From: Variovorax terrae
GTDB lineage: Bacteria; Pseudomonadota; Gammaproteobacteria; Burkholderiales; Burkholderiaceae_C
DNA length: 64,000 nucleotides
Assembly: GCF_022809125.1 (NCBI RefSeq)
Contig: NZ_JALGBI010000001.1
Location: 3,038,001-3,102,000, forward strand
Direction of reading: 5' to 3'
A model generated the notes under the pieces. It saw nothing but the letters and a program-made list of their open reading frames with translations, was not told where the DNA came from and did no database searches. The position numbers and the translations under genes were made by a program. The stretch's first letter is position 1, and every line of letters begins with the position of its first letter. Positions 1 through 64,000 of this stretch are shown here, piece after piece.

Positions 1-2
1 AT

Positions 3-917
3 TTCGACGAGGTGCGGCGCTACTCGCGCCTGTTCAAGAGCCTCATCACCGAGATCGCGCCGGTCATGGAGGACCGCGGCGTGGACGAGGTCTACATCGA
101 CTTCACCCACGTGCCCGGCGGCCAGCGCGACGGCGGGCGCGTGCTGGCGCGGCTGATCCAGAGGAGCATCTTCGAGAAGACCGGCCTGACCTGCTCGATC
201 GGCGTGGCGCCGAACAAGCTGATCGCCAAGATGGCCAGCGAGTTCAACAAGCCCAACGGCATCTCCATCGTCTACGAGGACGACCTGCAGGCGAAGATCT
301 GGCCGCTGCCCTGCCGCAAGATCAACGGCATCGGCCCCAAGGCGGAGGCCAGGCTCACCCACCTGGACATCCGCACCATCGGCGAGCTGGCCGCCAAGCC
401 GCGCGAGTGGCTGGTCGAGCACTTCGGCAAGGCCTACGGCGCCTGGATGAACGACGCCGCCTGGGGCCGCGACAGCCGCCCCGTGGTGACCGAGAGCGAG
501 CCGGTGTCGATGAGCCGCGAGACCACCTTCGACCGCGACCTGCACGCGGTGCGCGACAAGGCCGAGCTCGGGCGCATCTTCACCTGGCTGTGCGAGAAGC
601 TCGCGGAAGACCTGCAGCGCAAGGGCTACGTGGGCAGGACCATCGGCATCAAGCTGCGCTACGACAACTTCAAGAGCGTGACGCGCGACCAGACGCTCGC
701 GCACTTCACCGCCGATGCCAAGGCCATCCGCCACACGGCGGGCCTGTGCCTCAAGCGCGTGCCGCTGGACCAGCGCCTGCGCCTGCTGGGCGTGCGCGTG
801 GGCACGCTGGCGACCGTGGCCGAGGCCGCCGATCTGGAGAAAAAAGAGCAGGAGGTCCGCGCCCGGCGGTCATCTTCCGCTATGGATTCCATAGCATTGA
901 CGGACCAGCTGTTCTGA
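3..917 (+). CDS. dinB: DNA polymerase IV, 5'-truncated by window edge
   Basis: Translesion Y-family DNA polymerase. The frame is already open at the window edge, so the N-terminus, including the first catalytic Asp, lies outside. The palm-domain motif VDEVYID is present with the catalytic Asp-Glu pair at bases 84-89. It is followed by SIGVAPNKLIAKMAS, the thumb helix-hairpin-helix (KINGIGPKAEARL) and the little-finger domain (IGIKLRYDNFKSVT). The protein ends in TDQLF, which could be a beta-clamp-binding tail. The stretch just before that tail (about 843-896) is a copy of the dispersed GCTAT/ATAGC repeat read in frame. Family assignment is secure; the clamp role of the tail is inference. Confidence 0.95.
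   Translation, partial: FDEVRRYSRLFKSLITEIAPVMEDRGVDEVYIDFTHVPGGQRDGGRVLARLIQRSIFEKTGLTCSIGVAPNKLIAKMASEFNKPNGISIVYEDDLQAKIWPLPCRKINGIGPKAEARLTHLDIRTIGELAAKPREWLVEHFGKAYGAWMNDAAWGRDSRPVVTESEPVSMSRETTFDRDLHAVRDKAELGRIFTWLCEKLAEDLQRKGYVGRTIGIKLRYDNFKSVTRDQTLAHFTADAKAIRHTAGLCLKRVPLDQRLRLLGVRVGTLATVAEAADLEKKEQEVRARRSSSAMDSIALTDQLF
843..896 (-). repeat. Dispersed GCTAT/ATAGC repeat, copy 1 (inside dinB)
   Basis: On the minus strand this reads GCTATGGAATCCATAGC, then GAAGATGACCGC, a GCGGAC block and a T-rich tail. Copy 7 at 30761 shares ATAGC-N-GAAGATGACCGC and GCGGAC. Here the element supplies in-frame codons near the 3' end of dinB. Confidence 0.7.
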
Positions 918-931
918 CAGCCGGCGCAGCC

Positions 932-1306
932 TCACTTCAGCGTGGCGAGGTAGGCCACCACGTCCTCGCGGTCCTGCGCCTGCTCCAGCCGGTAGCCCAT
1001 CTTCTGGCCGGGCACCAGCGCCTCGGGGTCGGTCAGCCAGGCCAGCAGCCGCGCCCGGTCCCAGCGGAAGCCGGCGTGCGCGAGGGCAGGCGAGTAGTCG
1101 AAGCCGGGCACGCTGCCGGCCCGGCGCCCGAGCACCCCCTGGTGCATCGGGCCCACGCGGTTGGCGTCCACGCTGTGGCAGGCGCCGCACCGCGTCTCAT
1201 AGAGCTGCCGGCCGCGCTCGACCGACTGGGCCGGGGCGCCCGCGGCGCAGGCCGCCAGCAGGGCCGCGGCCAGTGCCTGGCGCGCCGGCCATCCCCCGGC
1301 GCCCAT
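932..1306 (-). CDS. Small c-type cytochrome, exported
   Basis: 124-residue class I cytochrome c. The N-terminal hydrophobic leader ends in LLAAC (Cys20), a possible lipobox, so it may be a lipoprotein or simply periplasmic. Haem attachment motif CGACH is at residues 40-44 and the likely distal Met ligand is in GQKMGY (Met103). Its ATG shares one base with the stop of the ferritin-like gene upstream (TGATG), so the two are translationally coupled. This suggests an electron-transfer partner for that protein, though no redox partner can be named from sequence alone. Confidence 0.88.
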   Translation of the reverse strand: MGAGGWPARQALAAALLAACAAGAPAQSVERGRQLYETRCGACHSVDANRVGPMHQGVLGRRAGSVPGFDYSPALAHAGFRWDRARLLAWLTDPEALVPGQKMGYRLEQAQDREDVVAYLATLK

Positions 1307-1875
1307 CACGCACCGAACGACAGGGCGTTGGCCGGCACCGGGCGGCCCAGCGCGCTGGTCAGCACCGTGAAGTGCATGGTCTCGTCGGCCGCCAGGCGCC
1401 CGGCCACCTTCGCGAGGTCGCGGTTGCCGAAGGCCGGGATCACGCCGAGGTAGGCATTGGTGGCGCCGAGTTCGAGGCGGGCCGCGAGGTCCAGCACGTC
1501 GCTCTGGTTCTTCAGCGTGTCGGCCTTCAGCGCCCGGGCGTAGTCGTCGAGCTTCTTCTCGGCCACCGGCGTGCCGCCCATCTTCTGGATGGTGGCGATC
1601 AGCGCATCGCGGTGCGCCTTGTGGTGGCTCTGGAACAGCACGGCCACGTCGAGCACCGGCTTTTGCAGCAGGCCGCTGCCGGCGCCGAGCTGGTAGGCGT
1701 TGATGGCCTCGTGCTCGAGGCCGAGCGCCACGTTCAGGATGGAGACGTCCTTGGACGGATCGCCGCCCATGCCCTGGGCCAGGGTTTCCCGGCCCGCCAG
1801 CAGGGCCACGGCCACCGCGGACAGCGAGCCCGTGGTGCCCAGGAAGGAACGGCGTGAAGCTTGGATGATCTGCAT
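1306..1875 (-). CDS. Ferritin-like domain protein with Tat-type signal
   Basis: 189 residues. The N-terminus carries SRRSFLG followed by a hydrophobic stretch, which fits a twin-arginine signal. The mature part is a ferritin-like four-helix protein of the Ferritin_2 type. Candidate metal or helix positions are GLEHEAINAY, SHHKAHRDAL, LELGATNAYLG and DETMHF. Such proteins occur in the periplasm, often beside c-type cytochromes, as here. A clear RBS (AAGGAGA) precedes the ATG. Substrate and activity are unknown. Confidence 0.82.
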   Translation of the reverse strand: MQIIQASRRSFLGTTGSLSAVAVALLAGRETLAQGMGGDPSKDVSILNVALGLEHEAINAYQLGAGSGLLQKPVLDVAVLFQSHHKAHRDALIATIQKMGGTPVAEKKLDDYARALKADTLKNQSDVLDLAARLELGATNAYLGVIPAFGNRDLAKVAGRLAADETMHFTVLTSALGRPVPANALSFGA

Positions 1876-2124
1876 GAGAATCTCCTTGAGGTGTCAGCAC
1901 AACCCGGCTGGGTTGCATCGTGGGTTGGCCGCAACCCCTGTGGCTGCGGACCTACCCTTTACGCCTCGCGCCCGGCCCGCGGATTCAGCCGGCAGCTTTT
2001 TTTTGCAGCAGCGGTTTGCGCTGAATCCAGCCGGCCCGCGCCTGCGTATGCACGCGCCCCCGAGCGCTCGCGCCGGTTTGCCGCGCTGCCGAAACCGACG
2101 CCCGCGCAGGGGATTTGACTTAAG

Positions 2125-2142
2125 CTTACATGTAACTTACAT
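2125..2142. promoter_or_regulatory. Tandem CTTACAT boxes with TTACATGTAA palindrome
   Basis: CTTACAT occurs at 2125-2131 and again at 2136-2142, an 11-bp period. The first copy is part of the perfect palindrome TTACATGTAA (2126-2135). It lies about 30 bp upstream of the small membrane protein in an otherwise GC-rich 294-bp gap, so it may be a regulator site. No regulator can be assigned. I saw nothing else convincing in 1876-2169. Confidence 0.4.
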
Positions 2143-2169
2143 TAAAGCATCCACCTCCGGGAGGCTGTC

Positions 2170-2433
2170 ATGACGCTCTCCGAACTGCAGCGCATCAAGC
2201 AATGGCATGTGGCCCACAAGTCGGAGCACCCGTTGGAATACCAGCTCTGGGACGCGGTGCTCACGGTCTGGGTGATGGGCTGGGTCGGCTGGATGCCCGC
2301 CTATGCCTTCGAGCAGTTCTGGGCCCTGCCGCTGTGCGGCGCGGCCATCCTCGCGCCCCGCTTCTACACGCGCTGGCGGCGCAAGGCCCACCAAGCCCAC
2401 AAGCTGCGCTGCGACTGGCTGGCGTCGCGCTAG
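2170..2433 (+). CDS. Small membrane protein, unknown function
   Basis: 87 residues. A polar N-terminus (SELQRIKQWHVAHKSEHPLE) is followed by a Trp-rich hydrophobic segment (about 28-45), a second one (about 50-64), and a basic C-terminal tail (RWRRKAHQAHK). The positive-inside rule favours a two-TM hairpin with both ends cytoplasmic. The RBS GGGAGG is well placed. I do not recognise a family; it looks like a lineage-specific inner-membrane protein. Confidence 0.7.
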   Translation: MTLSELQRIKQWHVAHKSEHPLEYQLWDAVLTVWVMGWVGWMPAYAFEQFWALPLCGAAILAPRFYTRWRRKAHQAHKLRCDWLASR

Positions 2434-2517
2434 GCGCTGCCACGCCAGGCCTTGTCACGCAGTTGCCAGGCCCCCGCCCGGCCCCAGCCTTACAGTGGCG
2501 GGCACAGGAGACTCGCC

Positions 2518-3351
2518 ATGCAATGCTTCGCCCTCACCCTCGACCACCACGTCGCCCACCTCGTGCTGAACCGCCCCGAGGCCATGAACACCATGCACCC
2601 TTTGTTCTGGCGCGAACTCGACGAGGTGCTCACGCAGCTGCACCGCGACGGCGCGGCGCGCGCGCTGGTGATCTCTTCCACCGGCAAGCATTTCAGCGCC
2701 GGCATGGCGCTGGAGACCTTCAGCGGCGCGATCCAGATGGACGACCAGAGCCCCGAGGGCCGCGCCGCCATCTTCGACCTGCTGACCGACATGCAGGCCA
2801 CCTTCACCAAGCTCGAGACGCTGCGCATCCCCGTGATCGCGGCGATCCAGGGCGGCTGCATCGGCGGCGCGGTGGACATGGCCACGGCCTGCTGCATCCG
2901 CTACGCCACGGCCGACGCCTTCTTTTGCATTCAGGAAATCAACATCGGCATGGTGGCCGACGTGGGCACGCTGCAGCGCCTGCCCAAGCTGGTGCCGCTG
3001 GCCGTGGTCAAGGAACTGGCCTACACCGGCCGCCGCCTGCCGGCGCATAAGGCCCAGACGTACGGGCTGGTCAACGAGGTGTTCGACACCGCCGAAGCGA
3101 TGCGGGCCGCCGCGCTGCAGTGCGCGGCCGAGATCGCCGCCAAGCCGCCGGTGGCGATCTGGGGCACCAAGCAAGCCGTGAACTATGCGCGCGACCACTC
3201 GGTGGACGACTCGCTGCGCCAGATGGGCTGGCTGCAGGGCGCGATCTGGAGCAACGCGCATGTGCGCGAAGCGGTGACGGCGATGAAGGAAAAGCGCAGC
3301 GCCGGTTTCCCGGCGCTGGCAGCCCTGGGCAGCTTCCGCGAAGCGCCCTGA
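2518..3351 (+). CDS. Enoyl-CoA hydratase/isomerase family, dienoyl-CoA isomerase-like
   Basis: 277-residue crotonase-fold protein. The start was chosen at 2518 because AGGAG lies 7 bases upstream; the frame is open further upstream without an RBS. The oxyanion-hole region is KHFSAGMALE. The active-site block GGAVDMATAC...QEINIGMVADVGTLQRLP matches the eukaryotic delta(3,5)-delta(2,4)-dienoyl-CoA isomerase (ECH1) pattern. Asp120, Glu140 and Asp148 align with the three acidic residues of that enzyme. Likely role: isomerising dienoyl-CoA intermediates in beta-oxidation of unsaturated fatty acids. A plain enoyl-CoA hydratase is less likely. Confidence 0.88.
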   Translation: MQCFALTLDHHVAHLVLNRPEAMNTMHPLFWRELDEVLTQLHRDGAARALVISSTGKHFSAGMALETFSGAIQMDDQSPEGRAAIFDLLTDMQATFTKLETLRIPVIAAIQGGCIGGAVDMATACCIRYATADAFFCIQEINIGMVADVGTLQRLPKLVPLAVVKELAYTGRRLPAHKAQTYGLVNEVFDTAEAMRAAALQCAAEIAAKPPVAIWGTKQAVNYARDHSVDDSLRQMGWLQGAIWSNAHVREAVTAMKEKRSAGFPALAALGSFREAP

Positions 3352-3364
3352 GCCGTTCCTCGGA

Positions 3365-4708
3365 TTACGACTTCTGCGCGGCGGGCGCGGCGGCAGCGGC
3401 GCCGTTCATGTAGTCCAGCGTCAGCGTGAGCATCGTGCGCAGGCCGATCAGCAGGCTGGCCTCGTCAGGGTTGAAGCGCGGCGAGTGGTTGGGCGCGGCC
3501 TTCTTCATGTCCTGCCCCGGCGTGGTGGCGCCGATCATCACGAACAGGCCGGGCGCCTGCTGCGCGAAGAACGAGAAGTCCTCCCCGCCCGTGCCCATGG
3601 GCACGAGCTGCGGCTTGGCGCCGCTCACGCGCGACAGGCTGGGCAGCATCCTGCCGAGCAGCGCCTCGTCGTTCACGGTGGCGGGGTAGCCGTTGGGCTC
3701 CCAGTGCACATGGGCGCTGCCGCCGCCGCTGTGGGCGATGTCCTCGGCCGTCTGCGCCGCGCGCTTCATGATGAACTGGCGCGTCTCCTCGCTGCTGGTG
3801 CGCAGCGTGCCGCTCATCTCGGCCTTGTCGGGCACGATGTTGTAGCGCTGACCGGCATTGAAGGTGCCCACGGTGAGCACGCTCGGGCCCTTGGTCACGT
3901 CGATCTGGCGGCTCGGGATGGTCTGCAGGCCCAGCACGATCTGCGAGCCCAGCACGATCGGGTCGATGCCGGCCCAGGGCATGCCGCCGTGGGTCTGGCT
4001 GCCCTTGACCTCCATGCGGAAGGCGTCCGAGCCGGCCGTGATGGCGCCGGGCTTGTAGCCGATCATGCCCACCGGCATGCCGGCCGCCAGGTGCAGGCCG
4101 AACACCGCGTCGGGCTTCGGGCCGTCGAACGCGCCCTCTTCGAGCATGCGCTTGGCGCCGCCGATCTCGCCCTTGGGCAGTTTTTCCTCGGCCGGCTGGA
4201 ACACCAGCTTGACGGTGCCGGGGAGCTGGTCCTTCATCGAGGCCAGCACCTCGGCCGTGGCCATCAGGATCGCGGTGTGGCCGTCATGGCCGCAGGCATG
4301 CATCACCGGCACCTCGCGGCCGTCCCAGGTGGCGCGGGCCTTGGAGGCGAACGGCACGTCCACCTCCTCGGCCACGGGCAGCGCGTCCATGTCGGCGCGC
4401 AGCGCCACCACGGGGCCGGGCTTGCCGCCCTTGAGCACTGCCACCAGGCCGGTGGTGGCCACCTTCTCGCGCACCTCGTAGCCCAGGGCGCGCAGGTGCT
4501 TGGCCACCAGCGCGCTGGTGCGCACTTCCTGGTTGCCGAGCTCGGGATGCTGGTGGATGTCGCGGCGCCAGTCGATCATCCTGGCCTCGATGGCCTTGGA
4601 CTTGGCGTTGATGGTGGCGTAGAGGTCCTGTGCGTGGCCCAGCATCGGCAGCGCCGACACGGCCATCGCCAAGACGAGTTTGTTCAGCGACAAAGAGCGT
4701 CGGCTCAT
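3365..4708 (-). CDS. Exported M20-family amidohydrolase
   Basis: 447-residue dinuclear metal amidohydrolase of the M20D (hippuricase/IAA-amino-acid hydrolase) type. Residues 1-26 form a clear Sec signal peptide ending LGHA-QD, so the enzyme acts in the periplasm, whereas most of the family is cytoplasmic. Metal and active-site motifs are RRDIHQHPELG, ALRADMDALP, HACGHDGH, FQPAEE and the C-terminal NHSPRF. Probable reaction: release of an amino acid from an N-acyl or aromatic conjugate; the substrate is not readable. A LysR regulator is divergent across a 117-bp gap and is the obvious candidate controller. Confidence 0.88.
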   Translation of the reverse strand: MSRRSLSLNKLVLAMAVSALPMLGHAQDLYATINAKSKAIEARMIDWRRDIHQHPELGNQEVRTSALVAKHLRALGYEVREKVATTGLVAVLKGGKPGPVVALRADMDALPVAEEVDVPFASKARATWDGREVPVMHACGHDGHTAILMATAEVLASMKDQLPGTVKLVFQPAEEKLPKGEIGGAKRMLEEGAFDGPKPDAVFGLHLAAGMPVGMIGYKPGAITAGSDAFRMEVKGSQTHGGMPWAGIDPIVLGSQIVLGLQTIPSRQIDVTKGPSVLTVGTFNAGQRYNIVPDKAEMSGTLRTSSEETRQFIMKRAAQTAEDIAHSGGGSAHVHWEPNGYPATVNDEALLGRMLPSLSRVSGAKPQLVPMGTGGEDFSFFAQQAPGLFVMIGATTPGQDMKKAAPNHSPRFNPDEASLLIGLRTMLTLTLDYMNGAAAAAPAAQKS

Positions 4709-4825
4709 GAAGGCGTCCTCGGGTGGTGATTGGGAAAGATGAAGGGAATGCGAAGGCCGAGCTTACGGGCATCAGTCATTCGATTCCAATAAAATTTAGG
4801 CCATTCCGATAAGCAGATCGAATCG

Positions 4826-5794
4826 ATGAAAAAGAGCCATCCCGAACTGTCGCCCACCGTCATGAACGAGCGCATGCTGGCGCGCCTGCGCCTGCGGCAC
4901 CTGCGCCTGGTGGTCGCGCTCGGCACCACGGCCACGCTGCACAAGGCGGCCGAGGCCGTCGGCATCAGCCAGCCGGCGGCCACGCAGATGCTGCGCGAGA
5001 TGGAGGAGCTGCTGGCCCTGCAGCTGTTCGAGCGGCATTCGCGCGGCATGCGGCCCACCGCCGCCGGCCGCGTGCTGGCCGACCACGGGCGCTCGGTGCT
5101 GGAGTCGCTGCGCACGGCCACCGGCACCATGGCCGCGCTGGCGGCCGGCGCCAGCGGCCTGCTGCGCATCGGCGGCACGCCGGCCGCGCTGACCGGGCTG
5201 CTGGAGCCGGTGATCGGCGCCTTCCACCGGCAGCACCCCGACCTGCAACTGGAGGTGGTCGAGGACAGCAGCGAGCGCCTGCTCGCCGGCCTGACCGGCG
5301 GTGCGCTGCACCTGATCCTGGTGCGCCAGTCCACGCCGGTGCCCGAGGGCCTGCGGTTCGAGGCGCTGCGGCGCGATCGCGCGGTGCTGGTGGCCTCGTG
5401 CCGCCATCCGGCCGCCGCGCTGGCCCGCGTGCGCCTGCGCGACCTGGCCGAAGAGCGCTGGATCCTGCCGCCGGTGGAGTTCCCGATCCGCCGCCTGTTC
5501 GACACGCTGTTCGAGAAGGCACGCATGCAGCCCCAGGTCTACGCGGTGCAGACCACCTCACCGGTGGTGCTGCCTACGCTGCTGCAGGCCGGCGGCGTGG
5601 TGGCGCCGATGCCGCTCTCGGTGGTCGGCCCCGGGCTGCAGGAGCGCGGCCTGGTGATGCTCAGGCTCGACCCCAAGCTGGGCCTGGAGCTGGAGGCGCT
5701 CGGCGCGATCTTCAGGCCCGAGGGCCTGGGCACCGCGGCGCGCAGCCTGCTGGAGGCGCTGCGCGAAGCCAGCCTTGGCGCCGGCGGCTCCTGA
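4826..5794 (+). CDS. LysR-family transcriptional regulator
   Basis: 322 residues. The N-terminal winged helix-turn-helix (RLRHLRLVVALGTTATLHKAAEAVG...QPAATQMLREME, about residues 23-70) is followed by a LysR substrate-binding domain. It is divergent from the exported M20 hydrolase. The intergenic AT-rich stretch contains two ATTCC blocks (near 4784 and 4803), a plausible LysR site. The start is uncertain: no good RBS precedes 4826, and an internal ATG at 4862 would also keep the whole HTH. Confidence 0.88.
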   Translation: MKKSHPELSPTVMNERMLARLRLRHLRLVVALGTTATLHKAAEAVGISQPAATQMLREMEELLALQLFERHSRGMRPTAAGRVLADHGRSVLESLRTATGTMAALAAGASGLLRIGGTPAALTGLLEPVIGAFHRQHPDLQLEVVEDSSERLLAGLTGGALHLILVRQSTPVPEGLRFEALRRDRAVLVASCRHPAAALARVRLRDLAEERWILPPVEFPIRRLFDTLFEKARMQPQVYAVQTTSPVVLPTLLQAGGVVAPMPLSVVGPGLQERGLVMLRLDPKLGLELEALGAIFRPEGLGTAARSLLEALREASLGAGGS

Positions 5795-5801
5795 GGTCTG
5801 C

Positions 5802-5820
5802 CGGCCTCAGGCCGTTTTCT
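5802..5820. terminator. Weak hairpin between convergent genes
   Basis: CGGCC-TCA-GGCCG (5802-5814) is followed by TTTTCTT on the plus strand. It is placed to terminate the LysR transcript but overlaps the stop codon of the facing GlsB-like gene. The stem is only 5 bp, so this is tentative. Confidence 0.4.
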
Positions 5821-6058
5821 TGGCGACGAAGCCGTAGATGACCAGCAGCACCAGGGCGCCGATCACGCTGGCGATGAAGCCGGCGCTTTCGCCGGCCTTG
5901 TACCAGCCGATCGCCTGCCCCACGTAGTTGGCCGCGAAGGAGCCCGCGATGCCGAGCACCGCGGTCATGATCAGGCCCAGGTTGTCCTTGCCGGGGTGCA
6001 GGGCGCGCGCGATGAAGCCAACCACCAGGCCCACGAGGGCCATCCAGATGTAGTGCAT
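5807..6058 (-). CDS. GlsB/YeaQ/YmgE-family stress membrane protein
   Basis: 83 residues with three hydrophobic segments (about 3-19, 30-52 and 60-78). The glycine-rich pattern WMALVGLVVGFIARALHPG and GIAGSFAANYVG is typical of the transglycosylase-associated (GlsB/YeaQ) family. Members are small inner-membrane proteins often linked to stress responses; the molecular function is unknown. The start at 6058 was chosen because family members begin a few residues before this motif. The frame continues upstream only into non-conserved sequence. Confidence 0.88.
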   Translation of the reverse strand: MHYIWMALVGLVVGFIARALHPGKDNLGLIMTAVLGIAGSFAANYVGQAIGWYKAGESAGFIASVIGALVLLVIYGFVAKKTA

Positions 6059-6246
6059 GTCAAGTTCTCCATGGGAGCCCGGACCGGTTCCAGGACAGAT
6101 GCAGGCTACGCCCTTGCGCGCGGGCCGGCAAGCCGCCCCCGTGCCGCAAACCGCCAAAGCCGGTCACCCTGCGCAGTCGTGTGATCTTTCCACGACGCGG
6201 CGAAACAAAGCGTTACCGCCTGCCGGGGCCGGCCGGCCCCGCGCCT

Positions 6247-7092
6247 TCACTGCCGGGCCGTGCGCACGTTGGGCGGCAGGGCCTGCGGGTGGCTGGTGCG
6301 GTAGGGGTTGATGTCGAGCCCGCCGCGGCGCGTGTAGCGCGCATAGACCGTGAGCTTGACCGGCTTGCAGCGCGTCCACAGGTCCATGAAGATGCGCTCG
6401 ACGCACTGTTCGTGGAACTCGTTGTGGTTGCGAAAGCTCACCAGGTACTGCAGCAGGCCGGCCTGGTCGATCTGCGGGCCGCTGTAGGCGATCTGCACGC
6501 TGCCCCAATCGGGCTGGCCGGTCACCAGGCAGTTGCTCTTGAGCAGGTTGCTGACCAGCACTTCGCTGACCGGCTGCTCGTCGAAGGCCGCCGTCAGCAG
6601 CTCGGGCGCCGGCGTGTAGCGCGTGCACTCGATGTCGAGCCGGTCCAGGCTCAGGCCGTCGAGCTCGTGCACCGGCTCGCGGTCGAACAGCTCGGACAGC
6701 AGCAGCCTCACCCCGACCGAGGCGCTGGCGGGCGCGCCGCGCCAGACCGCCTCGCCCACGTCGGCGCGGATGCGCTCGCGCACCTCGTCGGCCGAGCCGA
6801 ATCGGGTGTTGCTGAAGCTGTTGAGGTAGAGCTTGAACGACTTGCTCTCCACGATGTTGGGTGTCTCGCAAGGCACGGTGATGTGCGCCAGCGCCACCTG
6901 CGGCTTGCCGCGCGGGTTGAGCCAGCTCAGCTCGAACGCCGTCCATAGGTCGGCGCCGAAGAACGGCACGCGGCCGCCGGCGCCGATTTCCTCGCGCTTG
7001 GTGGCGCGGGCGATGGGAAACAGCAGCGAGGCGTCGTACTGGTCGGTGTACGGCGCCGGCTTGCCGAGCTGGGACTGTTCGGGCTGGTTCAT
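6247..7092 (-). CDS. queF: NADPH-dependent 7-cyano-7-deazaguanine reductase (two-domain type)
   Basis: Reduces preQ0 to preQ1 in queuosine biosynthesis for tRNA. At 281 residues it is the long QueF form with two tunnelling-fold halves. The QueF signature ESKSFKLYL lies at 82-90. The catalytic nucleophile is Cys188 in [12 protein letters not shown], with Asp195 nearby, and the substrate-binding His-Glu pair is in EFHEQ (227-228). It overlaps the upstream hydrolase by 4 bp (ATGA), so the two are cotranscribed. Confidence 0.96.
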
Positions 7093-7973
7093 GCGGCCCC
7101 CAGATGGGGAATCAGGGGTTCGAGCAGCCGCTCCACCACGCCTGGCGGCAGGTCGTGGCCCATGCCATCGATGCCCACCAGCCTGGCGCCGGGGATGCGC
7201 CGCGCCGTGTCCTCGCCGCAGGCGAACGGCACCAGCGGATCAGCCCGGCCATGCAGCACCAGCGTGGGCGCCGTGATGCGTCCGAGCTGCGCGGCGCGCT
7301 GGCCGGTGTCGGCCGCCACTGCCACCAGCTGGCGCAGTGTGCCGGCCGGATGGTGGTTGCGCTCGATGCCCTGCATGATGCGCTCGCGCATCTGCGCTTC
7401 CTCGAGCGGGAACGCGGGGTTGGCGATGATGCGGAACAGCTTGACGTAGTGGTCGGCCACGGCCTGCGGACCCTTGCCGGCCGGGCGGCTGATCAGGGCG
7501 CGGACGACTTCGGGCCGGGCCTCGGGCAGGCCGCGCGCGCCGCTGGAGCTCATGATGCTGGTCAGGCTCAGCACGCGCCCGGTGGCCGTCAGCGCCACGC
7601 GCTGCGCGATCATGCCGCCCATGGACACGCCGACCACGTGGGCCTTCTCGATGCCCATCGCGTCGAGCAGGCCCACGGCGTCGTTCGCCATGTCCTGCAG
7701 CGAATACGGGGCGCGCGGCGTGAAGCCGAGCTTGAGCTTGAGCGACTGCCACAGCACGTTGGGCACGCCCAGGTGGTCGAAGTGCTGGGACAGGCCGATG
7801 TCGCGGTTGTCGTGCCTGATCACGCGGTAGCCCGCCGCCACCAGCGCCTGCACGAAGGCCGGCGGCCAGGCGATGAGCTGCATGCCCAGCCCCATGATCA
7901 GCAGCACCACCGGGCGATCGGCGCCGCCCGTGTCCTCGACCTCGATGCCGATTCCGTTTGCTCTTATTTTCAT
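7089..7973 (-). CDS. Alpha/beta-hydrolase
   Basis: 294 residues with the full hydrolase fold. It has an oxyanion strand ([11 protein letters not shown]), nucleophile elbow GVSMGG (Ser near residue 117), an Asp in HGRADPLVP and a His in DGMGHDLP. The cap resembles esterase or haloperoxidase-like members; the substrate is unknown. The first few codons and the start lie inside a dispersed repeat copy, so the annotated N-terminus may have been reshaped by that element. Cotranscribed with queF through a 4-bp overlap. Confidence 0.85.
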
Positions 7974-8017
7974 AGCATTGCGTGTCCGTCTGACAAGGAC
8001 CTTCGGCCCTTTTTTAC
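7959..8017 (+). repeat. Dispersed GCTAT/ATAGC repeat, copy 2
   Basis: TGCTCTTATTTTCATAGC is followed by AAGGACCTTCGGCCC and a TTTTTT tail. It fills the gap between two minus-strand genes, covers the start codon of the hydrolase and ends in the stop codon of the 2-oxoglutarate oxygenase. Confidence 0.7.
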
Positions 8018-8865
8018 TCGAAACGCTGCTGGCGCAGCCATTTGGTGGCGATCCACTTCTCGCCGGCGATCACCGGGGCGCCGCCGTGCAGCGTGCGGGT
8101 CGAGGGGTGGGGACGCTCGTAGCTGAAGAACACCGCGTTGCCGCGCTTGGGCGCGACTTCGAGGTGCACGTCGGGGAAGGTGGTGCCGCCGCCCTTCTCG
8201 GGCTCGCTCAGGTACATCACCAGCGTGGCCACGCGCTGGCCGCCGCGCTTGAGGATGGTGGGCGTGCCGGGCTCGGCCGGATCGAAGTAGTCGTAGTGCG
8301 GCTTGTACTCGGCGCCCGGGCGGTAGTGCAGGATCTGCAGGCCCTCGCCGTTCTCCTCGGGCCAGTTCACGAGCCGGGCGATGCGCGCCTCCAGGCGCCG
8401 CACCACCTCGTTCTCGCCGCGCGTGAAGAACATGCCGTTGCTGGTGCGGTCGGCGTTGAGCTCCTCGCCGCCGGTCTTGGTGGCCACCGTCAGCGAGCGC
8501 GCCAGGCGCGGCCGCGCGGCCTCGATCAGGGCCTCGCATTCCTCGTCCGACAGCAGGCTGCCGAACACCACGACGCGCGGGTTGTACATGGCCTGCAGCA
8601 CGTGCACGCGCCGGTCGCCGGCATCGAGGTACAGCGGCGACTCGTCGAGCGCGGGCTCCGGCACCTGCACCGCGGGCGGCAGGCCCTGGCGCACGGCCTG
8701 CTCTTCGAGATGGTCCTGGAGCGTGGTTTCCAGCGCCTCGACCGCCACATCGCGCGCCCAGCCCGATGCGAGCATGGACTGGAGCACGGCCTCGGCGCCG
8801 TGGCCGGCCTGCGCCTGCTCGACGATCCACTGGCGCAACTGGGGCGTGATCTGCTGTTGACTCAC
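8014..8865 (-). CDS. Prolyl-4-hydroxylase-like 2-oxoglutarate/Fe(II) oxygenase
   Basis: 283 residues. GTG start at 8865 was chosen because GGAGGAG lies just upstream; the longer frame overlaps yaaA. An N-terminal helical region (1-70) precedes a double-stranded beta-helix domain. Iron ligands are His190 and Asp192 (KPHYDYFDP) and His260 (TRTLHGGAPV); Lys270 is placed to bind 2-oxoglutarate. The pattern is that of the P4H alpha-subunit family. The target (a protein proline or another substrate) cannot be read. Separated from yaaA by 46 bp on the same strand. Confidence 0.9.
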   Translation of the reverse strand: MSQQQITPQLRQWIVEQAQAGHGAEAVLQSMLASGWARDVAVEALETTLQDHLEEQAVRQGLPPAVQVPEPALDESPLYLDAGDRRVHVLQAMYNPRVVVFGSLLSDEECEALIEAARPRLARSLTVATKTGGEELNADRTSNGMFFTRGENEVVRRLEARIARLVNWPEENGEGLQILHYRPGAEYKPHYDYFDPAEPGTPTILKRGGQRVATLVMYLSEPEKGGGTTFPDVHLEVAPKRGNAVFFSYERPHPSTRTLHGGAPVIAGEKWIATKWLRQQRFE

Positions 8866-8911
8866 GGACTCTGCTCCTCCAAGACGGCAGCCCGCCGGCG
8901 CGCAGCGGGCT

Positions 8912-9688
8912 TCATGAGATTCTGCGCCGAAACACCAGGCGCTCGGGCTGCGAGACGGCCGCGTCGAAGGCATAGCCCTCGAGGTCGAAGCCCTCGAGCT
9001 TCTTCGGCGTGATGATGCGGCGGGTGGCGGCGTAGCGCGCCATCAGCCCGCGCGCGCGCTTGGCCAGGAAGCTGATGACCTTGTACTGGCCGCCCTTCCA
9101 GTCCTCGAACACGCATTCGACGACGCGGGCCTTGAGCGCCTTGCGGTCGACCGACTTGAAATACTCCTGCGAGGCCAGGTTCACCACCACCGGCGTGCGG
9201 TCGGCCTGCAGCCGCTGGTTGAGGTAGTCGGCGATGCGCGTGCCCCAGAACTGGTAGAGGTTCTTCGCGCCGCCGACGGCCAGGCGCGTGCCCATTTCCA
9301 GGCGGTAGGGCTGCAGCCGGTCCAGCGGGCGCAGCACGCCGTAGAGGCCGCTCAGGATGCAGACATGGTCCTGCGCCCACGCCAGGTCGTTCGGCTTCAG
9401 CGTCTTCGCGTCCAGCCCTTCATAGACGTCGCCGTTGAAGGCGAGCACCGCCTGCTTCGAATTCTTCGCGGTGAACTTCGGCGTCCAGGCCTGGTAGCGC
9501 GCCACGTTGAGCGCCGACAGCGCATCGCTCAGGCTCATGAGTTCGGCGATCTGCTGCGGCGACTGGTGCCGCAGCACCTCGATGAGTTCGGTGGACTGCT
9601 TCACGAACAGCGGCTGGGTGTGCGGCAGGCCGGCAGGAACAGGGGTGTCGTAGTCCAGGGATTTCGCGGGGGACAGCAGAAACAGCAT
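8912..9688 (-). CDS. yaaA: Peroxide-stress protein YaaA (UPF0246/DUF328)
   Basis: 258 residues, the usual length. Family signatures are visible: the N-terminal [12 protein letters not shown], the motif [33 protein letters not shown], and the basic region [13 protein letters not shown]. In E. coli YaaA lowers free iron and oxidative DNA damage during peroxide stress. It heads the minus-strand run yaaA, P4H-like, hydrolase, queF. Confidence 0.95.
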
Positions 9689-9949
9689 GAGAAGGGATGA
9701 AGCAATCCGGAAACCGGGAGAAACGGGCGGCCACCGCCCGGAAGGCTCCGATTATCCGGGATGCACCGGCCGCGCCGCAGCGCCGGCGACCCAGCGCACG
9801 CCTGCCCCGGCGTGGCCGGCCCGCCACACGCACCGGCACCTACATACATTTTCTTACAAACCCGCTATAACAGCCCACTCCCGGCACGCAGCGCGGCCGG
9901 GATCGCCTCATCGACGGGTTCGCTGCGGCATCAACCATGGAGAAACGCA

Positions 9950-10780
9950 ATGGCAACATCGGCTTGGCAGGGCACCACGGCCATTGTCACCGGGGCCGGC
10001 TCGGGGATCGGGCGCGCGCTCACACTGGCGCTGGCCCGGCGCGGCGTACAGGTGGTGGCCACCGACGTCAACGACGCCGCCGTGCAGCAGGTCGCGGCCG
10101 AGGGCGGAGCATCGGTTCGCGGCGAAGTGCTCGACGTGCGGAGCGCGGACGCTGTGCGCGCGATCGTCGAAGCCACGGTGGACCGGCAGGGTCGCCTCGA
10201 CTACCTGCTCAACAATGCCGGCATGGCCGTCGGCGGCGAGACGGACGACATCCAGCAGGTCGCGTGGGAACGGATCCTGGACGTCAACCTGCGCGGCGTG
10301 ATCCACGGCGTGCTGGCGGCCTACCCGCAGATGTTGAAGCAGGGCTTCGGACACATCGTCAATACGGCCTCGCTGGCCGGCCTCGTCCCCGGGCCGCTGC
10401 TGACGCCCTATGCCATGACCAAGCATGCCGTGGTCGGGCTGTCCACCAGCCTGCGCATCGAGGCGGCGACGCGTGGCGTGCGCGTCAGCGCGCTGTGCCC
10501 GGCCGCCATCGAGACGCCGCTGCTCGACAGCAAGGGGGCGCCAGACCTGCCTGCGCCCATCTGGGTGCCCGACATGCGCCGCTTCCTGACGCGCCTCGCC
10601 GGCCCGCCCCATCCGGTGGCGGCCTTCGCCGAGGAGGCGCTCGACGCCATCGAGCGCAACCAGGCCATCATCGTCGTTCCAGGGCGCGCACGGGTGGCCT
10701 GGCGCCTCGCGCGGCTGTTCCCCGGGCTGGTGGAAAGACTGGCGCTGTCGGCGGTCCAGGCCGAGCGGGCCGACCGGTAG
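9950..10780 (+). CDS. Short-chain dehydrogenase/reductase
   Basis: 276-residue classical SDR. The cofactor motif TGAGSGIG is at 14-21, NNAG at 88-91, and the catalytic Ser141, Tyr154 and Lys158 are in place (TASLAG...YAMTKHA). Asp39 at the end of beta-2 favours NAD(H) over NADP(H). Start at 9950 was chosen for the GGAGAAAC upstream; the frame is open further upstream but not conserved. It stands alone between divergent and convergent neighbours, so its substrate is unknown. Confidence 0.88.
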   Translation: MATSAWQGTTAIVTGAGSGIGRALTLALARRGVQVVATDVNDAAVQQVAAEGGASVRGEVLDVRSADAVRAIVEATVDRQGRLDYLLNNAGMAVGGETDDIQQVAWERILDVNLRGVIHGVLAAYPQMLKQGFGHIVNTASLAGLVPGPLLTPYAMTKHAVVGLSTSLRIEAATRGVRVSALCPAAIETPLLDSKGAPDLPAPIWVPDMRRFLTRLAGPPHPVAAFAEEALDAIERNQAIIVVPGRARVAWRLARLFPGLVERLALSAVQAERADR

Positions 10781-10798
10781 CCGGCTGCGGACGCGACC

Positions 10799-11383
10799 TC
10801 AGGCCGGCGCCAGATCCCCCGCCAGCGAGGCCAGCGTGTCGGCCGGGATGTCCATGTGCGCCGGGTAGTGGGTGTGGTCGCAGCCCAGGCGCACCGAGGC
10901 GCCGGCCTGGATTGCCGCGCGCATCGCAGGCGTGAACTCGAAGCGCACGAAGTGCACGGCCGAGGTTTTCTCGTCGTTCTCGCGGTCCAGGTCTTCGTCG
11001 GCGATGGCGTAGACGCGGTCATGGCCTTCGACTTCGACGAACAGGCGGTCCTCCACGCCGATCAGGCGCGCCAGCTCGCGCTTGCGTTCGTTGACGTCGG
11101 GGTACTCGATCATCATGGTCGCCTTCCAGTTGCCGCCGTCGGGCACCAGGGGCGCGTAGGCCTCGATCTCCTGCTCGATGCCCTCTTCCTCGAAGATCTT
11201 CTCGATGCGCAGCATCTCCTGGATCTGGTAGCGGATGCTGGTCTCGCTCTCGAACTGCAGCGTGATGTGCTCGCCCAGGTGCACGCTGCGCAGCTTGCGG
11301 TGCGCGATGATCTGCGGCTTGTTCTCCTTGCGGTACTTGCTGTAGGCCTCGAGCGTCATGAGGCTGTCGCGGGTGATGGTCAT
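10799..11383 (-). CDS. DUF3501 family protein
   Basis: 194 residues matching the DUF3501 pattern: N-terminal TRDSLMTLEAYSKYRKE, then RKLRSVHLGEHITLQFES, IRYQIQEMLRIEKIFEE and a C-terminal RFEFTPAMRAAI. Function is unknown. It is the last gene of a run with an Fe-S oxidoreductase subunit and rubrerythrin, an arrangement I recall from other proteobacteria. That suggests a role with the rubrerythrin in peroxide or redox handling (inference). Confidence 0.85.
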   Translation of the reverse strand: MTITRDSLMTLEAYSKYRKENKPQIIAHRKLRSVHLGEHITLQFESETSIRYQIQEMLRIEKIFEEEGIEQEIEAYAPLVPDGGNWKATMMIEYPDVNERKRELARLIGVEDRLFVEVEGHDRVYAIADEDLDRENDEKTSAVHFVRFEFTPAMRAAIQAGASVRLGCDHTHYPAHMDIPADTLASLAGDLAPA

Positions 11384-11396
11384 CGGGGAAGTCTCC

Positions 11397-12764
11397 TCAT
11401 TCGAGTCCGTAGGCCATGCGCACCAGGCTCAGCGGATGCTCGAGCCTGGGCGCGCCGAGCTGGTTGACCTCGAAGCCCTGCGCGATGTGGTGGCCGCCCA
11501 GCGGGCAGTCGGAGCTGATGTAGTCGGGCAGGCCGCCGTCGCCCTGGCCCGAGCCGGGGTGCTCGGCCATGCGCTTGAACAGCGGTTTGCCGATCTTCAG
11601 GGCCTGCTGGTGGTAGGCCTTCTTGACGCCGAAGGTGCCGGCATGGCCCGAGCAGCGCTCGTTGGTCTGGACCCAGGTGCCGGGCACCATCTTGAGCATC
11701 TCCTCGGTCTTCTTGCCGATGTTCTGCACCCGGCCGTGGCAGGGGATCTGGTAGCTGATCCTGCCCAGGGACCGCGGGAATTCTGTCTTGAGCAGGCCGT
11801 CGCGCTTGCGCGCCATCAGGTACTCGAACGGGTCCCACATCGCGTCTTGGACGGCCTGCACGTCGGCGTCTGCGGGGTACATCAGCGGCAGCTCCTGCTT
11901 GAACATCAGCGTGCAGCTGGGCACGGCCGTGAGGATGGCATAGCCTTCCTTCGCATAGCGGGCCAGCACCGGGATGTTGGCTTCCTTGCTGGCGTTCACC
12001 GAATCGAGGTCGCCGAGTTCGAGCTTGGGCATGCCACAGCATTTCTCCTTGCTCACCAGCACGTAGGGCACTTCGTTGTGGTCCAGCACCTTGAGCAGAT
12101 CGTGGCCGATGCCGGGCTCGTTGTAGTTGACGTAGCAGGTGGCATAGACGGCCACCTTGCCGGGGGTCTTGGCGCCGTCCTTCACGGCGTATGGCTTCGA
12201 TTCGGGCGCGCCGGAGCGGAACTTGCGCGTAGCCAGCGCCGGCAGCCAGGCATTGCGGTCCACGCCCAGCACGCTCTCCATGGCGGCACGGGCCGGCTTG
12301 GTGTGGTTCACGGCGTTGGCCACCTGCACCACGATGGGAATGCCGGCGAACTGGCCGTGCACGTCGGTCGAGGCCAGGAACTTCTCGCCGGCCGTGACCT
12401 CGCCCTTCTTGAACTTGATCGCCTTGGCGCGCAGCATGGTGTGCGGGAAATCGACGTTCCACTCGTGCGGCGGCACGTAGGGGCACTTGGTCATGTAGCA
12501 CAGGTCGCACAGGTAGCACTGGTCGACCACCTTCCAGTAGTCCTTCTTGTCGACGGCATCGACCTCGCCGCTCTGGCCCTCGTCGACCAGGTCGAATAGC
12601 GTGGGGAACGAGCCGCACAGACTCACGCAGCGGCGGCAGCCGTGGCAGATCTCGAAGATGCGCTCCATCTCATGCAGCGTGGCCGCTTCGTCGTAGAAAT
12701 CCGGGCTCTTCCAGTCGATGGGGTGGCGTGTGGGGGCTTCGAGATTGCCTTCGCGTGCTGCCAT
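11397..12764 (-). CDS. Heterodisulfide-reductase-like Fe-S protein (GlpC/CCG type)
   Basis: 455 residues. The N-terminal ferredoxin-like part has CHGCRRCVSLC (about 40) and CYLCDLCYMTKCP (about 83), enough Cys for two [4Fe-4S] clusters. The C-terminal part carries cysteine-rich segments of the HdrB/GlpC CCG family (EKCCGMPKLE, ERCSGHAG, SSDCPLGGHH). No flavin domain is visible, so it needs a redox partner. Start at 12764 was chosen because GGAAGA precedes it and it gives the expected N-terminus. It lies between rubrerythrin and DUF3501 genes, suggesting it feeds electrons to rubrerythrin (inference). Confidence 0.88.
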   Translation of the reverse strand: MAAREGNLEAPTRHPIDWKSPDFYDEAATLHEMERIFEICHGCRRCVSLCGSFPTLFDLVDEGQSGEVDAVDKKDYWKVVDQCYLCDLCYMTKCPYVPPHEWNVDFPHTMLRAKAIKFKKGEVTAGEKFLASTDVHGQFAGIPIVVQVANAVNHTKPARAAMESVLGVDRNAWLPALATRKFRSGAPESKPYAVKDGAKTPGKVAVYATCYVNYNEPGIGHDLLKVLDHNEVPYVLVSKEKCCGMPKLELGDLDSVNASKEANIPVLARYAKEGYAILTAVPSCTLMFKQELPLMYPADADVQAVQDAMWDPFEYLMARKRDGLLKTEFPRSLGRISYQIPCHGRVQNIGKKTEEMLKMVPGTWVQTNERCSGHAGTFGVKKAYHQQALKIGKPLFKRMAEHPGSGQGDGGLPDYISSDCPLGGHHIAQGFEVNQLGAPRLEHPLSLVRMAYGLE

Positions 12765-12781
12765 GGAAGTTCTTCCTTTGC

Positions 12782-12865
12782 GGGGGCCACCGCGGAACCG
12801 GCTTTGCCGGGCCGCTGGTGGCGCCCCCTTGAGGGGGAAGCGCGACAGGCGCTTCGGGGGTGGGC
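12782..12865 (+). repeat. GC-rich dispersed repeat A, copy 1
   Basis: GGGGGCCACCGCGGAACCGG, then CTTTGCCGGGCCGCTGGTGG and a block of C/G runs. It matches the reverse complement of 36910-37000 and resembles 41053-41150 in order of blocks. It occupies nearly the whole gap between rubrerythrin and the Fe-S protein gene and can fold into GC-rich hairpins. Confidence 0.7.
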
Positions 12866-13288
12866 TTAATCGACGAGTTCGTTCAGCGCCCGGGTGTAGC
12901 GGTTGGCATGCGAGCGCTCGGCCTTGGCCAGCGTCTCGAACCAGTCGGCCACTTCGTCGAAGCCTTCGTCGCGCGCGGTCTTGGCCATGCCCGGGTACAT
13001 GTCGGTGTACTCGTGGGTTTCGCCGGCCACGGCGGCCTTCAGGTTGTCGCGCGTGGCGCCGATCGGCAGGCCGGTGGCGGGATCGCCGCACTGCTCCAGC
13101 CATTCGAGATGGCCGTGGGCATGGCCGGTTTCGCCTTCGGCGGTGGAACGGAACAGCGCCGCCACGTCGTTCTGGCCTTCAACGTCGGCCTTGTTTGCGA
13201 AGTACAGGTAACGGCGGTTGGCCTGGGATTCACCGGAAAAAGCCTCTTTGAGGTTTTGTTCCGTCTTGGAGCCTTTGAGTGCTGCCAT
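12866..13288 (-). CDS. Rubrerythrin, short form without rubredoxin domain
   Basis: 140-residue ferritin-like diiron peroxidase. Ligand candidates are Glu20 ([10 protein letters not shown]), Glu53/His56 (EGETGHAH), Glu90/Glu93 (AGETHEYTD) and Glu124/His127 ([10 protein letters not shown]), the full rubrerythrin set. The usual C-terminal rubredoxin domain (CxxC pairs) is absent, so electrons must come from another protein. The Fe-S protein just downstream is the natural candidate. A Fur-box-like palindrome lies about 160 bp upstream. Confidence 0.93.
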
Positions 13289-13445
13289 GGAAATCTCCTT
13301 CGTGGGTTGAACAAACTGACTGGGTCGCCTCGAACAGCCATGTGAGCCATGTGTCTAAGACCGTCTCAGGTTAGCCGTGTTAGAGCGGCCCGTCTAATAA
13401 GCTGCGTCAATCCATGACATTGCATTTGGCTATGGCATCGATAGT

Positions 13446-13464
13446 ATTGATAATAATTCTCAAT
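13446..13464. promoter_or_regulatory. Fur-box-like palindrome
   Basis: ATTGATAATAATTCTCAAT is a near-perfect 19-bp inverted repeat that closely resembles the classical Fur box. It sits between the divergent rubrerythrin and VOC genes, 20 bp upstream of a good -35 for the VOC gene, so either unit could be the target. AT-richness contrasts sharply with the surrounding GC-rich DNA. Confidence 0.6.
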
Positions 13465-13483
13465 AAGACAGGCCGCCTCCCGA

Positions 13484-13512
13484 TTGGCATCAGATGGCAA
13501 TTACGTTATAGT
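13484..13512 (+). promoter_or_regulatory. Sigma-70-type promoter for the VOC operon
   Basis: TTGGCA (13484-13489) and TATAGT (13507-13512) are separated by 17 bp, close to consensus. The predicted start is about 40 bases before the VOC start codon. Confidence 0.6.
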
Positions 13513-13560
13513 AAATGCATTACGCATAGTTGAATCTTCACCCTCTTCGAGGAGACTGTC

Positions 13561-14178
13561 ATGGCCGCTGTACTGAAAGACGTCGCCCACCTGCCGGCGC
13601 CGGCACCCATCCACCAGTTGCACCACTACGCCTACCGCGCCCGGGATGCCGAGGAAACCCGGCACTTCTACGAAGACATCCTGGGCCTGCCGCTGTACCA
13701 CATCATCCAGAGCGACGTGGTGCCCAGCACCGGCGAGTACTGCCCCTACACGCACTTTTTCTTCCGTCTGCAGGATGGCTCGTTCATCGCCTTCTTCGAC
13801 CTCGGCAACGACGAGGCCGCCCTGCCCTCGCCCAACACGCCGGCCTGGGTCAACCACATCTCGTTCCGCGTGGACTCGGTGCAGGCCCTGGAGGACATGA
13901 AGGCGCGCCTGCAGGCCGAGGGCGTGGAGGTGCTGGGCGTGACCGACCACCACATCTTCAAGAGCATCTACTTCTTCGACCCCAACGGCGTGCGCCTGGA
14001 ACTCACCGCGCAGCTGGCCGACGAGTTCCAGATGCTGCAGGAAAGCAAGACCGCGCACGCCCGCCTCCAGGAATGGACGGCGCGCAAGGAGCAATGGCGC
14101 CAGGACCGCGCCGCCGGCCGGGCCGCCGAGCCGCTCAAGCCGCAGCAGAACGACCGGCCCGAATTCACCCCCAGGTAA
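13561..14178 (+). CDS. VOC-family protein (glyoxalase/extradiol dioxygenase fold)
   Basis: 205 residues with a paired beta-alpha-beta-beta-beta fold. Metal ligand candidates are His in IHQLHHYAYR (about 21), His in WVNHISFRV (about 100) and Glu in GVRLELTAQL (about 148). The C-terminal 45 residues are charged and probably helical or disordered. As first gene of a run with a Bug receptor, an aromatic-hydroxylase-like flavoprotein and DUF2783, it may be a ring-cleaving dioxygenase or isomerase acting after the flavoprotein (inference). Confidence 0.82.
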   Translation: MAAVLKDVAHLPAPAPIHQLHHYAYRARDAEETRHFYEDILGLPLYHIIQSDVVPSTGEYCPYTHFFFRLQDGSFIAFFDLGNDEAALPSPNTPAWVNHISFRVDSVQALEDMKARLQAEGVEVLGVTDHHIFKSIYFFDPNGVRLELTAQLADEFQMLQESKTAHARLQEWTARKEQWRQDRAAGRAAEPLKPQQNDRPEFTPR

Positions 14179-14257
14179 GCCCGTTGGCCCCGAGCAGCCG
14201 CCGCAGAGCGAGCGCCGCGGGCCGTTTTCATCGCCACATCCCTTTGAGGAGACAAAT

Positions 14258-15247
14258 GTGCTTCGTCTGATTTCTTCCGTCCGCCGCGCGCTGCTGCCGG
14301 CTCTGGCCTTCGCCGCCGCCACGCTCTCGGCCGGCGCCCAGGCCCAGAACTTCCCGAACAAGCCCATCAAATGGGTGGTGGGCTACCCCGCCGGCGGCGG
14401 CACCGATTTTCTGGCGCGCACCATCGCCGCGCAAATGTCGGCGCAGCTCGGCCAGCAGGTCGTCATCGACAACCGGCCGGGCGCCGGCGCCATCATCGGC
14501 GCCGACATCACGGCCAAGTCGCCGGGCGACGGCTACACCGTGTTCACCGCCGACAACGGCGTGCTGGTCTACAACCCCGCGCTCTACAAGAAGCTGCCCT
14601 ACGACCCCGCCAAGGACTTCGCCTCCATCGGCCTGATGGCGCGCGCGCCGCTGATGATCGTGGCCGCGCCCACCGCCGGCATCAAGGACGCGAAGGAACT
14701 GCTCGACACGCTCAAAAAGAACCCCGGCAAGTACAGCTACGGCTCGCCCGGCAACGGCAGCCCGCACCACCTGGCCATGGAGCTGCTCAAGAGCCGCACC
14801 GGCCTGTTCGTGGTGCACGTGCCCTACCGCGGCGCGGCGCCCGCGCTGCAGGACGTGATGGGCGGCCAGATCCCGCTGATGATGGTGGATACCTCGAGCG
14901 GCATGAGCGCCGTGAAGGCCGGCAAGCTGGTGCCGCTGGTCATGCTCTCGGCCAAGCGCATCCCGCAGCTGCCCGAGGTGCCGACCATGGCCGAGCTCGG
15001 CTACAAGGACGTGGAGGCTTACGCCTGGCAGGGCCTGGTGGTGCCGGCCAGCACGCCCAGGGACGTCCAGCTCAAGCTCAATGCCGAGATGCAGGCCGCG
15101 CTCAACAACCCGGGCGTGCGCAAGAAGCTGTACGACGCCGCCTGGGACCCGGTGCCCAGCGACGCGGGCATGATGGTGGCCTACACCGCCGCCGAAACGC
15201 GCGTCTGGCACAAGCTCATCAAGGAGCGCGGCATCACGCTGGAATGA
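14258..15247 (+). CDS. Bug/TctC-family periplasmic solute-binding protein
   Basis: 329 residues, GTG start with GAGGA upstream. The N-terminal signal peptide ends AGAQAQ. The mature protein has the family hallmarks PIKWVVGYPAGGGTD, NRPGAGAIIGAD, the DGYTVF strand, NPALYKKLPYDP and a C-terminal TAAETRVWHKLIKERG. Such receptors bind carboxylates or aromatic acids, some with tripartite TctAB transporters, many as orphans. No TctA or TctB is in the window. Position between VOC and monooxygenase genes suggests it captures that pathway's substrate. Confidence 0.93.
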   Translation: MLRLISSVRRALLPALAFAAATLSAGAQAQNFPNKPIKWVVGYPAGGGTDFLARTIAAQMSAQLGQQVVIDNRPGAGAIIGADITAKSPGDGYTVFTADNGVLVYNPALYKKLPYDPAKDFASIGLMARAPLMIVAAPTAGIKDAKELLDTLKKNPGKYSYGSPGNGSPHHLAMELLKSRTGLFVVHVPYRGAAPALQDVMGGQIPLMMVDTSSGMSAVKAGKLVPLVMLSAKRIPQLPEVPTMAELGYKDVEAYAWQGLVVPASTPRDVQLKLNAEMQAALNNPGVRKKLYDAAWDPVPSDAGMMVAYTAAETRVWHKLIKERGITLE

Positions 15248-15263
15248 GCGCGGCGGCCTCAAT

Positions 15264-15323
15264 CGCTACATTTTTGATAGCAGACAATCACGAGGGCGCC
15301 TGGACATCCGGCCCAAAAGACCC
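15264..15323 (+). repeat. Dispersed GCTAT/ATAGC repeat, copy 3
   Basis: CGCTACATTTTTGATAGC is followed by TGGACATCCGGCCCAAAAG. It fills the gap between the Bug receptor and the flavoprotein monooxygenase. Confidence 0.75.
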
Positions 15324-15342
15324 ATGAAACCAAGGAAATCGC

Positions 15343-17073
15343 ATGCTGGAGGCTGACATGCCTGCAAACTACGCCGACACCGCCTTTACCAACGGCTACG
15401 AATTCACCCAGGGCGCCGGCTACACCCTGCCCGAATACCCGTTCGTCGAGCCCCCCGAGCTGGCCTCGGGCCAGGTGGTGCGGCACCCGGTCGTGATCGT
15501 GGGCGGCGGCATCACCGGCCTCACGCTGGCCTGCTCGCTGGCCAGGCTGGGCGTGGCGGCGGTGCTGCTGGACGAGGACAACACCGTGGGCGTCAAGGGC
15601 GCCTCCTCGCGCGGCATCTGCTACACGCAGAAGTCGCTGGAGATCTTCCACCGCCTGGGCGTCTACGAACGCATCGCGGCCAAGGGCATCCAGTGGAGCG
15701 TGGGCCGCACCTTCGCGGGCGAGGACGAGGTCTATTCGTTCGACCTGCGCCAGCAAAGCGCCTACAACCTCTCGAGCCAGCCGCCGTTCATCAACATCCA
15801 GCAGTTCTACATCGAGGGCTTCCTGGTCGAGCGCATCTATGAGCTCGGCCATGTGGACCTGCGCTGGAAAAGCCGCGTCACCGCCTTCGAGCAGAACGCC
15901 GGCGGCGCCACGCTCACGGTGGAAACCCCGGCCGGCAGCTACCGCATCGAAGCCGACCACGTGGTGGACGCCACCGGCTCGCACAGCCCGTTCCGGCGCT
16001 GGTGCAACGCCTCGGTCACCGCCAAGAAGGGCGACGACCGCTGGTGCATCGCCGACGTGCGCTTCACCAAGCGCCCGCCCACCGAGCGCCACACCTGGGT
16101 CGAGGCGCCGTTCAACGAAAACCGCGCCGTCTGGCAGCACCTGATGGGCGACGACGTCTGGCGCATCGACTACCAGATGGCGCCCAACGCCGACCCCGAC
16201 TACGTGAGCCGCGAGGACGTGGTGCGCGAGCGCCTGGCGCGCCAGTTCGGCGCGGACTGCGGCGTGGAGATCGTCTGGGTCGGCCCCTACGCCTACCGCA
16301 GCGAGTGCATCGACCAGATGCGCCACGGCCGCGTGTTCTTCATGGGCGACTCGGCCAAGGTGGTCAGCCCGTTCGGCGCGCGCGGCGGCAACACCGGCAT
16401 CGCCGACGCCGACAACCTGGCCTGGAAGCTGGCCACCGTGCTGCGCGGCCAGGCCGCGCCCGCGCTGCTGCACAGCTACCACGAGGAACGCCACGAGGCC
16501 GCGCGCCAGAACGTGCTGGTGACCAACCGCACGGCGCGCTTCCTGCGCCCGGCCGACGGCGTGGAGCGGCTGTTCCGCGACGCCGCCATCGGCCTGGCCA
16601 AGCAGCACCCGTTCGCGCGCCAGTTCGTCAACACCGGCCGCATGGCGGTGGCCAACCCCTACACCCGCTCCAGCGCCTGCGACAGCACCGGCGGCCTGTC
16701 GGTGCAGAACGTGGGCTTCCAGTGGGCCGACGGCAGCCGCGGCGTCGTCAACGACCTGCTGCAATGGGCCGGCGGCCACCTGCTGCTGCTGGTGTTCGGC
16801 CGCCTCGAGGCGGCCGACCGGCAACGCCTGCGCGCGCTCGCCCAGGCGGCGCCCGTGCGCTGCGTGCAGGTGCTGGGCGCCGGCGACCCGGCCGCCGTGC
16901 GCGAGCATGTGCGCGACCCTGAAGGCCACCTGCGGGGCGCCTGCCACCTGGCCGGCCATGCCTGGGCGCTGCTGCGCCCCGACAGCTATGTGGCCGCCAC
17001 CGGCGAGGCCATCGACGCCGCGCTGGTGCGCGCCATCGAGAAATCCCTGGGCGCCGATCAGGAGGCCGCATGA
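15343..17073 (+). CDS. FAD-dependent aromatic monooxygenase (MhpA/PheA-like)
   Basis: 576-residue group A flavoprotein hydroxylase. The Rossmann motif VIVGGGITGL is at 52-60. An NADPH/FAD segment VVDATGSHSPFRRW follows near residue 210, and the FAD ribityl motif MGDSAKVVSPFGARGGN near 335-352. A C-terminal thioredoxin-like domain follows as in phenol and 3-(3-hydroxyphenyl)propionate hydroxylases. It probably hydroxylates an aromatic acid using NAD(P)H and O2; the substrate is unknown. Two starts are possible: 15343 (AAGGA upstream) and 15358 (GGAGG upstream). Overlaps the DUF2783 gene by 4 bp. Confidence 0.88.
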   Translation: MLEADMPANYADTAFTNGYEFTQGAGYTLPEYPFVEPPELASGQVVRHPVVIVGGGITGLTLACSLARLGVAAVLLDEDNTVGVKGASSRGICYTQKSLEIFHRLGVYERIAAKGIQWSVGRTFAGEDEVYSFDLRQQSAYNLSSQPPFINIQQFYIEGFLVERIYELGHVDLRWKSRVTAFEQNAGGATLTVETPAGSYRIEADHVVDATGSHSPFRRWCNASVTAKKGDDRWCIADVRFTKRPPTERHTWVEAPFNENRAVWQHLMGDDVWRIDYQMAPNADPDYVSREDVVRERLARQFGADCGVEIVWVGPYAYRSECIDQMRHGRVFFMGDSAKVVSPFGARGGNTGIADADNLAWKLATVLRGQAAPALLHSYHEERHEAARQNVLVTNRTARFLRPADGVERLFRDAAIGLAKQHPFARQFVNTGRMAVANPYTRSSACDSTGGLSVQNVGFQWADGSRGVVNDLLQWAGGHLLLLVFGRLEAADRQRLRALAQAAPVRCVQVLGAGDPAAVREHVRDPEGHLRGACHLAGHAWALLRPDSYVAATGEAIDAALVRAIEKSLGADQEAA

Positions 17074-17258
17074 AAACCATCCTCAACTTCCAGGACGCGG
17101 ACCTGTTCTACGAGCAGCTGCTGGACGCCCACCAGGGCCTGAGCCAGCCGCAGTCCGAACTCTTCAACGCGCGCCTCGTCCTGCTGCTGGCCAACCAGGT
17201 GGGCGACGCCAAGGTGCTGCAGGCCTGCATCGAGGCGGCAAAGGACATCCCCAAGTAA
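17070..17258 (+). CDS. DUF2783 small protein
   Basis: 62 residues matching the DUF2783 pattern (DADLFYEQLLDAHQGLS...LNARLVLLLANQVGD type). It is all-helical in appearance, has no signal peptide and no known function. The ATGA overlap with the flavoprotein hydroxylase implies coupled translation and perhaps physical association. Members of this family are often found next to such monooxygenases. Confidence 0.85.
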   Translation: MKTILNFQDADLFYEQLLDAHQGLSQPQSELFNARLVLLLANQVGDAKVLQACIEAAKDIPK

Positions 17259-17284
17259 AATTGCGGTTTCCCACCCGGTCATCC

Positions 17285-17306
17285 AACGGCACCTGCGGGT
17301 GCCGTT
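17285..17306 (+). terminator. Perfect hairpin ahead of valS
   Basis: AACGGCACC-TGCG-GGTGCCGTT forms a 9-bp perfect stem with a 4-base loop, followed by CGTCATTTT. It lies 26 bp after DUF2783 and 21 bp before valS. It can end the catabolic operon, or act in the valS leader as an attenuator-like structure. The T-tract is short. Confidence 0.55.
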
Positions 17307-17327
17307 CGTCATTTTGAAGTCCACGCC

Positions 17328-20210
17328 ATGAGCGACACCCTGCAGCAACCCGGCCTCAACAGCCTGTCCAAATCCTTCGAGCCGGCCGCCATCGAGGCCC
17401 ACTGGGGCCCCGAGTGGGAGCGGCGCGGCTATGCCGCCGCGGGCTGGCGCGGCACGCAGGCGCCCAAGGCCGGCGAGCCGGCCTTCTCGATCCAGCTACC
17501 GCCGCCCAACGTCACGGGCACGCTGCACATGGGCCACGCGTTCAACCAGACCATCATGGACAGCCTCACGCGCTACCACCGCATGAAGGGCTTCAACACC
17601 CTGTGGGTGCCGGGCACCGACCATGCGGGCATCGCCACCCAGATCGTGGTGGAACGCCAGTTGCAGGAGCAGAAAACCAGCCGCCACGACCTGGGCCGCA
17701 AGAACTTCGTCGCCAAGATCTGGGAGTGGAAGGAGAAGTCGGGCAACACCATCACCACGCAGATGCGCCGCATGGGCGACAGCGTGGACTGGGGCCACGA
17801 GTACTTCACCATGGACGACAAGCTCTCGAAGGTCGTCACCGAAACCTTCGTGCGCCTGTACGAGCAGGGCCTGATCTACCGCGGCAAGCGCCTGGTGAAC
17901 TGGGATCCCGAGCTCAAGACCGCCGTGAGCGACCTCGAGGTCGAAAGCGAAGAGGAAGACGGCTTCCTCTGGCACATCCGCTACCCGCTGGCCGACGGCA
18001 GCGGCGAATCGCTGACCGTGGCCACCACGCGGCCCGAAACCATGCTCGGCGACGTGGCCGTGATGGTGCACCCCGAGGACGAGCGCTACCGGCACCTGGT
18101 CGGCAAGTCGGTCAAGCTGCCGCTGTGCGACCGCGACATTCCCGTGATCGCCGACGACTACGTGGACAAGGCCTTCGGCACCGGCGTGGTCAAGGTCACG
18201 CCCGCGCACGACGTGAACGACTACGCCGTGGGCCAGCGCCACAAGCTGCCGATCATCGGCGTGCTGACGCTGGACGCCGCCGTCAACGACAACGCGCCCG
18301 CGAAATACCGCGGCCTCAACCGCTTCGTGGCGCGCAAGCAGGTGGTGGCCGACCTCGAAGCGCAGGGCTTCCTGGTCGAGGTCAAGAAGCACAAGCTCAT
18401 GGTGCCGCGCTGCGCGCGCACCGGCCAGGTGATCGAGCCCATGCTGACCGACCAGTGGTTCGTGGCCATGAGCCAGGTCGGCAAGGACGACCCCACGGGC
18501 CGGAGCATCGCGCAGAAGGCGATCGACGCCGTCCAGTCCGGCCAGGTGACGTTCGTGCCCGAGAACTGGGTCAACACCTACAACCAGTGGATGAACAACA
18601 TCCAGGACTGGTGCATCAGCCGCCAGCTCTGGTGGGGCCACCAGATCCCGGCCTGGTACGACGAAGACGGCCGGGTGATCGTGGCCCGCAGCGAGACCGA
18701 AGCCCAGGCCCAGGCGCCGGGCAAGACGCTGCGCCGCGACGAGGACGTGCTCGACACCTGGTATTCCTCCGCGCTGGTGCCTTTCTCCACCATGGGCTGG
18801 CCACACCAGGGAACGGGCGAGACCGACGACTACAACCTCTACCTGCCCAGCACCGTGCTGGTCACGGGCTACGACATCATCTTCTTCTGGGTCGCCCGGA
18901 TGATCATGATGACCACGCACTTCACCGGCCGCGTGCCGTTCAGGCATGTCTACATCCACGGCCTGGTGCGCGACTCGCACGGCAAGAAGATGAGCAAGAG
19001 CGAAGGCAACGTGCTCGACCCGGTGGACCTGATCGACGGCATCTCGCTGGAGCCGCTGCTGGAGAAGCGCACCACCGGCCTGCGCAAGCCCGAGACCGCG
19101 CCCACCGTGCGCAAGAACACGCAGAAGGAGTTTCCCGAGGGCATTCCCGCCTACGGCGCCGATGCGCTGCGCTTCACCTTCGCGGCGCTGGCCTCGCTGG
19201 GCCGCAGCATCAACTTCGACAGCAAGCGCTGCGAGGGCTACCGCAACTTCTGCAACAAGCTCTGGAACGCCACGCGCTTCGTGCTGATGAACTGCGAGGG
19301 CCAGGACTGCGGGCTGAAGGAGCACACGAAGGAGCAGTGCCAGCCTGGCGGCGAATTCGAGGGCTACATGCAGTTCAGCCCGGCCGACCGCTGGATCAGC
19401 TCGGTGCTGCAGAAGGTCGAGGCCGAGGTGGCCCAAGGCTTCGAGGACTACCGTCTGGACAACGTGGCCAACACGGTCTACGACTTCGTCTGGAACGAGT
19501 TCTGCGACTGGTACCTGGAGATCGCCAAGGTGCAGATCCAGACCGGCAGCGCGGCGCAGCAACGCGCCACGCGCCGCACCTTGATCCGCACGCTGGAGGC
19601 CATCCTGCGGCTGGCGCACCCCATCATCCCGTTCATCACCGAAGCGCTATGGCAGAAGGTGGCGCCGGTCGCGGGCATCGCTGGCGACTCGGTCAGCATC
19701 GCGCGCTATCCGGAGGCCCAGCCGCAGAAGATCGACGAGGCCGCCATCGCGCATGTCGCCAAGCTCAAGTCGCTGGTCGATGCCTGCCGCAACCTGCGCG
19801 GCGAGATGGGCGTGTCGCCCGCGGCGCGGCTGCCGCTCTATGCGCTGGGCGACGCCGCCTTCCTGCGCGAGGCCGCGCCGGTGCTGCAGGCCCTGGCCAA
19901 GCTCAGCGAGGTCAAGGTGTTCGACAGCGAGGCCGACTGGGCCGCGGCCGCGCAGGCCGCCCCGGTGGCCCTGGTCGGCGAGGCGCACCTGTGCCTGCAC
20001 ATGGAGATCGACGTCGCGGCCGAGAAGGCCCGCCTGGGCAAGGAGGCCGCGCGGCTCGAAGGCGAGATCGCCAAGGCCACCGCCAAGCTCGGCAACGAGG
20101 CCTTCGTGGCCAAGGCGCCGCCGGCGGTGATCGATCAGGAGCGCAAGCGCATGGCGGATTTCGGCGCCACGCTGGCCAAGGTGCGGGACCAGCTGACCCG
20201 GCTGGGTTGA
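17328..20210 (+). CDS. valS: Valyl-tRNA synthetase
   Basis: 960-residue class Ia synthetase charging tRNA-Val in the cytoplasm. The HIGH motif appears as [15 protein letters not shown] (near residue 57), followed by the CP1 editing domain ([26 protein letters not shown]). The KMSKS loop is intact ([11 protein letters not shown], near 550), then come the anticodon-binding domain and the C-terminal coiled coil characteristic of ValRS ([18 protein letters not shown]). Long frames on other strands and frames here are shadows of this gene. Confidence 0.98.
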
Positions 20211-20235
20211 GAGGCTGAGCGCCCGGCGCCGCGGG

Positions 20236-20292
20236 TTGCTATCTTTTCAGGAGCAGCCCAGGACCGCCCCGCCTGGACCTTCGCCGAATTTC
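20236..20292 (+). repeat. Dispersed GCTAT/ATAGC repeat, copy 4 (degenerate)
   Basis: TTGCTATCTTTTCAGGAGC replaces the second half-palindrome. The GCCTGGACCTTCGCCGAATTT end is retained. It lies between convergent valS and the dehydrogenase-like gene. Confidence 0.55.
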
Positions 20293-20293
20293 A

Positions 20294-21295
20294 TCAACGA
20301 ATGATGAATTGCGGCTCTTCCCGGGCCGCCGGCGGCTCCGCCAACCCCATCGGCGCGCTGATCACCGAATCCAGGTTGGGCGGCGCGCTCAGCGCGTCAT
20401 GCAGGCGGTGGGCCACATACCAGCTCGCGCGCAGGCGCGATTCGCGCGTGTGCGAGCCCAGCCGCGGCGTGACGAACAGGTTGCCCACTTCATGCAGCGG
20501 CGAACCGCGCGAGGCGAAGCCGGCCTCGGCGCCGTCGATCATGCAGGCGTCGATGCGGCCATCGCCGAGCGCGCCGGCCAGCGCCTGCGGATCGAACAGC
20601 GAAGACCGGCTGGTGCCGACCCAGACCTGGCCCCGCTTGCAGTGCGCCAGCACCTTGTCGTTGACGAAGCCGCGGTAGCGCGAGGCATACATGACCTGCA
20701 CCGAGACGCCGTCGGCCTGGGCCATCAGCTCCGGCAGGCTGACGGGCTGGATGCGCAGGCGCTCCCAGATCGGCGCGGTGTGGTGCACGGCCGGGTCGTA
20801 GCCGACCAGCTTGGCGCCCAGCGAGTGCAGCATCAGCGCCAGCGTATGGGCGGTGGGCGCCAGCCCCAGGATGCCGATGGTGCTGCCGTTGAGCTCGCGG
20901 CCGAGCCGGATGTCGGCATGGCGGTTGCCGATCAGCGACGAGCCGATGCCGCGCCGGAACAGCAGCAGCAGGCCGGCCAGCAGGTACTCGGCATTGGAGC
21001 GCACATTGGCCGTCAGGGCCTGGACCACCTTGACGCTGCGCTCGCGGCAGGCTTCGAGGTCGGTGTTGTCGGTGCCGCCGTGCAGGCGCGCCACGGCGCG
21101 CAGCCGCGGCGCGAAATCGAGGAACTCCCGCGTCAGCACCACCTTGCGCGGCAGCACGACCGCCTCGGCCTTGTAGACGGCCTTGCGCAGGGCACTGGCA
21201 TCGTCGGCCAGCTCGGGGCGGTACTCCACGGAATGGCGCGACTCCAGCCAGGCCATCGCTTCGGGTACCAGCGCCTCAAGAAGTAAGATGTCCAC
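20294..21295 (-). CDS. D-isomer 2-hydroxyacid dehydrogenase-like protein with altered motifs
   Basis: 333 residues, GTG start with AAAGGA upstream. The overall fold is that of phosphoglycerate-dehydrogenase-type enzymes (RAVARLHGGTDNTDLEA, STIGILGLAPTAHTLALML, VGTSRSSLFDPQALAGAL). Two key positions deviate. The dinucleotide loop reads GLAPTAH instead of the usual GxGxxG, and the VTPH motif reads VTPRLGSHT, so the canonical catalytic His is replaced by Arg. The Arg in TSRSSLFD remains. It may be a non-catalytic or re-purposed member. Divergent from galU with 102 bp between. Confidence 0.78.
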   Translation of the reverse strand: MDILLLEALVPEAMAWLESRHSVEYRPELADDASALRKAVYKAEAVVLPRKVVLTREFLDFAPRLRAVARLHGGTDNTDLEACRERSVKVVQALTANVRSNAEYLLAGLLLLFRRGIGSSLIGNRHADIRLGRELNGSTIGILGLAPTAHTLALMLHSLGAKLVGYDPAVHHTAPIWERLRIQPVSLPELMAQADGVSVQVMYASRYRGFVNDKVLAHCKRGQVWVGTSRSSLFDPQALAGALGDGRIDACMIDGAEAGFASRGSPLHEVGNLFVTPRLGSHTRESRLRASWYVAHRLHDALSAPPNLDSVISAPMGLAEPPAAREEPQFIIR

Positions 21296-21397
21296 CCGGA
21301 TATCGTCCTTTGTCCTCTGTGTGATCAGATGGGTAAAGTGATGCTTTCGTCACTTATTTGTGTTCAATTTGAAACACTTTAGCGGGAATTCCCGAAT

Positions 21398-22291
21398 ATG
21401 TCGATGCAGAAAGTCACAAGAATCAACAAGGCCGTTTTCCCCGTCGCGGGGCTTGGAACGCGGTTTCTGCCCGCCACCAAGGCCCAGCCCAAGGAAATGA
21501 TGCCGGTGGTGGACAAGCCGCTGATCCAGTACGCGGTGGAAGAAGCCTATGCCGCCGGCATCCGCCACATGATTTTCGTGACAGGACGCAACAAGCGTGC
21601 CATCGAAGACCATTTCGACGTGGCCTACGAGCTGGAAAGCGAGCTGGAAGCCAGCCAGAAGCACGAGCTGCTGAGCCTCGTGCGCTCGATGCAGCCCGAC
21701 GACATGGACTGCTCCTATGTGCGCCAGCCGCGCTCGCTGGGCCTGGGCCATGCCGTGCTCTGCGCCGAGAAACTGGTGGGCCACGAGCCGTTCGCCGTGC
21801 TGCTGGCCGACGATCTGATGACCGGCCCGCCCGGCGGTGCCTCGGTACTGACACAAATGGCAGACGTTTTTGAGCGCCTGCAGACATCTTTGCTCGCCGT
21901 GCAGGAAGTGCCGCTGGCCCAGGTGCGGCGCTACGGCATCGTGGCCGGCGAAGCGGTGGGCGAGCGCCTGATCCGGGTGCGCCAGATGGTGGAGAAGCCG
22001 CAGCCCGAGGCCGCCCCGTCGCGCATGGGCGTGGCCGGGCGCTACATCCTCACGCCCGCCGTGTTCGACCACATCCGCCACCAGCCGCGCGGCGCGGGCG
22101 GCGAGATCCAGCTCACCGACGCGATTGCGCGCCTGATGGAAACCGAGGGCGTGCACGCCTGGCAGTACGAAGGCAAGCGCTACGACTGCGGCAGCAAGCA
22201 GGGTTTCCTCGAAGCCACGGTGGAACTGGCGCTGCAGCACCCCGAAGTGGGCGAGCGCTTTCGCAGCTACCTCAAGTCGCTGGCGCTGTAG
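21398..22291 (+). CDS. galU: UTP-glucose-1-phosphate uridylyltransferase
   Basis: 297 residues, normal length for bacterial GalU. The nucleotidyltransferase signature is [21 protein letters not shown], with the substrate motifs [23 protein letters not shown] and the C-terminal [14 protein letters not shown]. It makes UDP-glucose for cell-envelope and storage polysaccharides. It is convergent with tusA; the gap holds the 16-bp GC palindrome GGCGGCGGCCGCCGCC (22316-22331) with no T-tract. Confidence 0.96.
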
Positions 22292-22338
22292 CGCTCCTCG
22301 CTGTTTTCAGCGTCTGGCGGCGGCCGCCGCCGCGCCGG

Positions 22339-22566
22339 CTAGCGGCGGCGCAGCACGTGCACGAAATCGCCGCCCACCGTCTGCTGCTCGACCAGCTCGT
22401 TGCCGGTCTGCTTGGCAAAGGCCTGGAAGTCGCGCAGCGAGCCGGAATCGGTGGCCACCACCTTGAGCAGCTGGCCGCTGAGCATCTCGGTCAGCGCCTT
22501 CTTGGCCTTGAGGATCGGCAGGGGGCAGTTCAGGCCGCGGGTGTCGAGTTCTTTGTCGATGTTCAT
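22339..22566 (-). CDS. tusA: TusA-family sulfurtransferase
   Basis: 75 residues with the family's CPxP motif: TRGLNCPLPILKAKKAL, active Cys14. Members carry persulfide sulfur for tRNA 2-thiouridine and other sulfur transfers in the cytoplasm. There is no other tus gene nearby, so the exact sulfur route is open. A clear RBS (AGGAAT) precedes the ATG. Confidence 0.92.
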   Translation of the reverse strand: MNIDKELDTRGLNCPLPILKAKKALTEMLSGQLLKVVATDSGSLRDFQAFAKQTGNELVEQQTVGGDFVHVLRRR

Positions 22567-22628
22567 CAGGAATTCCTTCGGATTGCCCGAATTTTAAGCA
22601 CTCCGCCAATCCCGCTCCGGCAACGCGA

Positions 22629-23699
22629 TCAATGGCCGGCCAAAACCCGGGGCGCGGCGGTCGAGGCACGCACCACCAGCTCGGGGCGCAGCACCACCGT
22701 CGAGGCCGAGCCGGCCTCGCCCGCGATCGACTCGAACAGCATTTCGGCGGCGCGCCAGCCCAGCTCGCGGTGCGGCAGGCGCACCGTGGTCAGCGGCGGC
22801 GACACCAGGTCGACCAGCGGCATGTCGTTGTGGCCGGTGATCGACAAATCGTGGGGCACCTGCAGCCCCGCGGCGAGCATCGCATCGTAGGCGCCGAGCG
22901 CCACCAGGTCGTTGCAGCAGACCACCGCCTGCGGACGCTTCGGCCGGGCCAGCAGCTGCTGCATCGCCAGGCGCCCGGCGTCGCGGCTGTAGGCCGTGCA
23001 TTCGATGATGGGGGACGGCTTGATCCCCCGGTCGCGCAGCGCCTGCTCGAAGCCCTGGCGGCGGCCCACGCCCGTCGGCAGGTTCTGCGGGCCTGCGAGG
23101 TGCGCGATGCGCACATGCCCGAGCTGCGCGAGGTGGTCGACGGCCAGCTTCATCGCGAGCCGGTCGTCGCTGACGACGGCGCCGAGCCGGCCGGAATCGT
23201 CGGCGCGGTTGACCAGCACCGCCGGGATGCCGGCGGCCGTGACGAAGTCGATCAGCGGATCGTCGCGCGTGGCCGTGGCCATGACGAGGCCGTCCACCCG
23301 CTGCGCCAGCATGCGCTCGACGATGGCGCGCGCCGTGCCGTTGTCGGCCGCATGGGCCATGAGCATGAAATAGTGGCGCGACGCCGCGCTGGCCTCGATG
23401 CCTTCGAGGATCGGCGGGAACACCGCGTTCGTGATGTCCGGCAGCAGCACGCCGATGGTGTGGGTGCGTCCGGTGCGCAGGGCCGAGGCCGCGCGGTTGG
23501 GCCGGTAGCCGAGCTTGCGCGCGGCCGCTTCCACCTGCGCCAGCACTTCGGCGCTGATCAGGCTGCGCCGCCTCGGGTCGAGCGCGCGCGACACGGTCGA
23601 CACATGCACGCCGGCAGCCTGCGCCACATCGCGGATGGTCACCGGGGCGGAAACGGCGGCGGGGCCGGTGCGGGAGGAGGAAGCCATGGAGCGGGCCAT
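22629..23699 (-). CDS. LacI-family transcriptional regulator
   Basis: 356 residues. The HTH is near the N-terminus (VTIRDVAQAAGVHVSTVSRAL, about 20-40), with the hinge and a periplasmic-binding-type ligand domain (HTIGVLLPDITNAVFPP). It is divergent from an amidohydrolase/Bug receptor pair. A perfect GTGCAAACGTTTGCAC palindrome lies 93 bp upstream of its start and a second in front of the amidohydrolase, so it probably represses both itself and that operon. The start could also be the second Met at 23687. Confidence 0.92.
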   Translation of the reverse strand: MARSMASSSRTGPAAVSAPVTIRDVAQAAGVHVSTVSRALDPRRRSLISAEVLAQVEAAARKLGYRPNRAASALRTGRTHTIGVLLPDITNAVFPPILEGIEASAASRHYFMLMAHAADNGTARAIVERMLAQRVDGLVMATATRDDPLIDFVTAAGIPAVLVNRADDSGRLGAVVSDDRLAMKLAVDHLAQLGHVRIAHLAGPQNLPTGVGRRQGFEQALRDRGIKPSPIIECTAYSRDAGRLAMQQLLARPKRPQAVVCCNDLVALGAYDAMLAAGLQVPHDLSITGHNDMPLVDLVSPPLTTVRLPHRELGWRAAEMLFESIAGEAGSASTVVLRPELVVRASTAAPRVLAGH

Positions 23700-23791
23700 T
23701 CTAGACGCCGCCCCGGCACCGAAGCGCAGCGCCGGATCCCGCCCCTTAGGCAGAAACCCTCATGGACGCTCCCGGCCTCGCTGCAGAAAAT

Positions 23792-23807
23792 GTGCAAACG
23801 TTTGCAC
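23792..23807. promoter_or_regulatory. LacI-type operator 1
   Basis: GTGCAAACGTTTGCAC is a perfect 16-bp palindrome with the central CG typical of LacI/GalR operators. It lies upstream of the lacI-like gene, consistent with autoregulation. Its centre is 237 bp from operator 2. Confidence 0.85.
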
Positions 23808-24029
23808 TTCCCGTTCGACGACCCAGACCCATGCGCCAGAACAACACCAGACGGGCTTGCCGGCCCGGATACCGGTGCCCGGAACCACGGTGCGCACGCC
23901 GTGCCACCAGGGTCTCACCGGCCTCTGCCCGGCACGGTGGCCATCGGTGTGGATCATGCCCCACCCCTGTACTGGCACGGATTTCGCAAGGAATGAAAAA
24001 GATCACCGCCCCTTCTTTTCGCACCGAAA

Positions 24030-24043
24030 TGCAAACGTTTGCA
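24030..24043. promoter_or_regulatory. LacI-type operator 2
   Basis: TGCAAACGTTTGCA is the same palindrome core as operator 1, 127 bp before the amidohydrolase start. The pair could support repression by looping. Apart from these two sites I see no gene in the 471-bp gap 23700-24170. Confidence 0.85.
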
Positions 24044-24170
24044 CTGAAATGGCATGACGCGCCCCGCCACCCGCCCCGAGCCGGTGCCGCCCGGCGATCG
24101 TTGGCCGGCTTCGCCTGCGCGCCGGCCTGAGCCCGGCCCGTCCAGACCTCCGCTCTCTTCAAGGAAACCC

Positions 24171-25592
24171 ATGACACGCACCCTCATCCAGCACGCCCAC
24201 ATCCTCTCGATGGACCCCGACGTCGGGGATTTCGACGACGCCGACATCCTCATCGAGGACGGCAGGATCGCAGCCGTCGCGCCCAAGCTGTCCGTGGCGG
24301 ACGCCGAGGTGATCGATGGCCGCGGCCGCATCGTCACGCCCGGCCTCGTCAATGCGCACATCCACACCTGGGAATACCAGCTGCGCGGCATCGGCAGCGA
24401 CTGGGTCGGCAGCCGCGACTACCACGCCAACATGCACCAGAACCTCGCCACCCGCTACGGCGTGCGCGACGTGTACCTGGGCAACCTGCTGGGCTCGCTC
24501 AACCAGATGCGCAACGGCACCACCACCATCGTCGACTGGTGCCACATCCTGCGCGACGCCGAGATGACCGACGTGGCGATCGACGCCCTGGAGGAATCCG
24601 GCATCCGCGCCGTGTTCGCGCGCGGCACCGTCAAGCCGCCCGAGCGCCCGGGCGAGGTGCCGTACCACAAGAAGCCGTTTCCGCGCGAGGAGATCCACCG
24701 CCTGCGCACCGGCCGCCTGGCCTCCGACGACCGCCTGGTCACGCTGGCGATGGCGATCCTCGGGCCGGACTGGGGCGAGTACGAGGTGGCCGCGCACGAC
24801 ATCCGACTGGCGCGCGAGTACGGCCTGATCAACTCGGCCCACACCTACGGCCGCAAGGGCAAGCGCGTGGTGGAGGACGGCTACCCGCGCCTGGCAAAGG
24901 AAGGCCTGCTGGGCCCGGACCACAACATCGGCCACGGCAACTGCTTCGACGAGCAGGAGCTCAAGATCGTGCTGGACGCGGGCTGCACGATCACGGCGAC
25001 GAACCTGACGGAGATGCTCAACTACGAGCAGCCGGCGATGCTGGGGCGGCTGATCCGCCACGGCGCGATGCCATCGCTGGGCACCGACTGCGATCCCTAC
25101 TTCAACAGCTCGATGCTGGCCGTTACGCGCCATGCCTTCCTGCACCAGCGCGAGCTGGACAACCGCAGCCTGTGGCATGCGGGCCAGTGGCCGGCCAAGA
25201 CCCAGCACTCGACGCTGACGCGCGACGCGCTGTACTGGGCGACGATGGGCGGGGCCAAGGCCTTCGGGCTGGACAAGAAGACCGGCTCGATCACGCCGGG
25301 CAAGCAGGCCGACCTGGTGATGTTCGACTGCCGCGGCATGAACATCTTCCCGGCGCTGCCCGGCGGCAATGCCGCCCACATCGTGGTGATGTACGCCGAG
25401 ACCTCCGATATCGAGAACGTGCTGGTGGCCGGCGAATTCGTCAAGCGCAACGGCAAGCTCACCTTCAACGAGCAGCGCCTGGCCGCACTCCAGCAGGAAC
25501 TGCTCGCCTCGCGCATGCGCATGTTCGAGGAAGGCCAGTTCGTCTCCCGCCCGGTCCAGCGCGGGCCCCAACCCGAGGAGTTCTTCATATGA
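24171..25592 (+). CDS. Amidohydrolase-superfamily deaminase/hydrolase (TrzA/AtzB-like)
   Basis: 473 residues, start at 24171 with AAGGA upstream. A metal-dependent TIM-barrel hydrolase: the first metal motif is VNAHIHTWEY (His-x-His), then HTYGRKGK, the IGHGNCFDE histidine and the metal-site Asp in LGTDCDPYF. The C-terminal beta domain carries GSITPGKQADLVMFD. The layout matches cytosine/guanine/S-triazine deaminases. It is coupled by a 4-bp overlap to a Bug receptor and is probably repressed by the LacI regulator upstream. Substrate not readable. Confidence 0.87.
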   Translation: MTRTLIQHAHILSMDPDVGDFDDADILIEDGRIAAVAPKLSVADAEVIDGRGRIVTPGLVNAHIHTWEYQLRGIGSDWVGSRDYHANMHQNLATRYGVRDVYLGNLLGSLNQMRNGTTTIVDWCHILRDAEMTDVAIDALEESGIRAVFARGTVKPPERPGEVPYHKKPFPREEIHRLRTGRLASDDRLVTLAMAILGPDWGEYEVAAHDIRLAREYGLINSAHTYGRKGKRVVEDGYPRLAKEGLLGPDHNIGHGNCFDEQELKIVLDAGCTITATNLTEMLNYEQPAMLGRLIRHGAMPSLGTDCDPYFNSSMLAVTRHAFLHQRELDNRSLWHAGQWPAKTQHSTLTRDALYWATMGGAKAFGLDKKTGSITPGKQADLVMFDCRGMNIFPALPGGNAAHIVVMYAETSDIENVLVAGEFVKRNGKLTFNEQRLAALQQELLASRMRMFEEGQFVSRPVQRGPQPEEFFI

Positions 25593-26578
25593 AACGCCGT
25601 CAATTCACCCTCGCCTCCGTCGCGGCGCTCTCGTCCGCCACGCTGCCGGTGGCCGCGCAGGCGCCGGCCGCCGGCACGGGCTGGCCGAACAAGCCCGTGC
25701 GCATCGTCCATGGCTTCACCTCGGGCGGCCCGGTGGACAACCTGGCGCGGCTGATCGCTGCGCAGTTTCCCGAGAAGTTCGGCCAGCAGGCCATCGTCGA
25801 GGGCAAGCCCGGCGCGGGCGGCACCATCGGCGCCAACTTCGTGGCCAAGAGCGAGCCCGACGGCTACACGCTGTTCCTGATGGCCTCGGGCCACTCGGCC
25901 GCACCCGGGCTGTACAAGAGCCTGCCGTTCGATCCGGTCAACGACTTCACCATGGTCTCGATGGTGGCGCGCAGCCCGTTCGCCATCATCGCGGGGCCGA
26001 GCGCGGGCTTTGCCACGGTGCAGGAGATGGTGAAGAAGGCCAAGGCCGAGCCCGGCAAGATCGACTACGGCTCCGGCGGCGCCGGCAGCGGCATGCACCT
26101 GGCCGCGGTGCTGATGCAGGCGCGCGGCGGCTTCCGCCTCACGCATGTGCCGTACAAGGGCGGCAGCGCCCCGGCGATGGCGGTGATGGGCGGCGAGGTG
26201 CCGATCATCTACACCTCGATGGCGGGCATGTCCTCGCACATCGAGAGCGGCAAGGTCAAGCCGCTGGCAGTCACGTCGCGCAACCGGTTCTCGCTCTACC
26301 CCGCCATTCCGACGGTGGCCGAGACCGTGGTGCCCGATTTCGACGTGAGCGCCTGGTATGCGCTGGCCGGGCCGAAGAACCTGCCGCCGGCCATCGTGGC
26401 CCGGCTCAACGAGATGGTCCACGCCACGCTGCGCCGCCCCGACATCCTGGAGGGCCTGCGCCTGCAGGCGGCCGAGGGCTGGACCAGCTCCGCCGCCGAA
26501 GCGCAGGCTTTTCTCGCCGCCGACATCGCGCGCTGGACCAAGGTGATCGTGGACGAGAAGATCACGGTGACCAACTGA
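25589..26578 (+). CDS. Bug/TctC-family solute-binding protein
   Basis: 329 residues. The signal peptide (KRRQFTLASVAALSSATLPVAAQA) includes an RR that could direct Tat export. Family motifs are PVRIVHGFTSGGPVDNLAR, KPGAGGTIGANF, LYKSLPFDPVNDF and VPYKGGSAP. Translationally coupled to the amidohydrolase (ATGA), so it is likely to deliver or sense that enzyme's substrate. No TctAB membrane genes are present. Confidence 0.93.
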   Translation: MKRRQFTLASVAALSSATLPVAAQAPAAGTGWPNKPVRIVHGFTSGGPVDNLARLIAAQFPEKFGQQAIVEGKPGAGGTIGANFVAKSEPDGYTLFLMASGHSAAPGLYKSLPFDPVNDFTMVSMVARSPFAIIAGPSAGFATVQEMVKKAKAEPGKIDYGSGGAGSGMHLAAVLMQARGGFRLTHVPYKGGSAPAMAVMGGEVPIIYTSMAGMSSHIESGKVKPLAVTSRNRFSLYPAIPTVAETVVPDFDVSAWYALAGPKNLPPAIVARLNEMVHATLRRPDILEGLRLQAAEGWTSSAAEAQAFLAADIARWTKVIVDEKITVTN

Positions 26579-26614
26579 GCCGGCGTCGGCCGCGCCGCGC
26601 GGGCACAAAAGCTG

Positions 26615-26685
26615 GTCGCTATGAAATAAATAGCAGAAAACGACCCGCGGATGCGGACCTTCCGCTGTTTTCCCCGATTTTCGGG
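26615..26685 (+). repeat. Dispersed GCTAT/ATAGC repeat, copy 5
   Basis: CGCTATGAAATAAATAGC, then GATGCGGACCTTCCGC and a TTTTCC tail. It sits between the convergent Bug receptor and Nudix genes, where it might also act as a transcriptional end. Confidence 0.75.
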
Positions 26686-26689
26686 TTGG

Positions 26690-27214
26690 CTAGCGCTTGG
26701 CCCACTCCATGAACTGCGGCTCGTGGCCGCGCGTCCTGAGCCAGTCGGCCAGCGCGTAGCCGGTGCCCGCGGGCCAGCACTTGACGGCCTCGGGCGCGTA
26801 GAGCTGGTACTCCACCAGCTCCGGCGACAGGCTCACCTCGCCGTCGGCCACCGCGTGGTAGGCGATGATGACCTGGTTCATGCGCTGGAAATCGTAGACG
26901 CCGATCAGCTTGAGCTCGCTGGCGTCCAGGTTGGTCTCTTCCTTGATCTCGCGCGCGATGCCGCCCTGCGGCGTCTCGCCGGCCTCCATGAAGCCGGTGA
27001 TCAGCCCGAACGCCCGGCCAGGCCAGGCCGCGTTGCGCGCCAACAGGACCTTGCCGCGGTACTCGACCACCGCCGCCAGCACCGGCGTCGGGTTGTTCCA
27101 GTGGGTCCAGCCGCACGCCGCGCAGCGCAGGCGCTGCTTCTCGCCGCCGTCCTCCATCTGCGCGATGAACTGCAGCGGCGTGGCGCAGTTCGGGCAGAAC
27201 CTGAATTCATGCAT
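26690..27214 (-). CDS. Nudix hydrolase with N-terminal zinc ribbon
   Basis: 174 residues. The zinc ribbon is FCPNCATP plus CAACGW. The Nudix box is GFMEAGETPQGGIAREIKEE, with the REIKEET metal-binding helix intact. The zinc ribbon plus Nudix layout resembles NudC-like NADH pyrophosphatases, though it is shorter than E. coli NudC (257). Likely cleaves a nucleoside-diphosphate-linked compound. Repeat copy 6 begins 5 bp upstream of its start codon. Confidence 0.88.
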   Translation of the reverse strand: MHEFRFCPNCATPLQFIAQMEDGGEKQRLRCAACGWTHWNNPTPVLAAVVEYRGKVLLARNAAWPGRAFGLITGFMEAGETPQGGIAREIKEETNLDASELKLIGVYDFQRMNQVIIAYHAVADGEVSLSPELVEYQLYAPEAVKCWPAGTGYALADWLRTRGHEPQFMEWAKR

Positions 27215-27219
27215 CGTTT

Positions 27220-27284
27220 GCTACGGATTTGATAGCTTAGAAAGACCGCTGCGTGCGGACATCGGCCGGATTTCTTCAAAAATC
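27220..27284 (+). repeat. Dispersed GCTAT/ATAGC repeat, copy 6
   Basis: GCTACGGATTTGATAGC, then GCGGACATCGGCCGGATTTC. It fills the whole gap between cysM and the Nudix gene and touches the cysM stop codon. Confidence 0.8.
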
Positions 27285-28185
27285 ACGCGGGAAACACGCC
27301 GGTCGACAGGTAGCGGTCGCCGCGGTCGCAGACCACGAACACGATGGTCGCGTTCTCCACCGTCTTGGCGATCTCCTGCGCCACCCAGCAGGCGCCGGCG
27401 GCCGAGATGCCGGCGAAGATGCCTTCCTCGCGCGCCAGGCGCCGGCACATCTCCTCGGCCTCGTCCTGGCTCACGTAGACCATCTCGTCCACGTACTGCG
27501 GGTCGTAGATCTTGGGCAGGTATTCCTGCGGCCACTTGCGGATGCCGGGGATGCGCGAGCCTTCGCTGGGCTGGGCGCCGATGATCCTGACCGCCGGGTT
27601 CTTTTCCTTGAGGAAGCGCGAGACGCCGGTGATGGTGCCGGTGGTGCCCATGGCGCTCACGAAATGCGTGATCCGGCCTTTCGTGTCGGCCCAGATCTCG
27701 GGCCCGGTGGTCTCGTAGTGGATGCGCGGGTTGTCCGGGTTGGCGAACTGGTCGAGCACCCGGCCCTTGCCCTCGCGCTGCATGTTCTCGGCCAGGTCGC
27801 GCGCGTACTCCATGCCGCCGCTCTTGGGCGTGAGCATCAGCTCGGCGCCGAAGGCCTTCATGGTCTGGGCGCGCTCGACCGACAGGTCCTCCGGCATGAT
27901 CAGCACCATGCGGTAGCCCTTGATGGCCGCGGCCATGGCCAGCGCGATGCCGGTGTTGCCCGAGGTGGCCTCGATCAGCGTGTCGCCGGGCTTGATCTCG
28001 CCGCGCTCCTCCGCCCGCCGGATCATCGAGAGCGCGGGCCGGTCCTTCACCGAGCCGGCCGGGTTGTTGCCTTCCAGCTTGCCCAGGATCACGTTGCCGC
28101 GCTTCGCGTTCTCCGCCGCGCCGATGCGCTGCAGCGCCACCTGCGGCGTCTTGCCAATGGCGTCTTCGATGGTGGGATAGTTCAT
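27283..28185 (-). CDS. cysM: Cysteine synthase B
   Basis: 300-residue PLP enzyme making cysteine from O-acetylserine and sulfide or thiosulfate. The Schiff-base lysine is Lys47 (NPAGSVKDRP) and the substrate loop TSGNTG is at 74-79. A glycine-rich phosphate loop (SAMGTTGTITG) and C-terminal CDRGDRYLSTGVF favour the CysM class over CysK. ATG at 28185 was chosen by family start (MNYPTIEDAIGKTP); a GTG at 28194 is also in frame. Confidence 0.95.
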   Translation of the reverse strand: MNYPTIEDAIGKTPQVALQRIGAAENAKRGNVILGKLEGNNPAGSVKDRPALSMIRRAEERGEIKPGDTLIEATSGNTGIALAMAAAIKGYRMVLIMPEDLSVERAQTMKAFGAELMLTPKSGGMEYARDLAENMQREGKGRVLDQFANPDNPRIHYETTGPEIWADTKGRITHFVSAMGTTGTITGVSRFLKEKNPAVRIIGAQPSEGSRIPGIRKWPQEYLPKIYDPQYVDEMVYVSQDEAEEMCRRLAREEGIFAGISAAGACWVAQEIAKTVENATIVFVVCDRGDRYLSTGVFPA

Positions 28186-28227
28186 GACATGCACTGTGCC
28201 ATAATTTCAGGCTCTCTTCCCTTCCGT

Positions 28228-28312
28228 GCCGGAGTGGTGAAATTGGTAGACGCAGGGGACTCAAAATCCCCCGCCGCAAGGCGTGCCGGTTCGATTCCGG
28301 CCTCCGGCACCA
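28228..28312 (+). tRNA. tRNA-Leu (anticodon CAA)
   Basis: 85-nt class II tRNA with encoded CCA. Acceptor stem GCCGGAG/CTCCGGC, D-arm GTGAAATTGGTAGAC, and anticodon stem GGGGA/TCCCC around loop CTCAAAA (anticodon CAA at 28262-28264, reads UUG). The long variable arm is GCCGCAAGGCGT and the T-arm GCCGGTTCGATTCCGGC. A CATAAT -10 box lies at 28200-28205, suitably upstream. No mismatch seen in the stems checked. Confidence 0.98.
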
Positions 28313-28445
28313 GGCGCTTTCAGCGCTCTCATCCTCATTCCCTTTCCCACCCCGCTTCGCCATGCCTCCCCGCCAGGGCCGATGCGCGCCGCCAGCCCGC
28401 GCGCACCCGGCCAGCCTGGTGCCCGATAAAATTGAATCAACAGGT

Positions 28446-28474
28446 TTGACCAAACGGTCAATTTTGATTTAACA
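28446..28474 (+). promoter_or_regulatory. Promoter overlapped by a TetR/RutR-like operator
   Basis: TTGACC (28446-28451) and TTAACA (28469-28474) with 17-bp spacing form a good sigma-70 promoter for the Rieske operon. The -35 is part of the perfect inverted repeat TTGACC-AAAC-GGTCAA (28446-28461), a TetR-type operator. It is one base from the RutR consensus as I recall it. No TetR gene is in the window. Nothing else is seen in 28313-28552. Confidence 0.6.
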
Positions 28475-28552
28475 TCGCCCGACGCCGCCCAAGGCGCGGG
28501 CCTGCCTGGCCAGGCCCCCTGATGTGATGACCGACTGGAGAAGGAGAACACG

Positions 28553-29743
28553 GTGACAGACTGGGTACCCATCGATCTTTCTGGCATGGCCTATGGCCGC
28601 AAGCCGCCGACGCATGACGCCCTGCTCACGGAAGTGGGCCCGGGCACGCCCTGCGGCGAGTTCATGCGGCGCTACTGGCATCCGGTGACGCTGTCCGAGC
28701 GCGTCACCGCGACGCCCCAGAACATCCGCATCCTGGGCGAGGACCTCATCATCTTCCGCGACGGCAAGGGCCGCCCCGGCCTGCTCTATCCGCGCTGCGC
28801 GCACCGCGGCACCTCGCTGTTCTACGGCAAGGTCGAGGCCGAAGGCATCCGCTGCTGCTACCACGGCTGGCTGTTCGGCGTGCAGGGCCACTGCCTGGAC
28901 CAGCCCTGCGAGCCCGGCGGCGGCCAGCACAAGGACAAGGTGCGCCAGCCCTGGTATCCGCTGCAGGAGCGCTACGGCATGGTGTGGGCCTACATGGGCC
29001 CGCCCGACAGGATGCCCGTGCTGCCGCGCTGGGACATCCTGGAGCAGGTCGAGCCCGGCTACAAGCTGCTGGTGACGCACTCCAGCCTCTACGCGGGCGG
29101 CGACGACGACGTGGAGCTGGTGCCCTGCAACTGGCTGCAGGAGTGGGAGAACATCATGGACCCGTTCCACATCCCGATCCTGCACACCAGCTTCAGCGGC
29201 GTGCAGTTCGTGCCCGAGATGGGCGTGATGCCCAGCGTGAACTGGGAGTACACCGGCAGCGGCATGCAGTACACGGCCTACCGCAAGCTCGACGACGGGC
29301 GCGAGATGGACCGCATCACCGTGGCCATGTTCCCCTATGTGCGCATCGTGCCCAACGTGCAGCTGACCGAGGGCCCGTCGGGCGGCGTCGGCTGGGTGGT
29401 GCCGGTGGACGACACCAACCACCGCCTGTGCATCATCATGAAGGTGCCCGAGAGCGTGGACCGGCTGCCGCGCAGCCCCAACCTGCGGCCCTGGTCCAAG
29501 ATGACGCCCGAGGAGCGCCAGATGTACCCGGGCGACTGGGAGGCCCAGGTCGGCCAGGGCCCGGTGACGCAGCACTCGGAGGAGCACCTGGCCACCAGCG
29601 ACAAGGGCGTGGCCATGCTGCGGCGCACCCTGGCGCGCCAGATCAAGGCCGTGCAGGACGGCCAGGACCCGGCCGGCCTGATCTTCGACGCCGCGCAGGA
29701 CCTGGTCCGCGTGCCCGCCGGCAACTATTTCCGCAAGGGCTAG
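28553..29743 (+). CDS. Rieske non-heme iron oxygenase, alpha subunit
   Basis: 396 residues, GTG start with AAGGAGA upstream. The Rieske [2Fe-2S] motif is Cys82-x-His84...Cys101-x2-His104 (RCAHRG, CCYHGW). The catalytic domain has NIMDPFHIPILH, with Asp203, His206 and His211 forming the bridge Asp and two ligands of the mononuclear iron. The domain layout fits phthalate/vanillate/phenoxybenzoate-type monooxygenases or dioxygenases. Its electron donor is encoded 13 bp downstream. Aromatic substrate unknown. Confidence 0.93.
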   Translation: MTDWVPIDLSGMAYGRKPPTHDALLTEVGPGTPCGEFMRRYWHPVTLSERVTATPQNIRILGEDLIIFRDGKGRPGLLYPRCAHRGTSLFYGKVEAEGIRCCYHGWLFGVQGHCLDQPCEPGGGQHKDKVRQPWYPLQERYGMVWAYMGPPDRMPVLPRWDILEQVEPGYKLLVTHSSLYAGGDDDVELVPCNWLQEWENIMDPFHIPILHTSFSGVQFVPEMGVMPSVNWEYTGSGMQYTAYRKLDDGREMDRITVAMFPYVRIVPNVQLTEGPSGGVGWVVPVDDTNHRLCIIMKVPESVDRLPRSPNLRPWSKMTPEERQMYPGDWEAQVGQGPVTQHSEEHLATSDKGVAMLRRTLARQIKAVQDGQDPAGLIFDAAQDLVRVPAGNYFRKG

Positions 29744-29756
29744 GGCCTGACACCGC

Positions 29757-30731
29757 ATGACCATGACTACCCCTTCCCCCGCCCCCGGGCCATTCCCCGC
29801 TCGCCTGGAATCGATCCGCTACGCCGCGCGCGACACGCTGCTGATCGAGTTCCGCCGGCTGGACGGCCAGCCGATGCCGGCGGCCGACGCCGGCGCCCAC
29901 ATCGACGTGGTGCTGCCCGGCGGGCTGGCGCGCCAGTACTCGCTGGTCAGCCACCGGCTCGACGACCCGCAGTGCCTGCTGATCGCCGTCAAGCGCGATG
30001 CGGCCAGCCGCGGCGGCTCGCGCTACCTGCACGAGTCGGCGCGCGTCGGCCAGACGCTGCTGATCAGCGAGCCGCGCAACAACTTCCCGCTGGCGCCCGA
30101 GGCCACCGGCCACAGCGTGCTGGTGGCCGGCGGCATCGGCATCACGCCGGTCTGGTCCATGGTGCAGGCGCTGCAGGCGCAGGGCCGCTCCTGGGAGCTG
30201 CACTACGCCTGCCGCTCGCGGCCCGATGCGGCCTTCCTGCGCGAGCTGCAGGCCCTGCCGCAGGCGCACTTCTTCTTCGACGACGAGCATCCGGGCGAGC
30301 GGCTCAACCTGCAGGCCATCGCCGAGCGGCAGGCGCCCGGCACCCATTTCTACTGCTGCGGCCCCGGCCCGATGCTCGACGCCTTCGAGGCCGCCACCCG
30401 CCAGCAGCCGCGCGCGCAGGTGCATGTGGAGCGCTTCCAGGCCCGCACCGCGCTGTCGGCCGAGGGCGAGTTCGTGGTCGAGCTGGCGCGCTCCGCGCGC
30501 GTGGTCGTGGTGCCGGGCGGCAAGAGCATCCTGGACACGCTCAAGGAAGCCGGCATCGATGTGGCCTCGTCCTGCGAGCAAGGCATCTGCGGCGCCTGCG
30601 AGACGCGCGTGCTGGCCGGCACGGTGGACCACCAGGACAGCATCCTCTCGCCCGCCGAACAGGCAGCGAACGACACCATGATGATCTGCTGCTCGCGCAG
30701 CCAGGGCGAGCGCCTGGTGCTCGATCTGTGA
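29757..30731 (+). CDS. Phthalate-dioxygenase-reductase-type oxidoreductase (FMN, NAD, [2Fe-2S])
   Basis: 324 residues with three domains: a flavin-binding barrel (ARQYSLVSHRLDD), an NAD-binding domain (HSVLVAGGIGITPVWSM, CCGPGPML) and a C-terminal plant-type ferredoxin (SCEQGICGACETRVL plus a later Cys in MMICCSRS). This is the PDR/VanB order, and it should feed electrons from NADH to the Rieske oxygenase upstream. Together they form a two-component class IA-type system. Confidence 0.93.
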   Translation: MTMTTPSPAPGPFPARLESIRYAARDTLLIEFRRLDGQPMPAADAGAHIDVVLPGGLARQYSLVSHRLDDPQCLLIAVKRDAASRGGSRYLHESARVGQTLLISEPRNNFPLAPEATGHSVLVAGGIGITPVWSMVQALQAQGRSWELHYACRSRPDAAFLRELQALPQAHFFFDDEHPGERLNLQAIAERQAPGTHFYCCGPGPMLDAFEAATRQQPRAQVHVERFQARTALSAEGEFVVELARSARVVVVPGGKSILDTLKEAGIDVASSCEQGICGACETRVLAGTVDHQDSILSPAEQAANDTMMICCSRSQGERLVLDL

Positions 30732-30760
30732 CGGCGCGCCAGCCCGGTACGGGCCGGCCG

Positions 30761-30829
30761 CTTCCATTTTGATAGCAGAAGATGACCGCGGGATGCGGAC
30801 ATCCGCCTGTTTTTGATCTGAAAACAGGC
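30761..30829 (+). repeat. Dispersed GCTAT/ATAGC repeat, copy 7
   Basis: CCATTTTGATAGCAGAAGAT, then GCGGACATCCGCCTGTTTTT. It ends with a CTGTTTTTGATCTGAAAACAG hairpin that could terminate transcription between the convergent reductase and ttuD genes. Confidence 0.75.
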
Positions 30830-30858
30830 AAAAGGGCCGCGCCGCGTCAGTCGCTGGG

Positions 30859-32175
30859 CTACAGGATCAGCAGCGCCCGGAAGTCGTTGACGTTGGTGTG
30901 GGTCGGCCCGGTGACCACCAGGTCGCCCAGCGGCTGGAAGTAGCCGTAGGCGTCGTTGCGGTCCAGGTAGGCGTCGATCTTCATGCCGGCGGCCCGTGCG
31001 CGCTGCAGCGTGTCGGGCGCGACGAAGGCGCCGGCGTTGTCTTCCACGCCGTCGATGCCGTCGGTGTCCGCCGCCAGCGCCCAGACGCCGGGCTGGCCCT
31101 GCAGCGCAAGCGCCAGGCCCATGCAGAATTCGCCGGCCCGCCCGCCCCGCCCCCGGGCCGCGCCGGGCGGCAGCGGCCGCACCGTGACGGTGGTCTCGCC
31201 CCCGCTCAGGATCACGCAGGGCCTGCCGAACGGCTGGCCCCGCTGCGCCACGGCCCGCGCCAGCGCCGCATGCACCTTGCCGACCTCGCGCGACTCACCC
31301 TCCATTTCATCGCTCAGGATGTGGGCGTCGAGGCCTGCCGCGCGCGCGGCCTCGGCGGCGGCCTCCAGCGACTGCTGGGGCGTGGCGATCAGGTGGACCG
31401 CATGGCCTGCGAAGGCCGCGTCGCCGGGCTTGGGTGTCTCCAGCGCGCCCTGCTCCAGCAGGCTCATGATCGCGCCCGGCACGGCGATGCCGTAGCGCTG
31501 CAGCACGGCCACGGCCTCGGCGCAGGACGTGGCGTCGGGCACCGTCGGCCCGCTGGCGATGATGGAGGGGTCGTCGCCCGGCACGTCGCTGATGGTGAGC
31601 GTCACCACCTGCGCCGGCGCGCAGGCCGCCGCCAGCCGCCCGCCCTTGATGCGCGACAGGTGCTTGCGCACGCAGTTCATCTCGGCGATGTTGGCACCGC
31701 TCTCCAGAAGCGCCTTGTTGATGCGCTGCTTCTCTTCGAGCGTCAGGCCTTCGGCCGGCAGCGTCAGCAGGGCCGAGCCACCGCCCGAGATCAGGCACAG
31801 CACGAGGTCGTCCTTCGTCAGCCCCTGCGTCAGGGCCAGGATGCGCTCGGCGGCGGCCCGCCCGGCGGCATCGGGCACGGGGTGCGCGGCCTCGACGATC
31901 TCGATGCGCTGCTTGAGCCCCTCGGGGCGCGGCGGCGTGTGGTGGTAGCGGGTGACCACCAGGCCCTCCAGCGGCGCATCGGCCGGCCAGAGCGCCTCCA
32001 CCGCATGCGCCATCGAGCCGCCGGCCTTGCCGGCGCCCAGCACGAGGGTGCGGCCCTTGGGCGGCGGCGGCAGGCAGGCCGCCGTGTTGTGCAGCGGCAG
32101 GGCCCGCTTCACGGCGACTTGGTAGAGGTATTCGAGGAACTGGCGGGGCTGTGCGGCGGGGTTGGGGGCGGTCAT
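30859..32175 (-). CDS. ttuD: Glycerate 2-kinase (MOFRL/TtuD type)
   Basis: 438 residues of the GckA/TtuD/MOFRL class, sometimes annotated hydroxypyruvate reductase. Motifs are VLGAGKAGGSMAHAVE, the glycine-rich LCLISGGGSALLTLP, SDVPGDDPSIIASGPT, and the C-terminal MOFRL region ADTDGIDGVEDNAGAF. It phosphorylates D-glycerate to 2-phosphoglycerate. That completes the glyoxylate route started by gcl, hyi and glxR at 45-48 kb. It follows the orphan solute-binding protein on the same strand. Confidence 0.92.
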   Translation of the reverse strand: MTAPNPAAQPRQFLEYLYQVAVKRALPLHNTAACLPPPPKGRTLVLGAGKAGGSMAHAVEALWPADAPLEGLVVTRYHHTPPRPEGLKQRIEIVEAAHPVPDAAGRAAAERILALTQGLTKDDLVLCLISGGGSALLTLPAEGLTLEEKQRINKALLESGANIAEMNCVRKHLSRIKGGRLAAACAPAQVVTLTISDVPGDDPSIIASGPTVPDATSCAEAVAVLQRYGIAVPGAIMSLLEQGALETPKPGDAAFAGHAVHLIATPQQSLEAAAEAARAAGLDAHILSDEMEGESREVGKVHAALARAVAQRGQPFGRPCVILSGGETTVTVRPLPPGAARGRGGRAGEFCMGLALALQGQPGVWALAADTDGIDGVEDNAGAFVAPDTLQRARAAGMKIDAYLDRNDAYGYFQPLGDLVVTGPTHTNVNDFRALLIL

Positions 32176-32280
32176 TGCGTGTCTCCACCGCGGATTGTGC
32201 CTTCGTAACCCGCCGGTAACTCCACGCTGCGGTCAAAACTGCCCTGATGCTGCGCGACGGAGGCGCCGCAACAACCGCGC

Positions 32281-33411
32281 TTACTGGCGGATGCGCCCGG
32301 TGCCGCTGATGATGGACAGCTCGACGAAGCGCGAGCCCGAGCGCATGCCGGGGCGGTAGCCGATGAGGTAGCCGCCGAGGTCGACGTTGTCCATGCTGTC
32401 GAGCGCGGCCGGCATGCCCTCGCGGCTGGGCTTGGCGCCCATGCGCCGCACGGCCTCGACGATGACCTTCGCCGCGATGTAGCCTTCCATCATCGCGTAG
32501 CTCACGGGCACCTCCAGGTTGCCGGCCTTGGTCACCGTGTCGTTGAATTCCTTGGCCAGCCGGCCCGCGATCTTGTAGGGGCTGGGCGTGACCTGGGCGA
32601 TGGCGACGCCCTGCATCTGCTCCTCCGACAGGCGCTTGGACAGCTGCTCGATGTCGGCCCCCGAATGAGCAAACAGCTGGGCCGCGCCGCCCGCGCTGCG
32701 GTACTGCTCGATGAAGCCCGCGGCAGCGGCGCCCGACGCCACCATGATGATGGCCTGCGGCTGCGCCGCCATGAAGACGTCAACCGCCTTCTTGACGCTG
32801 GCGGTGCCCGCGGGATAGGAGGCCTTGGCCGTGATCCGCGCGCCGGTGCGCTTCATGGTGTCCTCGGCCGCCGCGACCAGCGCCGCGGCGCCGGGCCCCT
32901 CCTCGTACAACAGGCCCAGCCGGTTGATGCCCACCGTCACGAGGTGCTCGGCGATCTTGTTGATCTCGTCGCGCAGGTTCGCGCGCACGCTGTAGACCCC
33001 GGGCACCTCGGGCCGGATCTCGGCCGTGCGGTAGCCCACCAGGGCGATCTTTTCCTTTTCCAGCAGGCCCGAGCTCACCAGCTCGGCGACGCTGCGGCTG
33101 CCGAAGTAGCCGGCCAGCACCATCGGGCGGCTGTCGGCCAGCAGTTGCCGGGTGCCGTTGAGGGTGTCCTCGGTGTGCCCGCCGTCGTCCTTGCGCACCA
33201 GCGTGAAGGTGTGGCCGTTCACGCCGCCGGCCTTGTTGACCTGGTTGAAATAGAGCTGCATGCCCGCGGAATAGGCCCGCCCCTGGTTGGCGTCCAGCCC
33301 CGTCAGCGGCGCCACCTGGGCCACCACGATCTGGGCGGCTCCCGCCCACTGCGACGCCAGCAGCGCCATGCCCCCAACGGCTCTCCAGACCCAGGGTCGG
33401 ACTTGCAACAT
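32281..33411 (-). CDS. Leucine-binding-type ABC solute-binding protein, orphan
   Basis: 376 residues; start at 33411 was chosen for the GGAGA upstream and because the signal peptide (PWVWRAVGGMALLASQWAGA-AQ) then begins correctly. It has the type I periplasmic-binding fold (Peripla_BP_6): APLTGLDANQGRAYSAGMQ, VNKAGGVNGHTFTLVRKDDGG. No permease or ATPase gene accompanies it. Downstream of puuD in the urate island, it may bind a purine or its breakdown product. It resembles the second orphan receptor at 42764. Confidence 0.88.
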   Translation of the reverse strand: MLQVRPWVWRAVGGMALLASQWAGAAQIVVAQVAPLTGLDANQGRAYSAGMQLYFNQVNKAGGVNGHTFTLVRKDDGGHTEDTLNGTRQLLADSRPMVLAGYFGSRSVAELVSSGLLEKEKIALVGYRTAEIRPEVPGVYSVRANLRDEINKIAEHLVTVGINRLGLLYEEGPGAAALVAAAEDTMKRTGARITAKASYPAGTASVKKAVDVFMAAQPQAIIMVASGAAAAGFIEQYRSAGGAAQLFAHSGADIEQLSKRLSEEQMQGVAIAQVTPSPYKIAGRLAKEFNDTVTKAGNLEVPVSYAMMEGYIAAKVIVEAVRRMGAKPSREGMPAALDSMDNVDLGGYLIGYRPGMRSGSRFVELSIISGTGRIRQ

Positions 33412-33500
33412 GTATGTCTCCTCGTTTTGACTCGAACCCGAATCGCACACCATAGGGGACATTGGCCGCTACCGCACTGTGGGAACCACCTACGGCCGGT

Positions 33501-34739
33501 TCATTCGGTCCGGGCGCCGCCCTGGAACCACTGCCCGATCAGCGCACGCTCGGCGTCGGTGATGCCGGTGGCGTTGTTCATCGGCATGATCTTCGTCACC
33601 ACCACCTGCTGGTAGATGGCCTGCGCGTGCTGCTTCACCTGCTCGGGCGAATCGAGGCGCACGTTCTTCATTTGCACCTGGGCGCCGTGGCACATGTAGC
33701 AGCGCTGGGCCAGCACCGGCTGCACCTCCTGGAACCCGATTTTGGTGTTTTTGGCGGCCGATGTCCGCGCCCCCTGGTCATTACCTGCTACAGAATTCAT
33801 AGCGGCCTGCGGCGCCGGCGCCATCCAGAAGATGGCGCCCGCGATCACCGCCACGCCCACCAGGGCATAGGGCAGCGGATGGCGGTTGCGGCCGAGCTTC
33901 CAGCCATGGCGCATCACGAAGAACTGGCGGATCGCGGCGCCCGCGAACATCATCAGGATCAGCACCAGCCAGTTCTGCGGATGGGTGTAGGTGAAGCTGT
34001 AGTGGTTGCTCAGCATCGCGAACAGCACCGGCAGCGTGAAGTAGGTGTTGTGCACGCTGCGCTGCTTGCCGCGCTGGCCGTGGATCGGGTCCACCGGCTG
34101 GCCGGCCTTGATGGCGGCGATCACCTTCTTCTGGCCGGGAATGATCCAGAAGAACACGTTGGCGCTCATCGAGGTGGCGATCATCGCGCCCACCAGCAGG
34201 AAAGCGGCGCGGCCGGCGAACCAGTGGCAGGCCAGCCAGGACGCCACGCAGACCAGCACCAGCACCAGCGCGCCGACGATGGCGTCGCCGTTCTTGCGCT
34301 TGCCGAAGAGCTGGCAGATGCTGTCGTACAGCATCCAGAACACCACCAGGAACGCCACGGCCACGCTGATGGCGGCGCCGGGCGACCAGTCCATGCGCGA
34401 CTTGTCGATCAGGTAGGTGCTGGCGCTCCAGAGGTAGGACACGGTGAACAGCGAGAAGCCCGACAGCCAGGTGCTGTAGCTCTCCCAGTAGAACCAGTGC
34501 AGATGCCTGGGCAACTGCGGCGGCGAGACGTTGAACTTGACCGGGTGGTAGAAGCCGCCGCCGTGCACCGCCCACAGCTCGCCGCTGACGCCCTGCTTCT
34601 TCAGGTCGTCGTCGACCGGCGGCGTGAGGCTGCTGTCGAGAAAAACGAAGTAGAAGGACGAGCCGACCCAGGCGATGGCGGTGATGACATGGACCCAGCG
34701 CAGCAGCAGGTTGGCCCAGTCGAGAAGATAGCTTTCCAT
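33501..34739 (-). CDS. puuD: Urate hydroxylase with C-terminal cytochrome c domain
   Basis: 412 residues. An N-terminal membrane domain of about eight TM segments (LLLRWVHVITAIAWVGSSFYFVFLD...) belongs to the PuuD family, which oxidises urate to 5-hydroxyisourate. A C-terminal class I cytochrome c domain has haem motif CYMCH at 347-351 and Met in KIMPMNN. Electrons thus pass to the respiratory chain rather than directly to O2. The linker (about 313-335) is encoded by a dispersed repeat copy. A perfect AAAAGTGTATACACTTTT operator lies about 140 bp upstream. Confidence 0.95.
   Translation of the reverse strand: MESYLLDWANLLLRWVHVITAIAWVGSSFYFVFLDSSLTPPVDDDLKKQGVSGELWAVHGGGFYHPVKFNVSPPQLPRHLHWFYWESYSTWLSGFSLFTVSYLWSASTYLIDKSRMDWSPGAAISVAVAFLVVFWMLYDSICQLFGKRKNGDAIVGALVLVLVCVASWLACHWFAGRAAFLLVGAMIATSMSANVFFWIIPGQKKVIAAIKAGQPVDPIHGQRGKQRSVHNTYFTLPVLFAMLSNHYSFTYTHPQNWLVLILMMFAGAAIRQFFVMRHGWKLGRNRHPLPYALVGVAVIAGAIFWMAPAPQAAMNSVAGNDQGARTSAAKNTKIGFQEVQPVLAQRCYMCHGAQVQMKNVRLDSPEQVKQHAQAIYQQVVVTKIMPMNNATGITDAERALIGQWFQGGARTE
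33736..33803 (-). repeat. Dispersed GCTAT/ATAGC repeat, copy 8 (inside puuD)
   Basis: On the minus strand: GCTATGAATTCTGTAGC, then GCGCGGACATCGGCC and an A/C-rich tail. It is in frame and forms PuuD residues 313-335 between membrane and cytochrome domains. Confidence 0.8.
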
Positions 34740-34876
34740 GTGTTCTCAACTTTCACGATGCCGTGGCGCGGCAGCGTCGTTTTCCAACCTGCTCACCACT
34801 GCGGGCGCTCTGAGCAGAATTTCGGCCGCGAACAAGGACGCCGATGGGCGCCCAGCTCCGCTGCGACCTGTTCACC

Positions 34877-34894
34877 AAAAGTGTATACACTTTT
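34877..34894. promoter_or_regulatory. Urate-island GntR operator 1 (puuD)
   Basis: AAAAGTGTATACACTTTT, a perfect 18-bp palindrome between xdhC and puuD, identical to the site in front of the GntR gene. It implies puuD has its own regulated promoter. Confidence 0.85.
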
Positions 34895-34941
34895 TGAACC
34901 TCCCGACAGCTCCCAGTGCAGAAAACGACTCCGGACAAACC

Positions 34942-35772
34942 CTAGGATCGCAGTTGCAACAACTGTGCCGCCACGGCCACGGCAATCACCTCGGGCTCCT
35001 TGCCGGAGATGCCCGGCACGCCGATCGGGCTCGTGACCCGGGCCAGCTCGGCGGCCCCGAAGCCGCGCTGCTCCAGCCGGTGGCGGAAGGTGGCCCACTT
35101 GGTCTTGCTGCCGATCAGGCCGATGTAGGGCAGGTCGTCCTGCACGCGCAGGCGCCTGAGGCAGGCGGCGACCACGTCCAGGTCTTCCGCGTGGCTGAAG
35201 CTCATGATCAGCACGCGCGTGCCGGGTGCCAGGCCCGGCACGGCGGCCTGCACCGGGTCCGAGTGCTCGCAGACCGCGTTGAACGGCAGCTCGGCCGGAA
35301 AGATCTCGTCGCGGCTGTCGATCCAGGTCACGCTGAAGGGCAAGGCCCCGAGCACCTGCACCAGCGCCTTGCCCACATGGCCGCCGCCGAACAGGGCCAC
35401 CGGCGGAAAGCCGCGCGACAGCCGCTCGCGCAGCGCCGGCAGTTGCGAGGCATCGACCGGCTCGAAGCGCAGGTGCACCACGCCGCCGCAGCACTGGCCC
35501 AGGCCCGGCCCCAGCGGGTAGCGCCGGGACACGGCCGTATTGGCTGCCAGGGCCGCATCGGCCGCCGCCGAGCCCAGCAGCGCGCGCGCCTCGTCGATCG
35601 CCTGGAACTCGAGGTTGCCGCCGCCGATGGTGTTGACCACCTCCTGCGCGAACACCGCCATCCAGGCGCCGGCCTCGCGCGGGCCCGAGCCCTGCACCGA
35701 CTCCACCGTCACGAGCACGGCCGGCTGCGCCGCCAGCAGGCGCAGCAGGGTCTCGGTGTGGCGCATGGACAT
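34942..35772 (-). CDS. xdhC: Xanthine dehydrogenase accessory protein XdhC
   Basis: 276 residues. The N-terminal XdhC domain has VTVESVQGSGPREAGAWM and IGGGNLEFQAIDEA. A C-terminal Rossmann-like domain has VALFGGGHVGKALVQ and MSFSHAEDLDVV. XdhC binds molybdenum cofactor and loads its sulfurated form into xanthine dehydrogenase. The structural xdhA/xdhB genes are not in this window. It is 14 bp downstream of uraH, so part of the same transcript. A second in-frame ATG at 35766 is also possible. Confidence 0.93.
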   Translation of the reverse strand: MSMRHTETLLRLLAAQPAVLVTVESVQGSGPREAGAWMAVFAQEVVNTIGGGNLEFQAIDEARALLGSAAADAALAANTAVSRRYPLGPGLGQCCGGVVHLRFEPVDASQLPALRERLSRGFPPVALFGGGHVGKALVQVLGALPFSVTWIDSRDEIFPAELPFNAVCEHSDPVQAAVPGLAPGTRVLIMSFSHAEDLDVVAACLRRLRVQDDLPYIGLIGSKTKWATFRHRLEQRGFGAAELARVTSPIGVPGISGKEPEVIAVAVAAQLLQLRS

Positions 35773-35786
35773 GGCGCGATGCGGCC

Positions 35787-36137
35787 TCAGGAGCCGCGGT
35801 AGGTGGAATAGCTCCAGGGACTGACCAGCAGCGGCACGTGGTAGTGCTGGTCGGTGTGGGCGATGCCGAAGTCCAGGCTCACGCGGTTGAGGAAGTTGGG
35901 CTCGGGCAGCACCACGCCGCGCGCCTTGAAGTAGCCCGCCACGTCGAACACCAGCCGGTAGGTGCCCTTCTGCAGGCTGGCGTTGTCGTACAGCGGGCCG
36001 TCGCTGCGGCCGTCGTGGTTCAGCACGAAGCGCCGCACCAGGGTGGCGTCGTCGCCGTGCGTGGTGTACAGCGCCACGGCCATGCCCGCCGCGGGGCAGC
36101 CGTGCATGGTATCCAGTACATGTGTGCTCAAGCCCAT
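35787..36137 (-). CDS. uraH: 5-Hydroxyisourate hydrolase
   Basis: 116-residue transthyretin-like protein. The diagnostic C-terminal YRGS is intact, with the active-site His in LSTHVLDT, the Arg of LNRVSLDF, and HYHVPLLVSPWSYSTYRGS. It hydrolyses 5-hydroxyisourate to OHCU, the step after PuuD. No signal peptide, so cytoplasmic. Divergent from the GntR regulator; an 18-bp operator lies between. Confidence 0.96.
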   Translation of the reverse strand: MGLSTHVLDTMHGCPAAGMAVALYTTHGDDATLVRRFVLNHDGRSDGPLYDNASLQKGTYRLVFDVAGYFKARGVVLPEPNFLNRVSLDFGIAHTDQHYHVPLLVSPWSYSTYRGS

Positions 36138-36198
36138 CGCGCGCCTTTCGGGAAAAGTAAAAAAGAGGTGAATCCGCCGGACTCAACGGGCGGTCGAC

Positions 36199-36216
36199 AA
36201 AAGTGTATACACTTTT
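36199..36216. promoter_or_regulatory. Urate-island GntR operator 2 (uraH / gntR)
   Basis: AAAAGTGTATACACTTTT, a perfect palindrome in the divergent gap between uraH and the GntR gene, 25 bp before the GntR start. It should control both directions. Confidence 0.88.
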
Positions 36217-36240
36217 TGCAATTCCGGCTATCATGACATC

Positions 36241-36906
36241 ATGGAATCGTCCACCACCAGCACCATCGTCGAAGCGCTGACCAAGGCCATTGTGGAGCAC
36301 CGGCTGCATCCCGGCACCAAGCTGGCCGAGCAGAAACTGGCGGACCACTTCGGCGTGTCGCGCACGCTGGTGCGCCAGGCCCTGTTCCAGCTCGCGCAGA
36401 ACCGCCTGATCCGCCTGGAGCCGGCGCGCGGCGCCTTCGTCGCCGCGCCGTCGGTGGACGAGGCCCGGCAGGTGTTCGCCGTGCGCCGCATGCTCGAGGC
36501 CGAGATGACGCGCGCCTTCGTGCGCGGCGTCACGCCCGCCAAGATCAAGGCCCTGCGGGAGCATGTGGCGCAGGAAAAAGCCGCCGTCGACAACGAGGAC
36601 GTGGCCGGCCGCACCGAGCTGCTCGGCGACTTCCACGTGCGCATGGCCGAGCTCATGGGCAACGAGGTGCTGGCGCAGCTGCTGGGCGAGCTGATCTCGC
36701 GCTGCGCGCTGATCACCCTGATGTACCAGACCACCAGCGCGGCCGAGCATTCCAACGACGAGCACGCCGACATCGTGAAGGCGCTCGCGGCCAAGGACGA
36801 GGAACGCGCCGTGCGCCTGATGAACGAGCACCTGCTGCACGTCGAGGAAAACCTCACGTTCGACCGCAAGGTTCCCACCAACGACATTTCCATGGCACTG
36901 CAATGA
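36241..36906 (+). CDS. GntR/FadR-family regulator of purine catabolism
   Basis: 221 residues. An N-terminal winged HTH (GTKLAEQKLADHFGVSRTLVRQAL, about 27-50) is joined to an all-helical FCD ligand domain. Metal-binding His candidates are in GDFHVRMAELMGN and SAAEHSNDEHADIV. FCD proteins often bind organic acids or related small ligands. Its own promoter, puuD and the xanthine permease carry TGTATACA-centred palindromes, so it is the likely repressor of the island. The inducer could be urate or allantoin-type intermediates (inference). Confidence 0.92.
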   Translation: MESSTTSTIVEALTKAIVEHRLHPGTKLAEQKLADHFGVSRTLVRQALFQLAQNRLIRLEPARGAFVAAPSVDEARQVFAVRRMLEAEMTRAFVRGVTPAKIKALREHVAQEKAAVDNEDVAGRTELLGDFHVRMAELMGNEVLAQLLGELISRCALITLMYQTTSAAEHSNDEHADIVKALAAKDEERAVRLMNEHLLHVEENLTFDRKVPTNDISMALQ

Positions 36907-36909
36907 GGC

Positions 36910-37000
36910 ACACCCCCAGGCTCCGCTTCGCTGCGCCTCCCCCCTTGCAGGGTGCAACACCAGCGGCCCGGCGAAGCCGGTCCCGCGGTGTTCCTGGCCT
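36910..37000 (-). repeat. GC-rich dispersed repeat A, copy 2
   Basis: CACCCCCAGGCTCCGCTTCG...CAGCGGCCCGGCGAAGCCGG, reverse complement of copy 1 at 12782. It fills the gap between the GntR gene and puuE. Confidence 0.75.
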
Positions 37001-37038
37001 GGGCGCGGCAGCCACTCGCTGCACTGGAGTTCACTGAT

Positions 37039-37977
37039 ATGACAGCCTACGACAGCACCCTCCCCTACCCGCGCGACCTCATCGGCTACGGCCGCAACCC
37101 GCCACACGCACAGTGGCCCGGCCAGGCGCGCATCGCGGTGCAGTTCGTGCTCAACTACGAGGAAGGCGGCGAGAACTGCGTGCTGCACGGCGATGCCGGC
37201 AGCGAACAGTTCCTCTCCGAGATGTTCAACCCCGCCGCCTACCCGGCCCGCCACATCAGCATGGAGGGCATCTACGAGTACGGCTCGCGCGCTGGCGTCT
37301 GGCGCATCCTGCGCGAGTTCGAGAAGCGCGGCCTGCCGCTCACCGTGTTCGGCGTCGGCATGGCGCTGCAGCGCCATCCGGAACTGACCGCCGCCTTCAA
37401 GGAGCTCGGCCACGAGATCGCCTGCCACGGCTGGCGCTGGATCCATTACCAGAACCTGGATGAAGCCGTCGAGCGCGAGCACATGCGCCTCGGCATGGAA
37501 GCGATCGAGCAGCTCACCGGCGAGCGCCCGCTGGGCTGGTACACCGGCCGCGACAGCCCCAACACGCGCCGCCTGGTGGCCGACTACGGCGGCTTCGAAT
37601 ACGACAGCGACTACTACGGCGACGACCTGCCGTTCTGGATGAAGGTGAAGAAGACCGACGGCAGCGTGGTGCCGCAGCTCATCGTGCCCTACACGCTGGA
37701 CTGCAACGACATGCGCTTTTCGCTGCCGCAGGGCTACTCGCATGCCGACCCGTTCTTCCAGTACATGAAGGACAGCTTCGACGCGCTCTATGCCGAAGGC
37801 GACGAAGCCCCCAAGATGCTGAGCATCGGCATGCACTGCCGCCTGCTCGGCCGGCCCGGGCGCATCACGGCGCTGCAGCGCTTCCTCGACCACATCCAGC
37901 AGCACGAGCGCGTCTGGATCTGCCGCCGCCTCGACCTCGCGCGGCACTGGAAGCAGGTACACCCCTTCAAGGATTGA
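37039..37977 (+). CDS. puuE: Allantoinase PuuE (polysaccharide-deacetylase fold)
   Basis: 312 residues; start at 37039 was chosen because GGAG precedes it and MTAYDSTLPYPRDLIGYGR is the normal family N-terminus. This is the cofactor-light allantoinase class related to NodB deacetylases, not the amidohydrolase AllB. Motifs are VQFVLNYEEGGE, ISMEGIYEYGSRAGVWR and ACHGWRWIHYQ (129-137). It opens the allantoin ring to allantoate. It is followed 1 bp later by the uraD-allC fusion. Confidence 0.94.
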   Translation: MTAYDSTLPYPRDLIGYGRNPPHAQWPGQARIAVQFVLNYEEGGENCVLHGDAGSEQFLSEMFNPAAYPARHISMEGIYEYGSRAGVWRILREFEKRGLPLTVFGVGMALQRHPELTAAFKELGHEIACHGWRWIHYQNLDEAVEREHMRLGMEAIEQLTGERPLGWYTGRDSPNTRRLVADYGGFEYDSDYYGDDLPFWMKVKKTDGSVVPQLIVPYTLDCNDMRFSLPQGYSHADPFFQYMKDSFDALYAEGDEAPKMLSIGMHCRLLGRPGRITALQRFLDHIQQHERVWICRRLDLARHWKQVHPFKD

Positions 37978-37978
37978 C

Positions 37979-39760
37979 ATGGCCCTGACCCTCGACCAAC
38001 TCAACGCGGCAACGCCCGCCGATGCCGCCCGCATGCTGGACGGCCTGTACGAGCATTCGCCCTGGATCGCCGAGGCCGCCATCGCGCAGCGGCCGTTCCG
38101 CTCGCTGGCCCACTTGAAGCACACCATGGTGCAGGTGCTCGACCAGGCCGGGCGCGAGGCCCAGCTCGCGCTGATCCGCGCCCACCCGGAACTGGCCGGC
38201 AAGGCCATGGTCAGCAACACGCTCACGGCCGAATCCACCCACGAGCAGAGCAAGGCCGGGCTCACGCAGTGCACGCCCGCGGAGTTCGCGCAAATCCAGC
38301 AACTCAATGCCGACTACAACGCCAAGTTCGGCTTCCCGTTCATCCTGGCGGTGCGCGGCCCGCGCGGCACGGGGTTGAACAAGCGCGAGATCATCGACAC
38401 CTTCGAGCGCCGGCTGCACCACCACCCCGACTACGAGCTGCGCGAATGCCTGCGCAACATCCACCGCATCGTCGAGATCCGGCTCAACGACAAGTTCGGC
38501 GCCGAGCCCGCGCTCGGCAACCTCGTGTGGGACCTGCACGAGCGGCTGGCCGAGTTCAGCGACCCGGGCTTTGCCGAGAAAGGCCAGCTCACCGTCACCT
38601 ACCTGACCGACGCCCACCGCGCGGCCGCCCAGCGCATCGCGCAAGACATGCGCGAGGCCGGCTTCGACGAGGTGGCCATCGACGCCGTGGGCAACGTGGT
38701 CGGCCGCTACCATGCCAGCCAGCCGGGCGCCAGGACCCTGCTCACGGGCAGCCACTACGACACCGTGCGCAACGGCGGCAAGTACGACGGCCGCCTGGGC
38801 ATCTTCACGCCGCTGGCCTGTGTGCGCGAGCTCGCACGCCAGGGCCGGCGCCTGCCCTTCCATTTCGAGGTGGTCGGCTTTGCCGAAGAGGAAGGCCAGC
38901 GCTACAAGGCCACCTTCCTCGGCTCGGGCGCGCTGATGAACGACTTCCACCCCGAGTGGCTGGAGCAGAAGGACGCCGACGGCATCACGATGCGCGAAGC
39001 CATGCAGCACGCGGGCCTGCCCGCCACGCTGGAAGCCATCGGCGCGCTGCGGCGCGACCCCGGCGCCTACCTCGGCTTCGTCGAGGTGCACATCGAGCAG
39101 GGCCCGGTGCTCAATGGGCTCGACCTGCCGCTGGGCATCGTGACCTCGATCAACGGCGGCGTGCGCTACCTCTGCGAGGTGATCGGCATGGCCAGTCACG
39201 CGGGCACCACGCCCATGAACCAGCGGCGCGACGCGGCCACGGCCGTGGCTGAACTGGCTCTGTACCTCGAGCAGCGCGCCGCGCGCGATGGCGATTCGGT
39301 CGGCACCATCGGCATCCTGCAGGTGCCGGGCGGCTCCACCAACGTGGTGCCGGGGCGCTGCCAGTTCACGCTCGACCTGCGCGCGCCCACCGATGCGCAG
39401 CGCGACGCCATGGTGGCCGACGTGCTGGCCGAGCTCGCAATCATCTGCGAGCGCCGCGGCGTGCGCCACACCGTGGAAGAAACCATGCGCGCCGCCGCCG
39501 CGCCGAGCGCACCGGCCTGGCAGCAGCGCTGGGAGCACGCGGTCGATGCGCTGGGCGTGCCGCTGTACCGCATGCCCAGCGGCGCCGGCCACGACGCCAT
39601 GAAGCTGCACGAGGTGATGCCGCAGGCCATGCTGTTCGTGCGCGGCCAGAACGCCGGCATCAGCCACAACCCGCTGGAAAGCACCACCAGCGACGACATG
39701 CAGCTCGCCGTCGAAGCCTTCCAGCGGCTCCTGAATCAACTTGCCTCCGACACCCCATGA
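37979..39760 (+). CDS. uraD-allC: Fused OHCU decarboxylase (UraD) - allantoate amidohydrolase (AllC)
   Basis: 593-residue bifunctional protein. Residues 1-170 are UraD, with catalytic His69 in IRAHPELAGK, Glu89 in STHEQSKAGL and the FPFILAVRG motif; it yields S-allantoin. Residues about 180-593 are an M20 allantoate amidohydrolase with metal motifs TGSHYDTV (His259), Asp270 in GGKYDGRLG, GFAEEEGQR and EVHIEQGP, plus a late His in ISHNPLES. The fused steps flank the PuuE reaction rather than being consecutive. No frameshift or linker break is visible. The next gene overlaps by 4 bp. Confidence 0.95.
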   Translation: MALTLDQLNAATPADAARMLDGLYEHSPWIAEAAIAQRPFRSLAHLKHTMVQVLDQAGREAQLALIRAHPELAGKAMVSNTLTAESTHEQSKAGLTQCTPAEFAQIQQLNADYNAKFGFPFILAVRGPRGTGLNKREIIDTFERRLHHHPDYELRECLRNIHRIVEIRLNDKFGAEPALGNLVWDLHERLAEFSDPGFAEKGQLTVTYLTDAHRAAAQRIAQDMREAGFDEVAIDAVGNVVGRYHASQPGARTLLTGSHYDTVRNGGKYDGRLGIFTPLACVRELARQGRRLPFHFEVVGFAEEEGQRYKATFLGSGALMNDFHPEWLEQKDADGITMREAMQHAGLPATLEAIGALRRDPGAYLGFVEVHIEQGPVLNGLDLPLGIVTSINGGVRYLCEVIGMASHAGTTPMNQRRDAATAVAELALYLEQRAARDGDSVGTIGILQVPGGSTNVVPGRCQFTLDLRAPTDAQRDAMVADVLAELAIICERRGVRHTVEETMRAAAAPSAPAWQQRWEHAVDALGVPLYRMPSGAGHDAMKLHEVMPQAMLFVRGQNAGISHNPLESTTSDDMQLAVEAFQRLLNQLASDTP

Positions 39761-40980
39761 CCGACTACCAACAACTTGACGCCTGGATCGACGCCCACTT
39801 CGACGAGGAGGTGCGCTTCCTGCAGGAGCTGATCCGCGTGCCGACCGACACGCCGCCCGGCAACAACGCGCCGCACGCCGAGCGCACGGCCGAGCTGCTC
39901 CAGGGCTTCGGCTTCGAGGCCGAAAAATTCCCGGTGCCCGCCGAAGAGGTCCGGGCCTACGGCCTCGAATCGATCACCAACCTGATCGTGCGCCGCCGCT
40001 ATGGCGAGGGCCGCACCATCGCGCTGAACGCGCATGGCGACGTCGTGCCTCCGGGCGAAGGCTGGACGCACGACCCCTATGGCGGCGAGATCGAGGACGG
40101 CAAGCTCTACGGCCGCGCCGCGGCTGTCAGTAAATCCGATTTCGCGAGCTTCACCTTCGCCGTGCGCGCGCTCGAATCGCTGGGCGCCCCCTTGAAGGGC
40201 GCGGTGGAGCTGCACTTCACCTACGACGAGGAATTCGGCGGCGAGATGGGCCCGGGCTGGCTGCTCAGGAACGGCCTGACCCGGCCTGACCTGATGATCG
40301 CGGCCGGTTTCTCCTACGAAGTGGTGACGGCCCACAACGGCTGCCTGCAGATGGAAGTGACGGTGCACGGCAAGATGGCGCATGCCGCCATCCCCGACAC
40401 CGGCGTGGATGCGCTGCAGGGCGCGGTGCAGATCCTGAACGCGCTCTACGCGCAGAACACGCTGTACCAGCAGGTCACCTCCGGCGTCGCAGGCATCAAG
40501 CACCCCTACCTGAACGTCGGCCGCATCGAAGGCGGCACCAACACCAACGTGGTGCCCGGCAAGGTGATGTTCAAGCTCGACCGCCGCATGATCCCCGAGG
40601 AAAACCCGGTGGAGGTCGAGGCCACGATCCGCAAGGTGATCGCCGACGCGGCGGCGCAGCGCCCCGGCATCACGGTGGACATCAAGCGGCTGCTGCTGGC
40701 CAACTCGATGAAGCCGCTGGCCGGCAACCGGCCGCTGGTCGAGGCCCTCCAGAAGCATGGCGGCGAGCTGTTCGGCCAGCCGATCCCGGCCATGGGCACG
40801 CCGCTGTACACCGACGTGCGGCTCTATGGCGAGGCCGGCATTCCCGGCGTGATCTACGGTGCCGGCCCGCGCACGGTGCTGGAATCGCACGCCAAGCGCG
40901 CCGACGAGCGGCTCGACCTGGACGACCTGCGCCGCGCCACCAAGGTGGTGGCCCGCACCCTGCGCGACCTGCTGGCCTGA
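39757..40980 (+). CDS. M20-family ArgE/DapE-like amidohydrolase
   Basis: 407 residues. Metal motifs are NAHGDVVPPG, the bridging Asp region KLYGRAAAVSKSDFAS, and TYDEEFGGEMGP; a dimerisation domain lies between. It belongs to the ArgE/DapE branch, distinct from the AllC half of the preceding gene. Overlapping the uraD-allC stop (ATGA) and next to the permease, it may remove the last ureido or amide group (ureidoglycolate or similar), for which no other gene is present here. That role is inference. Confidence 0.85.
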   Translation: MTDYQQLDAWIDAHFDEEVRFLQELIRVPTDTPPGNNAPHAERTAELLQGFGFEAEKFPVPAEEVRAYGLESITNLIVRRRYGEGRTIALNAHGDVVPPGEGWTHDPYGGEIEDGKLYGRAAAVSKSDFASFTFAVRALESLGAPLKGAVELHFTYDEEFGGEMGPGWLLRNGLTRPDLMIAAGFSYEVVTAHNGCLQMEVTVHGKMAHAAIPDTGVDALQGAVQILNALYAQNTLYQQVTSGVAGIKHPYLNVGRIEGGTNTNVVPGKVMFKLDRRMIPEENPVEVEATIRKVIADAAAQRPGITVDIKRLLLANSMKPLAGNRPLVEALQKHGGELFGQPIPAMGTPLYTDVRLYGEAGIPGVIYGAGPRTVLESHAKRADERLDLDDLRRATKVVARTLRDLLA

Positions 40981-41052
40981 CGATTCCTGAGCGCGGGGCC
41001 GGCCCCCAACCCCGCTGCCATTCAGAAGACTGCGGAGCAAGCCCTGCCAGTG

Positions 41053-41150
41053 CACCCGCGGATCGGGCTGGGCCCGGCCGCTGGGTGCGCCCCCTTCGCG
41101 CAGCGGAAGGGGGGAGGCGAAGCGCAAGGCGCGCAGCCTGGGGGTTGTTT
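41053..41150 (+). repeat. GC-rich dispersed repeat A, copy 3
   Basis: CACCCGCGGATCGGGCTGGG...CCGGCCGCTGGGTGCGCCCC, then GGGGGGAGGCGAAGCGC and CAGCCTGGGGGTT. It takes up a third of the 305-bp gap before the permease. Confidence 0.7.
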
Positions 41151-41235
41151 CGCCATTACCCCCAGCCAGGGCAAAACTGACTTGCGCAGGGAAGCCCGGC
41201 GTCACCGGGTTTCCCGCTATACGCGAAACCATCTG

Positions 41236-41250
41236 AAGTGTATACAGTTT
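41236..41250. promoter_or_regulatory. Urate-island GntR operator 3 (permease), imperfect
   Basis: AAGTGTATACAGTTT keeps the TGTATACA core but one flank differs from sites 1 and 2. It is followed by two direct AGTGCACA repeats (41251-41258 and 41263-41270) just before the RBS. Confidence 0.7.
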
Positions 41251-41285
41251 AGTGCACATTCAAGTGCACAACACAGGAGACTTCG

Positions 41286-42761
41286 ATGACCTCTTCCGTC
41301 CATCCCGTTGACGAGCGGCTGCCCGCCGGCAAGCTCACGGCGCTCGGCCTGCAGCATGTGCTGGTGATGTACGCCGGCGCCGTGGCGGTGCCGCTGATCG
41401 TGGGCCGGGCGCTCAAGCTGAGCCCCGACCAGGTGGCCATGCTGATCTCGGCCGATCTGTTCTGCTGCGGCCTGGTGACGCTGATCCAGGCGCTGGGCGC
41501 CACGCAATGGTTCGGCATCAAGCTGCCGGTCATGATGGGGGTGACCTTCGCCTCCGTCGCGCCGATGGTGACCATGGCCAACGCCAATCCCGGCACGGCG
41601 GGCGCCCAGCTGATCTTCGGCTCGATCATCGGCGCGGGCATCATCTCGCTGCTGATCGCCCCGGCCGTGAGCCGCATGCTGCGCTTCTTCCCGCCGGTGG
41701 TCACGGGCACCATCATCGCGGTGATCGGCATCAGCCTGATGCGCATCGGCATCAACTGGATCTTCGGCAACCCGGTGGGACCGACCGCGCCCAACATCGT
41801 CGACCCGGCCTACCTGAAGTGGCTGGCCGACGTGACCTCGCCCGGCTCGGCCCTGCCGCCCCTGCCCAAGGGCCTGGCCCTGATGCCCACCGTGCCCAAC
41901 CCCAAGTACGCGGACCTCACCGGCCTGGGCATCGCGGCGCTGGTGCTGGCGTCCATCCTGCTGATCGCCAAGTACGCCAAGGGCTTCATGGCCAACATCT
42001 CGGTGCTGCTGGGCATCGTGGTCGGCGCCGTCGCGGCGGCGGCCATGGGGCTGATGACGTTCGAGAAGGTCGGCAAGGCCGCCTGGGTGGACATCGTGCT
42101 GCCGTTCCAGTTCGGCCTGCCGGTGTTCGACCCGGTGCTGATCCTCACCATGACGCTGATCATGATCGTGGTCATGATCGAGTCCACCGGCATGTTCCTC
42201 GCGCTCGGCGAGATGACGGGCCGCAAGGTGGAGCAGGCCGACCTCGCGCGCGGCCTGCGCACCGACGGCCTGGGCACGCTGATCGGCGGCATCTTCAACA
42301 CCTTCCCCTACACCAGCTTCTCGCAGAACGTCGGGCTGGTGGCCGTCACCGGCGTGCGCAGCCGCTTCGTCTGCGTGGCCGGCGGCGCCATCCTGATCGT
42401 GCTGGGCCTGCTGCCCAAGATGGCGGCGCTGGTCGAATCGCTGCCCACGGTGGTGCTGGGCGGCGCGGGCCTCGTGATGTTCGGCATGGTGGCCGCCACC
42501 GGCATCCGCATCCTGGCCGCGGTGGATTTCAAGACCAACCGCTACAACCCGCTGATCGTCGCCATCTCGATCGGCGTCGGCATGATTCCGCTGATCGCGC
42601 CCAACTTCAAGCAGTGGATGCCGCACGCGATCCACCCGGTGATCGAATCGGGCATCCTGCTGGCCTCGATCTGCGCCGTGCTGCTGAACTTGTTCTTCAA
42701 CGGCGCCCGCGAAGACGCCGCGGCCACCATCGAGGCCGCCCGCCAGGCCGAGGCGCACTGA
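41286..42761 (+). CDS. NCS2-family xanthine/urate permease
   Basis: 491 residues with about 13-14 hydrophobic segments. The NCS2 (nucleobase:cation symporter-2) hallmarks are GLQHVLVMYAGAVAVPLIVG at TM1, the ESTGMFLALGEMTG region and NTFPYTSFSQNVGLVAVTGVRSR, the family signature. It most resembles the xanthine/uric-acid branch (XanP/UacT-like) and should import the island's substrate across the inner membrane. Preceded by AGGAGA and the third GntR operator. Confidence 0.93.
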   Translation: MTSSVHPVDERLPAGKLTALGLQHVLVMYAGAVAVPLIVGRALKLSPDQVAMLISADLFCCGLVTLIQALGATQWFGIKLPVMMGVTFASVAPMVTMANANPGTAGAQLIFGSIIGAGIISLLIAPAVSRMLRFFPPVVTGTIIAVIGISLMRIGINWIFGNPVGPTAPNIVDPAYLKWLADVTSPGSALPPLPKGLALMPTVPNPKYADLTGLGIAALVLASILLIAKYAKGFMANISVLLGIVVGAVAAAAMGLMTFEKVGKAAWVDIVLPFQFGLPVFDPVLILTMTLIMIVVMIESTGMFLALGEMTGRKVEQADLARGLRTDGLGTLIGGIFNTFPYTSFSQNVGLVAVTGVRSRFVCVAGGAILIVLGLLPKMAALVESLPTVVLGGAGLVMFGMVAATGIRILAAVDFKTNRYNPLIVAISIGVGMIPLIAPNFKQWMPHAIHPVIESGILLASICAVLLNLFFNGAREDAAATIEAARQAEAH

Positions 42762-42763
42762 TC

Positions 42764-43882
42764 ATGCGGCACGGCATCGCGTCCCTGGCCCTGCTGGCAC
42801 TGGCCGCCGGCGCGGCGGCCCAGGACAGCGACGACCTCGTGATCGGCGCCAGCCTGCCGCTGTCGGGCCCGAACGCCGCCGCCGGGCAGGAAGGGCTGGC
42901 CGTGATGAAGGCGTATTTCGACGCCGTCAACAAGGCCGGCGGCATCCACGGGCGGCGCATTGCGCTGCGCGCGCTTGATGACGGCTTCAACCCGAAGACC
43001 GCCGCCGACAACGCGCGCCAGCTTGCCGACGACAAGGTGCTGGCCGTGTTCAACTGCTGGGGCACCGCGAGCTGCAGCGCCATGGTGCCGGTGATCACGG
43101 AACACCGGCTGCCCCTGGTGGCCGGCATCGCCGGCGGCGGCCCGATGCGCGCGGCGCCGGGCCGCTACGCCTTCAACGTGCGCCCCACCACCGACGACGA
43201 GATCGCCCGCATGGTGCGGCAGATGAGCACGGTCGGCCAGACCCGCATCGCCGTGGTCTACCAGGACGACCCTTTCGGCAAGAGCGGCCTGGCCTCGGCC
43301 CAGGGCGTGCTGGCCAAGGCCGCACTGCCGCCCGCCGCCGAGATCGCGCTCGCGCCGGACGGCGGCAACGCGGCCGCGGTGGTCGCGGCGCTGAAGAAAT
43401 CCGACGCCAACGGCATCATCCTGGTGGGCTCGCCGGTGCCCAGCGTGAAGCTCATCACGCTGGCGCGCCAGGGCGGCATCGCGACCCAGTTCTACAACCT
43501 GGCGGCGCAAGCCAACCGCAAGGTGGCTGCCGACCTCGGTGAACACACCAACGGGGTGATCTTCACCACGCTGGTGCCCAGCCCCTGGCGCGACGCCCTG
43601 CCGGTGGTCAAGGAATACCAGCAGGCCTACAGCGCCGGCAGCGGCAAGAGCGACTACTCCTACCTCGGGCTCGAGGTCTTCATCAACGCCAAGGTGCTGG
43701 TCGAGGGCCTGCGCAAGGCGGGGCGCAGCCCCAGCCGCGAAAGCCTGGTGGCGGCGCTCGAATCGATGGACGAGAAGAACTACGGCGGCCTGATGTCGGT
43801 CAAGTACGGGCCGGGCGACCGGGAGGGCTCGTCCTACGTCGGCCTGACCATCATCAACCGGCAGGGGCGGTTCGTCGAGTGA
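42764..43882 (+). CDS. Leucine-binding-type ABC solute-binding protein, orphan
   Basis: 372 residues with a short signal peptide (ASLALLALAAGAAAQ). It has the Peripla_BP_6 fold: IGASLPLSGPNAAAGQEG, VNKAGGIHGRRIALRALDDGF, VVYQDDPFGKSG. It starts 2 bp after the permease stop, so cotranscribed and translationally linked. No matching ABC permease or ATPase is nearby. It probably binds a purine or its derivative, either for a distant transporter or for sensing. Confidence 0.88.
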   Translation: MRHGIASLALLALAAGAAAQDSDDLVIGASLPLSGPNAAAGQEGLAVMKAYFDAVNKAGGIHGRRIALRALDDGFNPKTAADNARQLADDKVLAVFNCWGTASCSAMVPVITEHRLPLVAGIAGGGPMRAAPGRYAFNVRPTTDDEIARMVRQMSTVGQTRIAVVYQDDPFGKSGLASAQGVLAKAALPPAAEIALAPDGGNAAAVVAALKKSDANGIILVGSPVPSVKLITLARQGGIATQFYNLAAQANRKVAADLGEHTNGVIFTTLVPSPWRDALPVVKEYQQAYSAGSGKSDYSYLGLEVFINAKVLVEGLRKAGRSPSRESLVAALESMDEKNYGGLMSVKYGPGDREGSSYVGLTIINRQGRFVE

Positions 43883-43900
43883 AGCACCTGGCGATCAGGT

Positions 43901-43968
43901 TGCTACATATTTGATAGCAAACTATCACCACCCGACGAGGACATCGGCCCGATTTGATTCATAAAACC
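43901..43968 (+). repeat. Dispersed GCTAT/ATAGC repeat, copy 9
   Basis: TGCTACATATTTGATAGC, then GAGGACATCGGCCCGATTTG. It lies between the convergent solute-binding protein and LysR genes. Confidence 0.8.
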
Positions 43969-43984
43969 CGTCTTGGGGCCCGAT

Positions 43985-44899
43985 TTAGGCCTTGGCGAGC
44001 GTTTCCCACCAGCGTTCGCCAAAGCGCCCCTGCAGGAACGCGATGAAGGCCTGCACCTTGCCCGGCACGAGCTTGGGCGAGGGAAACACGGCGTGGATCT
44101 CCTGCTCGGGCAGGTTGTGGTCCTTCAGCACCTCCAGCACCTGGCCCGAGTCCAGCGAGGCCTGCGCCACATAGCGCGGCAGGGCCGCAATGCCCAGGCC
44201 CTCGCGGGCCGCGGCCAGCACGGCCGACAGGTTGTTCGAGCGCAGCCGGCCCGTCACCGGCACGGTGACCGGTTCGCCCTTGTGCGTGAACAGGCGCCAG
44301 ATGTCGTCGCCCTGAACGCTGCTGTAGATCAGGGCGTTGTGGCCGCTCAACTCGGCCGGCCGCCGCGGCGTGCCCGCCTCGCGCAGATAGCCGGGCGCGG
44401 CCACCAGCACCCAAGGGTTCATGCCGAGAAAGCGCGCGCCCAGCGTGGAGTCGGCCAGCTTGCCCATGCGCACGGCCACGTCGATGCCCTGCGCCACGAG
44501 GTCCACATAGCGGTCCTCGAAGCTCAGGTCCACCTGCACCTGCGGGTGCCGGGCCATGAACTCCAGCGCCAGCGGCACCACCACGCGGCGGCCGAACGCC
44601 ACCGAGGTGCCGATGCGCAGCAGGCCCTGGGCCTGCGACTGGCGCCGCCGCACCACGCTGTCGGCCTCCTCCACTTCGCGCACGATGGACTTGCACTTCT
44701 CGTAGTACAGCGCGCCCGGCTCGGTCAGGCTCACGCCGCGCGTGTTGCGGTTGAGCAGCCGCACCTTCAGGCGCGCCTCGGCTGCGGCCACATGCTTGGT
44801 CACCGTGGGCTGGGTGGTGTTGAACTCGCGCGCCGCCTTGGAAAAGCTGCCGGTCTCCACCACGCGCACGAACATCTCCATCGCCTGCAATCGGTCCAT
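43985..44899 (-). CDS. LysR-family regulator divergent from gcl
   Basis: 304 residues with an N-terminal HTH ([36 protein letters not shown]) and a LysR ligand domain. It is divergent from gcl with 109 bp between, so it probably controls the gcl-hyi-glxR operon in response to a glyoxylate-pathway compound. This differs from E. coli, where the IclR-type AllR does the job. Confidence 0.9.
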
Positions 44900-45008
44900 G
44901 GCCGGTCTCCAGTCATTCCTGTACCGAATAGATGTTATGGAGCGCAGGGCTCTTCTTCAAGACGGCTTTGATTCCTACAGTCGTGACTCATCTGCAAGGA
45001 GTCGCAAC

Positions 45009-46802
<1,794 letters not shown>

Positions 46803-46813
46803 GAGACACACCC

Positions 46814-47593
46814 ATGCCCCGTTTCGCCGCCAACCTCAGCATGCTCTTCACCGAGGTGCCGTTCATGGACCGCTTTGCCGAAGCCCGCAGCGCCGGCTTC
46901 GAGGCCGTGGAATACCTGTTCCCCTATGCCCACAGCCCGGAGGAGCTGGCCTCGGCGCTGCGCCGCAACAGCCTCAAGCAGGTGCTGCACAACCTGCCGG
47001 CCGGCGACTGGGAGGCCGGCGAGCGCGGCATCGCCTGCCACCCCCACCGCGTGGACGAGTTCCGCGAAGGCGTGGGCCGGGCCATCGCCTATGCCCACGC
47101 GCTCGACTGCCCGCAGCTCAACTGCCTGGCCGGCAAGGTGCCAACGGGCGTGAGCGGCGAGCAGGCGCGCGCCACGCTGGTGGCCAACCTGAGATTCGCC
47201 GCCGCCGAGCTCGGGGCCGCCAGCATCCGCCTGCTGGTGGAGCCCATCAACAGCTACGACATCCCCGGCTTCTTCCTCACGCGCACCGCGCAGGCGCTGG
47301 AGATCCTGGACGAGGTCGGCTCGGACAACCTGTTCCTGCAGTACGACATCTACCACGCCCAGCGCATGGAAGGCGAGCTCGGCAGCACGATTCAGAACCA
47401 CCTGCCGCGCATCGGCCACATCCAGCTCGCGGACAACCCCGGGCGCCACGAGCCCGGCACCGGCGAGATCAACTACGCCTGGCTGCTGCGCCACATCGAC
47501 GCCCTGGGCTACCGGGGCTGGATCGGCTGCGAATACAAACCCGCCGGCAACACCCACCACGGCCTCGGCTGGATGGACCGGCTCACCCACTGA
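46814..47593 (+). CDS. hyi: Hydroxypyruvate isomerase
   Basis: 259-residue TIM-barrel isomerase of the AP-endonuclease-2 fold. It interconverts hydroxypyruvate and tartronate semialdehyde. Motifs are ANLSMLFTEVPFMDRF, LLVEPINSYDIPGFFL, LQYDIYHAQRMEGEL, HIQLADNPGRHEPGTGEINY and IGCEYKPAG, with the metal-binding Glu, Asp, His and Glu in place. It starts 11 bp after gcl, with AGGAGA between. Confidence 0.95.
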   Translation: MPRFAANLSMLFTEVPFMDRFAEARSAGFEAVEYLFPYAHSPEELASALRRNSLKQVLHNLPAGDWEAGERGIACHPHRVDEFREGVGRAIAYAHALDCPQLNCLAGKVPTGVSGEQARATLVANLRFAAAELGAASIRLLVEPINSYDIPGFFLTRTAQALEILDEVGSDNLFLQYDIYHAQRMEGELGSTIQNHLPRIGHIQLADNPGRHEPGTGEINYAWLLRHIDALGYRGWIGCEYKPAGNTHHGLGWMDRLTH

Positions 47594-47610
47594 ACGAAAG
47601 ACGCTTCAAC

Positions 47611-48528
47611 ATGACCAAATCAGGACTCAAGCTCGGCTTCATCGGCCTGGGCATCATGGGCGCACCGATGGCGGCACATCTGCTCAAGGCGGGCCACGTG
47701 CTGTTCGTCCACACCCACGGCAAGGTGCCGCAGGCGCTGGCCGACGGCGGCGCCACGCTCTGCACCACCGCGCAGGGCGTGGCCGAGCGCGCCGACGTGG
47801 TCTTCATCATGGTGCCCGACACGCCCGACGTTCAGGCCGTGCTGTTCGACGAACAGGGCGTGGCCGCCGGCCTCAAGGGCAGCCAGGGCAAGACGGTGGT
47901 GGACATGAGCTCGATCGACCCGATCGCCACCAAGGACTTCGCCGCGCGCATCAACAAGCTCGGCGCCGACTACCTCGACGCGCCCGTGTCCGGCGGCGAG
48001 GTCGGCGCCAAGGCCGCCAGCCTGACCATCATGGTGGGCGGCGAGCCGGCGGTGTTCGAGCGCATCCGGCCGCTGTTCGAGCTGATGGGCAAGAACATCA
48101 CCCTGGTCGGCGGCAACGGCGACGGCCAGACCTGCAAGGTGGCCAACCAGATCATCGTGGCGCTCAACATCGCGGCGGTGGGCGAGGCCCTGGTGTTCGC
48201 CTCCAAGGCCGGTGCCGACCCGGCGCGCATCCGCCAGGCGCTGATGGGCGGCTTCGCGGCCTCGCGCATCCTCGAAGTGCATGGCGAGCGCATGGTCAAG
48301 CGCAGCTTTGAGCCTGGCTTTCGCATCGCCCTGCACCAGAAGGACCTGAACCTCGCCTTGCAGGGCGCGCGCGCCCTCGGTGTGGCACTGCCGCAGACGG
48401 CCGGCGCGGCCCAGCTGATGCAGTCGTGCGCGGCCCTGGGCCACGCCCAGGCCGATCACTCGGCCCTGGTGCGTGCGCTGGAGGCGATGGCGCAGCATCC
48501 CGTCATGCCGGACGCCCCGCGCGCCTGA
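47611..48528 (+). CDS. glxR: Tartronate-semialdehyde reductase
   Basis: 305-residue beta-hydroxyacid dehydrogenase. The Rossmann motif GFIGLGIMGAPMA is at 9-21, the substrate motif DAPVSGGEVGAKAASL follows, and the catalytic Lys lies in GDGQTCKVANQIIVALN. It reduces tartronate semialdehyde to D-glycerate, the substrate of TtuD. Third gene of the gcl operon. Confidence 0.93.
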   Translation: MTKSGLKLGFIGLGIMGAPMAAHLLKAGHVLFVHTHGKVPQALADGGATLCTTAQGVAERADVVFIMVPDTPDVQAVLFDEQGVAAGLKGSQGKTVVDMSSIDPIATKDFAARINKLGADYLDAPVSGGEVGAKAASLTIMVGGEPAVFERIRPLFELMGKNITLVGGNGDGQTCKVANQIIVALNIAAVGEALVFASKAGADPARIRQALMGGFAASRILEVHGERMVKRSFEPGFRIALHQKDLNLALQGARALGVALPQTAGAAQLMQSCAALGHAQADHSALVRALEAMAQHPVMPDAPRA

Positions 48529-48561
48529 CCGCCGCCTGCGCCGCCCAGGCGCAGGAACGCC

Positions 48562-49578
48562 TTACAAGCTCGGCGCCAGTTCGTGCTGGAAGTTGAAGCT
48601 GTCGGCGTACACATGGGCCAGGCTGGCGTTCTGCGACGCGAACCGGCGCTTGGCATCGACGATCATGCGGGGCGAGCCGCACAGGTAGATGGCGTGCTCC
48701 GACAGATCGGGAAAGTCCTGCGCGATCGCCTCGGTCACGTAGCCGCGCCGGCCGGTCCAGCGCTCGTCGGCGCGGGACAGCACGGGCACGTACTGGAAGT
48801 CGTAGAGGCGCCCGGCCCATTCCTGGATCTGTTCGTGCAGGTAGAGGTCTTCGGCATGGCGCGCGCCCCAGTAGAGCGTGACCGGCGGGCAGTCCGGGTC
48901 ATCCATCAGCGATTCCAGGATGCTCTTGATCGGCGCAAGGCCGGTGCCGGTGGCCACCATGAGCAGGGGCCGGTAGTCCTCCGCGTGGTAGGCGAAGCCC
49001 CCGAGCGGCACCTCCACCTCCAGCGGGTCGCCGCTGCGCATCTGCGCCAGCATGCCTTCGGTGAAACGGCCGCCGGGGATGCGGCGCACATGGAAGTCCA
49101 CCTCCTGCTGCGCCGCCGGCGCCGACGCCATCGAGAAGCTGCGCGGGCTGCCATCGGGCAGCAGGATATTCATGTACTGTCCGGGCCGGTAGACCAGCGC
49201 CTGCGCCGCCTCGATCGCCAGCCCCAGGTGCACCACGTCCGGGCCCAGCGCGCGCACGCTGCGCACCGCCGCGCGATACCGCGACGGCGGCGAGCACAGC
49301 GGCAAGGCGCGCGCGGCGCTGATCGTCAGGTCGCTGCAGGCCCGGGCCTGGCAGGCCAGGGCAAAGCCCTCGTCCGCCTCTTCCGCCGTCAGGCCCATGG
49401 GAAAGTCTTCATAGGCCACGCGGCCCTGCAGCAGCCGGATGCGGCAGGTGCCGCAGCCGCCCGCGCGGCAGTCGTGCGCCAGCGCGACACCGGCCCGCTC
49501 GGCCGCTTCCAGCAGCGGCTCCTGCGCCTGCGCGAAAAATGACTCGCCGGTGTCGGCGACCTGCACGCGGTGGTTCAT
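48562..49578 (-). CDS. [2Fe-2S]-FAD-NAD(P)H oxidoreductase (oxygenase reductase)
   Basis: 338 residues; start at 49578, 10 bp after the GlcG-like gene. The N-terminal plant-type ferredoxin domain has Cys37, Cys42, Cys45 and Cys76 (DCRAGGCGTC, LACQ). Next is an FAD barrel (YRPGQYMNILLPDGSPRSFSMAS) and an NAD-binding domain (LLMVATGTGLAPIKSI, YLCGSPRMI). The order is that of toluene- and phenol-monooxygenase reductases. As last gene of the diiron-oxidase operon it is the likely electron donor to that oxidase. Confidence 0.92.
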   Translation of the reverse strand: MNHRVQVADTGESFFAQAQEPLLEAAERAGVALAHDCRAGGCGTCRIRLLQGRVAYEDFPMGLTAEEADEGFALACQARACSDLTISAARALPLCSPPSRYRAAVRSVRALGPDVVHLGLAIEAAQALVYRPGQYMNILLPDGSPRSFSMASAPAAQQEVDFHVRRIPGGRFTEGMLAQMRSGDPLEVEVPLGGFAYHAEDYRPLLMVATGTGLAPIKSILESLMDDPDCPPVTLYWGARHAEDLYLHEQIQEWAGRLYDFQYVPVLSRADERWTGRRGYVTEAIAQDFPDLSEHAIYLCGSPRMIVDAKRRFASQNASLAHVYADSFNFQHELAPSL

Positions 49579-49588
49579 GGCGCAACCC

Positions 49589-50068
49589 CTATTTCTTGAT
49601 GTCGGCCTCGGCCAGCACCGTGTGCCCCAGCGGCGCGAGCAGCGCGGCCAGCGCGGCCAGCGCGGCCAGGCCGCACTTCGTGTCCTGCTCGCCATTGCCG
49701 CCGGACAGGCCGATGCCGCCAATGACCGCGCCGTCCACCACGATCGGGAAGCCGCCCACGAAGGCCGCGAACCGGCCCTCGAAGCTCAGTTGGATGCCGA
49801 AGGCCTCGTTGCCGGGCAGCGCGGGGCCGTTGGGCGGTGTGGTGAACAAGTGCGTCGAGCGCTTGTGGCCGGCCGCCGTGAAGGCCTTGTTCCAGGCGAT
49901 CTGCGGGCCGGTGATGCGCGCGCCATCCATGCGGTCCATCGCGATCGGGTAGCCGCCGTCGTCGGCGATGCAGATGGTTTCCAGCACGCCGATCTCGCGC
50001 GCCTTGTCCAGGGCGGCGGCGATCATGTGGCGGGCTTCGGCGAGTTCGAGCTTGAGGGCGGTTTTCAT
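49589..50068 (-). CDS. GlcG/HbpS-family protein
   Basis: 159 residues, complete GlcG/HbpS fold: LELAEARHMIAAALDKAREIG, VLETICIADDGGYPIAMDRMDGA, WNKAFTAAGHKRST and GGFPIVVDGAVIGGIGLSGG. Homologues bind haem or small cofactors, or serve unknown roles in catabolic operons. No signal peptide, so cytoplasmic. An alanine/leucine-rich stretch (GLAALAALAALLAPLG) near the C-terminus comes from near-identical codon repeats (gcggccagc). Confidence 0.88.
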   Translation of the reverse strand: MKTALKLELAEARHMIAAALDKAREIGVLETICIADDGGYPIAMDRMDGARITGPQIAWNKAFTAAGHKRSTHLFTTPPNGPALPGNEAFGIQLSFEGRFAAFVGGFPIVVDGAVIGGIGLSGGNGEQDTKCGLAALAALAALLAPLGHTVLAEADIKK

Positions 50069-50101
50069 GGTCTGGGCATCAGGGAATGAAGGACAGGGGG
50101 A

Positions 50102-51589
50102 TCAGCAGCCGCGGTACACGGTCTTGATCTGCGTGTAGAACTCCAGGCCTGCACGCCCGGATTCGCGGAAGGTGGAGGTGCTCGAACGCTTGAGCCCGCC
50201 GAACGGCGCGTTGATGAGGTTGCCGGTGGTGGTGCGGTTGATCTTGACCGTGCCGGCCTGGATGTCGTTGGCGAAGTCGTGCATGTAGCGCGGGTTGCGC
50301 GTCGCGATGGCGGCCGACAGGCCGTACTCGGTGTCGTTGGCCTGGGCCAGCGCGTCGGCGTAGTCCCGCACCTCGATCAGCGCGATCACGGGGCCGAAGA
50401 TTTCCTCGCGCGCAATGCGCATCTGCTGCGTCACGTCGGCGAACACGGCCGGGCTCACGTAGTAGCCGTGCTCGTAGTCCGGGCCCTGCAAGCGCTCGCC
50501 GCCGCACAGCAGGGTGGCCTCGCGCCGGCCGATCTCGATGTAGCCGAGCACGGTGTCGAGCTGCCCGGCGGTGGCCAGCGGCCCCAGGTCCATGCCCGTC
50601 GTCATGCCGCTGCCGATCTTGAGGCCGCGCACCTTCTCGACCAGCCGGCGCGTGAACTCCGCCTTCACGGCCGGCACCACCAGCACGCGGCTGGTGCCGG
50701 TGCAGGCCTGGCCGCTGAGCGAGAAGCCGCCCTTGACCACCAGATCGACGGCGCGGTCGAGGTCGGCGTCCTCCATCACGATCAGCGGGTTCTTGCCGCC
50801 CAGCTCCATCTGGGTGCGCGTGGTCATGGCCACCGCGCGGTGGATCTGCTCGCCCGCGGTGGTGGAGCCGGTGAACGACACCGCACGGATCTGCGGCGAC
50901 TCGGTGATGACGGGTCCGACCTCGGCGGCGCGGCCCGTGATGAAGTTCAGCACGCCCTTGGGCAAGCCCGCCTGCACCAGGGCCTCGGTGAGCCGCAGGC
51001 CGCTCAGCGGCGCGTCGGACGAGGGCTTGAACACCACGGTGTTGCCGGCGATCAGGGCCGGTGCGATCTTGCGCGAGGGGATCGACACCGGGAAGTTCCA
51101 GGGCGAGATCACCGTCACCACGCCCAGCGGCTCGCGCTGACTGTAGACCAGCAGATCGGGGTCGTCATTGGGATAGGTTTCGCCCGAGAAGGTCTGGCCC
51201 TCGGTCGCGTAGAAGCGCAGCGTCTGGGCCGAGCGCAGGAACTCGTCGCGGCTCAAGCTCAGGGGCTTGCCCTCCTCGCGCGTCAGTTCGGCGGCGAAGC
51301 GGTCCGCATGCGCCTCCAGGTAAGCGGCGGCGGCCTCCAGGATGCGGGCGCGCCGGCCGATCGGTGTCCGCTTCCAGCCGTCGAAGGCGGCGGCGGCCGC
51401 GGCCACGGCAGCGTGCGCGTCGTCGGCGGAAGAAGCCTGGAAGCGGCCCACGATGTCGCGGGTGTCGGCGGGGTTGACGTTGTCGAAGGTCCGCCCCGTG
51501 CGGCTGCGGCTCCACTCGCCCTGGATGTGGTTGCAGAATTCCTCGGCGGGCAGGACGTTCATGGGCTGGCTGGCTTGGGTCATCGCCAT
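50102..51589 (-). CDS. NAD(P)+-dependent aldehyde dehydrogenase
   Basis: 495 residues, normal ALDH length. Catalytic Asn in SPWNFPVSIPSRK, Glu in QMELGGKNPLIV and nucleophile Cys in SGQACTGTSRVLV. The FSLSGQACTGTSR segment resembles 2-oxoglutarate-semialdehyde and benzaldehyde dehydrogenases. Start at 51589 (7 bp after the oxidase stop) was chosen; 51583 is an alternative. It probably oxidises the aldehyde released by the diiron oxidase reaction (inference from operon order). Confidence 0.93.
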   Translation of the reverse strand: MAMTQASQPMNVLPAEEFCNHIQGEWSRSRTGRTFDNVNPADTRDIVGRFQASSADDAHAAVAAAAAAFDGWKRTPIGRRARILEAAAAYLEAHADRFAAELTREEGKPLSLSRDEFLRSAQTLRFYATEGQTFSGETYPNDDPDLLVYSQREPLGVVTVISPWNFPVSIPSRKIAPALIAGNTVVFKPSSDAPLSGLRLTEALVQAGLPKGVLNFITGRAAEVGPVITESPQIRAVSFTGSTTAGEQIHRAVAMTTRTQMELGGKNPLIVMEDADLDRAVDLVVKGGFSLSGQACTGTSRVLVVPAVKAEFTRRLVEKVRGLKIGSGMTTGMDLGPLATAGQLDTVLGYIEIGRREATLLCGGERLQGPDYEHGYYVSPAVFADVTQQMRIAREEIFGPVIALIEVRDYADALAQANDTEYGLSAAIATRNPRYMHDFANDIQAGTVKINRTTTGNLINAPFGGLKRSSTSTFRESGRAGLEFYTQIKTVYRGC

Positions 51590-51596
51590 CGCGCGC

Positions 51597-52352
51597 TCAG
51601 GCGGCGGCCAGCAGTTCGAGCGGCTGGCGCATGTCCAGCCGCTCGATCGGCACCTCGCCCGCCACATAGTCGTGGTAGAGCGCCGTGGTGTAGAGCAGGC
51701 GCATCTGCGCGCCCACTTCGCAGATCTTCAGGCAGCGCCGCTGCAGCTCGGGCGTGTTGGCGTGCTCCAGCACGATCTGGTAGCCGCGCTCGCCGTGAAT
51801 CTCGTCCGACACGATGTGCAGGTCGAAGAACTCCACCTCCTCGTCGCTGAACTTGTAGTTGTCGCGCAGCGTGGGGGTCTGCTTGCGGTAGATCGACGGC
51901 ACCTGCGACTCCAGCCCCACCACGAGGCCGGCCACCGCCACGATCGGGTCTTCGCGCATGGCCACGGCATAGCACCAGCTTTGCAGCCCGCGCGTGGTGG
52001 GCGACATGTTGTCGGGGTCGATGACGCGCTCGCGCGTGGTGCCGCAGGCCTCAGCGAAGCGGATCAGCAGGTCGGTATGGCGGTCGCCGCCGATCTCTTC
52101 CTCGTACATGTTGGCCAGCAGGAAGTCCTTGGCCTCGGTGTACTGGTCGGGCATGCGCGCATAGATGCTGGCCAGGTAGTCGGCGAACGGCCCCACGTAG
52201 TGGTAGTGGTTCTCGGCCCAGCGCGCCAGGTGCGCGCGGCTGAGCAGGCCGCTGGACCAGGCCACGCTGAAGGGGGCCTTGTTGGCGCTTTTGCCCTTGA
52301 TGGCATTTTCCAGCGCGGTGCGGAAATCGTCGCGGTTCATCAATGCAGACAT
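51597..52352 (-). CDS. Heme-oxygenase-like diiron oxidase (CADD/PqqC/TenA-fold)
   Basis: 251 residues; ATG at 52352 has GAGGAG upstream. All-helical protein of the iron-containing redox-enzyme family. Six ligand positions match the CADD diiron pattern as I recall it: Glu85-x6-His92 (YEEEIGGDRH), Glu148 (VVGLESQ), His179-x3-Asp183-x2-His186 (DLHIVSDEIH). PqqC and TenA lack this complete set, so an O2-activating oxidase is favoured. Relatives cleave C-C or C-N bonds or oxidise amines (UndA, BesC, SznF, CADD). First gene of an operon with ALDH, GlcG and reductase. Substrate unknown. Confidence 0.87.
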   Translation of the reverse strand: MSALMNRDDFRTALENAIKGKSANKAPFSVAWSSGLLSRAHLARWAENHYHYVGPFADYLASIYARMPDQYTEAKDFLLANMYEEEIGGDRHTDLLIRFAEACGTTRERVIDPDNMSPTTRGLQSWCYAVAMREDPIVAVAGLVVGLESQVPSIYRKQTPTLRDNYKFSDEEVEFFDLHIVSDEIHGERGYQIVLEHANTPELQRRCLKICEVGAQMRLLYTTALYHDYVAGEVPIERLDMRQPLELLAAA

Positions 52353-52384
52353 GAGGACTCCTCTGGGGGTTGGAAACAAGCGAG

Positions 52385-52406
52385 TGTTCGGCTCTCATGC
52401 CGAACA
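52385..52406. promoter_or_regulatory. 8-bp inverted repeat in the oxidase operon leader
   Basis: TGTTCGGC-N6-GCCGAACA is a perfect inverted repeat starting 32 bp before the oxidase ATG. It can be an RNA hairpin in the leader or a second operator. Confidence 0.6.
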
Positions 52407-52420
52407 TCCATTTCAAAAAA

Positions 52421-52440
52421 GAATACTGTATACCAAAAAT
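52421..52440. promoter_or_regulatory. Catabolic GntR box 1 (oxidase operon)
   Basis: Core GTATAC at 52428-52433. On the minus strand ATTTTTGGTATACA continues GTATTC. It differs from the ferredoxin-operon box at 59346 by one base in 20. Located about 70 bp before the oxidase start. Confidence 0.8.
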
Positions 52441-52452
52441 CAGAAAAAACAA

Positions 52453-52491
52453 GCAATCAAGGCAACTCCTATTGCAATTTGGCTTGATTGC
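52453..52491. promoter_or_regulatory. Inverted repeat GCAATCAAG/CTTGATTGC
   Basis: GCAATCAAG (52453-52461) and CTTGATTGC (52483-52491), 9-bp perfect arms 21 bp apart, midway in the divergent gap between the oxidase operon and the Bug receptor. It may be a separate regulator site. The whole gap is strikingly AT-rich for this genome. Confidence 0.55.
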
Positions 52492-52504
52492 GTGTTTGAA
52501 TTAT

Positions 52505-52545
52505 ATATAGTATACCAAGTAGCGGTCCTGTTACCGTATACCTGC
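52505..52545. promoter_or_regulatory. Catabolic GntR boxes 2 and 3 (Bug receptor operon)
   Basis: Cores GTATAC at 52510-52515 (TATATAGTATACCAAG) and 52536-52541 (TTACCGTATACCTG), 26 bp apart, upstream of the Bug receptor and esterase operon. Box 2 shares the GTATACCAA half with box 1. Confidence 0.7.
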
Positions 52546-52589
52546 GGCCGATCCGAAGGGCCATGATCCCAATGCCAGGAGAACTCCCC

Positions 52590-53552
52590 ATGAGTGTTTA
52601 TCGAAAGCTGACCGCCATTGCCGCCCTCTCGCTTCTCGCGGGCGCGGCCATGGCGCAGACCTACCCCTCCAAGCCCGTGCGCGTTGTCGTCCCCACGGTT
52701 CCGGGCCCCCTCGACGTGTTTGCGCGCGCCGTGATGGAAAAAGTCGCCGACCGGCTCAAGCAGCCCTTCATCATCGACAACAAGCCGGGAGCCGGCGGCA
52801 ACGTGGGCGCCGAGATGGTGGCCCGGGCACAGCCCGATGGCTACACCTTGCTGTTCGCGATCGACACCACCTTCACGGTCAATCCCGCGCTCTACAAGAA
52901 GAAGATGCCCTTCGATCCGGAGAAGGATTTCGCGACCATCTCGGTGCCCGTGACCTACGACCAGCTGATGGCCGTCAACCCCGGGGTGAAAGCCAACACG
53001 GTCGCCGAACTCGTCGCCCTCGCCAAGCAGCGCAAGCTGAGCTACGCGACCGGCGGCAACGGCTCGCCCAGCCACCTGACCATGGCGTCGTTCCTCTCGA
53101 CCGCCGGCATCGACATGACCCATATCCCCTACAAGGGCACCGGGCAGTCCGTGATCGACGTGGTGGGCGGCCAGGTGGACTCCATCTTTGCCGTCAGCAC
53201 CGGCGTGCTGCCGCAGGTCAAGGGCGGCAAGCTGCGCGCGCTCGCGGTGTCGGGCACCCAGCGCTCGGCCATGGCTCCCGAGGTGCCGACTGTCAGCGAA
53301 AGCGGCTTCCCGGGCTTCAGCGCCACGTTCGCCTATGCCGTGATGGCCCCCGCGGGCACGCCCAACGAGATCGTGCAGCTGCTCAACCAGGAAATCATCC
53401 GCGCCCTCGCCACGCCCGATCTGCAGGAGAAGAACCGGATGTCCGACTACACGGCGATGGCCATGACGCCCCAGCAGTCCGCCGCCTGGCTGCGCGAGAT
53501 GCGCAAGAAGTGGAGCGACGTGATCACACACACCCACATCACGCTCGATTGA
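52590..53552 (+). CDS. Bug/TctC-family solute-binding protein
   Basis: 320 residues; start at 52590 was chosen for AGGAGAA upstream. Signal peptide YRKLTAIAALSLLAGAAMA-Q. Family motifs are PVRVVVPTVPGPLDVFARA, NKPGAGGNVGAEM, DGYTLLFAID, NPALYKKKMPFDPEKDF and HIPYKGTGQS. First gene of the unit with the carboxylesterase and TauE/SafE permease; it probably captures the ester substrate or its product. Confidence 0.93.
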   Translation: MSVYRKLTAIAALSLLAGAAMAQTYPSKPVRVVVPTVPGPLDVFARAVMEKVADRLKQPFIIDNKPGAGGNVGAEMVARAQPDGYTLLFAIDTTFTVNPALYKKKMPFDPEKDFATISVPVTYDQLMAVNPGVKANTVAELVALAKQRKLSYATGGNGSPSHLTMASFLSTAGIDMTHIPYKGTGQSVIDVVGGQVDSIFAVSTGVLPQVKGGKLRALAVSGTQRSAMAPEVPTVSESGFPGFSATFAYAVMAPAGTPNEIVQLLNQEIIRALATPDLQEKNRMSDYTAMAMTPQQSAAWLREMRKKWSDVITHTHITLD

Positions 53553-53568
53553 ACCCCGTCGCTGCCGC

Positions 53569-55101
53569 ATGCCATCTTCCATCGTCGAGACTCCCTGGGG
53601 CCGCCTCCAGGGCAGCAGCAGCCAGGGCGTCACGCGCTTTCTCGGTATTCCCTATGCGGCGGCGCCCACCGGAGCGCTGCGCCTGCGCTCGCCGCGCCCC
53701 CCGGTTCCGTGGCCCGGCCTGCGCGAGGCCCTGCGGCCGGGGCCGGCCAGCCTGCAGACGCTGAAGGGCCATCAGACCTGGCTCAACGACGCCTGCCCGG
53801 ATCAGAGCGAGGACTGCCTGTTCCTGAACGTCTGGACCCCGGACCTCCACGCCAGGCTGCCGGTGCTGGTCTGGGTGCACGGCGGCCAGACACGCAACGG
53901 CCATGGTGCCGGCGCGGCCTTCGACGGGAGCACGCTCGCGCGCGAGCAGCGTCTGGTGGTCGTCACCCTGAACTACCGGCTCGGCGCGCTGGGCGGCCTC
54001 GCCCATCCCGCGCTGCAGGATGAGGCAAGCGGCCACTGCGCCAACTGGGGCCTGCAGGACAAACTCGCGGCGCTCGACTGGGTGCAGCGCAGCATCGCTG
54101 CCTTCGGCGGCGACCCGGGCCAGGTGACATTGGCAGGCCAGTCCTCGGGCGCCGCCAACGCGGCCCTGATCGCGGGCCATGGCCTGGCTGCGGGCAGCTA
54201 CCACCGGCTGGTGCTGCAAAGCCCGCCACTGTTCCGCCCGCCGCTGTTCGTGGAGCTCGACGCCGCGGCGCAGTACACCGAGTTCCTCGCGCGGCAACTG
54301 GACCGTACCGTGCCGCAGCTGCGCGAGATGGACGGCCGCGCGCTGCAGCAGGCGGAGCAGGCGCTCGCGGCGTCGCCGGAGCTGGCCGCCATCATGGGCC
54401 GCCCCCGCACCGCCCCGGTGTGCGACGGCCGCCTGCTGCGGGCCTGGTCTTACGACACGCCGCCCGCCCCCTGCCCGACCCTGTTGGGCTGGACCCGTGA
54501 CGAGGCGGATTTCTGGTTCGACCTGCGCGATGGCGAAGGCCGCGAGATCGCGCCGCTGCAGCCACCGCGCACCGTCGAGGCCTTCGCCGAGCGCGCCGCC
54601 GCGCTGGCGCGCCTGCACCATGCGTTCGATACCGGCCCCGATATCGCCGCACTCACCGCTGCCTACGAGGCTGCCCGCGACCCGGCCCGCGCGTGGTCGG
54701 CGCTGTACACCGATCTCGTGTTCCGAGCCCCCATCGTGCATTTCGCCGCGCGCCAGGCGCGCGCGGGACACGGCACCTATGCCTACGAGTTTGCCCAGCC
54801 GGTGGCGGCTCCGGGCCGCGGCTCGCCGCACGCCAGCGACGTACCCTTCGTCTTCGGCACCACGGGCCATGCGCATTTCGCAGGCAAGCTGGAGGCCTCG
54901 GACGACGTCCGGACCCTCTCGCAGGCCATGCGCGCCGCCTGGGGATCGTTCGCGCGGGACGGTGTTCCGTCCACCCCGTCGCCGTGGCCGGCGTTTGACA
55001 CCCGGCAACCCCGCGCCATGCAGTTCGCGGCCCCCGCGCCGCGGGCCATGCCGCTACACCGGCCTGATCGCCTGGCCCTCTGGGCAGGCTACGCGAGCTG
55101 A
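53569..55101 (+). CDS. Type B carboxylesterase
   Basis: 510 residues of the carboxylesterase/PnbA family with no signal peptide. The oxyanion HGG is at 104-106 and the nucleophile elbow reads GQSSG (Ser192) instead of the usual GESAG. The acid is probably Glu in TRDEADFW, and the His is in GSPHASDVPFVFG. The N-terminal GRLQGSSSQGVTRFLGIPYA and SEDCLFLNVWTP are typical. Hydrolyses an ester or amide feeding the neighbouring pathway; the 16-bp gap to the Bug receptor shows one transcript. Confidence 0.92.
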   Translation: MPSSIVETPWGRLQGSSSQGVTRFLGIPYAAAPTGALRLRSPRPPVPWPGLREALRPGPASLQTLKGHQTWLNDACPDQSEDCLFLNVWTPDLHARLPVLVWVHGGQTRNGHGAGAAFDGSTLAREQRLVVVTLNYRLGALGGLAHPALQDEASGHCANWGLQDKLAALDWVQRSIAAFGGDPGQVTLAGQSSGAANAALIAGHGLAAGSYHRLVLQSPPLFRPPLFVELDAAAQYTEFLARQLDRTVPQLREMDGRALQQAEQALAASPELAAIMGRPRTAPVCDGRLLRAWSYDTPPAPCPTLLGWTRDEADFWFDLRDGEGREIAPLQPPRTVEAFAERAAALARLHHAFDTGPDIAALTAAYEAARDPARAWSALYTDLVFRAPIVHFAARQARAGHGTYAYEFAQPVAAPGRGSPHASDVPFVFGTTGHAHFAGKLEASDDVRTLSQAMRAAWGSFARDGVPSTPSPWPAFDTRQPRAMQFAAPAPRAMPLHRPDRLALWAGYAS

Positions 55102-55103
55102 GC

Positions 55104-55820
55104 ATGGTGCTGTCGACCGACACGCTCTGGTGCGCGCTGGCCGTGATGACAGGCGCCTGCCTGCAGGGTGCCGGCGGCATCGGCTTCGCGCTGTTTGCGG
55201 CGCCGCTGGTGGCGCTGGTGTCTCCCGACCTGGTGCCGGGGCCGATGATCTTCCTGGGCGGCTGTGTCTCGCTGCTGGCCGCGCTGCGCGAGCGCCAGGC
55301 CATCGACTACCGCGCCGCCGCGGCGGCCCTGGCCGGACGGGTGCCGGGCTCCCTGCTGGCCGGCCTGGCCATGGGCCTGCTGCCGCGCTCGGCCTTTGCG
55401 CTGCTCTTCGCGGGGCTGATCCTGGGGGCCGTGGCCCTGAGCCTCTCGGGCTGGCGCATCCGTGCCAGTCCGCTGGTCATGGGTGGCGCGGGCTTCGCCT
55501 CGGGATTCATGGGCACGATCACCTCGGTGGGCACGCCCCCCATGGGGCTGGTGATGCAGAACATGGCGCCTGCCCGCCTGCGCGCCACCATCGGGCTCTT
55601 TCTCGTGGCAGGCTCGGCGGTTTCGCTCGCGGTGCTGTCAGGCATAGGCCGCTTCGGCTGGCCCGAAGTGCAGCGCAGCCTGTTGCTGCTGCCCGCGCTG
55701 GCCCTGGGTTTCTGGCTGTCCAATCCGCTGCGCGAACGCATCGATGCCACGGCATTGCGCCGCCTGGTGCTGGGCGTGTGCGCCCTGTCGGCCCTGGTGC
55801 TGCTGTGGCAGCACCGCTGA
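55104..55820 (+). CDS. TauE/SafE (TSUP)-family permease
   Basis: 238 residues with about seven TM segments. The family's two half-repeats are recognisable (GACLQGAGGIGFALFAAPLV and GGAGFASGFMGTITSVGTPPMGL). TSUP proteins export or import organosulfur compounds, sulfite or small organic acids. It begins 2 bp after the esterase stop. Likely exports or imports an acid from the pathway; the substrate is unknown. Confidence 0.88.
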   Translation: MVLSTDTLWCALAVMTGACLQGAGGIGFALFAAPLVALVSPDLVPGPMIFLGGCVSLLAALRERQAIDYRAAAAALAGRVPGSLLAGLAMGLLPRSAFALLFAGLILGAVALSLSGWRIRASPLVMGGAGFASGFMGTITSVGTPPMGLVMQNMAPARLRATIGLFLVAGSAVSLAVLSGIGRFGWPEVQRSLLLLPALALGFWLSNPLRERIDATALRRLVLGVCALSALVLLWQHR

Positions 55821-55843
55821 ACAGATCTCAGGGCCTGTTCACC

Positions 55844-57322
55844 CTAGTCTCCGCAGGCCATGCCGTCCTTGCGCGGATCGGTGCCGCCGGCCAGGCGCCC
55901 GTCCTCTTCGCGCAGCACCACCTGGGCGCCGCCAAAATCGCTGCGCCCCGCCAGTTCTCCCGCTCCCGCCGCCGGTTCGGCGTAGCCGGCCGCCCGCAAG
56001 GCCTTCGTGAAGTCGTCTGGCATGCCGGCCTCGACGGCCAGGCGGTTGTCCGGCTCCAGCCGCCAGCGCGGCGCATCGATGGCCTGCTGCAGCGGCTGCT
56101 GCCAGGCCGCCAGGCGCAGCAGCAGTTGCAGATGGCCTTGCGGCTGCATCAGCCCGCCCACGACTCCGAATGCGGCATGGAAACGCCCATCGCGCAGCGC
56201 GGCACCGGGCACGACCGTATGGAAAGGGCGCTTCCCGCCTGCGGGGCCGTTGATATGGTCCAGCCCTGCGAAACCGAAACCCCGGTTCTGCAGCACGAAG
56301 CCACAGCCCGGCACCGCAATCCCCGAACCGAAGCGCTTGAAGATGCTGCTCATCAAGGTGACGGCCAGCCCATCGCCATCGACCACGACCGTGCAGACCG
56401 TGTTGCCCGAGGGATCGGCCACGGTTCTCCTGGCGTTGGCCATGGCCTCGGCCATCGCATCGACCAACTGAGCCATCGCCCGGGGCCTGTTCGTGTCCAG
56501 ATCCAGGGACTCGATGGCGCGCAGGGCATCCAGCACCGCCACGCCATGCGTGTTGGGCGGACACTCCAGCACCTGCAAGCCACGGAACGACGCCGACAGC
56601 GGTTCGTCGAAATTGCCACTGTGTGCCGCCAGATCCTCCGTGCTCAGCAGCCCCCCTCGCTCCTGGGAGGCCCGGGCCACCGCGTTCGCCACCGCCCCAT
56701 GGTAGAACGCCTGCCAGCCGCCCTCGGCGATGGCGCGCAGCACGGCCGCCAGTTCAGGGTTGGAAAAACGTTCACCGGCGCGTGGCGTGCGGCCTGCACG
56801 GTACAGCGCGGCGCAGTGCAGATCGGCCCGCAGCACGGGCTCGAACAAAGCCCACTCACGCGCGGCCACCGGCGCGACGGGAAAGCCCTGCTGCGCAGCC
56901 TCGATGGCGGCAGTGAACAGCCGCGGCCAGTCCAGCCGGCCATGGCGCTGATGGAGGTCATGCCAGCCGCGCACCACGCCCGGCGTGGTCACGGAATAGG
57001 CATGGCGCTCGGGGATGCGGGCCCCGGGCAGGCGAGCAACCTGCTCCGGCGACAGCGCGGCGGGCGCCCGGCCCGTGCCGTTGTAGCAATGCGCTGGCCC
57101 TTGCGCCGGCACCAGCATGGCAAGCAGGTCCCCACCGATGCTGGTCGCCATCGGCTCGACCACGCCCAACACGGCATCCGCCCCGATGGCGGCATCGACG
57201 GCGGAGCCGCCTTCGCGCAACAGGTTCAACGCCGCCGCCGCGGCCAGCGGATGGCCGGTCGCCACCATGCAGCGGTGGGCGCGAACAGCTTCGCGAAGAG
57301 AAGGGGATGGGGTCATGGTCAT
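55844..57322 (-). CDS. Gamma-glutamyltransferase-family Ntn hydrolase, short cytoplasmic form
   Basis: 492 residues, shorter than the usual 550-580, and without a signal peptide, whereas typical GGT is periplasmic. N-terminal fold MVATGHPLAAAAALNLLREGGSAVDAAI. The predicted autoprocessing Thr is Thr308 in PSGNTVCTVVVD. Small-subunit motifs are MSSIFKRFGSGIAV...GFVLQNRG, and a glycine-rich GVVGGLMQPQGHLQLL. Could be a gamma-glutamyl hydrolase or acylase (YwrD-like) releasing an amine or amino acid. Its promoter carries a GTATAC box. Confidence 0.87.
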   Translation of the reverse strand: MTMTPSPSLREAVRAHRCMVATGHPLAAAAALNLLREGGSAVDAAIGADAVLGVVEPMATSIGGDLLAMLVPAQGPAHCYNGTGRAPAALSPEQVARLPGARIPERHAYSVTTPGVVRGWHDLHQRHGRLDWPRLFTAAIEAAQQGFPVAPVAAREWALFEPVLRADLHCAALYRAGRTPRAGERFSNPELAAVLRAIAEGGWQAFYHGAVANAVARASQERGGLLSTEDLAAHSGNFDEPLSASFRGLQVLECPPNTHGVAVLDALRAIESLDLDTNRPRAMAQLVDAMAEAMANARRTVADPSGNTVCTVVVDGDGLAVTLMSSIFKRFGSGIAVPGCGFVLQNRGFGFAGLDHINGPAGGKRPFHTVVPGAALRDGRFHAAFGVVGGLMQPQGHLQLLLRLAAWQQPLQQAIDAPRWRLEPDNRLAVEAGMPDDFTKALRAAGYAEPAAGAGELAGRSDFGGAQVVLREEDGRLAGGTDPRKDGMACGD

Positions 57323-57366
57323 AGGAGCAGCCTCTTCGGCGGCCGTCAGTTGTTTACCTCAGTAAA

Positions 57367-57383
57367 TTTAGTATACTATATTC
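57367..57383. promoter_or_regulatory. Catabolic GntR box 4 (gamma-glutamyltransferase gene)
   Basis: TTTAGTATACTATATTC, core GTATAC at 57371-57376, about 45 bp before the GGT-like start on the minus strand. The ATATTC end matches box 6. Confidence 0.72.
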
Positions 57384-57542
57384 AATAATCTCGATAAAAC
57401 ATGAGAAAGACGCCCGCGACCCGACATCCTGCTCCTGCAAGGGCGAGAGTCGCCATGGCCTCGGGCAGCAGTGGTGCCGCCTCAGCAGCGTTGACGGGTA
57501 GCCCCCTCCTTCTCTTGCGAACCGTACGGCCGCGGGTGACTA

Positions 57543-57560
57543 CAATAGGTATACATTCAA
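57543..57560. promoter_or_regulatory. Catabolic GntR box 5 (gntR promoter)
   Basis: CAATAGGTATACATTCAA, core GTATAC at 57549-57554, 34 bp before the GntR start, consistent with autoregulation. The rest of the 265-bp gap 57323-57587 holds only boxes 4 and 5 as far as I can see. Confidence 0.72.
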
Positions 57561-57587
57561 CCGAAATACCGGCCGCAACTCATCGAT

Positions 57588-58280
57588 ATGCCTGCCTCCA
57601 GTCTGCCCGTTGCGACGACATCCCCGGTGAAGCTCGGGGAGCAGCATCGGCCGCTCTCCGCCATCATCAGCGACACCCTGCGCGAGCGCATCCTGAGCGG
57701 CGAGTTTCCGACCGGCCACCGCCTGGTCGAAGGCCATCTGTCGGAGGAAATGGGAGTCTCCCGCATCCCCATTCGCGAAGCCCTGCGCCTCCTGGCGGCC
57801 GAGGGCCTGCTCACCATCGAGCCGCGGCGCGGCGCTTCGGTGGCGCTGCTGTCGGACCAGATGGCGCATGACATGGTCGAAGTGCGGGCCACGCTCGAAG
57901 GGCTGAACGCCAAGCTGGCAGCCCAGCGACGCGACGACAAGACGGTCGCCCGGCTGCAGGACGTCCTGGACCAGGGCAAAACGGCTGTCAACGATGGGCA
58001 CACCGAACGCTTCGTCGAGCTGAATGCACAGTTTCACGAACTGCTGGCCACCATCGCCAACAATGGTGTCCTCACCGAACTGATGCGTTCGCTGCGCGAA
58101 CGCACCGGCCTGCTGTTCGCCCCCAGCAACATGCAGCGCGCGCGGCAGAACTGGGAGGAGCACGCCCAGATCCTGCAGGCCGTGATTGCCGGCAACGGGG
58201 AACTGGCCTCGCTGCTGGCCATGCAGCACGTGCACAACGCCGCCCAGGCCTACGCTGCAAGCCGCCCGCCGGCCCCCTGA
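57588..58280 (+). CDS. GntR/FCD-family regulator of the 48-60 kb catabolic system
   Basis: 230 residues. Winged HTH (RLVEGHLSEEMGVSRIPIREALRLLAAEG, about 44-72) with an FCD ligand domain (VEVRATLEGLNAKLAAQR, LNAQFHELLATIANN, NWEEHAQILQAVIAGN giving candidate metal His residues). GTATAC-centred boxes lie at its own promoter and at four other promoters nearby. The operator differs in flanks from that of the urate-island GntR, though both share GTATAC. Confidence 0.92.
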   Translation: MPASSLPVATTSPVKLGEQHRPLSAIISDTLRERILSGEFPTGHRLVEGHLSEEMGVSRIPIREALRLLAAEGLLTIEPRRGASVALLSDQMAHDMVEVRATLEGLNAKLAAQRRDDKTVARLQDVLDQGKTAVNDGHTERFVELNAQFHELLATIANNGVLTELMRSLRERTGLLFAPSNMQRARQNWEEHAQILQAVIAGNGELASLLAMQHVHNAAQAYAASRPPAP

Positions 58281-58394
58281 GTCTTTTTCCGCCACGGGGC
58301 CCCCGCCTCGCTGTTTCCTGCGGCACCCCGGCGCGCCCGGATGCCGGGGAAATCGCGCGCCTGCTAACTTCAACCACGAAAGGATGCGTGCGCC

Positions 58395-59318
58395 ATGCTG
58401 CACATGAATGATGAGATGGTGGAACGCCATGTCACGCCGGCCGATGCGCTGGCCGTGATGCGCGATGCCTACCTGAGCTTCGGCCAGGGCCACGCCGCCA
58501 TGCAGGAGCGTATCCGCACCGAGTCGGGCGGCGTCAAGCTCTCGACACTGGGAGCCGTCCTGCCCGACCAGCAGGTCGCCGGCGCGAAGGTCTACACCAC
58601 CATCCAGGGCCGGTTCTCGTTCGTCATCCTGATCTTTTCCACGGTGGACGGCCGGCCCCTGGCCTCGTTCGATGCCGGCGCCATCACCCGGCTGCGCACC
58701 GCCGCCTGCTCGACCCTGGCCGCGCAGCACCTGGCCCGCAGCGATGCGCGCGTGCTCGCCCTGTATGGCGCAGGCACGCAGGGCAGCGCCCATGCCCGGC
58801 AGTTCGCGGAGCATTTCGCGCTGCAGCACATCCTGCTGTGCGATCCCTATGCGCCCGATGACGCGGCGGAGCGGCTGTCCCGAAGCTGCGGCGTTCCGGT
58901 CAGCCTGGCCGCGCCGGAAGAAGCCGTGGCGCAAGCCGATCTTGTCATCACGGCCTCGCGCTCGCCGGAGCCCCTGTTTTCAGGCCAGCGGCTGCGGCCG
59001 GGCGCATTCGTGGCGGCCATTGGCTCCAGCCTGCCACACACCCGCGAACTCGATGATTCGGCGCTGGAGCGCTGCGCGGCGCTGGTGGTCGAGTGGCGAA
59101 CGCAATCCATGCGCGAGGCCGGCGACATCGTGATGGCCGCCCCAGGCATCCTGCCCGACCGCAAAATCGTGGAACTGGCCCAGGTGGTCACAGGCGAGGC
59201 GCAGCCGCGCCGAAACAACAATGACATCCTGATCTACAAATCGGTCGGCGTGGGCCTCGAAGATGTGGCCCTGGCCGGCTTTGCCTACAGCCGCATCATG
59301 GATGGCAAACACGCCTAG
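58395..59318 (+). CDS. Ornithine cyclodeaminase/mu-crystallin family protein
   Basis: 307 residues. NAD(P)-binding motif LALYGAGTQGSAHARQF, substrate region KLSTLGAVLPDQQVAGAKVYTT and DAGAITRLRTAACSTLAAQHL, and the typical C-terminal IYKSVGVGLEDVALA. Family members include ornithine cyclodeaminase, alanine dehydrogenase and ketimine reductases. With a gamma-glutamyltransferase and an oxidase nearby, a cyclic imine or amino-acid intermediate is plausible. AAGGA lies 11 bp upstream; the gene follows gntR by 114 bp. Confidence 0.9.
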   Translation: MLHMNDEMVERHVTPADALAVMRDAYLSFGQGHAAMQERIRTESGGVKLSTLGAVLPDQQVAGAKVYTTIQGRFSFVILIFSTVDGRPLASFDAGAITRLRTAACSTLAAQHLARSDARVLALYGAGTQGSAHARQFAEHFALQHILLCDPYAPDDAAERLSRSCGVPVSLAAPEEAVAQADLVITASRSPEPLFSGQRLRPGAFVAAIGSSLPHTRELDDSALERCAALVVEWRTQSMREAGDIVMAAPGILPDRKIVELAQVVTGEAQPRRNNNDILIYKSVGVGLEDVALAGFAYSRIMDGKHA

Positions 59319-59345
59319 AAGCACTTCGTAGAGGGTTGGCTGTTA

Positions 59346-59365
59346 TTTTTGGTATACAATATTCC
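59346..59365. promoter_or_regulatory. Catabolic GntR box 6 (ferredoxin operon)
   Basis: ATTTTTGGTATACA continues ATATTC; core GTATAC at 59352-59357. Nineteen of 20 bases match box 1 (minus strand at 52421), although the units are 7 kb apart. Centre about 40 bp before the ferredoxin ATG. Confidence 0.82.
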
Positions 59366-59395
59366 AAATTCACAGTACCTCCTCATATCCTTGAT

Positions 59396-59731
59396 ATGCC
59401 CAAAGTCGTATTCCACAAGAGCGGACACACCTACGAAGACGAGGTCAAGGAAAACACCAACCTGGTGGTGCGGGCCGGTGTCCGCCAGTTCCCTTATCCC
59501 AACCTCGTCTATGGCTGCGGCATGGGCAAATGCGCCAAGTGCGCCTGCCGCATCGACCGCGGCGCCGAGCATCTGCCCGCGCCCAACTGGAAGGAAAAGA
59601 AGCAATTGGGCGAGCGCCTCGAGCGCGGCTATCGCCTCGTCTGCCAGCTGTGGATCCACCACGATCTGGAATTGACGCAGGAAGAAGCCGCCACCGACGG
59701 CGGCGCCGGCGCCTTGCCGGCCTGCGCCTGA
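59396..59731 (+). CDS. [2Fe-2S] ferredoxin, first of the pair
   Basis: 111 residues. Cluster ligands Cys41, Cys46, Cys49 (CGMGKCAKC) and Cys83 (RLVCQLW), plus an extra Cys51. Plant-type fold with a long loop of charged residues (PAPNWKEKKQLGERLERGYR). The loop and the GYRxxCQxxIH motif are shared with the second ferredoxin at 60073. Likely delivers electrons to an oxygenase, possibly the diiron oxidase that carries an almost identical promoter box. No strong RBS seen. Confidence 0.92.
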   Translation: MPKVVFHKSGHTYEDEVKENTNLVVRAGVRQFPYPNLVYGCGMGKCAKCACRIDRGAEHLPAPNWKEKKQLGERLERGYRLVCQLWIHHDLELTQEEAATDGGAGALPACA

Positions 59732-59743
59732 GGAGCGAATGCC

Positions 59744-60043
59744 ATGTCCACGTATGTGATCCTCACCAGCCGGCCCGGCCAGTTCAGGACCGAGGCCGTT
59801 GACGGCCTGCAGCCGCTGGAGACCTACGAATACCGGTTCTGCGGCCGGGCCCGGGCCCGGTTCGTGATTGCCGAACTGCTCACCGCCGTGAAGGTGCGCA
59901 TCGTCGATGAAACATTTCCTCCGGTGGTCAACCATGTGCCGTCCAAGTTTCTGGAGAAATTCAGCACCCTTGACCACGCCCGCGGCCAGCTCATGCATCT
60001 GGCGGCCTGCGGCGGCGGCGATGCCGAACTGGTCAGACAGTGA
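59744..60043 (+). CDS. Small protein between two ferredoxins, unknown family
   Basis: 99 residues, RBS GAGGAG. N-terminal beta-rich half (STYVILTSRPGQFRTEA, LETYEYRFCGRARARFVIAEL) and a helical C-terminal half. No signal peptide, no TM segment, and the two Cys (33 and 89) are not in a cluster motif. I do not recognise it. Its place inside a tight ferredoxin-x-ferredoxin transcript suggests a small subunit or effector of an oxygenase complex (inference). Confidence 0.8.
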   Translation: MSTYVILTSRPGQFRTEAVDGLQPLETYEYRFCGRARARFVIAELLTAVKVRIVDETFPPVVNHVPSKFLEKFSTLDHARGQLMHLAACGGGDAELVRQ

Positions 60044-60072
60044 CCCTCCCCACCCTTGCCGAACCCCGACCG

Positions 60073-60405
60073 ATGATTGAAGTAATTTTCATTACCAACC
60101 AGGCCAAAGCCGTCAAGGCGCCGGAGAACAGCAATCTGCTGCGCGTGTCGCTGCGTGAACAGGGCGGCATCCCCTTCAAGTGCGGAGGGGGCCTGTGCGG
60201 CACCTGTCGCTGCAAGATCGAGCAGGGGCTCGAGAACACGGATGGCATCAAGGACAAGGAACGAAAGCATCTGTCCGAAGCCGACATCCGGGACGGCTAC
60301 CGCATGGCCTGCCAGACGTTCATCCACGGCAACGTCAGTGTGTCCTGGGAGCCGCGCAAGCCGGCCCCCGTCTCCCCCAGCCTCAGGCCAGCCACCCTCT
60401 CCTGA
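60073..60405 (+). CDS. [2Fe-2S] ferredoxin, second of the pair
   Basis: 110 residues. Ligands Cys37, Cys42, Cys45 (KCGGGLCGTC) and Cys80 (RMACQTF). Same layout as the first ferredoxin (CxxGxCxxCxC, KExKxL, GYRxxCQ) but clearly diverged, so it is an old duplication or separate recruitment. The C-terminus has a proline-rich tail. A GTG start at 60040 overlapping the previous stop is an alternative. Confidence 0.92.
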   Translation: MIEVIFITNQAKAVKAPENSNLLRVSLREQGGIPFKCGGGLCGTCRCKIEQGLENTDGIKDKERKHLSEADIRDGYRMACQTFIHGNVSVSWEPRKPAPVSPSLRPATLS

Positions 60406-60605
60406 CTCCCCACGGCTCGCAGCGCCCGCGATGGGGGCGCTTGGGCCCAGCCCTGGTTGAATGCACCTGATCGGGGTATTTCCGGGGTTAACACGCACCT
60501 TGATATGCGCGAATGAAGCCAGAATGAAGCATGCAAATGGTGCATCAGAACAAGCAACAGGCACCGATTTTGCTTTCCGCTGATTCTCAAAGTTCAGGAG
60601 CCTTC

Positions 60606-61637
60606 ATGCAAAAACGCGTTTTCCTCCAAATCACGGCCGCCCTTGCCGCAGCGGGCGCCTTCGCCAGCGCCCAGGCCCAGACCACGCCCATCAAATTCCA
60701 GCTCGACTGGCGCTTCGAAGGCCCCGCCGCCCTGTTCCTGCTGCCCGCCGCCAAGGGCTACTTCAAGGACGCCAAGCTCGATGTGACCGTCGATGCAGGC
60801 AACGGCTCCGGCGGCGCAGTGCAGCGCGTGGCATCGGGGGCCTACCAGATCGGTTTTGCCGACCTCGCCGCGCTGATGGAGTTCCACGCCAACAATCCCG
60901 ATGCGCCGAACAAGCCGGTGGCCGTGATGATGGTCTACAACAATACGCCGGCGTCGGTGATGGCGCTCAAGAAATCCGGCATCAAGAGCCCGGCCGACCT
61001 GAACGGCAAGAAGCTCGGCGCCCCGGTGTTCGATGCCGGACGCCGCGCCTTCCCGATCTTCGCCAAGGCCAACAACGTGAGCAGCGTGCAATGGACCTCC
61101 ATGGACCCGCCGCTGCGCGAAACCATGCTGATGCGCGGCGACGTGGACGCCATCACCGGCTTCACGTTCACCTCCCTGCTCAATCTCGAGGCGCGCGGCG
61201 CCAAGGCCGACGAGGTGGTGATCCTGCCTTACGCCGACTACGGCGTGAAGCTCTACGGCAACGTCATCATTGCCTCGCCCCAGATCATCAAGGACAACCC
61301 GGGCGCGGTGAAGGCCTTCCTGCAGGCCTTCGCCAAGGGCGCCAAGGAAGTCATGGCCAAGCCCGAAGCCGCGATCGAGTACGTGAAGCAGCGTGACGGC
61401 ATCATCAACGTGGCGCTCGAAACGCGCCGCCTGAAGCTGGCCATCGACACCGTGATCAACAGCCCCGACGCGCGAGCCGAAGGCTTCGGCCAGGCCAATC
61501 CCGGGCGCATGTCGCTGATGGCCTCCCAGGTGTCGGACGCATTCGCCACCAAGACGCGCGTGAATCCCGAGGCGGTCTGGAACGGCTCGTTCCTGCCGTC
61601 CCAGGCCGAGCTGAACGTGCTGCCCGCGAAGAAGTGA
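60606..61637 (+). CDS. NMT1/SsuA-type ABC solute-binding protein
   Basis: 343 residues; AGGAG lies 5 bp before 60606. Signal peptide QKRVFLQITAALAAAGAFASAQAQ. Family pattern KFQLDWRFEGPAALFLLPAAKGYFKDA and VTVDAGNGSGGAVQRVASGAYQIGFADLAAL, as in thiamine-pyrimidine, taurine and nitrate receptors. Followed by ATPase and permease genes: a complete importer. The nucleoside-type deaminase at the end of the operon hints at a nitrogen heterocycle as substrate. Confidence 0.93.
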   Translation: MQKRVFLQITAALAAAGAFASAQAQTTPIKFQLDWRFEGPAALFLLPAAKGYFKDAKLDVTVDAGNGSGGAVQRVASGAYQIGFADLAALMEFHANNPDAPNKPVAVMMVYNNTPASVMALKKSGIKSPADLNGKKLGAPVFDAGRRAFPIFAKANNVSSVQWTSMDPPLRETMLMRGDVDAITGFTFTSLLNLEARGAKADEVVILPYADYGVKLYGNVIIASPQIIKDNPGAVKAFLQAFAKGAKEVMAKPEAAIEYVKQRDGIINVALETRRLKLAIDTVINSPDARAEGFGQANPGRMSLMASQVSDAFATKTRVNPEAVWNGSFLPSQAELNVLPAKK

Positions 61638-61647
61638 TGCCTTGAAC

Positions 61648-61673
61648 CGCGAAAGGGCAGCCGCCCTTTCGCG
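61648..61673 (+). terminator. Perfect 11-bp hairpin between receptor and ATPase genes
   Basis: CGCGAAAGGGC-AGCC-GCCCTTTCGCG, 11-bp stem, 4-base loop, no T-tract. Placed right after the receptor stop, it may protect the receptor mRNA 3' end or partly terminate, raising receptor levels over ATPase and permease. Confidence 0.7.
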
Positions 61674-61742
61674 CGGCGCTCCGTGCGCGCTGACTCTCCT
61701 GCCCCGCCGGAGCCGATAGGCTTCGGTCTCAGTCATACCACC

Positions 61743-62582
61743 ATGCCCACTGCCCCTCCCGAATCCGACTACTTTGTCGACTTCCGCGACGTCTGGCTCG
61801 CCTACAATGACGAGCTGCTCGCCCAGAACCACTTCGCGGTGGAAGCCATCGACCTCAAGGTGCGCGAGGGCGAGTTCATCGCCATCGTCGGCCCTTCGGG
61901 TTGCGGCAAGTCCACCTTCATGAAGCTCACCACCGGGCTGAAGATGCCGTCGATGGGCAAGATCCTGATCGACGGCCAACCGGTCGCCGGCCCGCTCAAG
62001 ATCTCGGGCATGGCCTTCCAGGCGCCCTCGCTGCTGCCCTGGCGCACCACCGTGGACAACGTGCTGCTGCCGCTGGAGATCGTCGAGCCCTACCGCTCCA
62101 GCTTCAAGCACAAGCGCAAGCGCAAGGAATACGAGGAGCGCGCCCGCCGCCTGCTGCAGAAGGTGGGCCTGGGCGGCTACGAGGACAAATTCCCATGGCA
62201 GCTCTCGGGCGGCATGCAGCAGCGCGCCTCGATCTGCCGCGCGCTGATCCACGAGCCCAAGATGCTGTTGCTCGACGAGCCCTTCGGCGCGCTCGACGCC
62301 TTCACGCGCGAGGAGCTGTGGTGCATCCTGCGCGACCTCTGGACCGAACAGAAATTCAACGTCATCCTGGTCACCCACGACCTGCGCGAATCGGTGTTCC
62401 TGGCCGACACCGTGTATGTGATGAGCAAGAGCCCCGGGCGCTTCGTGGTCAAGCGCGAGATCAACCTGCCGCGCCCGCGCGACCTGGAGGTCACCTACAC
62501 CAAGGAATTCACCGACATCGTGCTCGAGCTGCGCGGCCACATTGGCGCCATCCGTAAGCAGGGCGCCGAGGTCCATCAGTAG
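61743..62582 (+). CDS. ABC transporter ATP-binding protein (SsuB/TauB type)
   Basis: 279 residues from ATG 61743 (a GTG at 61683 is also in frame, neither with a clear RBS). Walker A GPSGCGKST, Q-loop MAFQAPSLLPW, signature LSGGMQQR, Walker B MLLLDEPFGALD and switch His VTHDLRES are all intact. An unusual basic insert (SSFKHKRKRKEYEER) lies before the signature. Energises the importer with the flanking receptor and permease. Confidence 0.95.
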   Translation: MPTAPPESDYFVDFRDVWLAYNDELLAQNHFAVEAIDLKVREGEFIAIVGPSGCGKSTFMKLTTGLKMPSMGKILIDGQPVAGPLKISGMAFQAPSLLPWRTTVDNVLLPLEIVEPYRSSFKHKRKRKEYEERARRLLQKVGLGGYEDKFPWQLSGGMQQRASICRALIHEPKMLLLDEPFGALDAFTREELWCILRDLWTEQKFNVILVTHDLRESVFLADTVYVMSKSPGRFVVKREINLPRPRDLEVTYTKEFTDIVLELRGHIGAIRKQGAEVHQ

Positions 62583-62599
62583 AAGCGAGCACACAAGCC

Positions 62600-63370
62600 A
62601 TGAAGAACAGAAAACAGATCGAGCGCTGGTCCCCCTGGATCCTGCTGGTCGCCGTCATCATGCTGTGGCAGTTCATCTGCGCGGCCTTCAACGTGTCCGA
62701 GTTCATCTTCCCGAGCCCGTGGCGCATCTGGACCCAGTTCATGGAGTTCAAGCTCATCATCGCCGGCCACGCCTGGCGCACCTTCTGGGTCACCATGGCG
62801 GGCTTCGGCATCGCCATCGTGGTCGGGGTGCTGCTGGGCTTCGTGATCGGCAGTTCGCGCCTGGCCTATGCCGCCATGTACCCCCTGATGACCGCCTTCA
62901 ATGCGCTGCCCAAGGCCGCCTTCGTGCCGATCCTGGTGGTGTGGTTCGGCATCGGCGTCGGGCCCGCCATCCTCACCGCCTTCCTGATCTCGTTCTTCCC
63001 CATCATGGTGAACATCGCCACCGGGCTCGCCACGCTGGAGCCCGAGCTGGAAGATGTGCTGCGCGTGCTCGGCGCCAAGCGCTGGGACGTGCTGATCAAG
63101 GTCGGCCTGCCGCGCTCCATGCCCTACTTCTACGGCTCGCTCAAGGTCGCCATCACGCTGGCCTTCGTCGGCACCACCGTCTCCGAGATGACGGCCGCCA
63201 ATGAGGGCATCGGCTACCTGCTGATCTCCGCCGGCTCTGCCATGCAGATGGGCCTGGCCTTTGCGGGCCTGGTGGTGGTCGGCGCCATGGCGATGGTGAT
63301 GTACGAGCTGTTCAGCTACGTGGAAAAACACACCACGGCCTGGGCCCACCGCGGCTCGCAGGGCGAATGA
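62600..63370 (+). CDS. ABC transporter permease (SsuC/TauC type)
   Basis: 256 residues with about six TM segments. The EAA coupling motif appears as EDVLRVLGAKRWDVLIKVGLPRSMP (near 150-175). N-terminal FPSPWRIWTQF is typical of the nitrate/taurine/thiamine-precursor class. It starts 17 bp after the ATPase gene and overlaps the deaminase by 4 bp. Confidence 0.95.
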   Translation: MKNRKQIERWSPWILLVAVIMLWQFICAAFNVSEFIFPSPWRIWTQFMEFKLIIAGHAWRTFWVTMAGFGIAIVVGVLLGFVIGSSRLAYAAMYPLMTAFNALPKAAFVPILVVWFGIGVGPAILTAFLISFFPIMVNIATGLATLEPELEDVLRVLGAKRWDVLIKVGLPRSMPYFYGSLKVAITLAFVGTTVSEMTAANEGIGYLLISAGSAMQMGLAFAGLVVVGAMAMVMYELFSYVEKHTTAWAHRGSQGE

Positions 63371-63837
63371 GCCCGGAACAGGTGCAGCGCCACCTGCGGC
63401 GCGCCAACGAGGTGGCGCGCCACGCGCTGTCGCTGGGGAGGCATCCGTTTGGCGCGGTCCTGGTCGCGCCCGATGGCGAGACCGTGCTGGCCGAGCAGGG
63501 CAATGTGGACACGGTCAACCATGCCGAGGCCGTGCTGGCTCGCAGCGCGGCGCAGAATTTCTCCGCCGACTATCTCTGGGGCTGCACGCTCGTGACCACG
63601 GTGGAGCCCTGCGCCATGTGCGCCGGCACCCAATACTGGGCCCACATCGGCCGCCTGGTCTTCGGCATGACCGAGCAGCGCCTGCTGGCGCTCACCGGAA
63701 GCCACCAGGAGAATCCGACCCTGGATTTGCCCTGCCGCACGGTGTTCGCGAGCGGCCAGAAGGCGGTCGAGGTCATCGGCCCCGTGGAGGCGGTGGCAGA
63801 AGAGATCGCGGCGCTGCACCGCGGCTTCTGGACCTAG
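63367..63837 (+). CDS. Nucleoside/nucleobase deaminase (CDA superfamily)
   Basis: 156 residues. Zinc motifs HAEAVLA (His-Ala-Glu, catalytic Glu) and PCAMCAG (two Cys) are complete. The family includes guanine and cytosine deaminases and TadA; the N-terminal RHPFGAVLVAPDGETVLAE fits the guanine-deaminase/TadA branch. Translationally coupled to the ABC permease, so it is more likely to deaminate the imported heterocycle than to edit tRNA. Confidence 0.88.
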   Translation: MSPEQVQRHLRRANEVARHALSLGRHPFGAVLVAPDGETVLAEQGNVDTVNHAEAVLARSAAQNFSADYLWGCTLVTTVEPCAMCAGTQYWAHIGRLVFGMTEQRLLALTGSHQENPTLDLPCRTVFASGQKAVEVIGPVEAVAEEIAALHRGFWT

Positions 63838-63855
63838 CGGCGCGAGGCCGCCGCA

Positions 63856-64000
63856 TCACTGCAAGCTGATGCCGGTGTCGCGAAACACCTTGCGCCACAC
63901 ATCGACCTGGGATGCGATCACCTGGGCGGCATGCGCCGGCGTGTCGATCACCAGATCCACCCCCTGCTGCTCGAAGCGGGCCTTGACCTCCGGGTCGCGC
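63856..64000 (-). CDS. C-terminus of a Bug/TctC-family solute-binding protein (partial)
   Basis: The last 47 codons read on the minus strand: RDPEVKARFEQQGVDLVI, then a DTPAHAAQVIASQVDVWRKV helix and VFRDTGISLQ-stop. This matches the normal Bug C-terminus (DPEV...RL..QG..., ...W.KV..D.GI). The start lies beyond the window. It is convergent with the deaminase gene, 18 bp apart. Confidence 0.85.
   Translation of the reverse strand, partial: RDPEVKARFEQQGVDLVIDTPAHAAQVIASQVDVWRKVFRDTGISLQ

Follow-up and report, generated by a model that had tools for sequence, protein, structure and literature searches.

What does a heme-oxygenase-like diiron oxidase (HDO) do in an operon with an aldehyde dehydrogenase and a reductase, and which other proteins work with it? 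The question is raised by a locus of the soil bacterium Variovorax terrae, contained in a stretch of 64,000 nucleotides, here called the window. The gene set found around the oxidase points to a new O2-dependent breakdown pathway under one predicted switch, and the four operon genes turn out to be only half of the system.

The operon and its oxidase

Genes encoding the HDO, an aldehyde dehydrogenase (ALDH), an HbpS-like protein and a reductase (Red) follow each other in that order on the minus strand, from 52352 to 48562, with gaps of 7, 33 and 10 bp, and form the four-gene operon originally proposed. The family assignments of all four proteins are above the Pfam cut-offs. Downstream of the HDO gene (251 aa, 51597..52352) are located the genes for the ALDH (495 aa, 50102..51589), the HbpS/GlcG-like protein (PF03928, 159 aa, 49589..50068) and Red, a BenC/MmoC-like protein with Fer2, FAD and NAD reductase domains (338 aa, 48562..49578). 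The NCBIfam models nearest to the ALDH are KGSA dehydrogenase types, and their cut-offs are not reached (548.9 bits against 770 for NF042993, alpha-ketoglutaric semialdehyde dehydrogenase); for Red the nearest model is BenC (207.4 bits, cut-off 430). As both proteins score far below these cut-offs, neither the substrate nor the oxygenase partner can be read from the names. Five PDB relatives were found for the HbpS-like protein, among them the structure of NahX, a protein of naphthalene catabolism. Formaldehyde sensing in the manner of EfgA was considered and is not favoured, since three other relatives outscore EfgA (6bws, 54.9 bits, fourth of five).

The HDO model (pLDDT 92.3) has a seven-helix heme-oxygenase-like fold, and CtCADD is its top match in the fold comparison, in keeping with the predicted CADD type. 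The alignment places the ligands of CtCADD at E85, H92, E148, H179, D183 and H186 of the HDO, which make up a 3-His/3-carboxylate set and are invariant in 38/38 aligned relatives. E84 and E86 are invariant too; a seventh Glu ligand from an auxiliary helix marks the 3H/4C SznF-like subgroup. None of the six positions is retained in an aligned PqqC from Methylobacterium (0/6), and the HDO scores 54.2 bits against the PqqC model TIGR02111, whose cut-off is 240. The comparison thus supports a CADD-type six-ligand site, set apart from PqqC by its ligands.

The lead of CtCADD in the fold comparison could be taken to mean that the HDO is itself a CADD-type 4-aminobenzoate synthase, a role that is almost inconceivable. 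The residues sacrificed by CtCADD are Tyr27 and Lys152, according to the review PMC13108848. NePabS retains Tyr and Lys at both aligned positions, and the HDO has Ser29 and Gln158 instead, the former invariant in 38/38 aligned relatives. The score against the 4-aminobenzoate synthase model TIGR04305 (94.7 bits, cut-off 200) argues in the same direction. A self-sacrificing role is refuted by the absence of the sacrificed Tyr and Lys.

Spread of the oxidase and constant partners

Few genomes carry the HDO gene, yet its taxonomic range is wide. It is found in 9/349 genomes of the order and, at E 1e-20, in 5/398 genomes of a phylum sample, one of them at 44% identity; both counts include the own genome. 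Searched among proteins, the HDO has 1377 relatives, with identities of 82-92% for the top 120. A genome scan gave 493 encoding places, and the record titles include Cupriavidus, Bradyrhizobium, Variovorax, Achromobacter, Bordetella, Paraburkholderia, Azospirillum, Aminobacter, Kaistia and others. Loci were compared in the best 80 of these 493, a sample rich in Cupriavidus and Bradyrhizobium. The window and one Caballeronia plasmid, out of five plasmid loci, bring the number to 82; plasmid loci L089-L092 and loci obtained later are outside this count. The 82 loci were searched by tblastn with 19 proteins, identity cut-offs lying between 35 and 60%; these counts replace an ORF clustering (minimum 100 aa) that undercounted the ferredoxins and the small protein c10 described below. 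Loci of at least 19 kb are denoted full-length (n=65, window included). Over-sampling of genera was discounted by means of 30 labels drawn from record titles.

The constant partners of the HDO are a ferredoxin-c10-ferredoxin triplet, HbpS and a GntR regulator, not Red and the ALDH. Among the full-length loci, drawn from the best 80 of 493, each of the triplet members Fd3, c10 and Fd6 is present in 65/65, HbpS in 64/65 and GntR in 61/65. A close ALDH is present in 56/65, a permease in 54/65, Red in 42/65, an OCD family protein in 34/65, a TauE-type exporter in 33/65, an amidase and an MFS transporter in 20/65 each; GGT (5/65), esterase (3/65), NMT1 (1/65) and gcl/hyi/glxR (1/65) are rare. Three (L080, L082, L083) of the nine loci without a close ALDH carry one that is 45-47% identical. 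The picture holds by labels, 30 for Fd3 and c10, 29 for Fd6, 28 for HbpS and 25 for GntR, against 19 for ALDH, 18 for the permease, 14 for Red, 11 for OCD and 10 for TauE. The ALDH and Red, originally seen as the set of the oxidase, are linked to it in many loci but are not constant. Gene order is highly variable, with 32 gene strings, some distinct merely through short contigs. Only the triplet is rigid: Fd3, c10 and Fd6 follow each other on one strand in 79/79 loci of the best 80 of 493 that have all three. The same gene set is carried by two Caballeronia plasmids, as annotated in PLSDB.

In the window the triplet spans 59396-60405, 7 kb from the operon and on the opposite strand, and is therefore overlooked when the four operon genes are read alone. 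Fd3 (59396..59731, open frame from 59336) and Fd6 (60073..60405) are [2Fe-2S] ferredoxins; c10 (59744..60043) is a protein of 99 aa with no precomputed Pfam family. It has 343 relatives at E 0.001; none of the 120 listed carries a precomputed Pfam domain, and the homologue of locus L077 matches no Pfam family either. Its model is confident (pLDDT 93.0, pTM 0.83), and a comparison with the PDB gave no good fold match. In the order, c10 is encoded by 8/349 genomes, own included, all among the nine oxidase-positive ones, and by 0/340 oxidase-negative genomes (Fisher p 1.8e-15, a value to be read keeping in mind that related genomes are not independent).

More distant oxidases have fewer partners. 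In genome G558, whose HDO is 78% identical, HbpS, Fd3 and Fd6 are present at the locus, and neither c10, GntR, a close ALDH nor a full-length Red was found within its 20 kb. A sister clade, 44% identical, features HDO-HbpS-GntR alone within 30 kb. By gene content the HDO-HbpS pair looks oldest, ferredoxins were apparently acquired later, and c10 appears specific to the main clade; c10 and ferredoxins would thus be dispensable for some members of the HDO family.

These differences bear on an alternative that is unlikely, though to be taken seriously: ferredoxins, HbpS and c10 would assemble, repair or reactivate a labile iron centre, and the HDO would need a generic reductant only. XylT-type ferredoxins serve catechol dioxygenases in such reactivation. 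Repair would agree with NahX being among the relatives of the HbpS-like protein, with a sister clade that retains HDO-HbpS without ferredoxins, with the lack of Red in 23/65 full-length loci (from the best 80 of 493), and with the lability of HDO clusters reported in PMC13108848. Against it, two ferredoxins and a full reductase make up the classical electron chain of an oxygenase. The second oxidation carried out by MboA, too, requires its FAD/[2Fe-2S] partner, for which chemical mediators are no substitute, as described in PMC13185094.

Importers and hydrolases around the oxidase

The remaining genes of the set are arranged in the window as follows. A TctC/Bug-type binding protein gene (52563..53552, plus strand) diverges from the HDO gene, and is followed on the same strand by genes for a carboxylesterase-family protein (53569..55101) and a TauE/SafE-family exporter (55104..55820). 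A gamma-glutamyltransferase-family (Ntn) hydrolase, GGT-like, is encoded on the minus strand (55844..57322). The GntR/FCD regulator (57588..58280) and an OCD/mu-crystallin family protein of the imine reductase or amino-acid dehydrogenase type (58395..59318) are encoded on the plus strand and lead to the triplet. At 125 bp downstream of Fd6, on the same strand, begin the genes for the binding protein, ATPase and permease of an NMT1-type ABC transporter and for a protein with a cytidine-deaminase fold (60531..63837). The NMT1-type binding protein is linked in 1/82 loci (best 80 of 493, window and plasmid).

Importers vary by lineage, and include an unnamed permease, NMT1-type ABC, MFS and Bug systems. 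The permease of the relatives matches neither Pfam (L040 copy) nor NCBIfam (L040 and L142 copies) models, and no meaningful match was obtained in a PDB search. Hydrolases vary similarly: amidases are found in Cupriavidus, Paraburkholderia and Azospirillum loci, an isochorismatase-fold cluster, Pfam-tested on the Pseudolabrys copy, in Variovorax, Pseudolabrys and Candidimonas loci, and GGT-like proteins and esterases in others. Such variation is expected of a pathway in which different conjugates converge on a single core compound.

A shared operator

A predicted operator, TTTTTGGTATACAGTATTC, is located upstream of the HDO gene (52421..52439, minus strand), with more GTATAC cores at 52510 and 52536. 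A copy with 1 mismatch is found upstream of the Fd3 triplet (59346..59364, plus strand). Since the pattern was drawn from the HDO site, the finding is the Fd3 copy; the number of matches expected in shuffled windows is 0.00. The 16-mer core, searched with up to 2 mismatches in the own genome (4.93 Mb), hits the HDO and Fd3 sites only, and the reversed-pattern control gives 0. Nine GTATAC sites are present in the window, and 6/9 fall within three intergenic regions of the gene set, two of them (57371 and 57549, spanning 57371..57554) between the GGT-like and GntR genes.

The relative loci (from the best 80 of 493, window omitted) were monitored for GTATAC within 250 bp upstream of each gene. 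Sites precede HDO in 79/81, the permease in 64/66 and the amidase in 20/21 cases; the permease counts are not independent where this gene diverges from HDO and the intergenic region is common. Lower values were obtained for TauE (28/37), GntR (33/74), ALDH (19/69) and OCD (7/37), and HbpS (2/78), Red (0/49), c10 (0/79) and Fd6 (0/78) have practically none, against a background of 0.060 per 250 bp over all loci. The number for Fd3 is low, 14/80 relative loci, because this gene often comes after HDO within one operon.

In 44 carrier genomes (12 + 32) the pattern GTATACWRTATWC marks 93 distinct positions (reversed control 3), and 5/44 genomes have no match. By coordinates, 78/93 positions are inside the oxidase locus; sites at antiporter genes on other contigs (G748:C3 and G749:C4) are scored outside. 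The 15 outside positions comprise 3 further copies of set members, 6 at antiporter genes of Bradyrhizobium and 6 remaining ones. The further copies are a second HDO-HbpS in Aminobacter, a permease-GntR pair in Bordetella genomosp. 1, and the amidase of C. basilensis, whose gene is not part of the HDO locus, being located on a separate contig, and nonetheless has the operator site. Variovorax locus L047 has a site some 96 bp before the gene of an NMT1-type binding protein. The predicted operator thus links the amidase to the HDO gene set, and its presence before permease and amidase genes makes the setting look catabolic rather than biosynthetic, as originally suggested. The most evident candidate for binding it is the GntR/FCD regulator; GGTATA repeats are bound by NanR, which is likewise an FCD regulator. 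Through the shared operator the pathway becomes open to testing, since the compound that induces it is probably the substrate itself or a product near to it.

The antiporter sites raise the possibility of a C2-directed chemistry, by which the HDO would free glyoxylate or an oxalate-level fragment. GTATAC is found between two oxalate/formate antiporter genes in 6 Bradyrhizobium genomes (family cut-off passed in the one genome tested), a similar site (1-2 mismatches over 19 bases) lies beside the best antiporter match in 8/8 further Bradyrhizobium genomes, and gcl/hyi/glxR-like genes, so named from families and order, flank the operon at 45018-48528. The latter are linked in 1/82 loci (from the best 80 of 493), that is in the window only, and a glyoxylate pathway was for this reason rejected as a part of the system. 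Oxalyl-CoA decarboxylase is encoded by 4/9 oxidase genomes against 58/340 others (p 0.057), a weak association, and a search of the own genome gave no match for it; the antiporter site may belong to another FCD regulator. On this balance C2 chemistry is quite improbable.

Proposed function

The reading that we favour, as probable though far from certain, is that of a ferredoxin-driven, multicomponent, O2-dependent diiron HDO operating in a GntR-controlled catabolic pathway fed by amides or carboxylates. Electrons would pass from NAD(P)H to Red, where present, then to the two dedicated ferredoxins and to the CADD-like diiron centre, and finally to O2. HbpS and c10 would have accessory roles, and c10 may be a subunit for regulation or coupling. 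A small carboxylate is the probable substrate, taken up through the permease, Bug or ABC systems, or freed in the cell from amides by the lineage-specific hydrolases. Its oxidation may be a C-C or C-N cleavage, in line with the fragmentation originally proposed, a desaturation or a hydroxylation, and would yield, in most lineages, an aldehyde to be handled by the ALDH; a close ALDH in 56/65 loci fits such a product and does not prove it. The presence of an OCD family protein hints at an intermediate that is an amino acid or an imine.

Alternatively, the HDO may make or detoxify a metabolite, in a biosynthetic, signalling or protective role that feeds no carbon. The about a dozen characterised HDOs are mostly biosynthetic according to the 2026 review PMC13108848, as the original prediction had assumed, and DtpC of Acinetobacter, a predicted HDO, is tied in PMC13232832 to oxidative stress tolerance, a role other than biosynthesis. 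The TauE-type exporter, linked in 33/65 full-length loci (from the best 80 of 493), would suit such a role. In contrast, importers, amidase and other hydrolases recur, the operator ties the amidase to the set, and no synthetase, ligase or carrier protein is found among the recurring neighbour clusters that were identified, which are a part of all clusters. A role of this kind is consequently unlikely, and a catabolic one is preferred.

Comparison with known systems

No description of the gene set was met among the open-access papers found on the set and on the enzyme class, to which the survey was confined, subscription papers being outside its scope. A homarine-type operon was considered as a lead, and no matching description was found. 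Compared with the known HDO class, the set extends it with a new architecture and a new setting. The system could be the first multicomponent HDO, catabolic and found in Burkholderiales and Rhizobiales, served by a reductase and two ferredoxins of its own and, in c10, by a new family of small regulatory subunits; this broader claim is tentative, and open to more doubt than the catabolic reading itself. A widespread and conserved HDO with electron chain, c10, importers and amidase would carry the superfamily into catabolism.

The closest likeness is to MboA/MboB, the mangotoxin acetylenase described in PMC13185094, an HDO with a 3-His/3-carboxylate site and a dedicated flavin/[2Fe-2S] NAD(P)H reductase. 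By that account MboAB may be the first HDO to have been characterised together with a redox partner dedicated to it, and it is the one precedent for such a reductase in the class. A linked FAD/NAD/[2Fe-2S] reductase of the same kind is present here (Red, 49578-48562; 42/65 full-length loci from the best 80 of 493). Compared by description, MboA/MboB differs in being biosynthetic and acting on a peptide, and the portion of PMC13185094 at hand mentions no separate ferredoxin gene, c10-like protein, HbpS or ALDH. The HDO of the window differs from CtCADD and NePabS in the absence of the Tyr and Lys that are sacrificed, in its set of redox partners and in its catabolic-type neighbours; PqqC, as aligned, shares none of its ligand positions. 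For UndA and BesC, HDOs that cleave C-C bonds, no partner proteins are named in the accessible sections of PMC13108848, unlike the case described here, and according to the same sections a protein effector is required by no HDO studied so far. The enzyme of PMC13061610 is ferritin-like as described there, and not a close precedent.

The overall scheme, a diiron oxygenase served by a ferredoxin and a reductase, with or without a small effector, is that of soluble methane monooxygenase (sMMO) and toluene 4-monooxygenase. c10, present in 65/65 full-length loci (from the best 80 of 493) and without a Pfam family, is a putative counterpart of the small cofactor-free effector of these multicomponent monooxygenases. 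sMMO and toluene 4-monooxygenase are ferritin-fold hydroxylases, whereas the HDO has the heme-oxygenase fold; if the proposal is true, the multicomponent HDO is their convergent counterpart.

Conservation and duplication of the oxidase set

A sister-clade oxidase, 44% identical to the heme-oxygenase-like predicted diiron oxidase (HDO), was found at loci L099 and L100. These loci retain genes for the HbpS/GlcG-like protein (HbpS) and the GntR/FCD regulator (GntR), and lack both the ferredoxins and the 99-aa protein c10. Because the sister oxidase is accompanied in this way, a wider, uncharacterised family may have started from HDO-HbpS-GntR as its ancestral unit.

Second oxidase copies occur in a group of loci (L024, L082, L083, L152). 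The pairs are identical in C. basilensis and Kaistia and share 90% identity in Aminobacter anthyllidis, with one oxidase adjoining ferredoxins and the other HbpS and the reductase. Aminobacter sp. HY435 also hosts a second copy, adjoining HbpS. The L103 oxidase (contig G693:C37) carries one in-frame TGA inside the matched stretch, and would be either a pseudogene or the product of an assembly error.

Operator-like sites

No GTATAC site was found beyond the ferredoxin-c10-ferredoxin triplet in L087, which lies right of the window, or in L088. Sites fitting TTGGTATAC(T/C)ATAT(T/C)CCAG, similar to the oxidase operator, adjoin oxalate/formate antiporter genes in Bradyrhizobium (L123, L153, L154, L158, L159, L162, L184-L191), and may reflect cross-regulation or a different FCD regulator. 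In Aminobacter (L139, L121), operator-like sites lie between catalase-peroxidase-like and LysR-type genes and immediately upstream of a dapB-like gene, all named by sequence reading. Within the window, two near-identical copies and a weaker third of the palindrome AAAAGTGTATACACTTTTT are found at 34883, 36205 and 41240; these are apparently operators of a regulator other than that of the oxidase set.

Neighboring genes

The reductase gene (48562-49578, minus strand) is convergent with gcl/hyi/glxR-like genes of the glyoxylate-to-glycerate type (45018-48528, plus strand; assigned by family, gene names inferred), found with a LysR-family gene (43985-44899, minus strand; assigned by family). Linkage of the gcl/hyi/glxR-like genes to the oxidase set was seen in only one of the 82 loci. 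Right of the window, L087 (7856-14852) hosts Bug-like, MmgE/PrpD-like, RraA-like and Rieske-like genes. It also encodes an NMT1-like binding protein and a deaminase-like protein, each the second of its kind; several of all these names come only from reading the sequence.

The protein encoded at 58395-59318 of the window matches the solved structure 3hdj, which bears only the name 'probable ornithine cyclodeaminase', with 394.9 bits, and is a close relative, probably an orthologue, of it.
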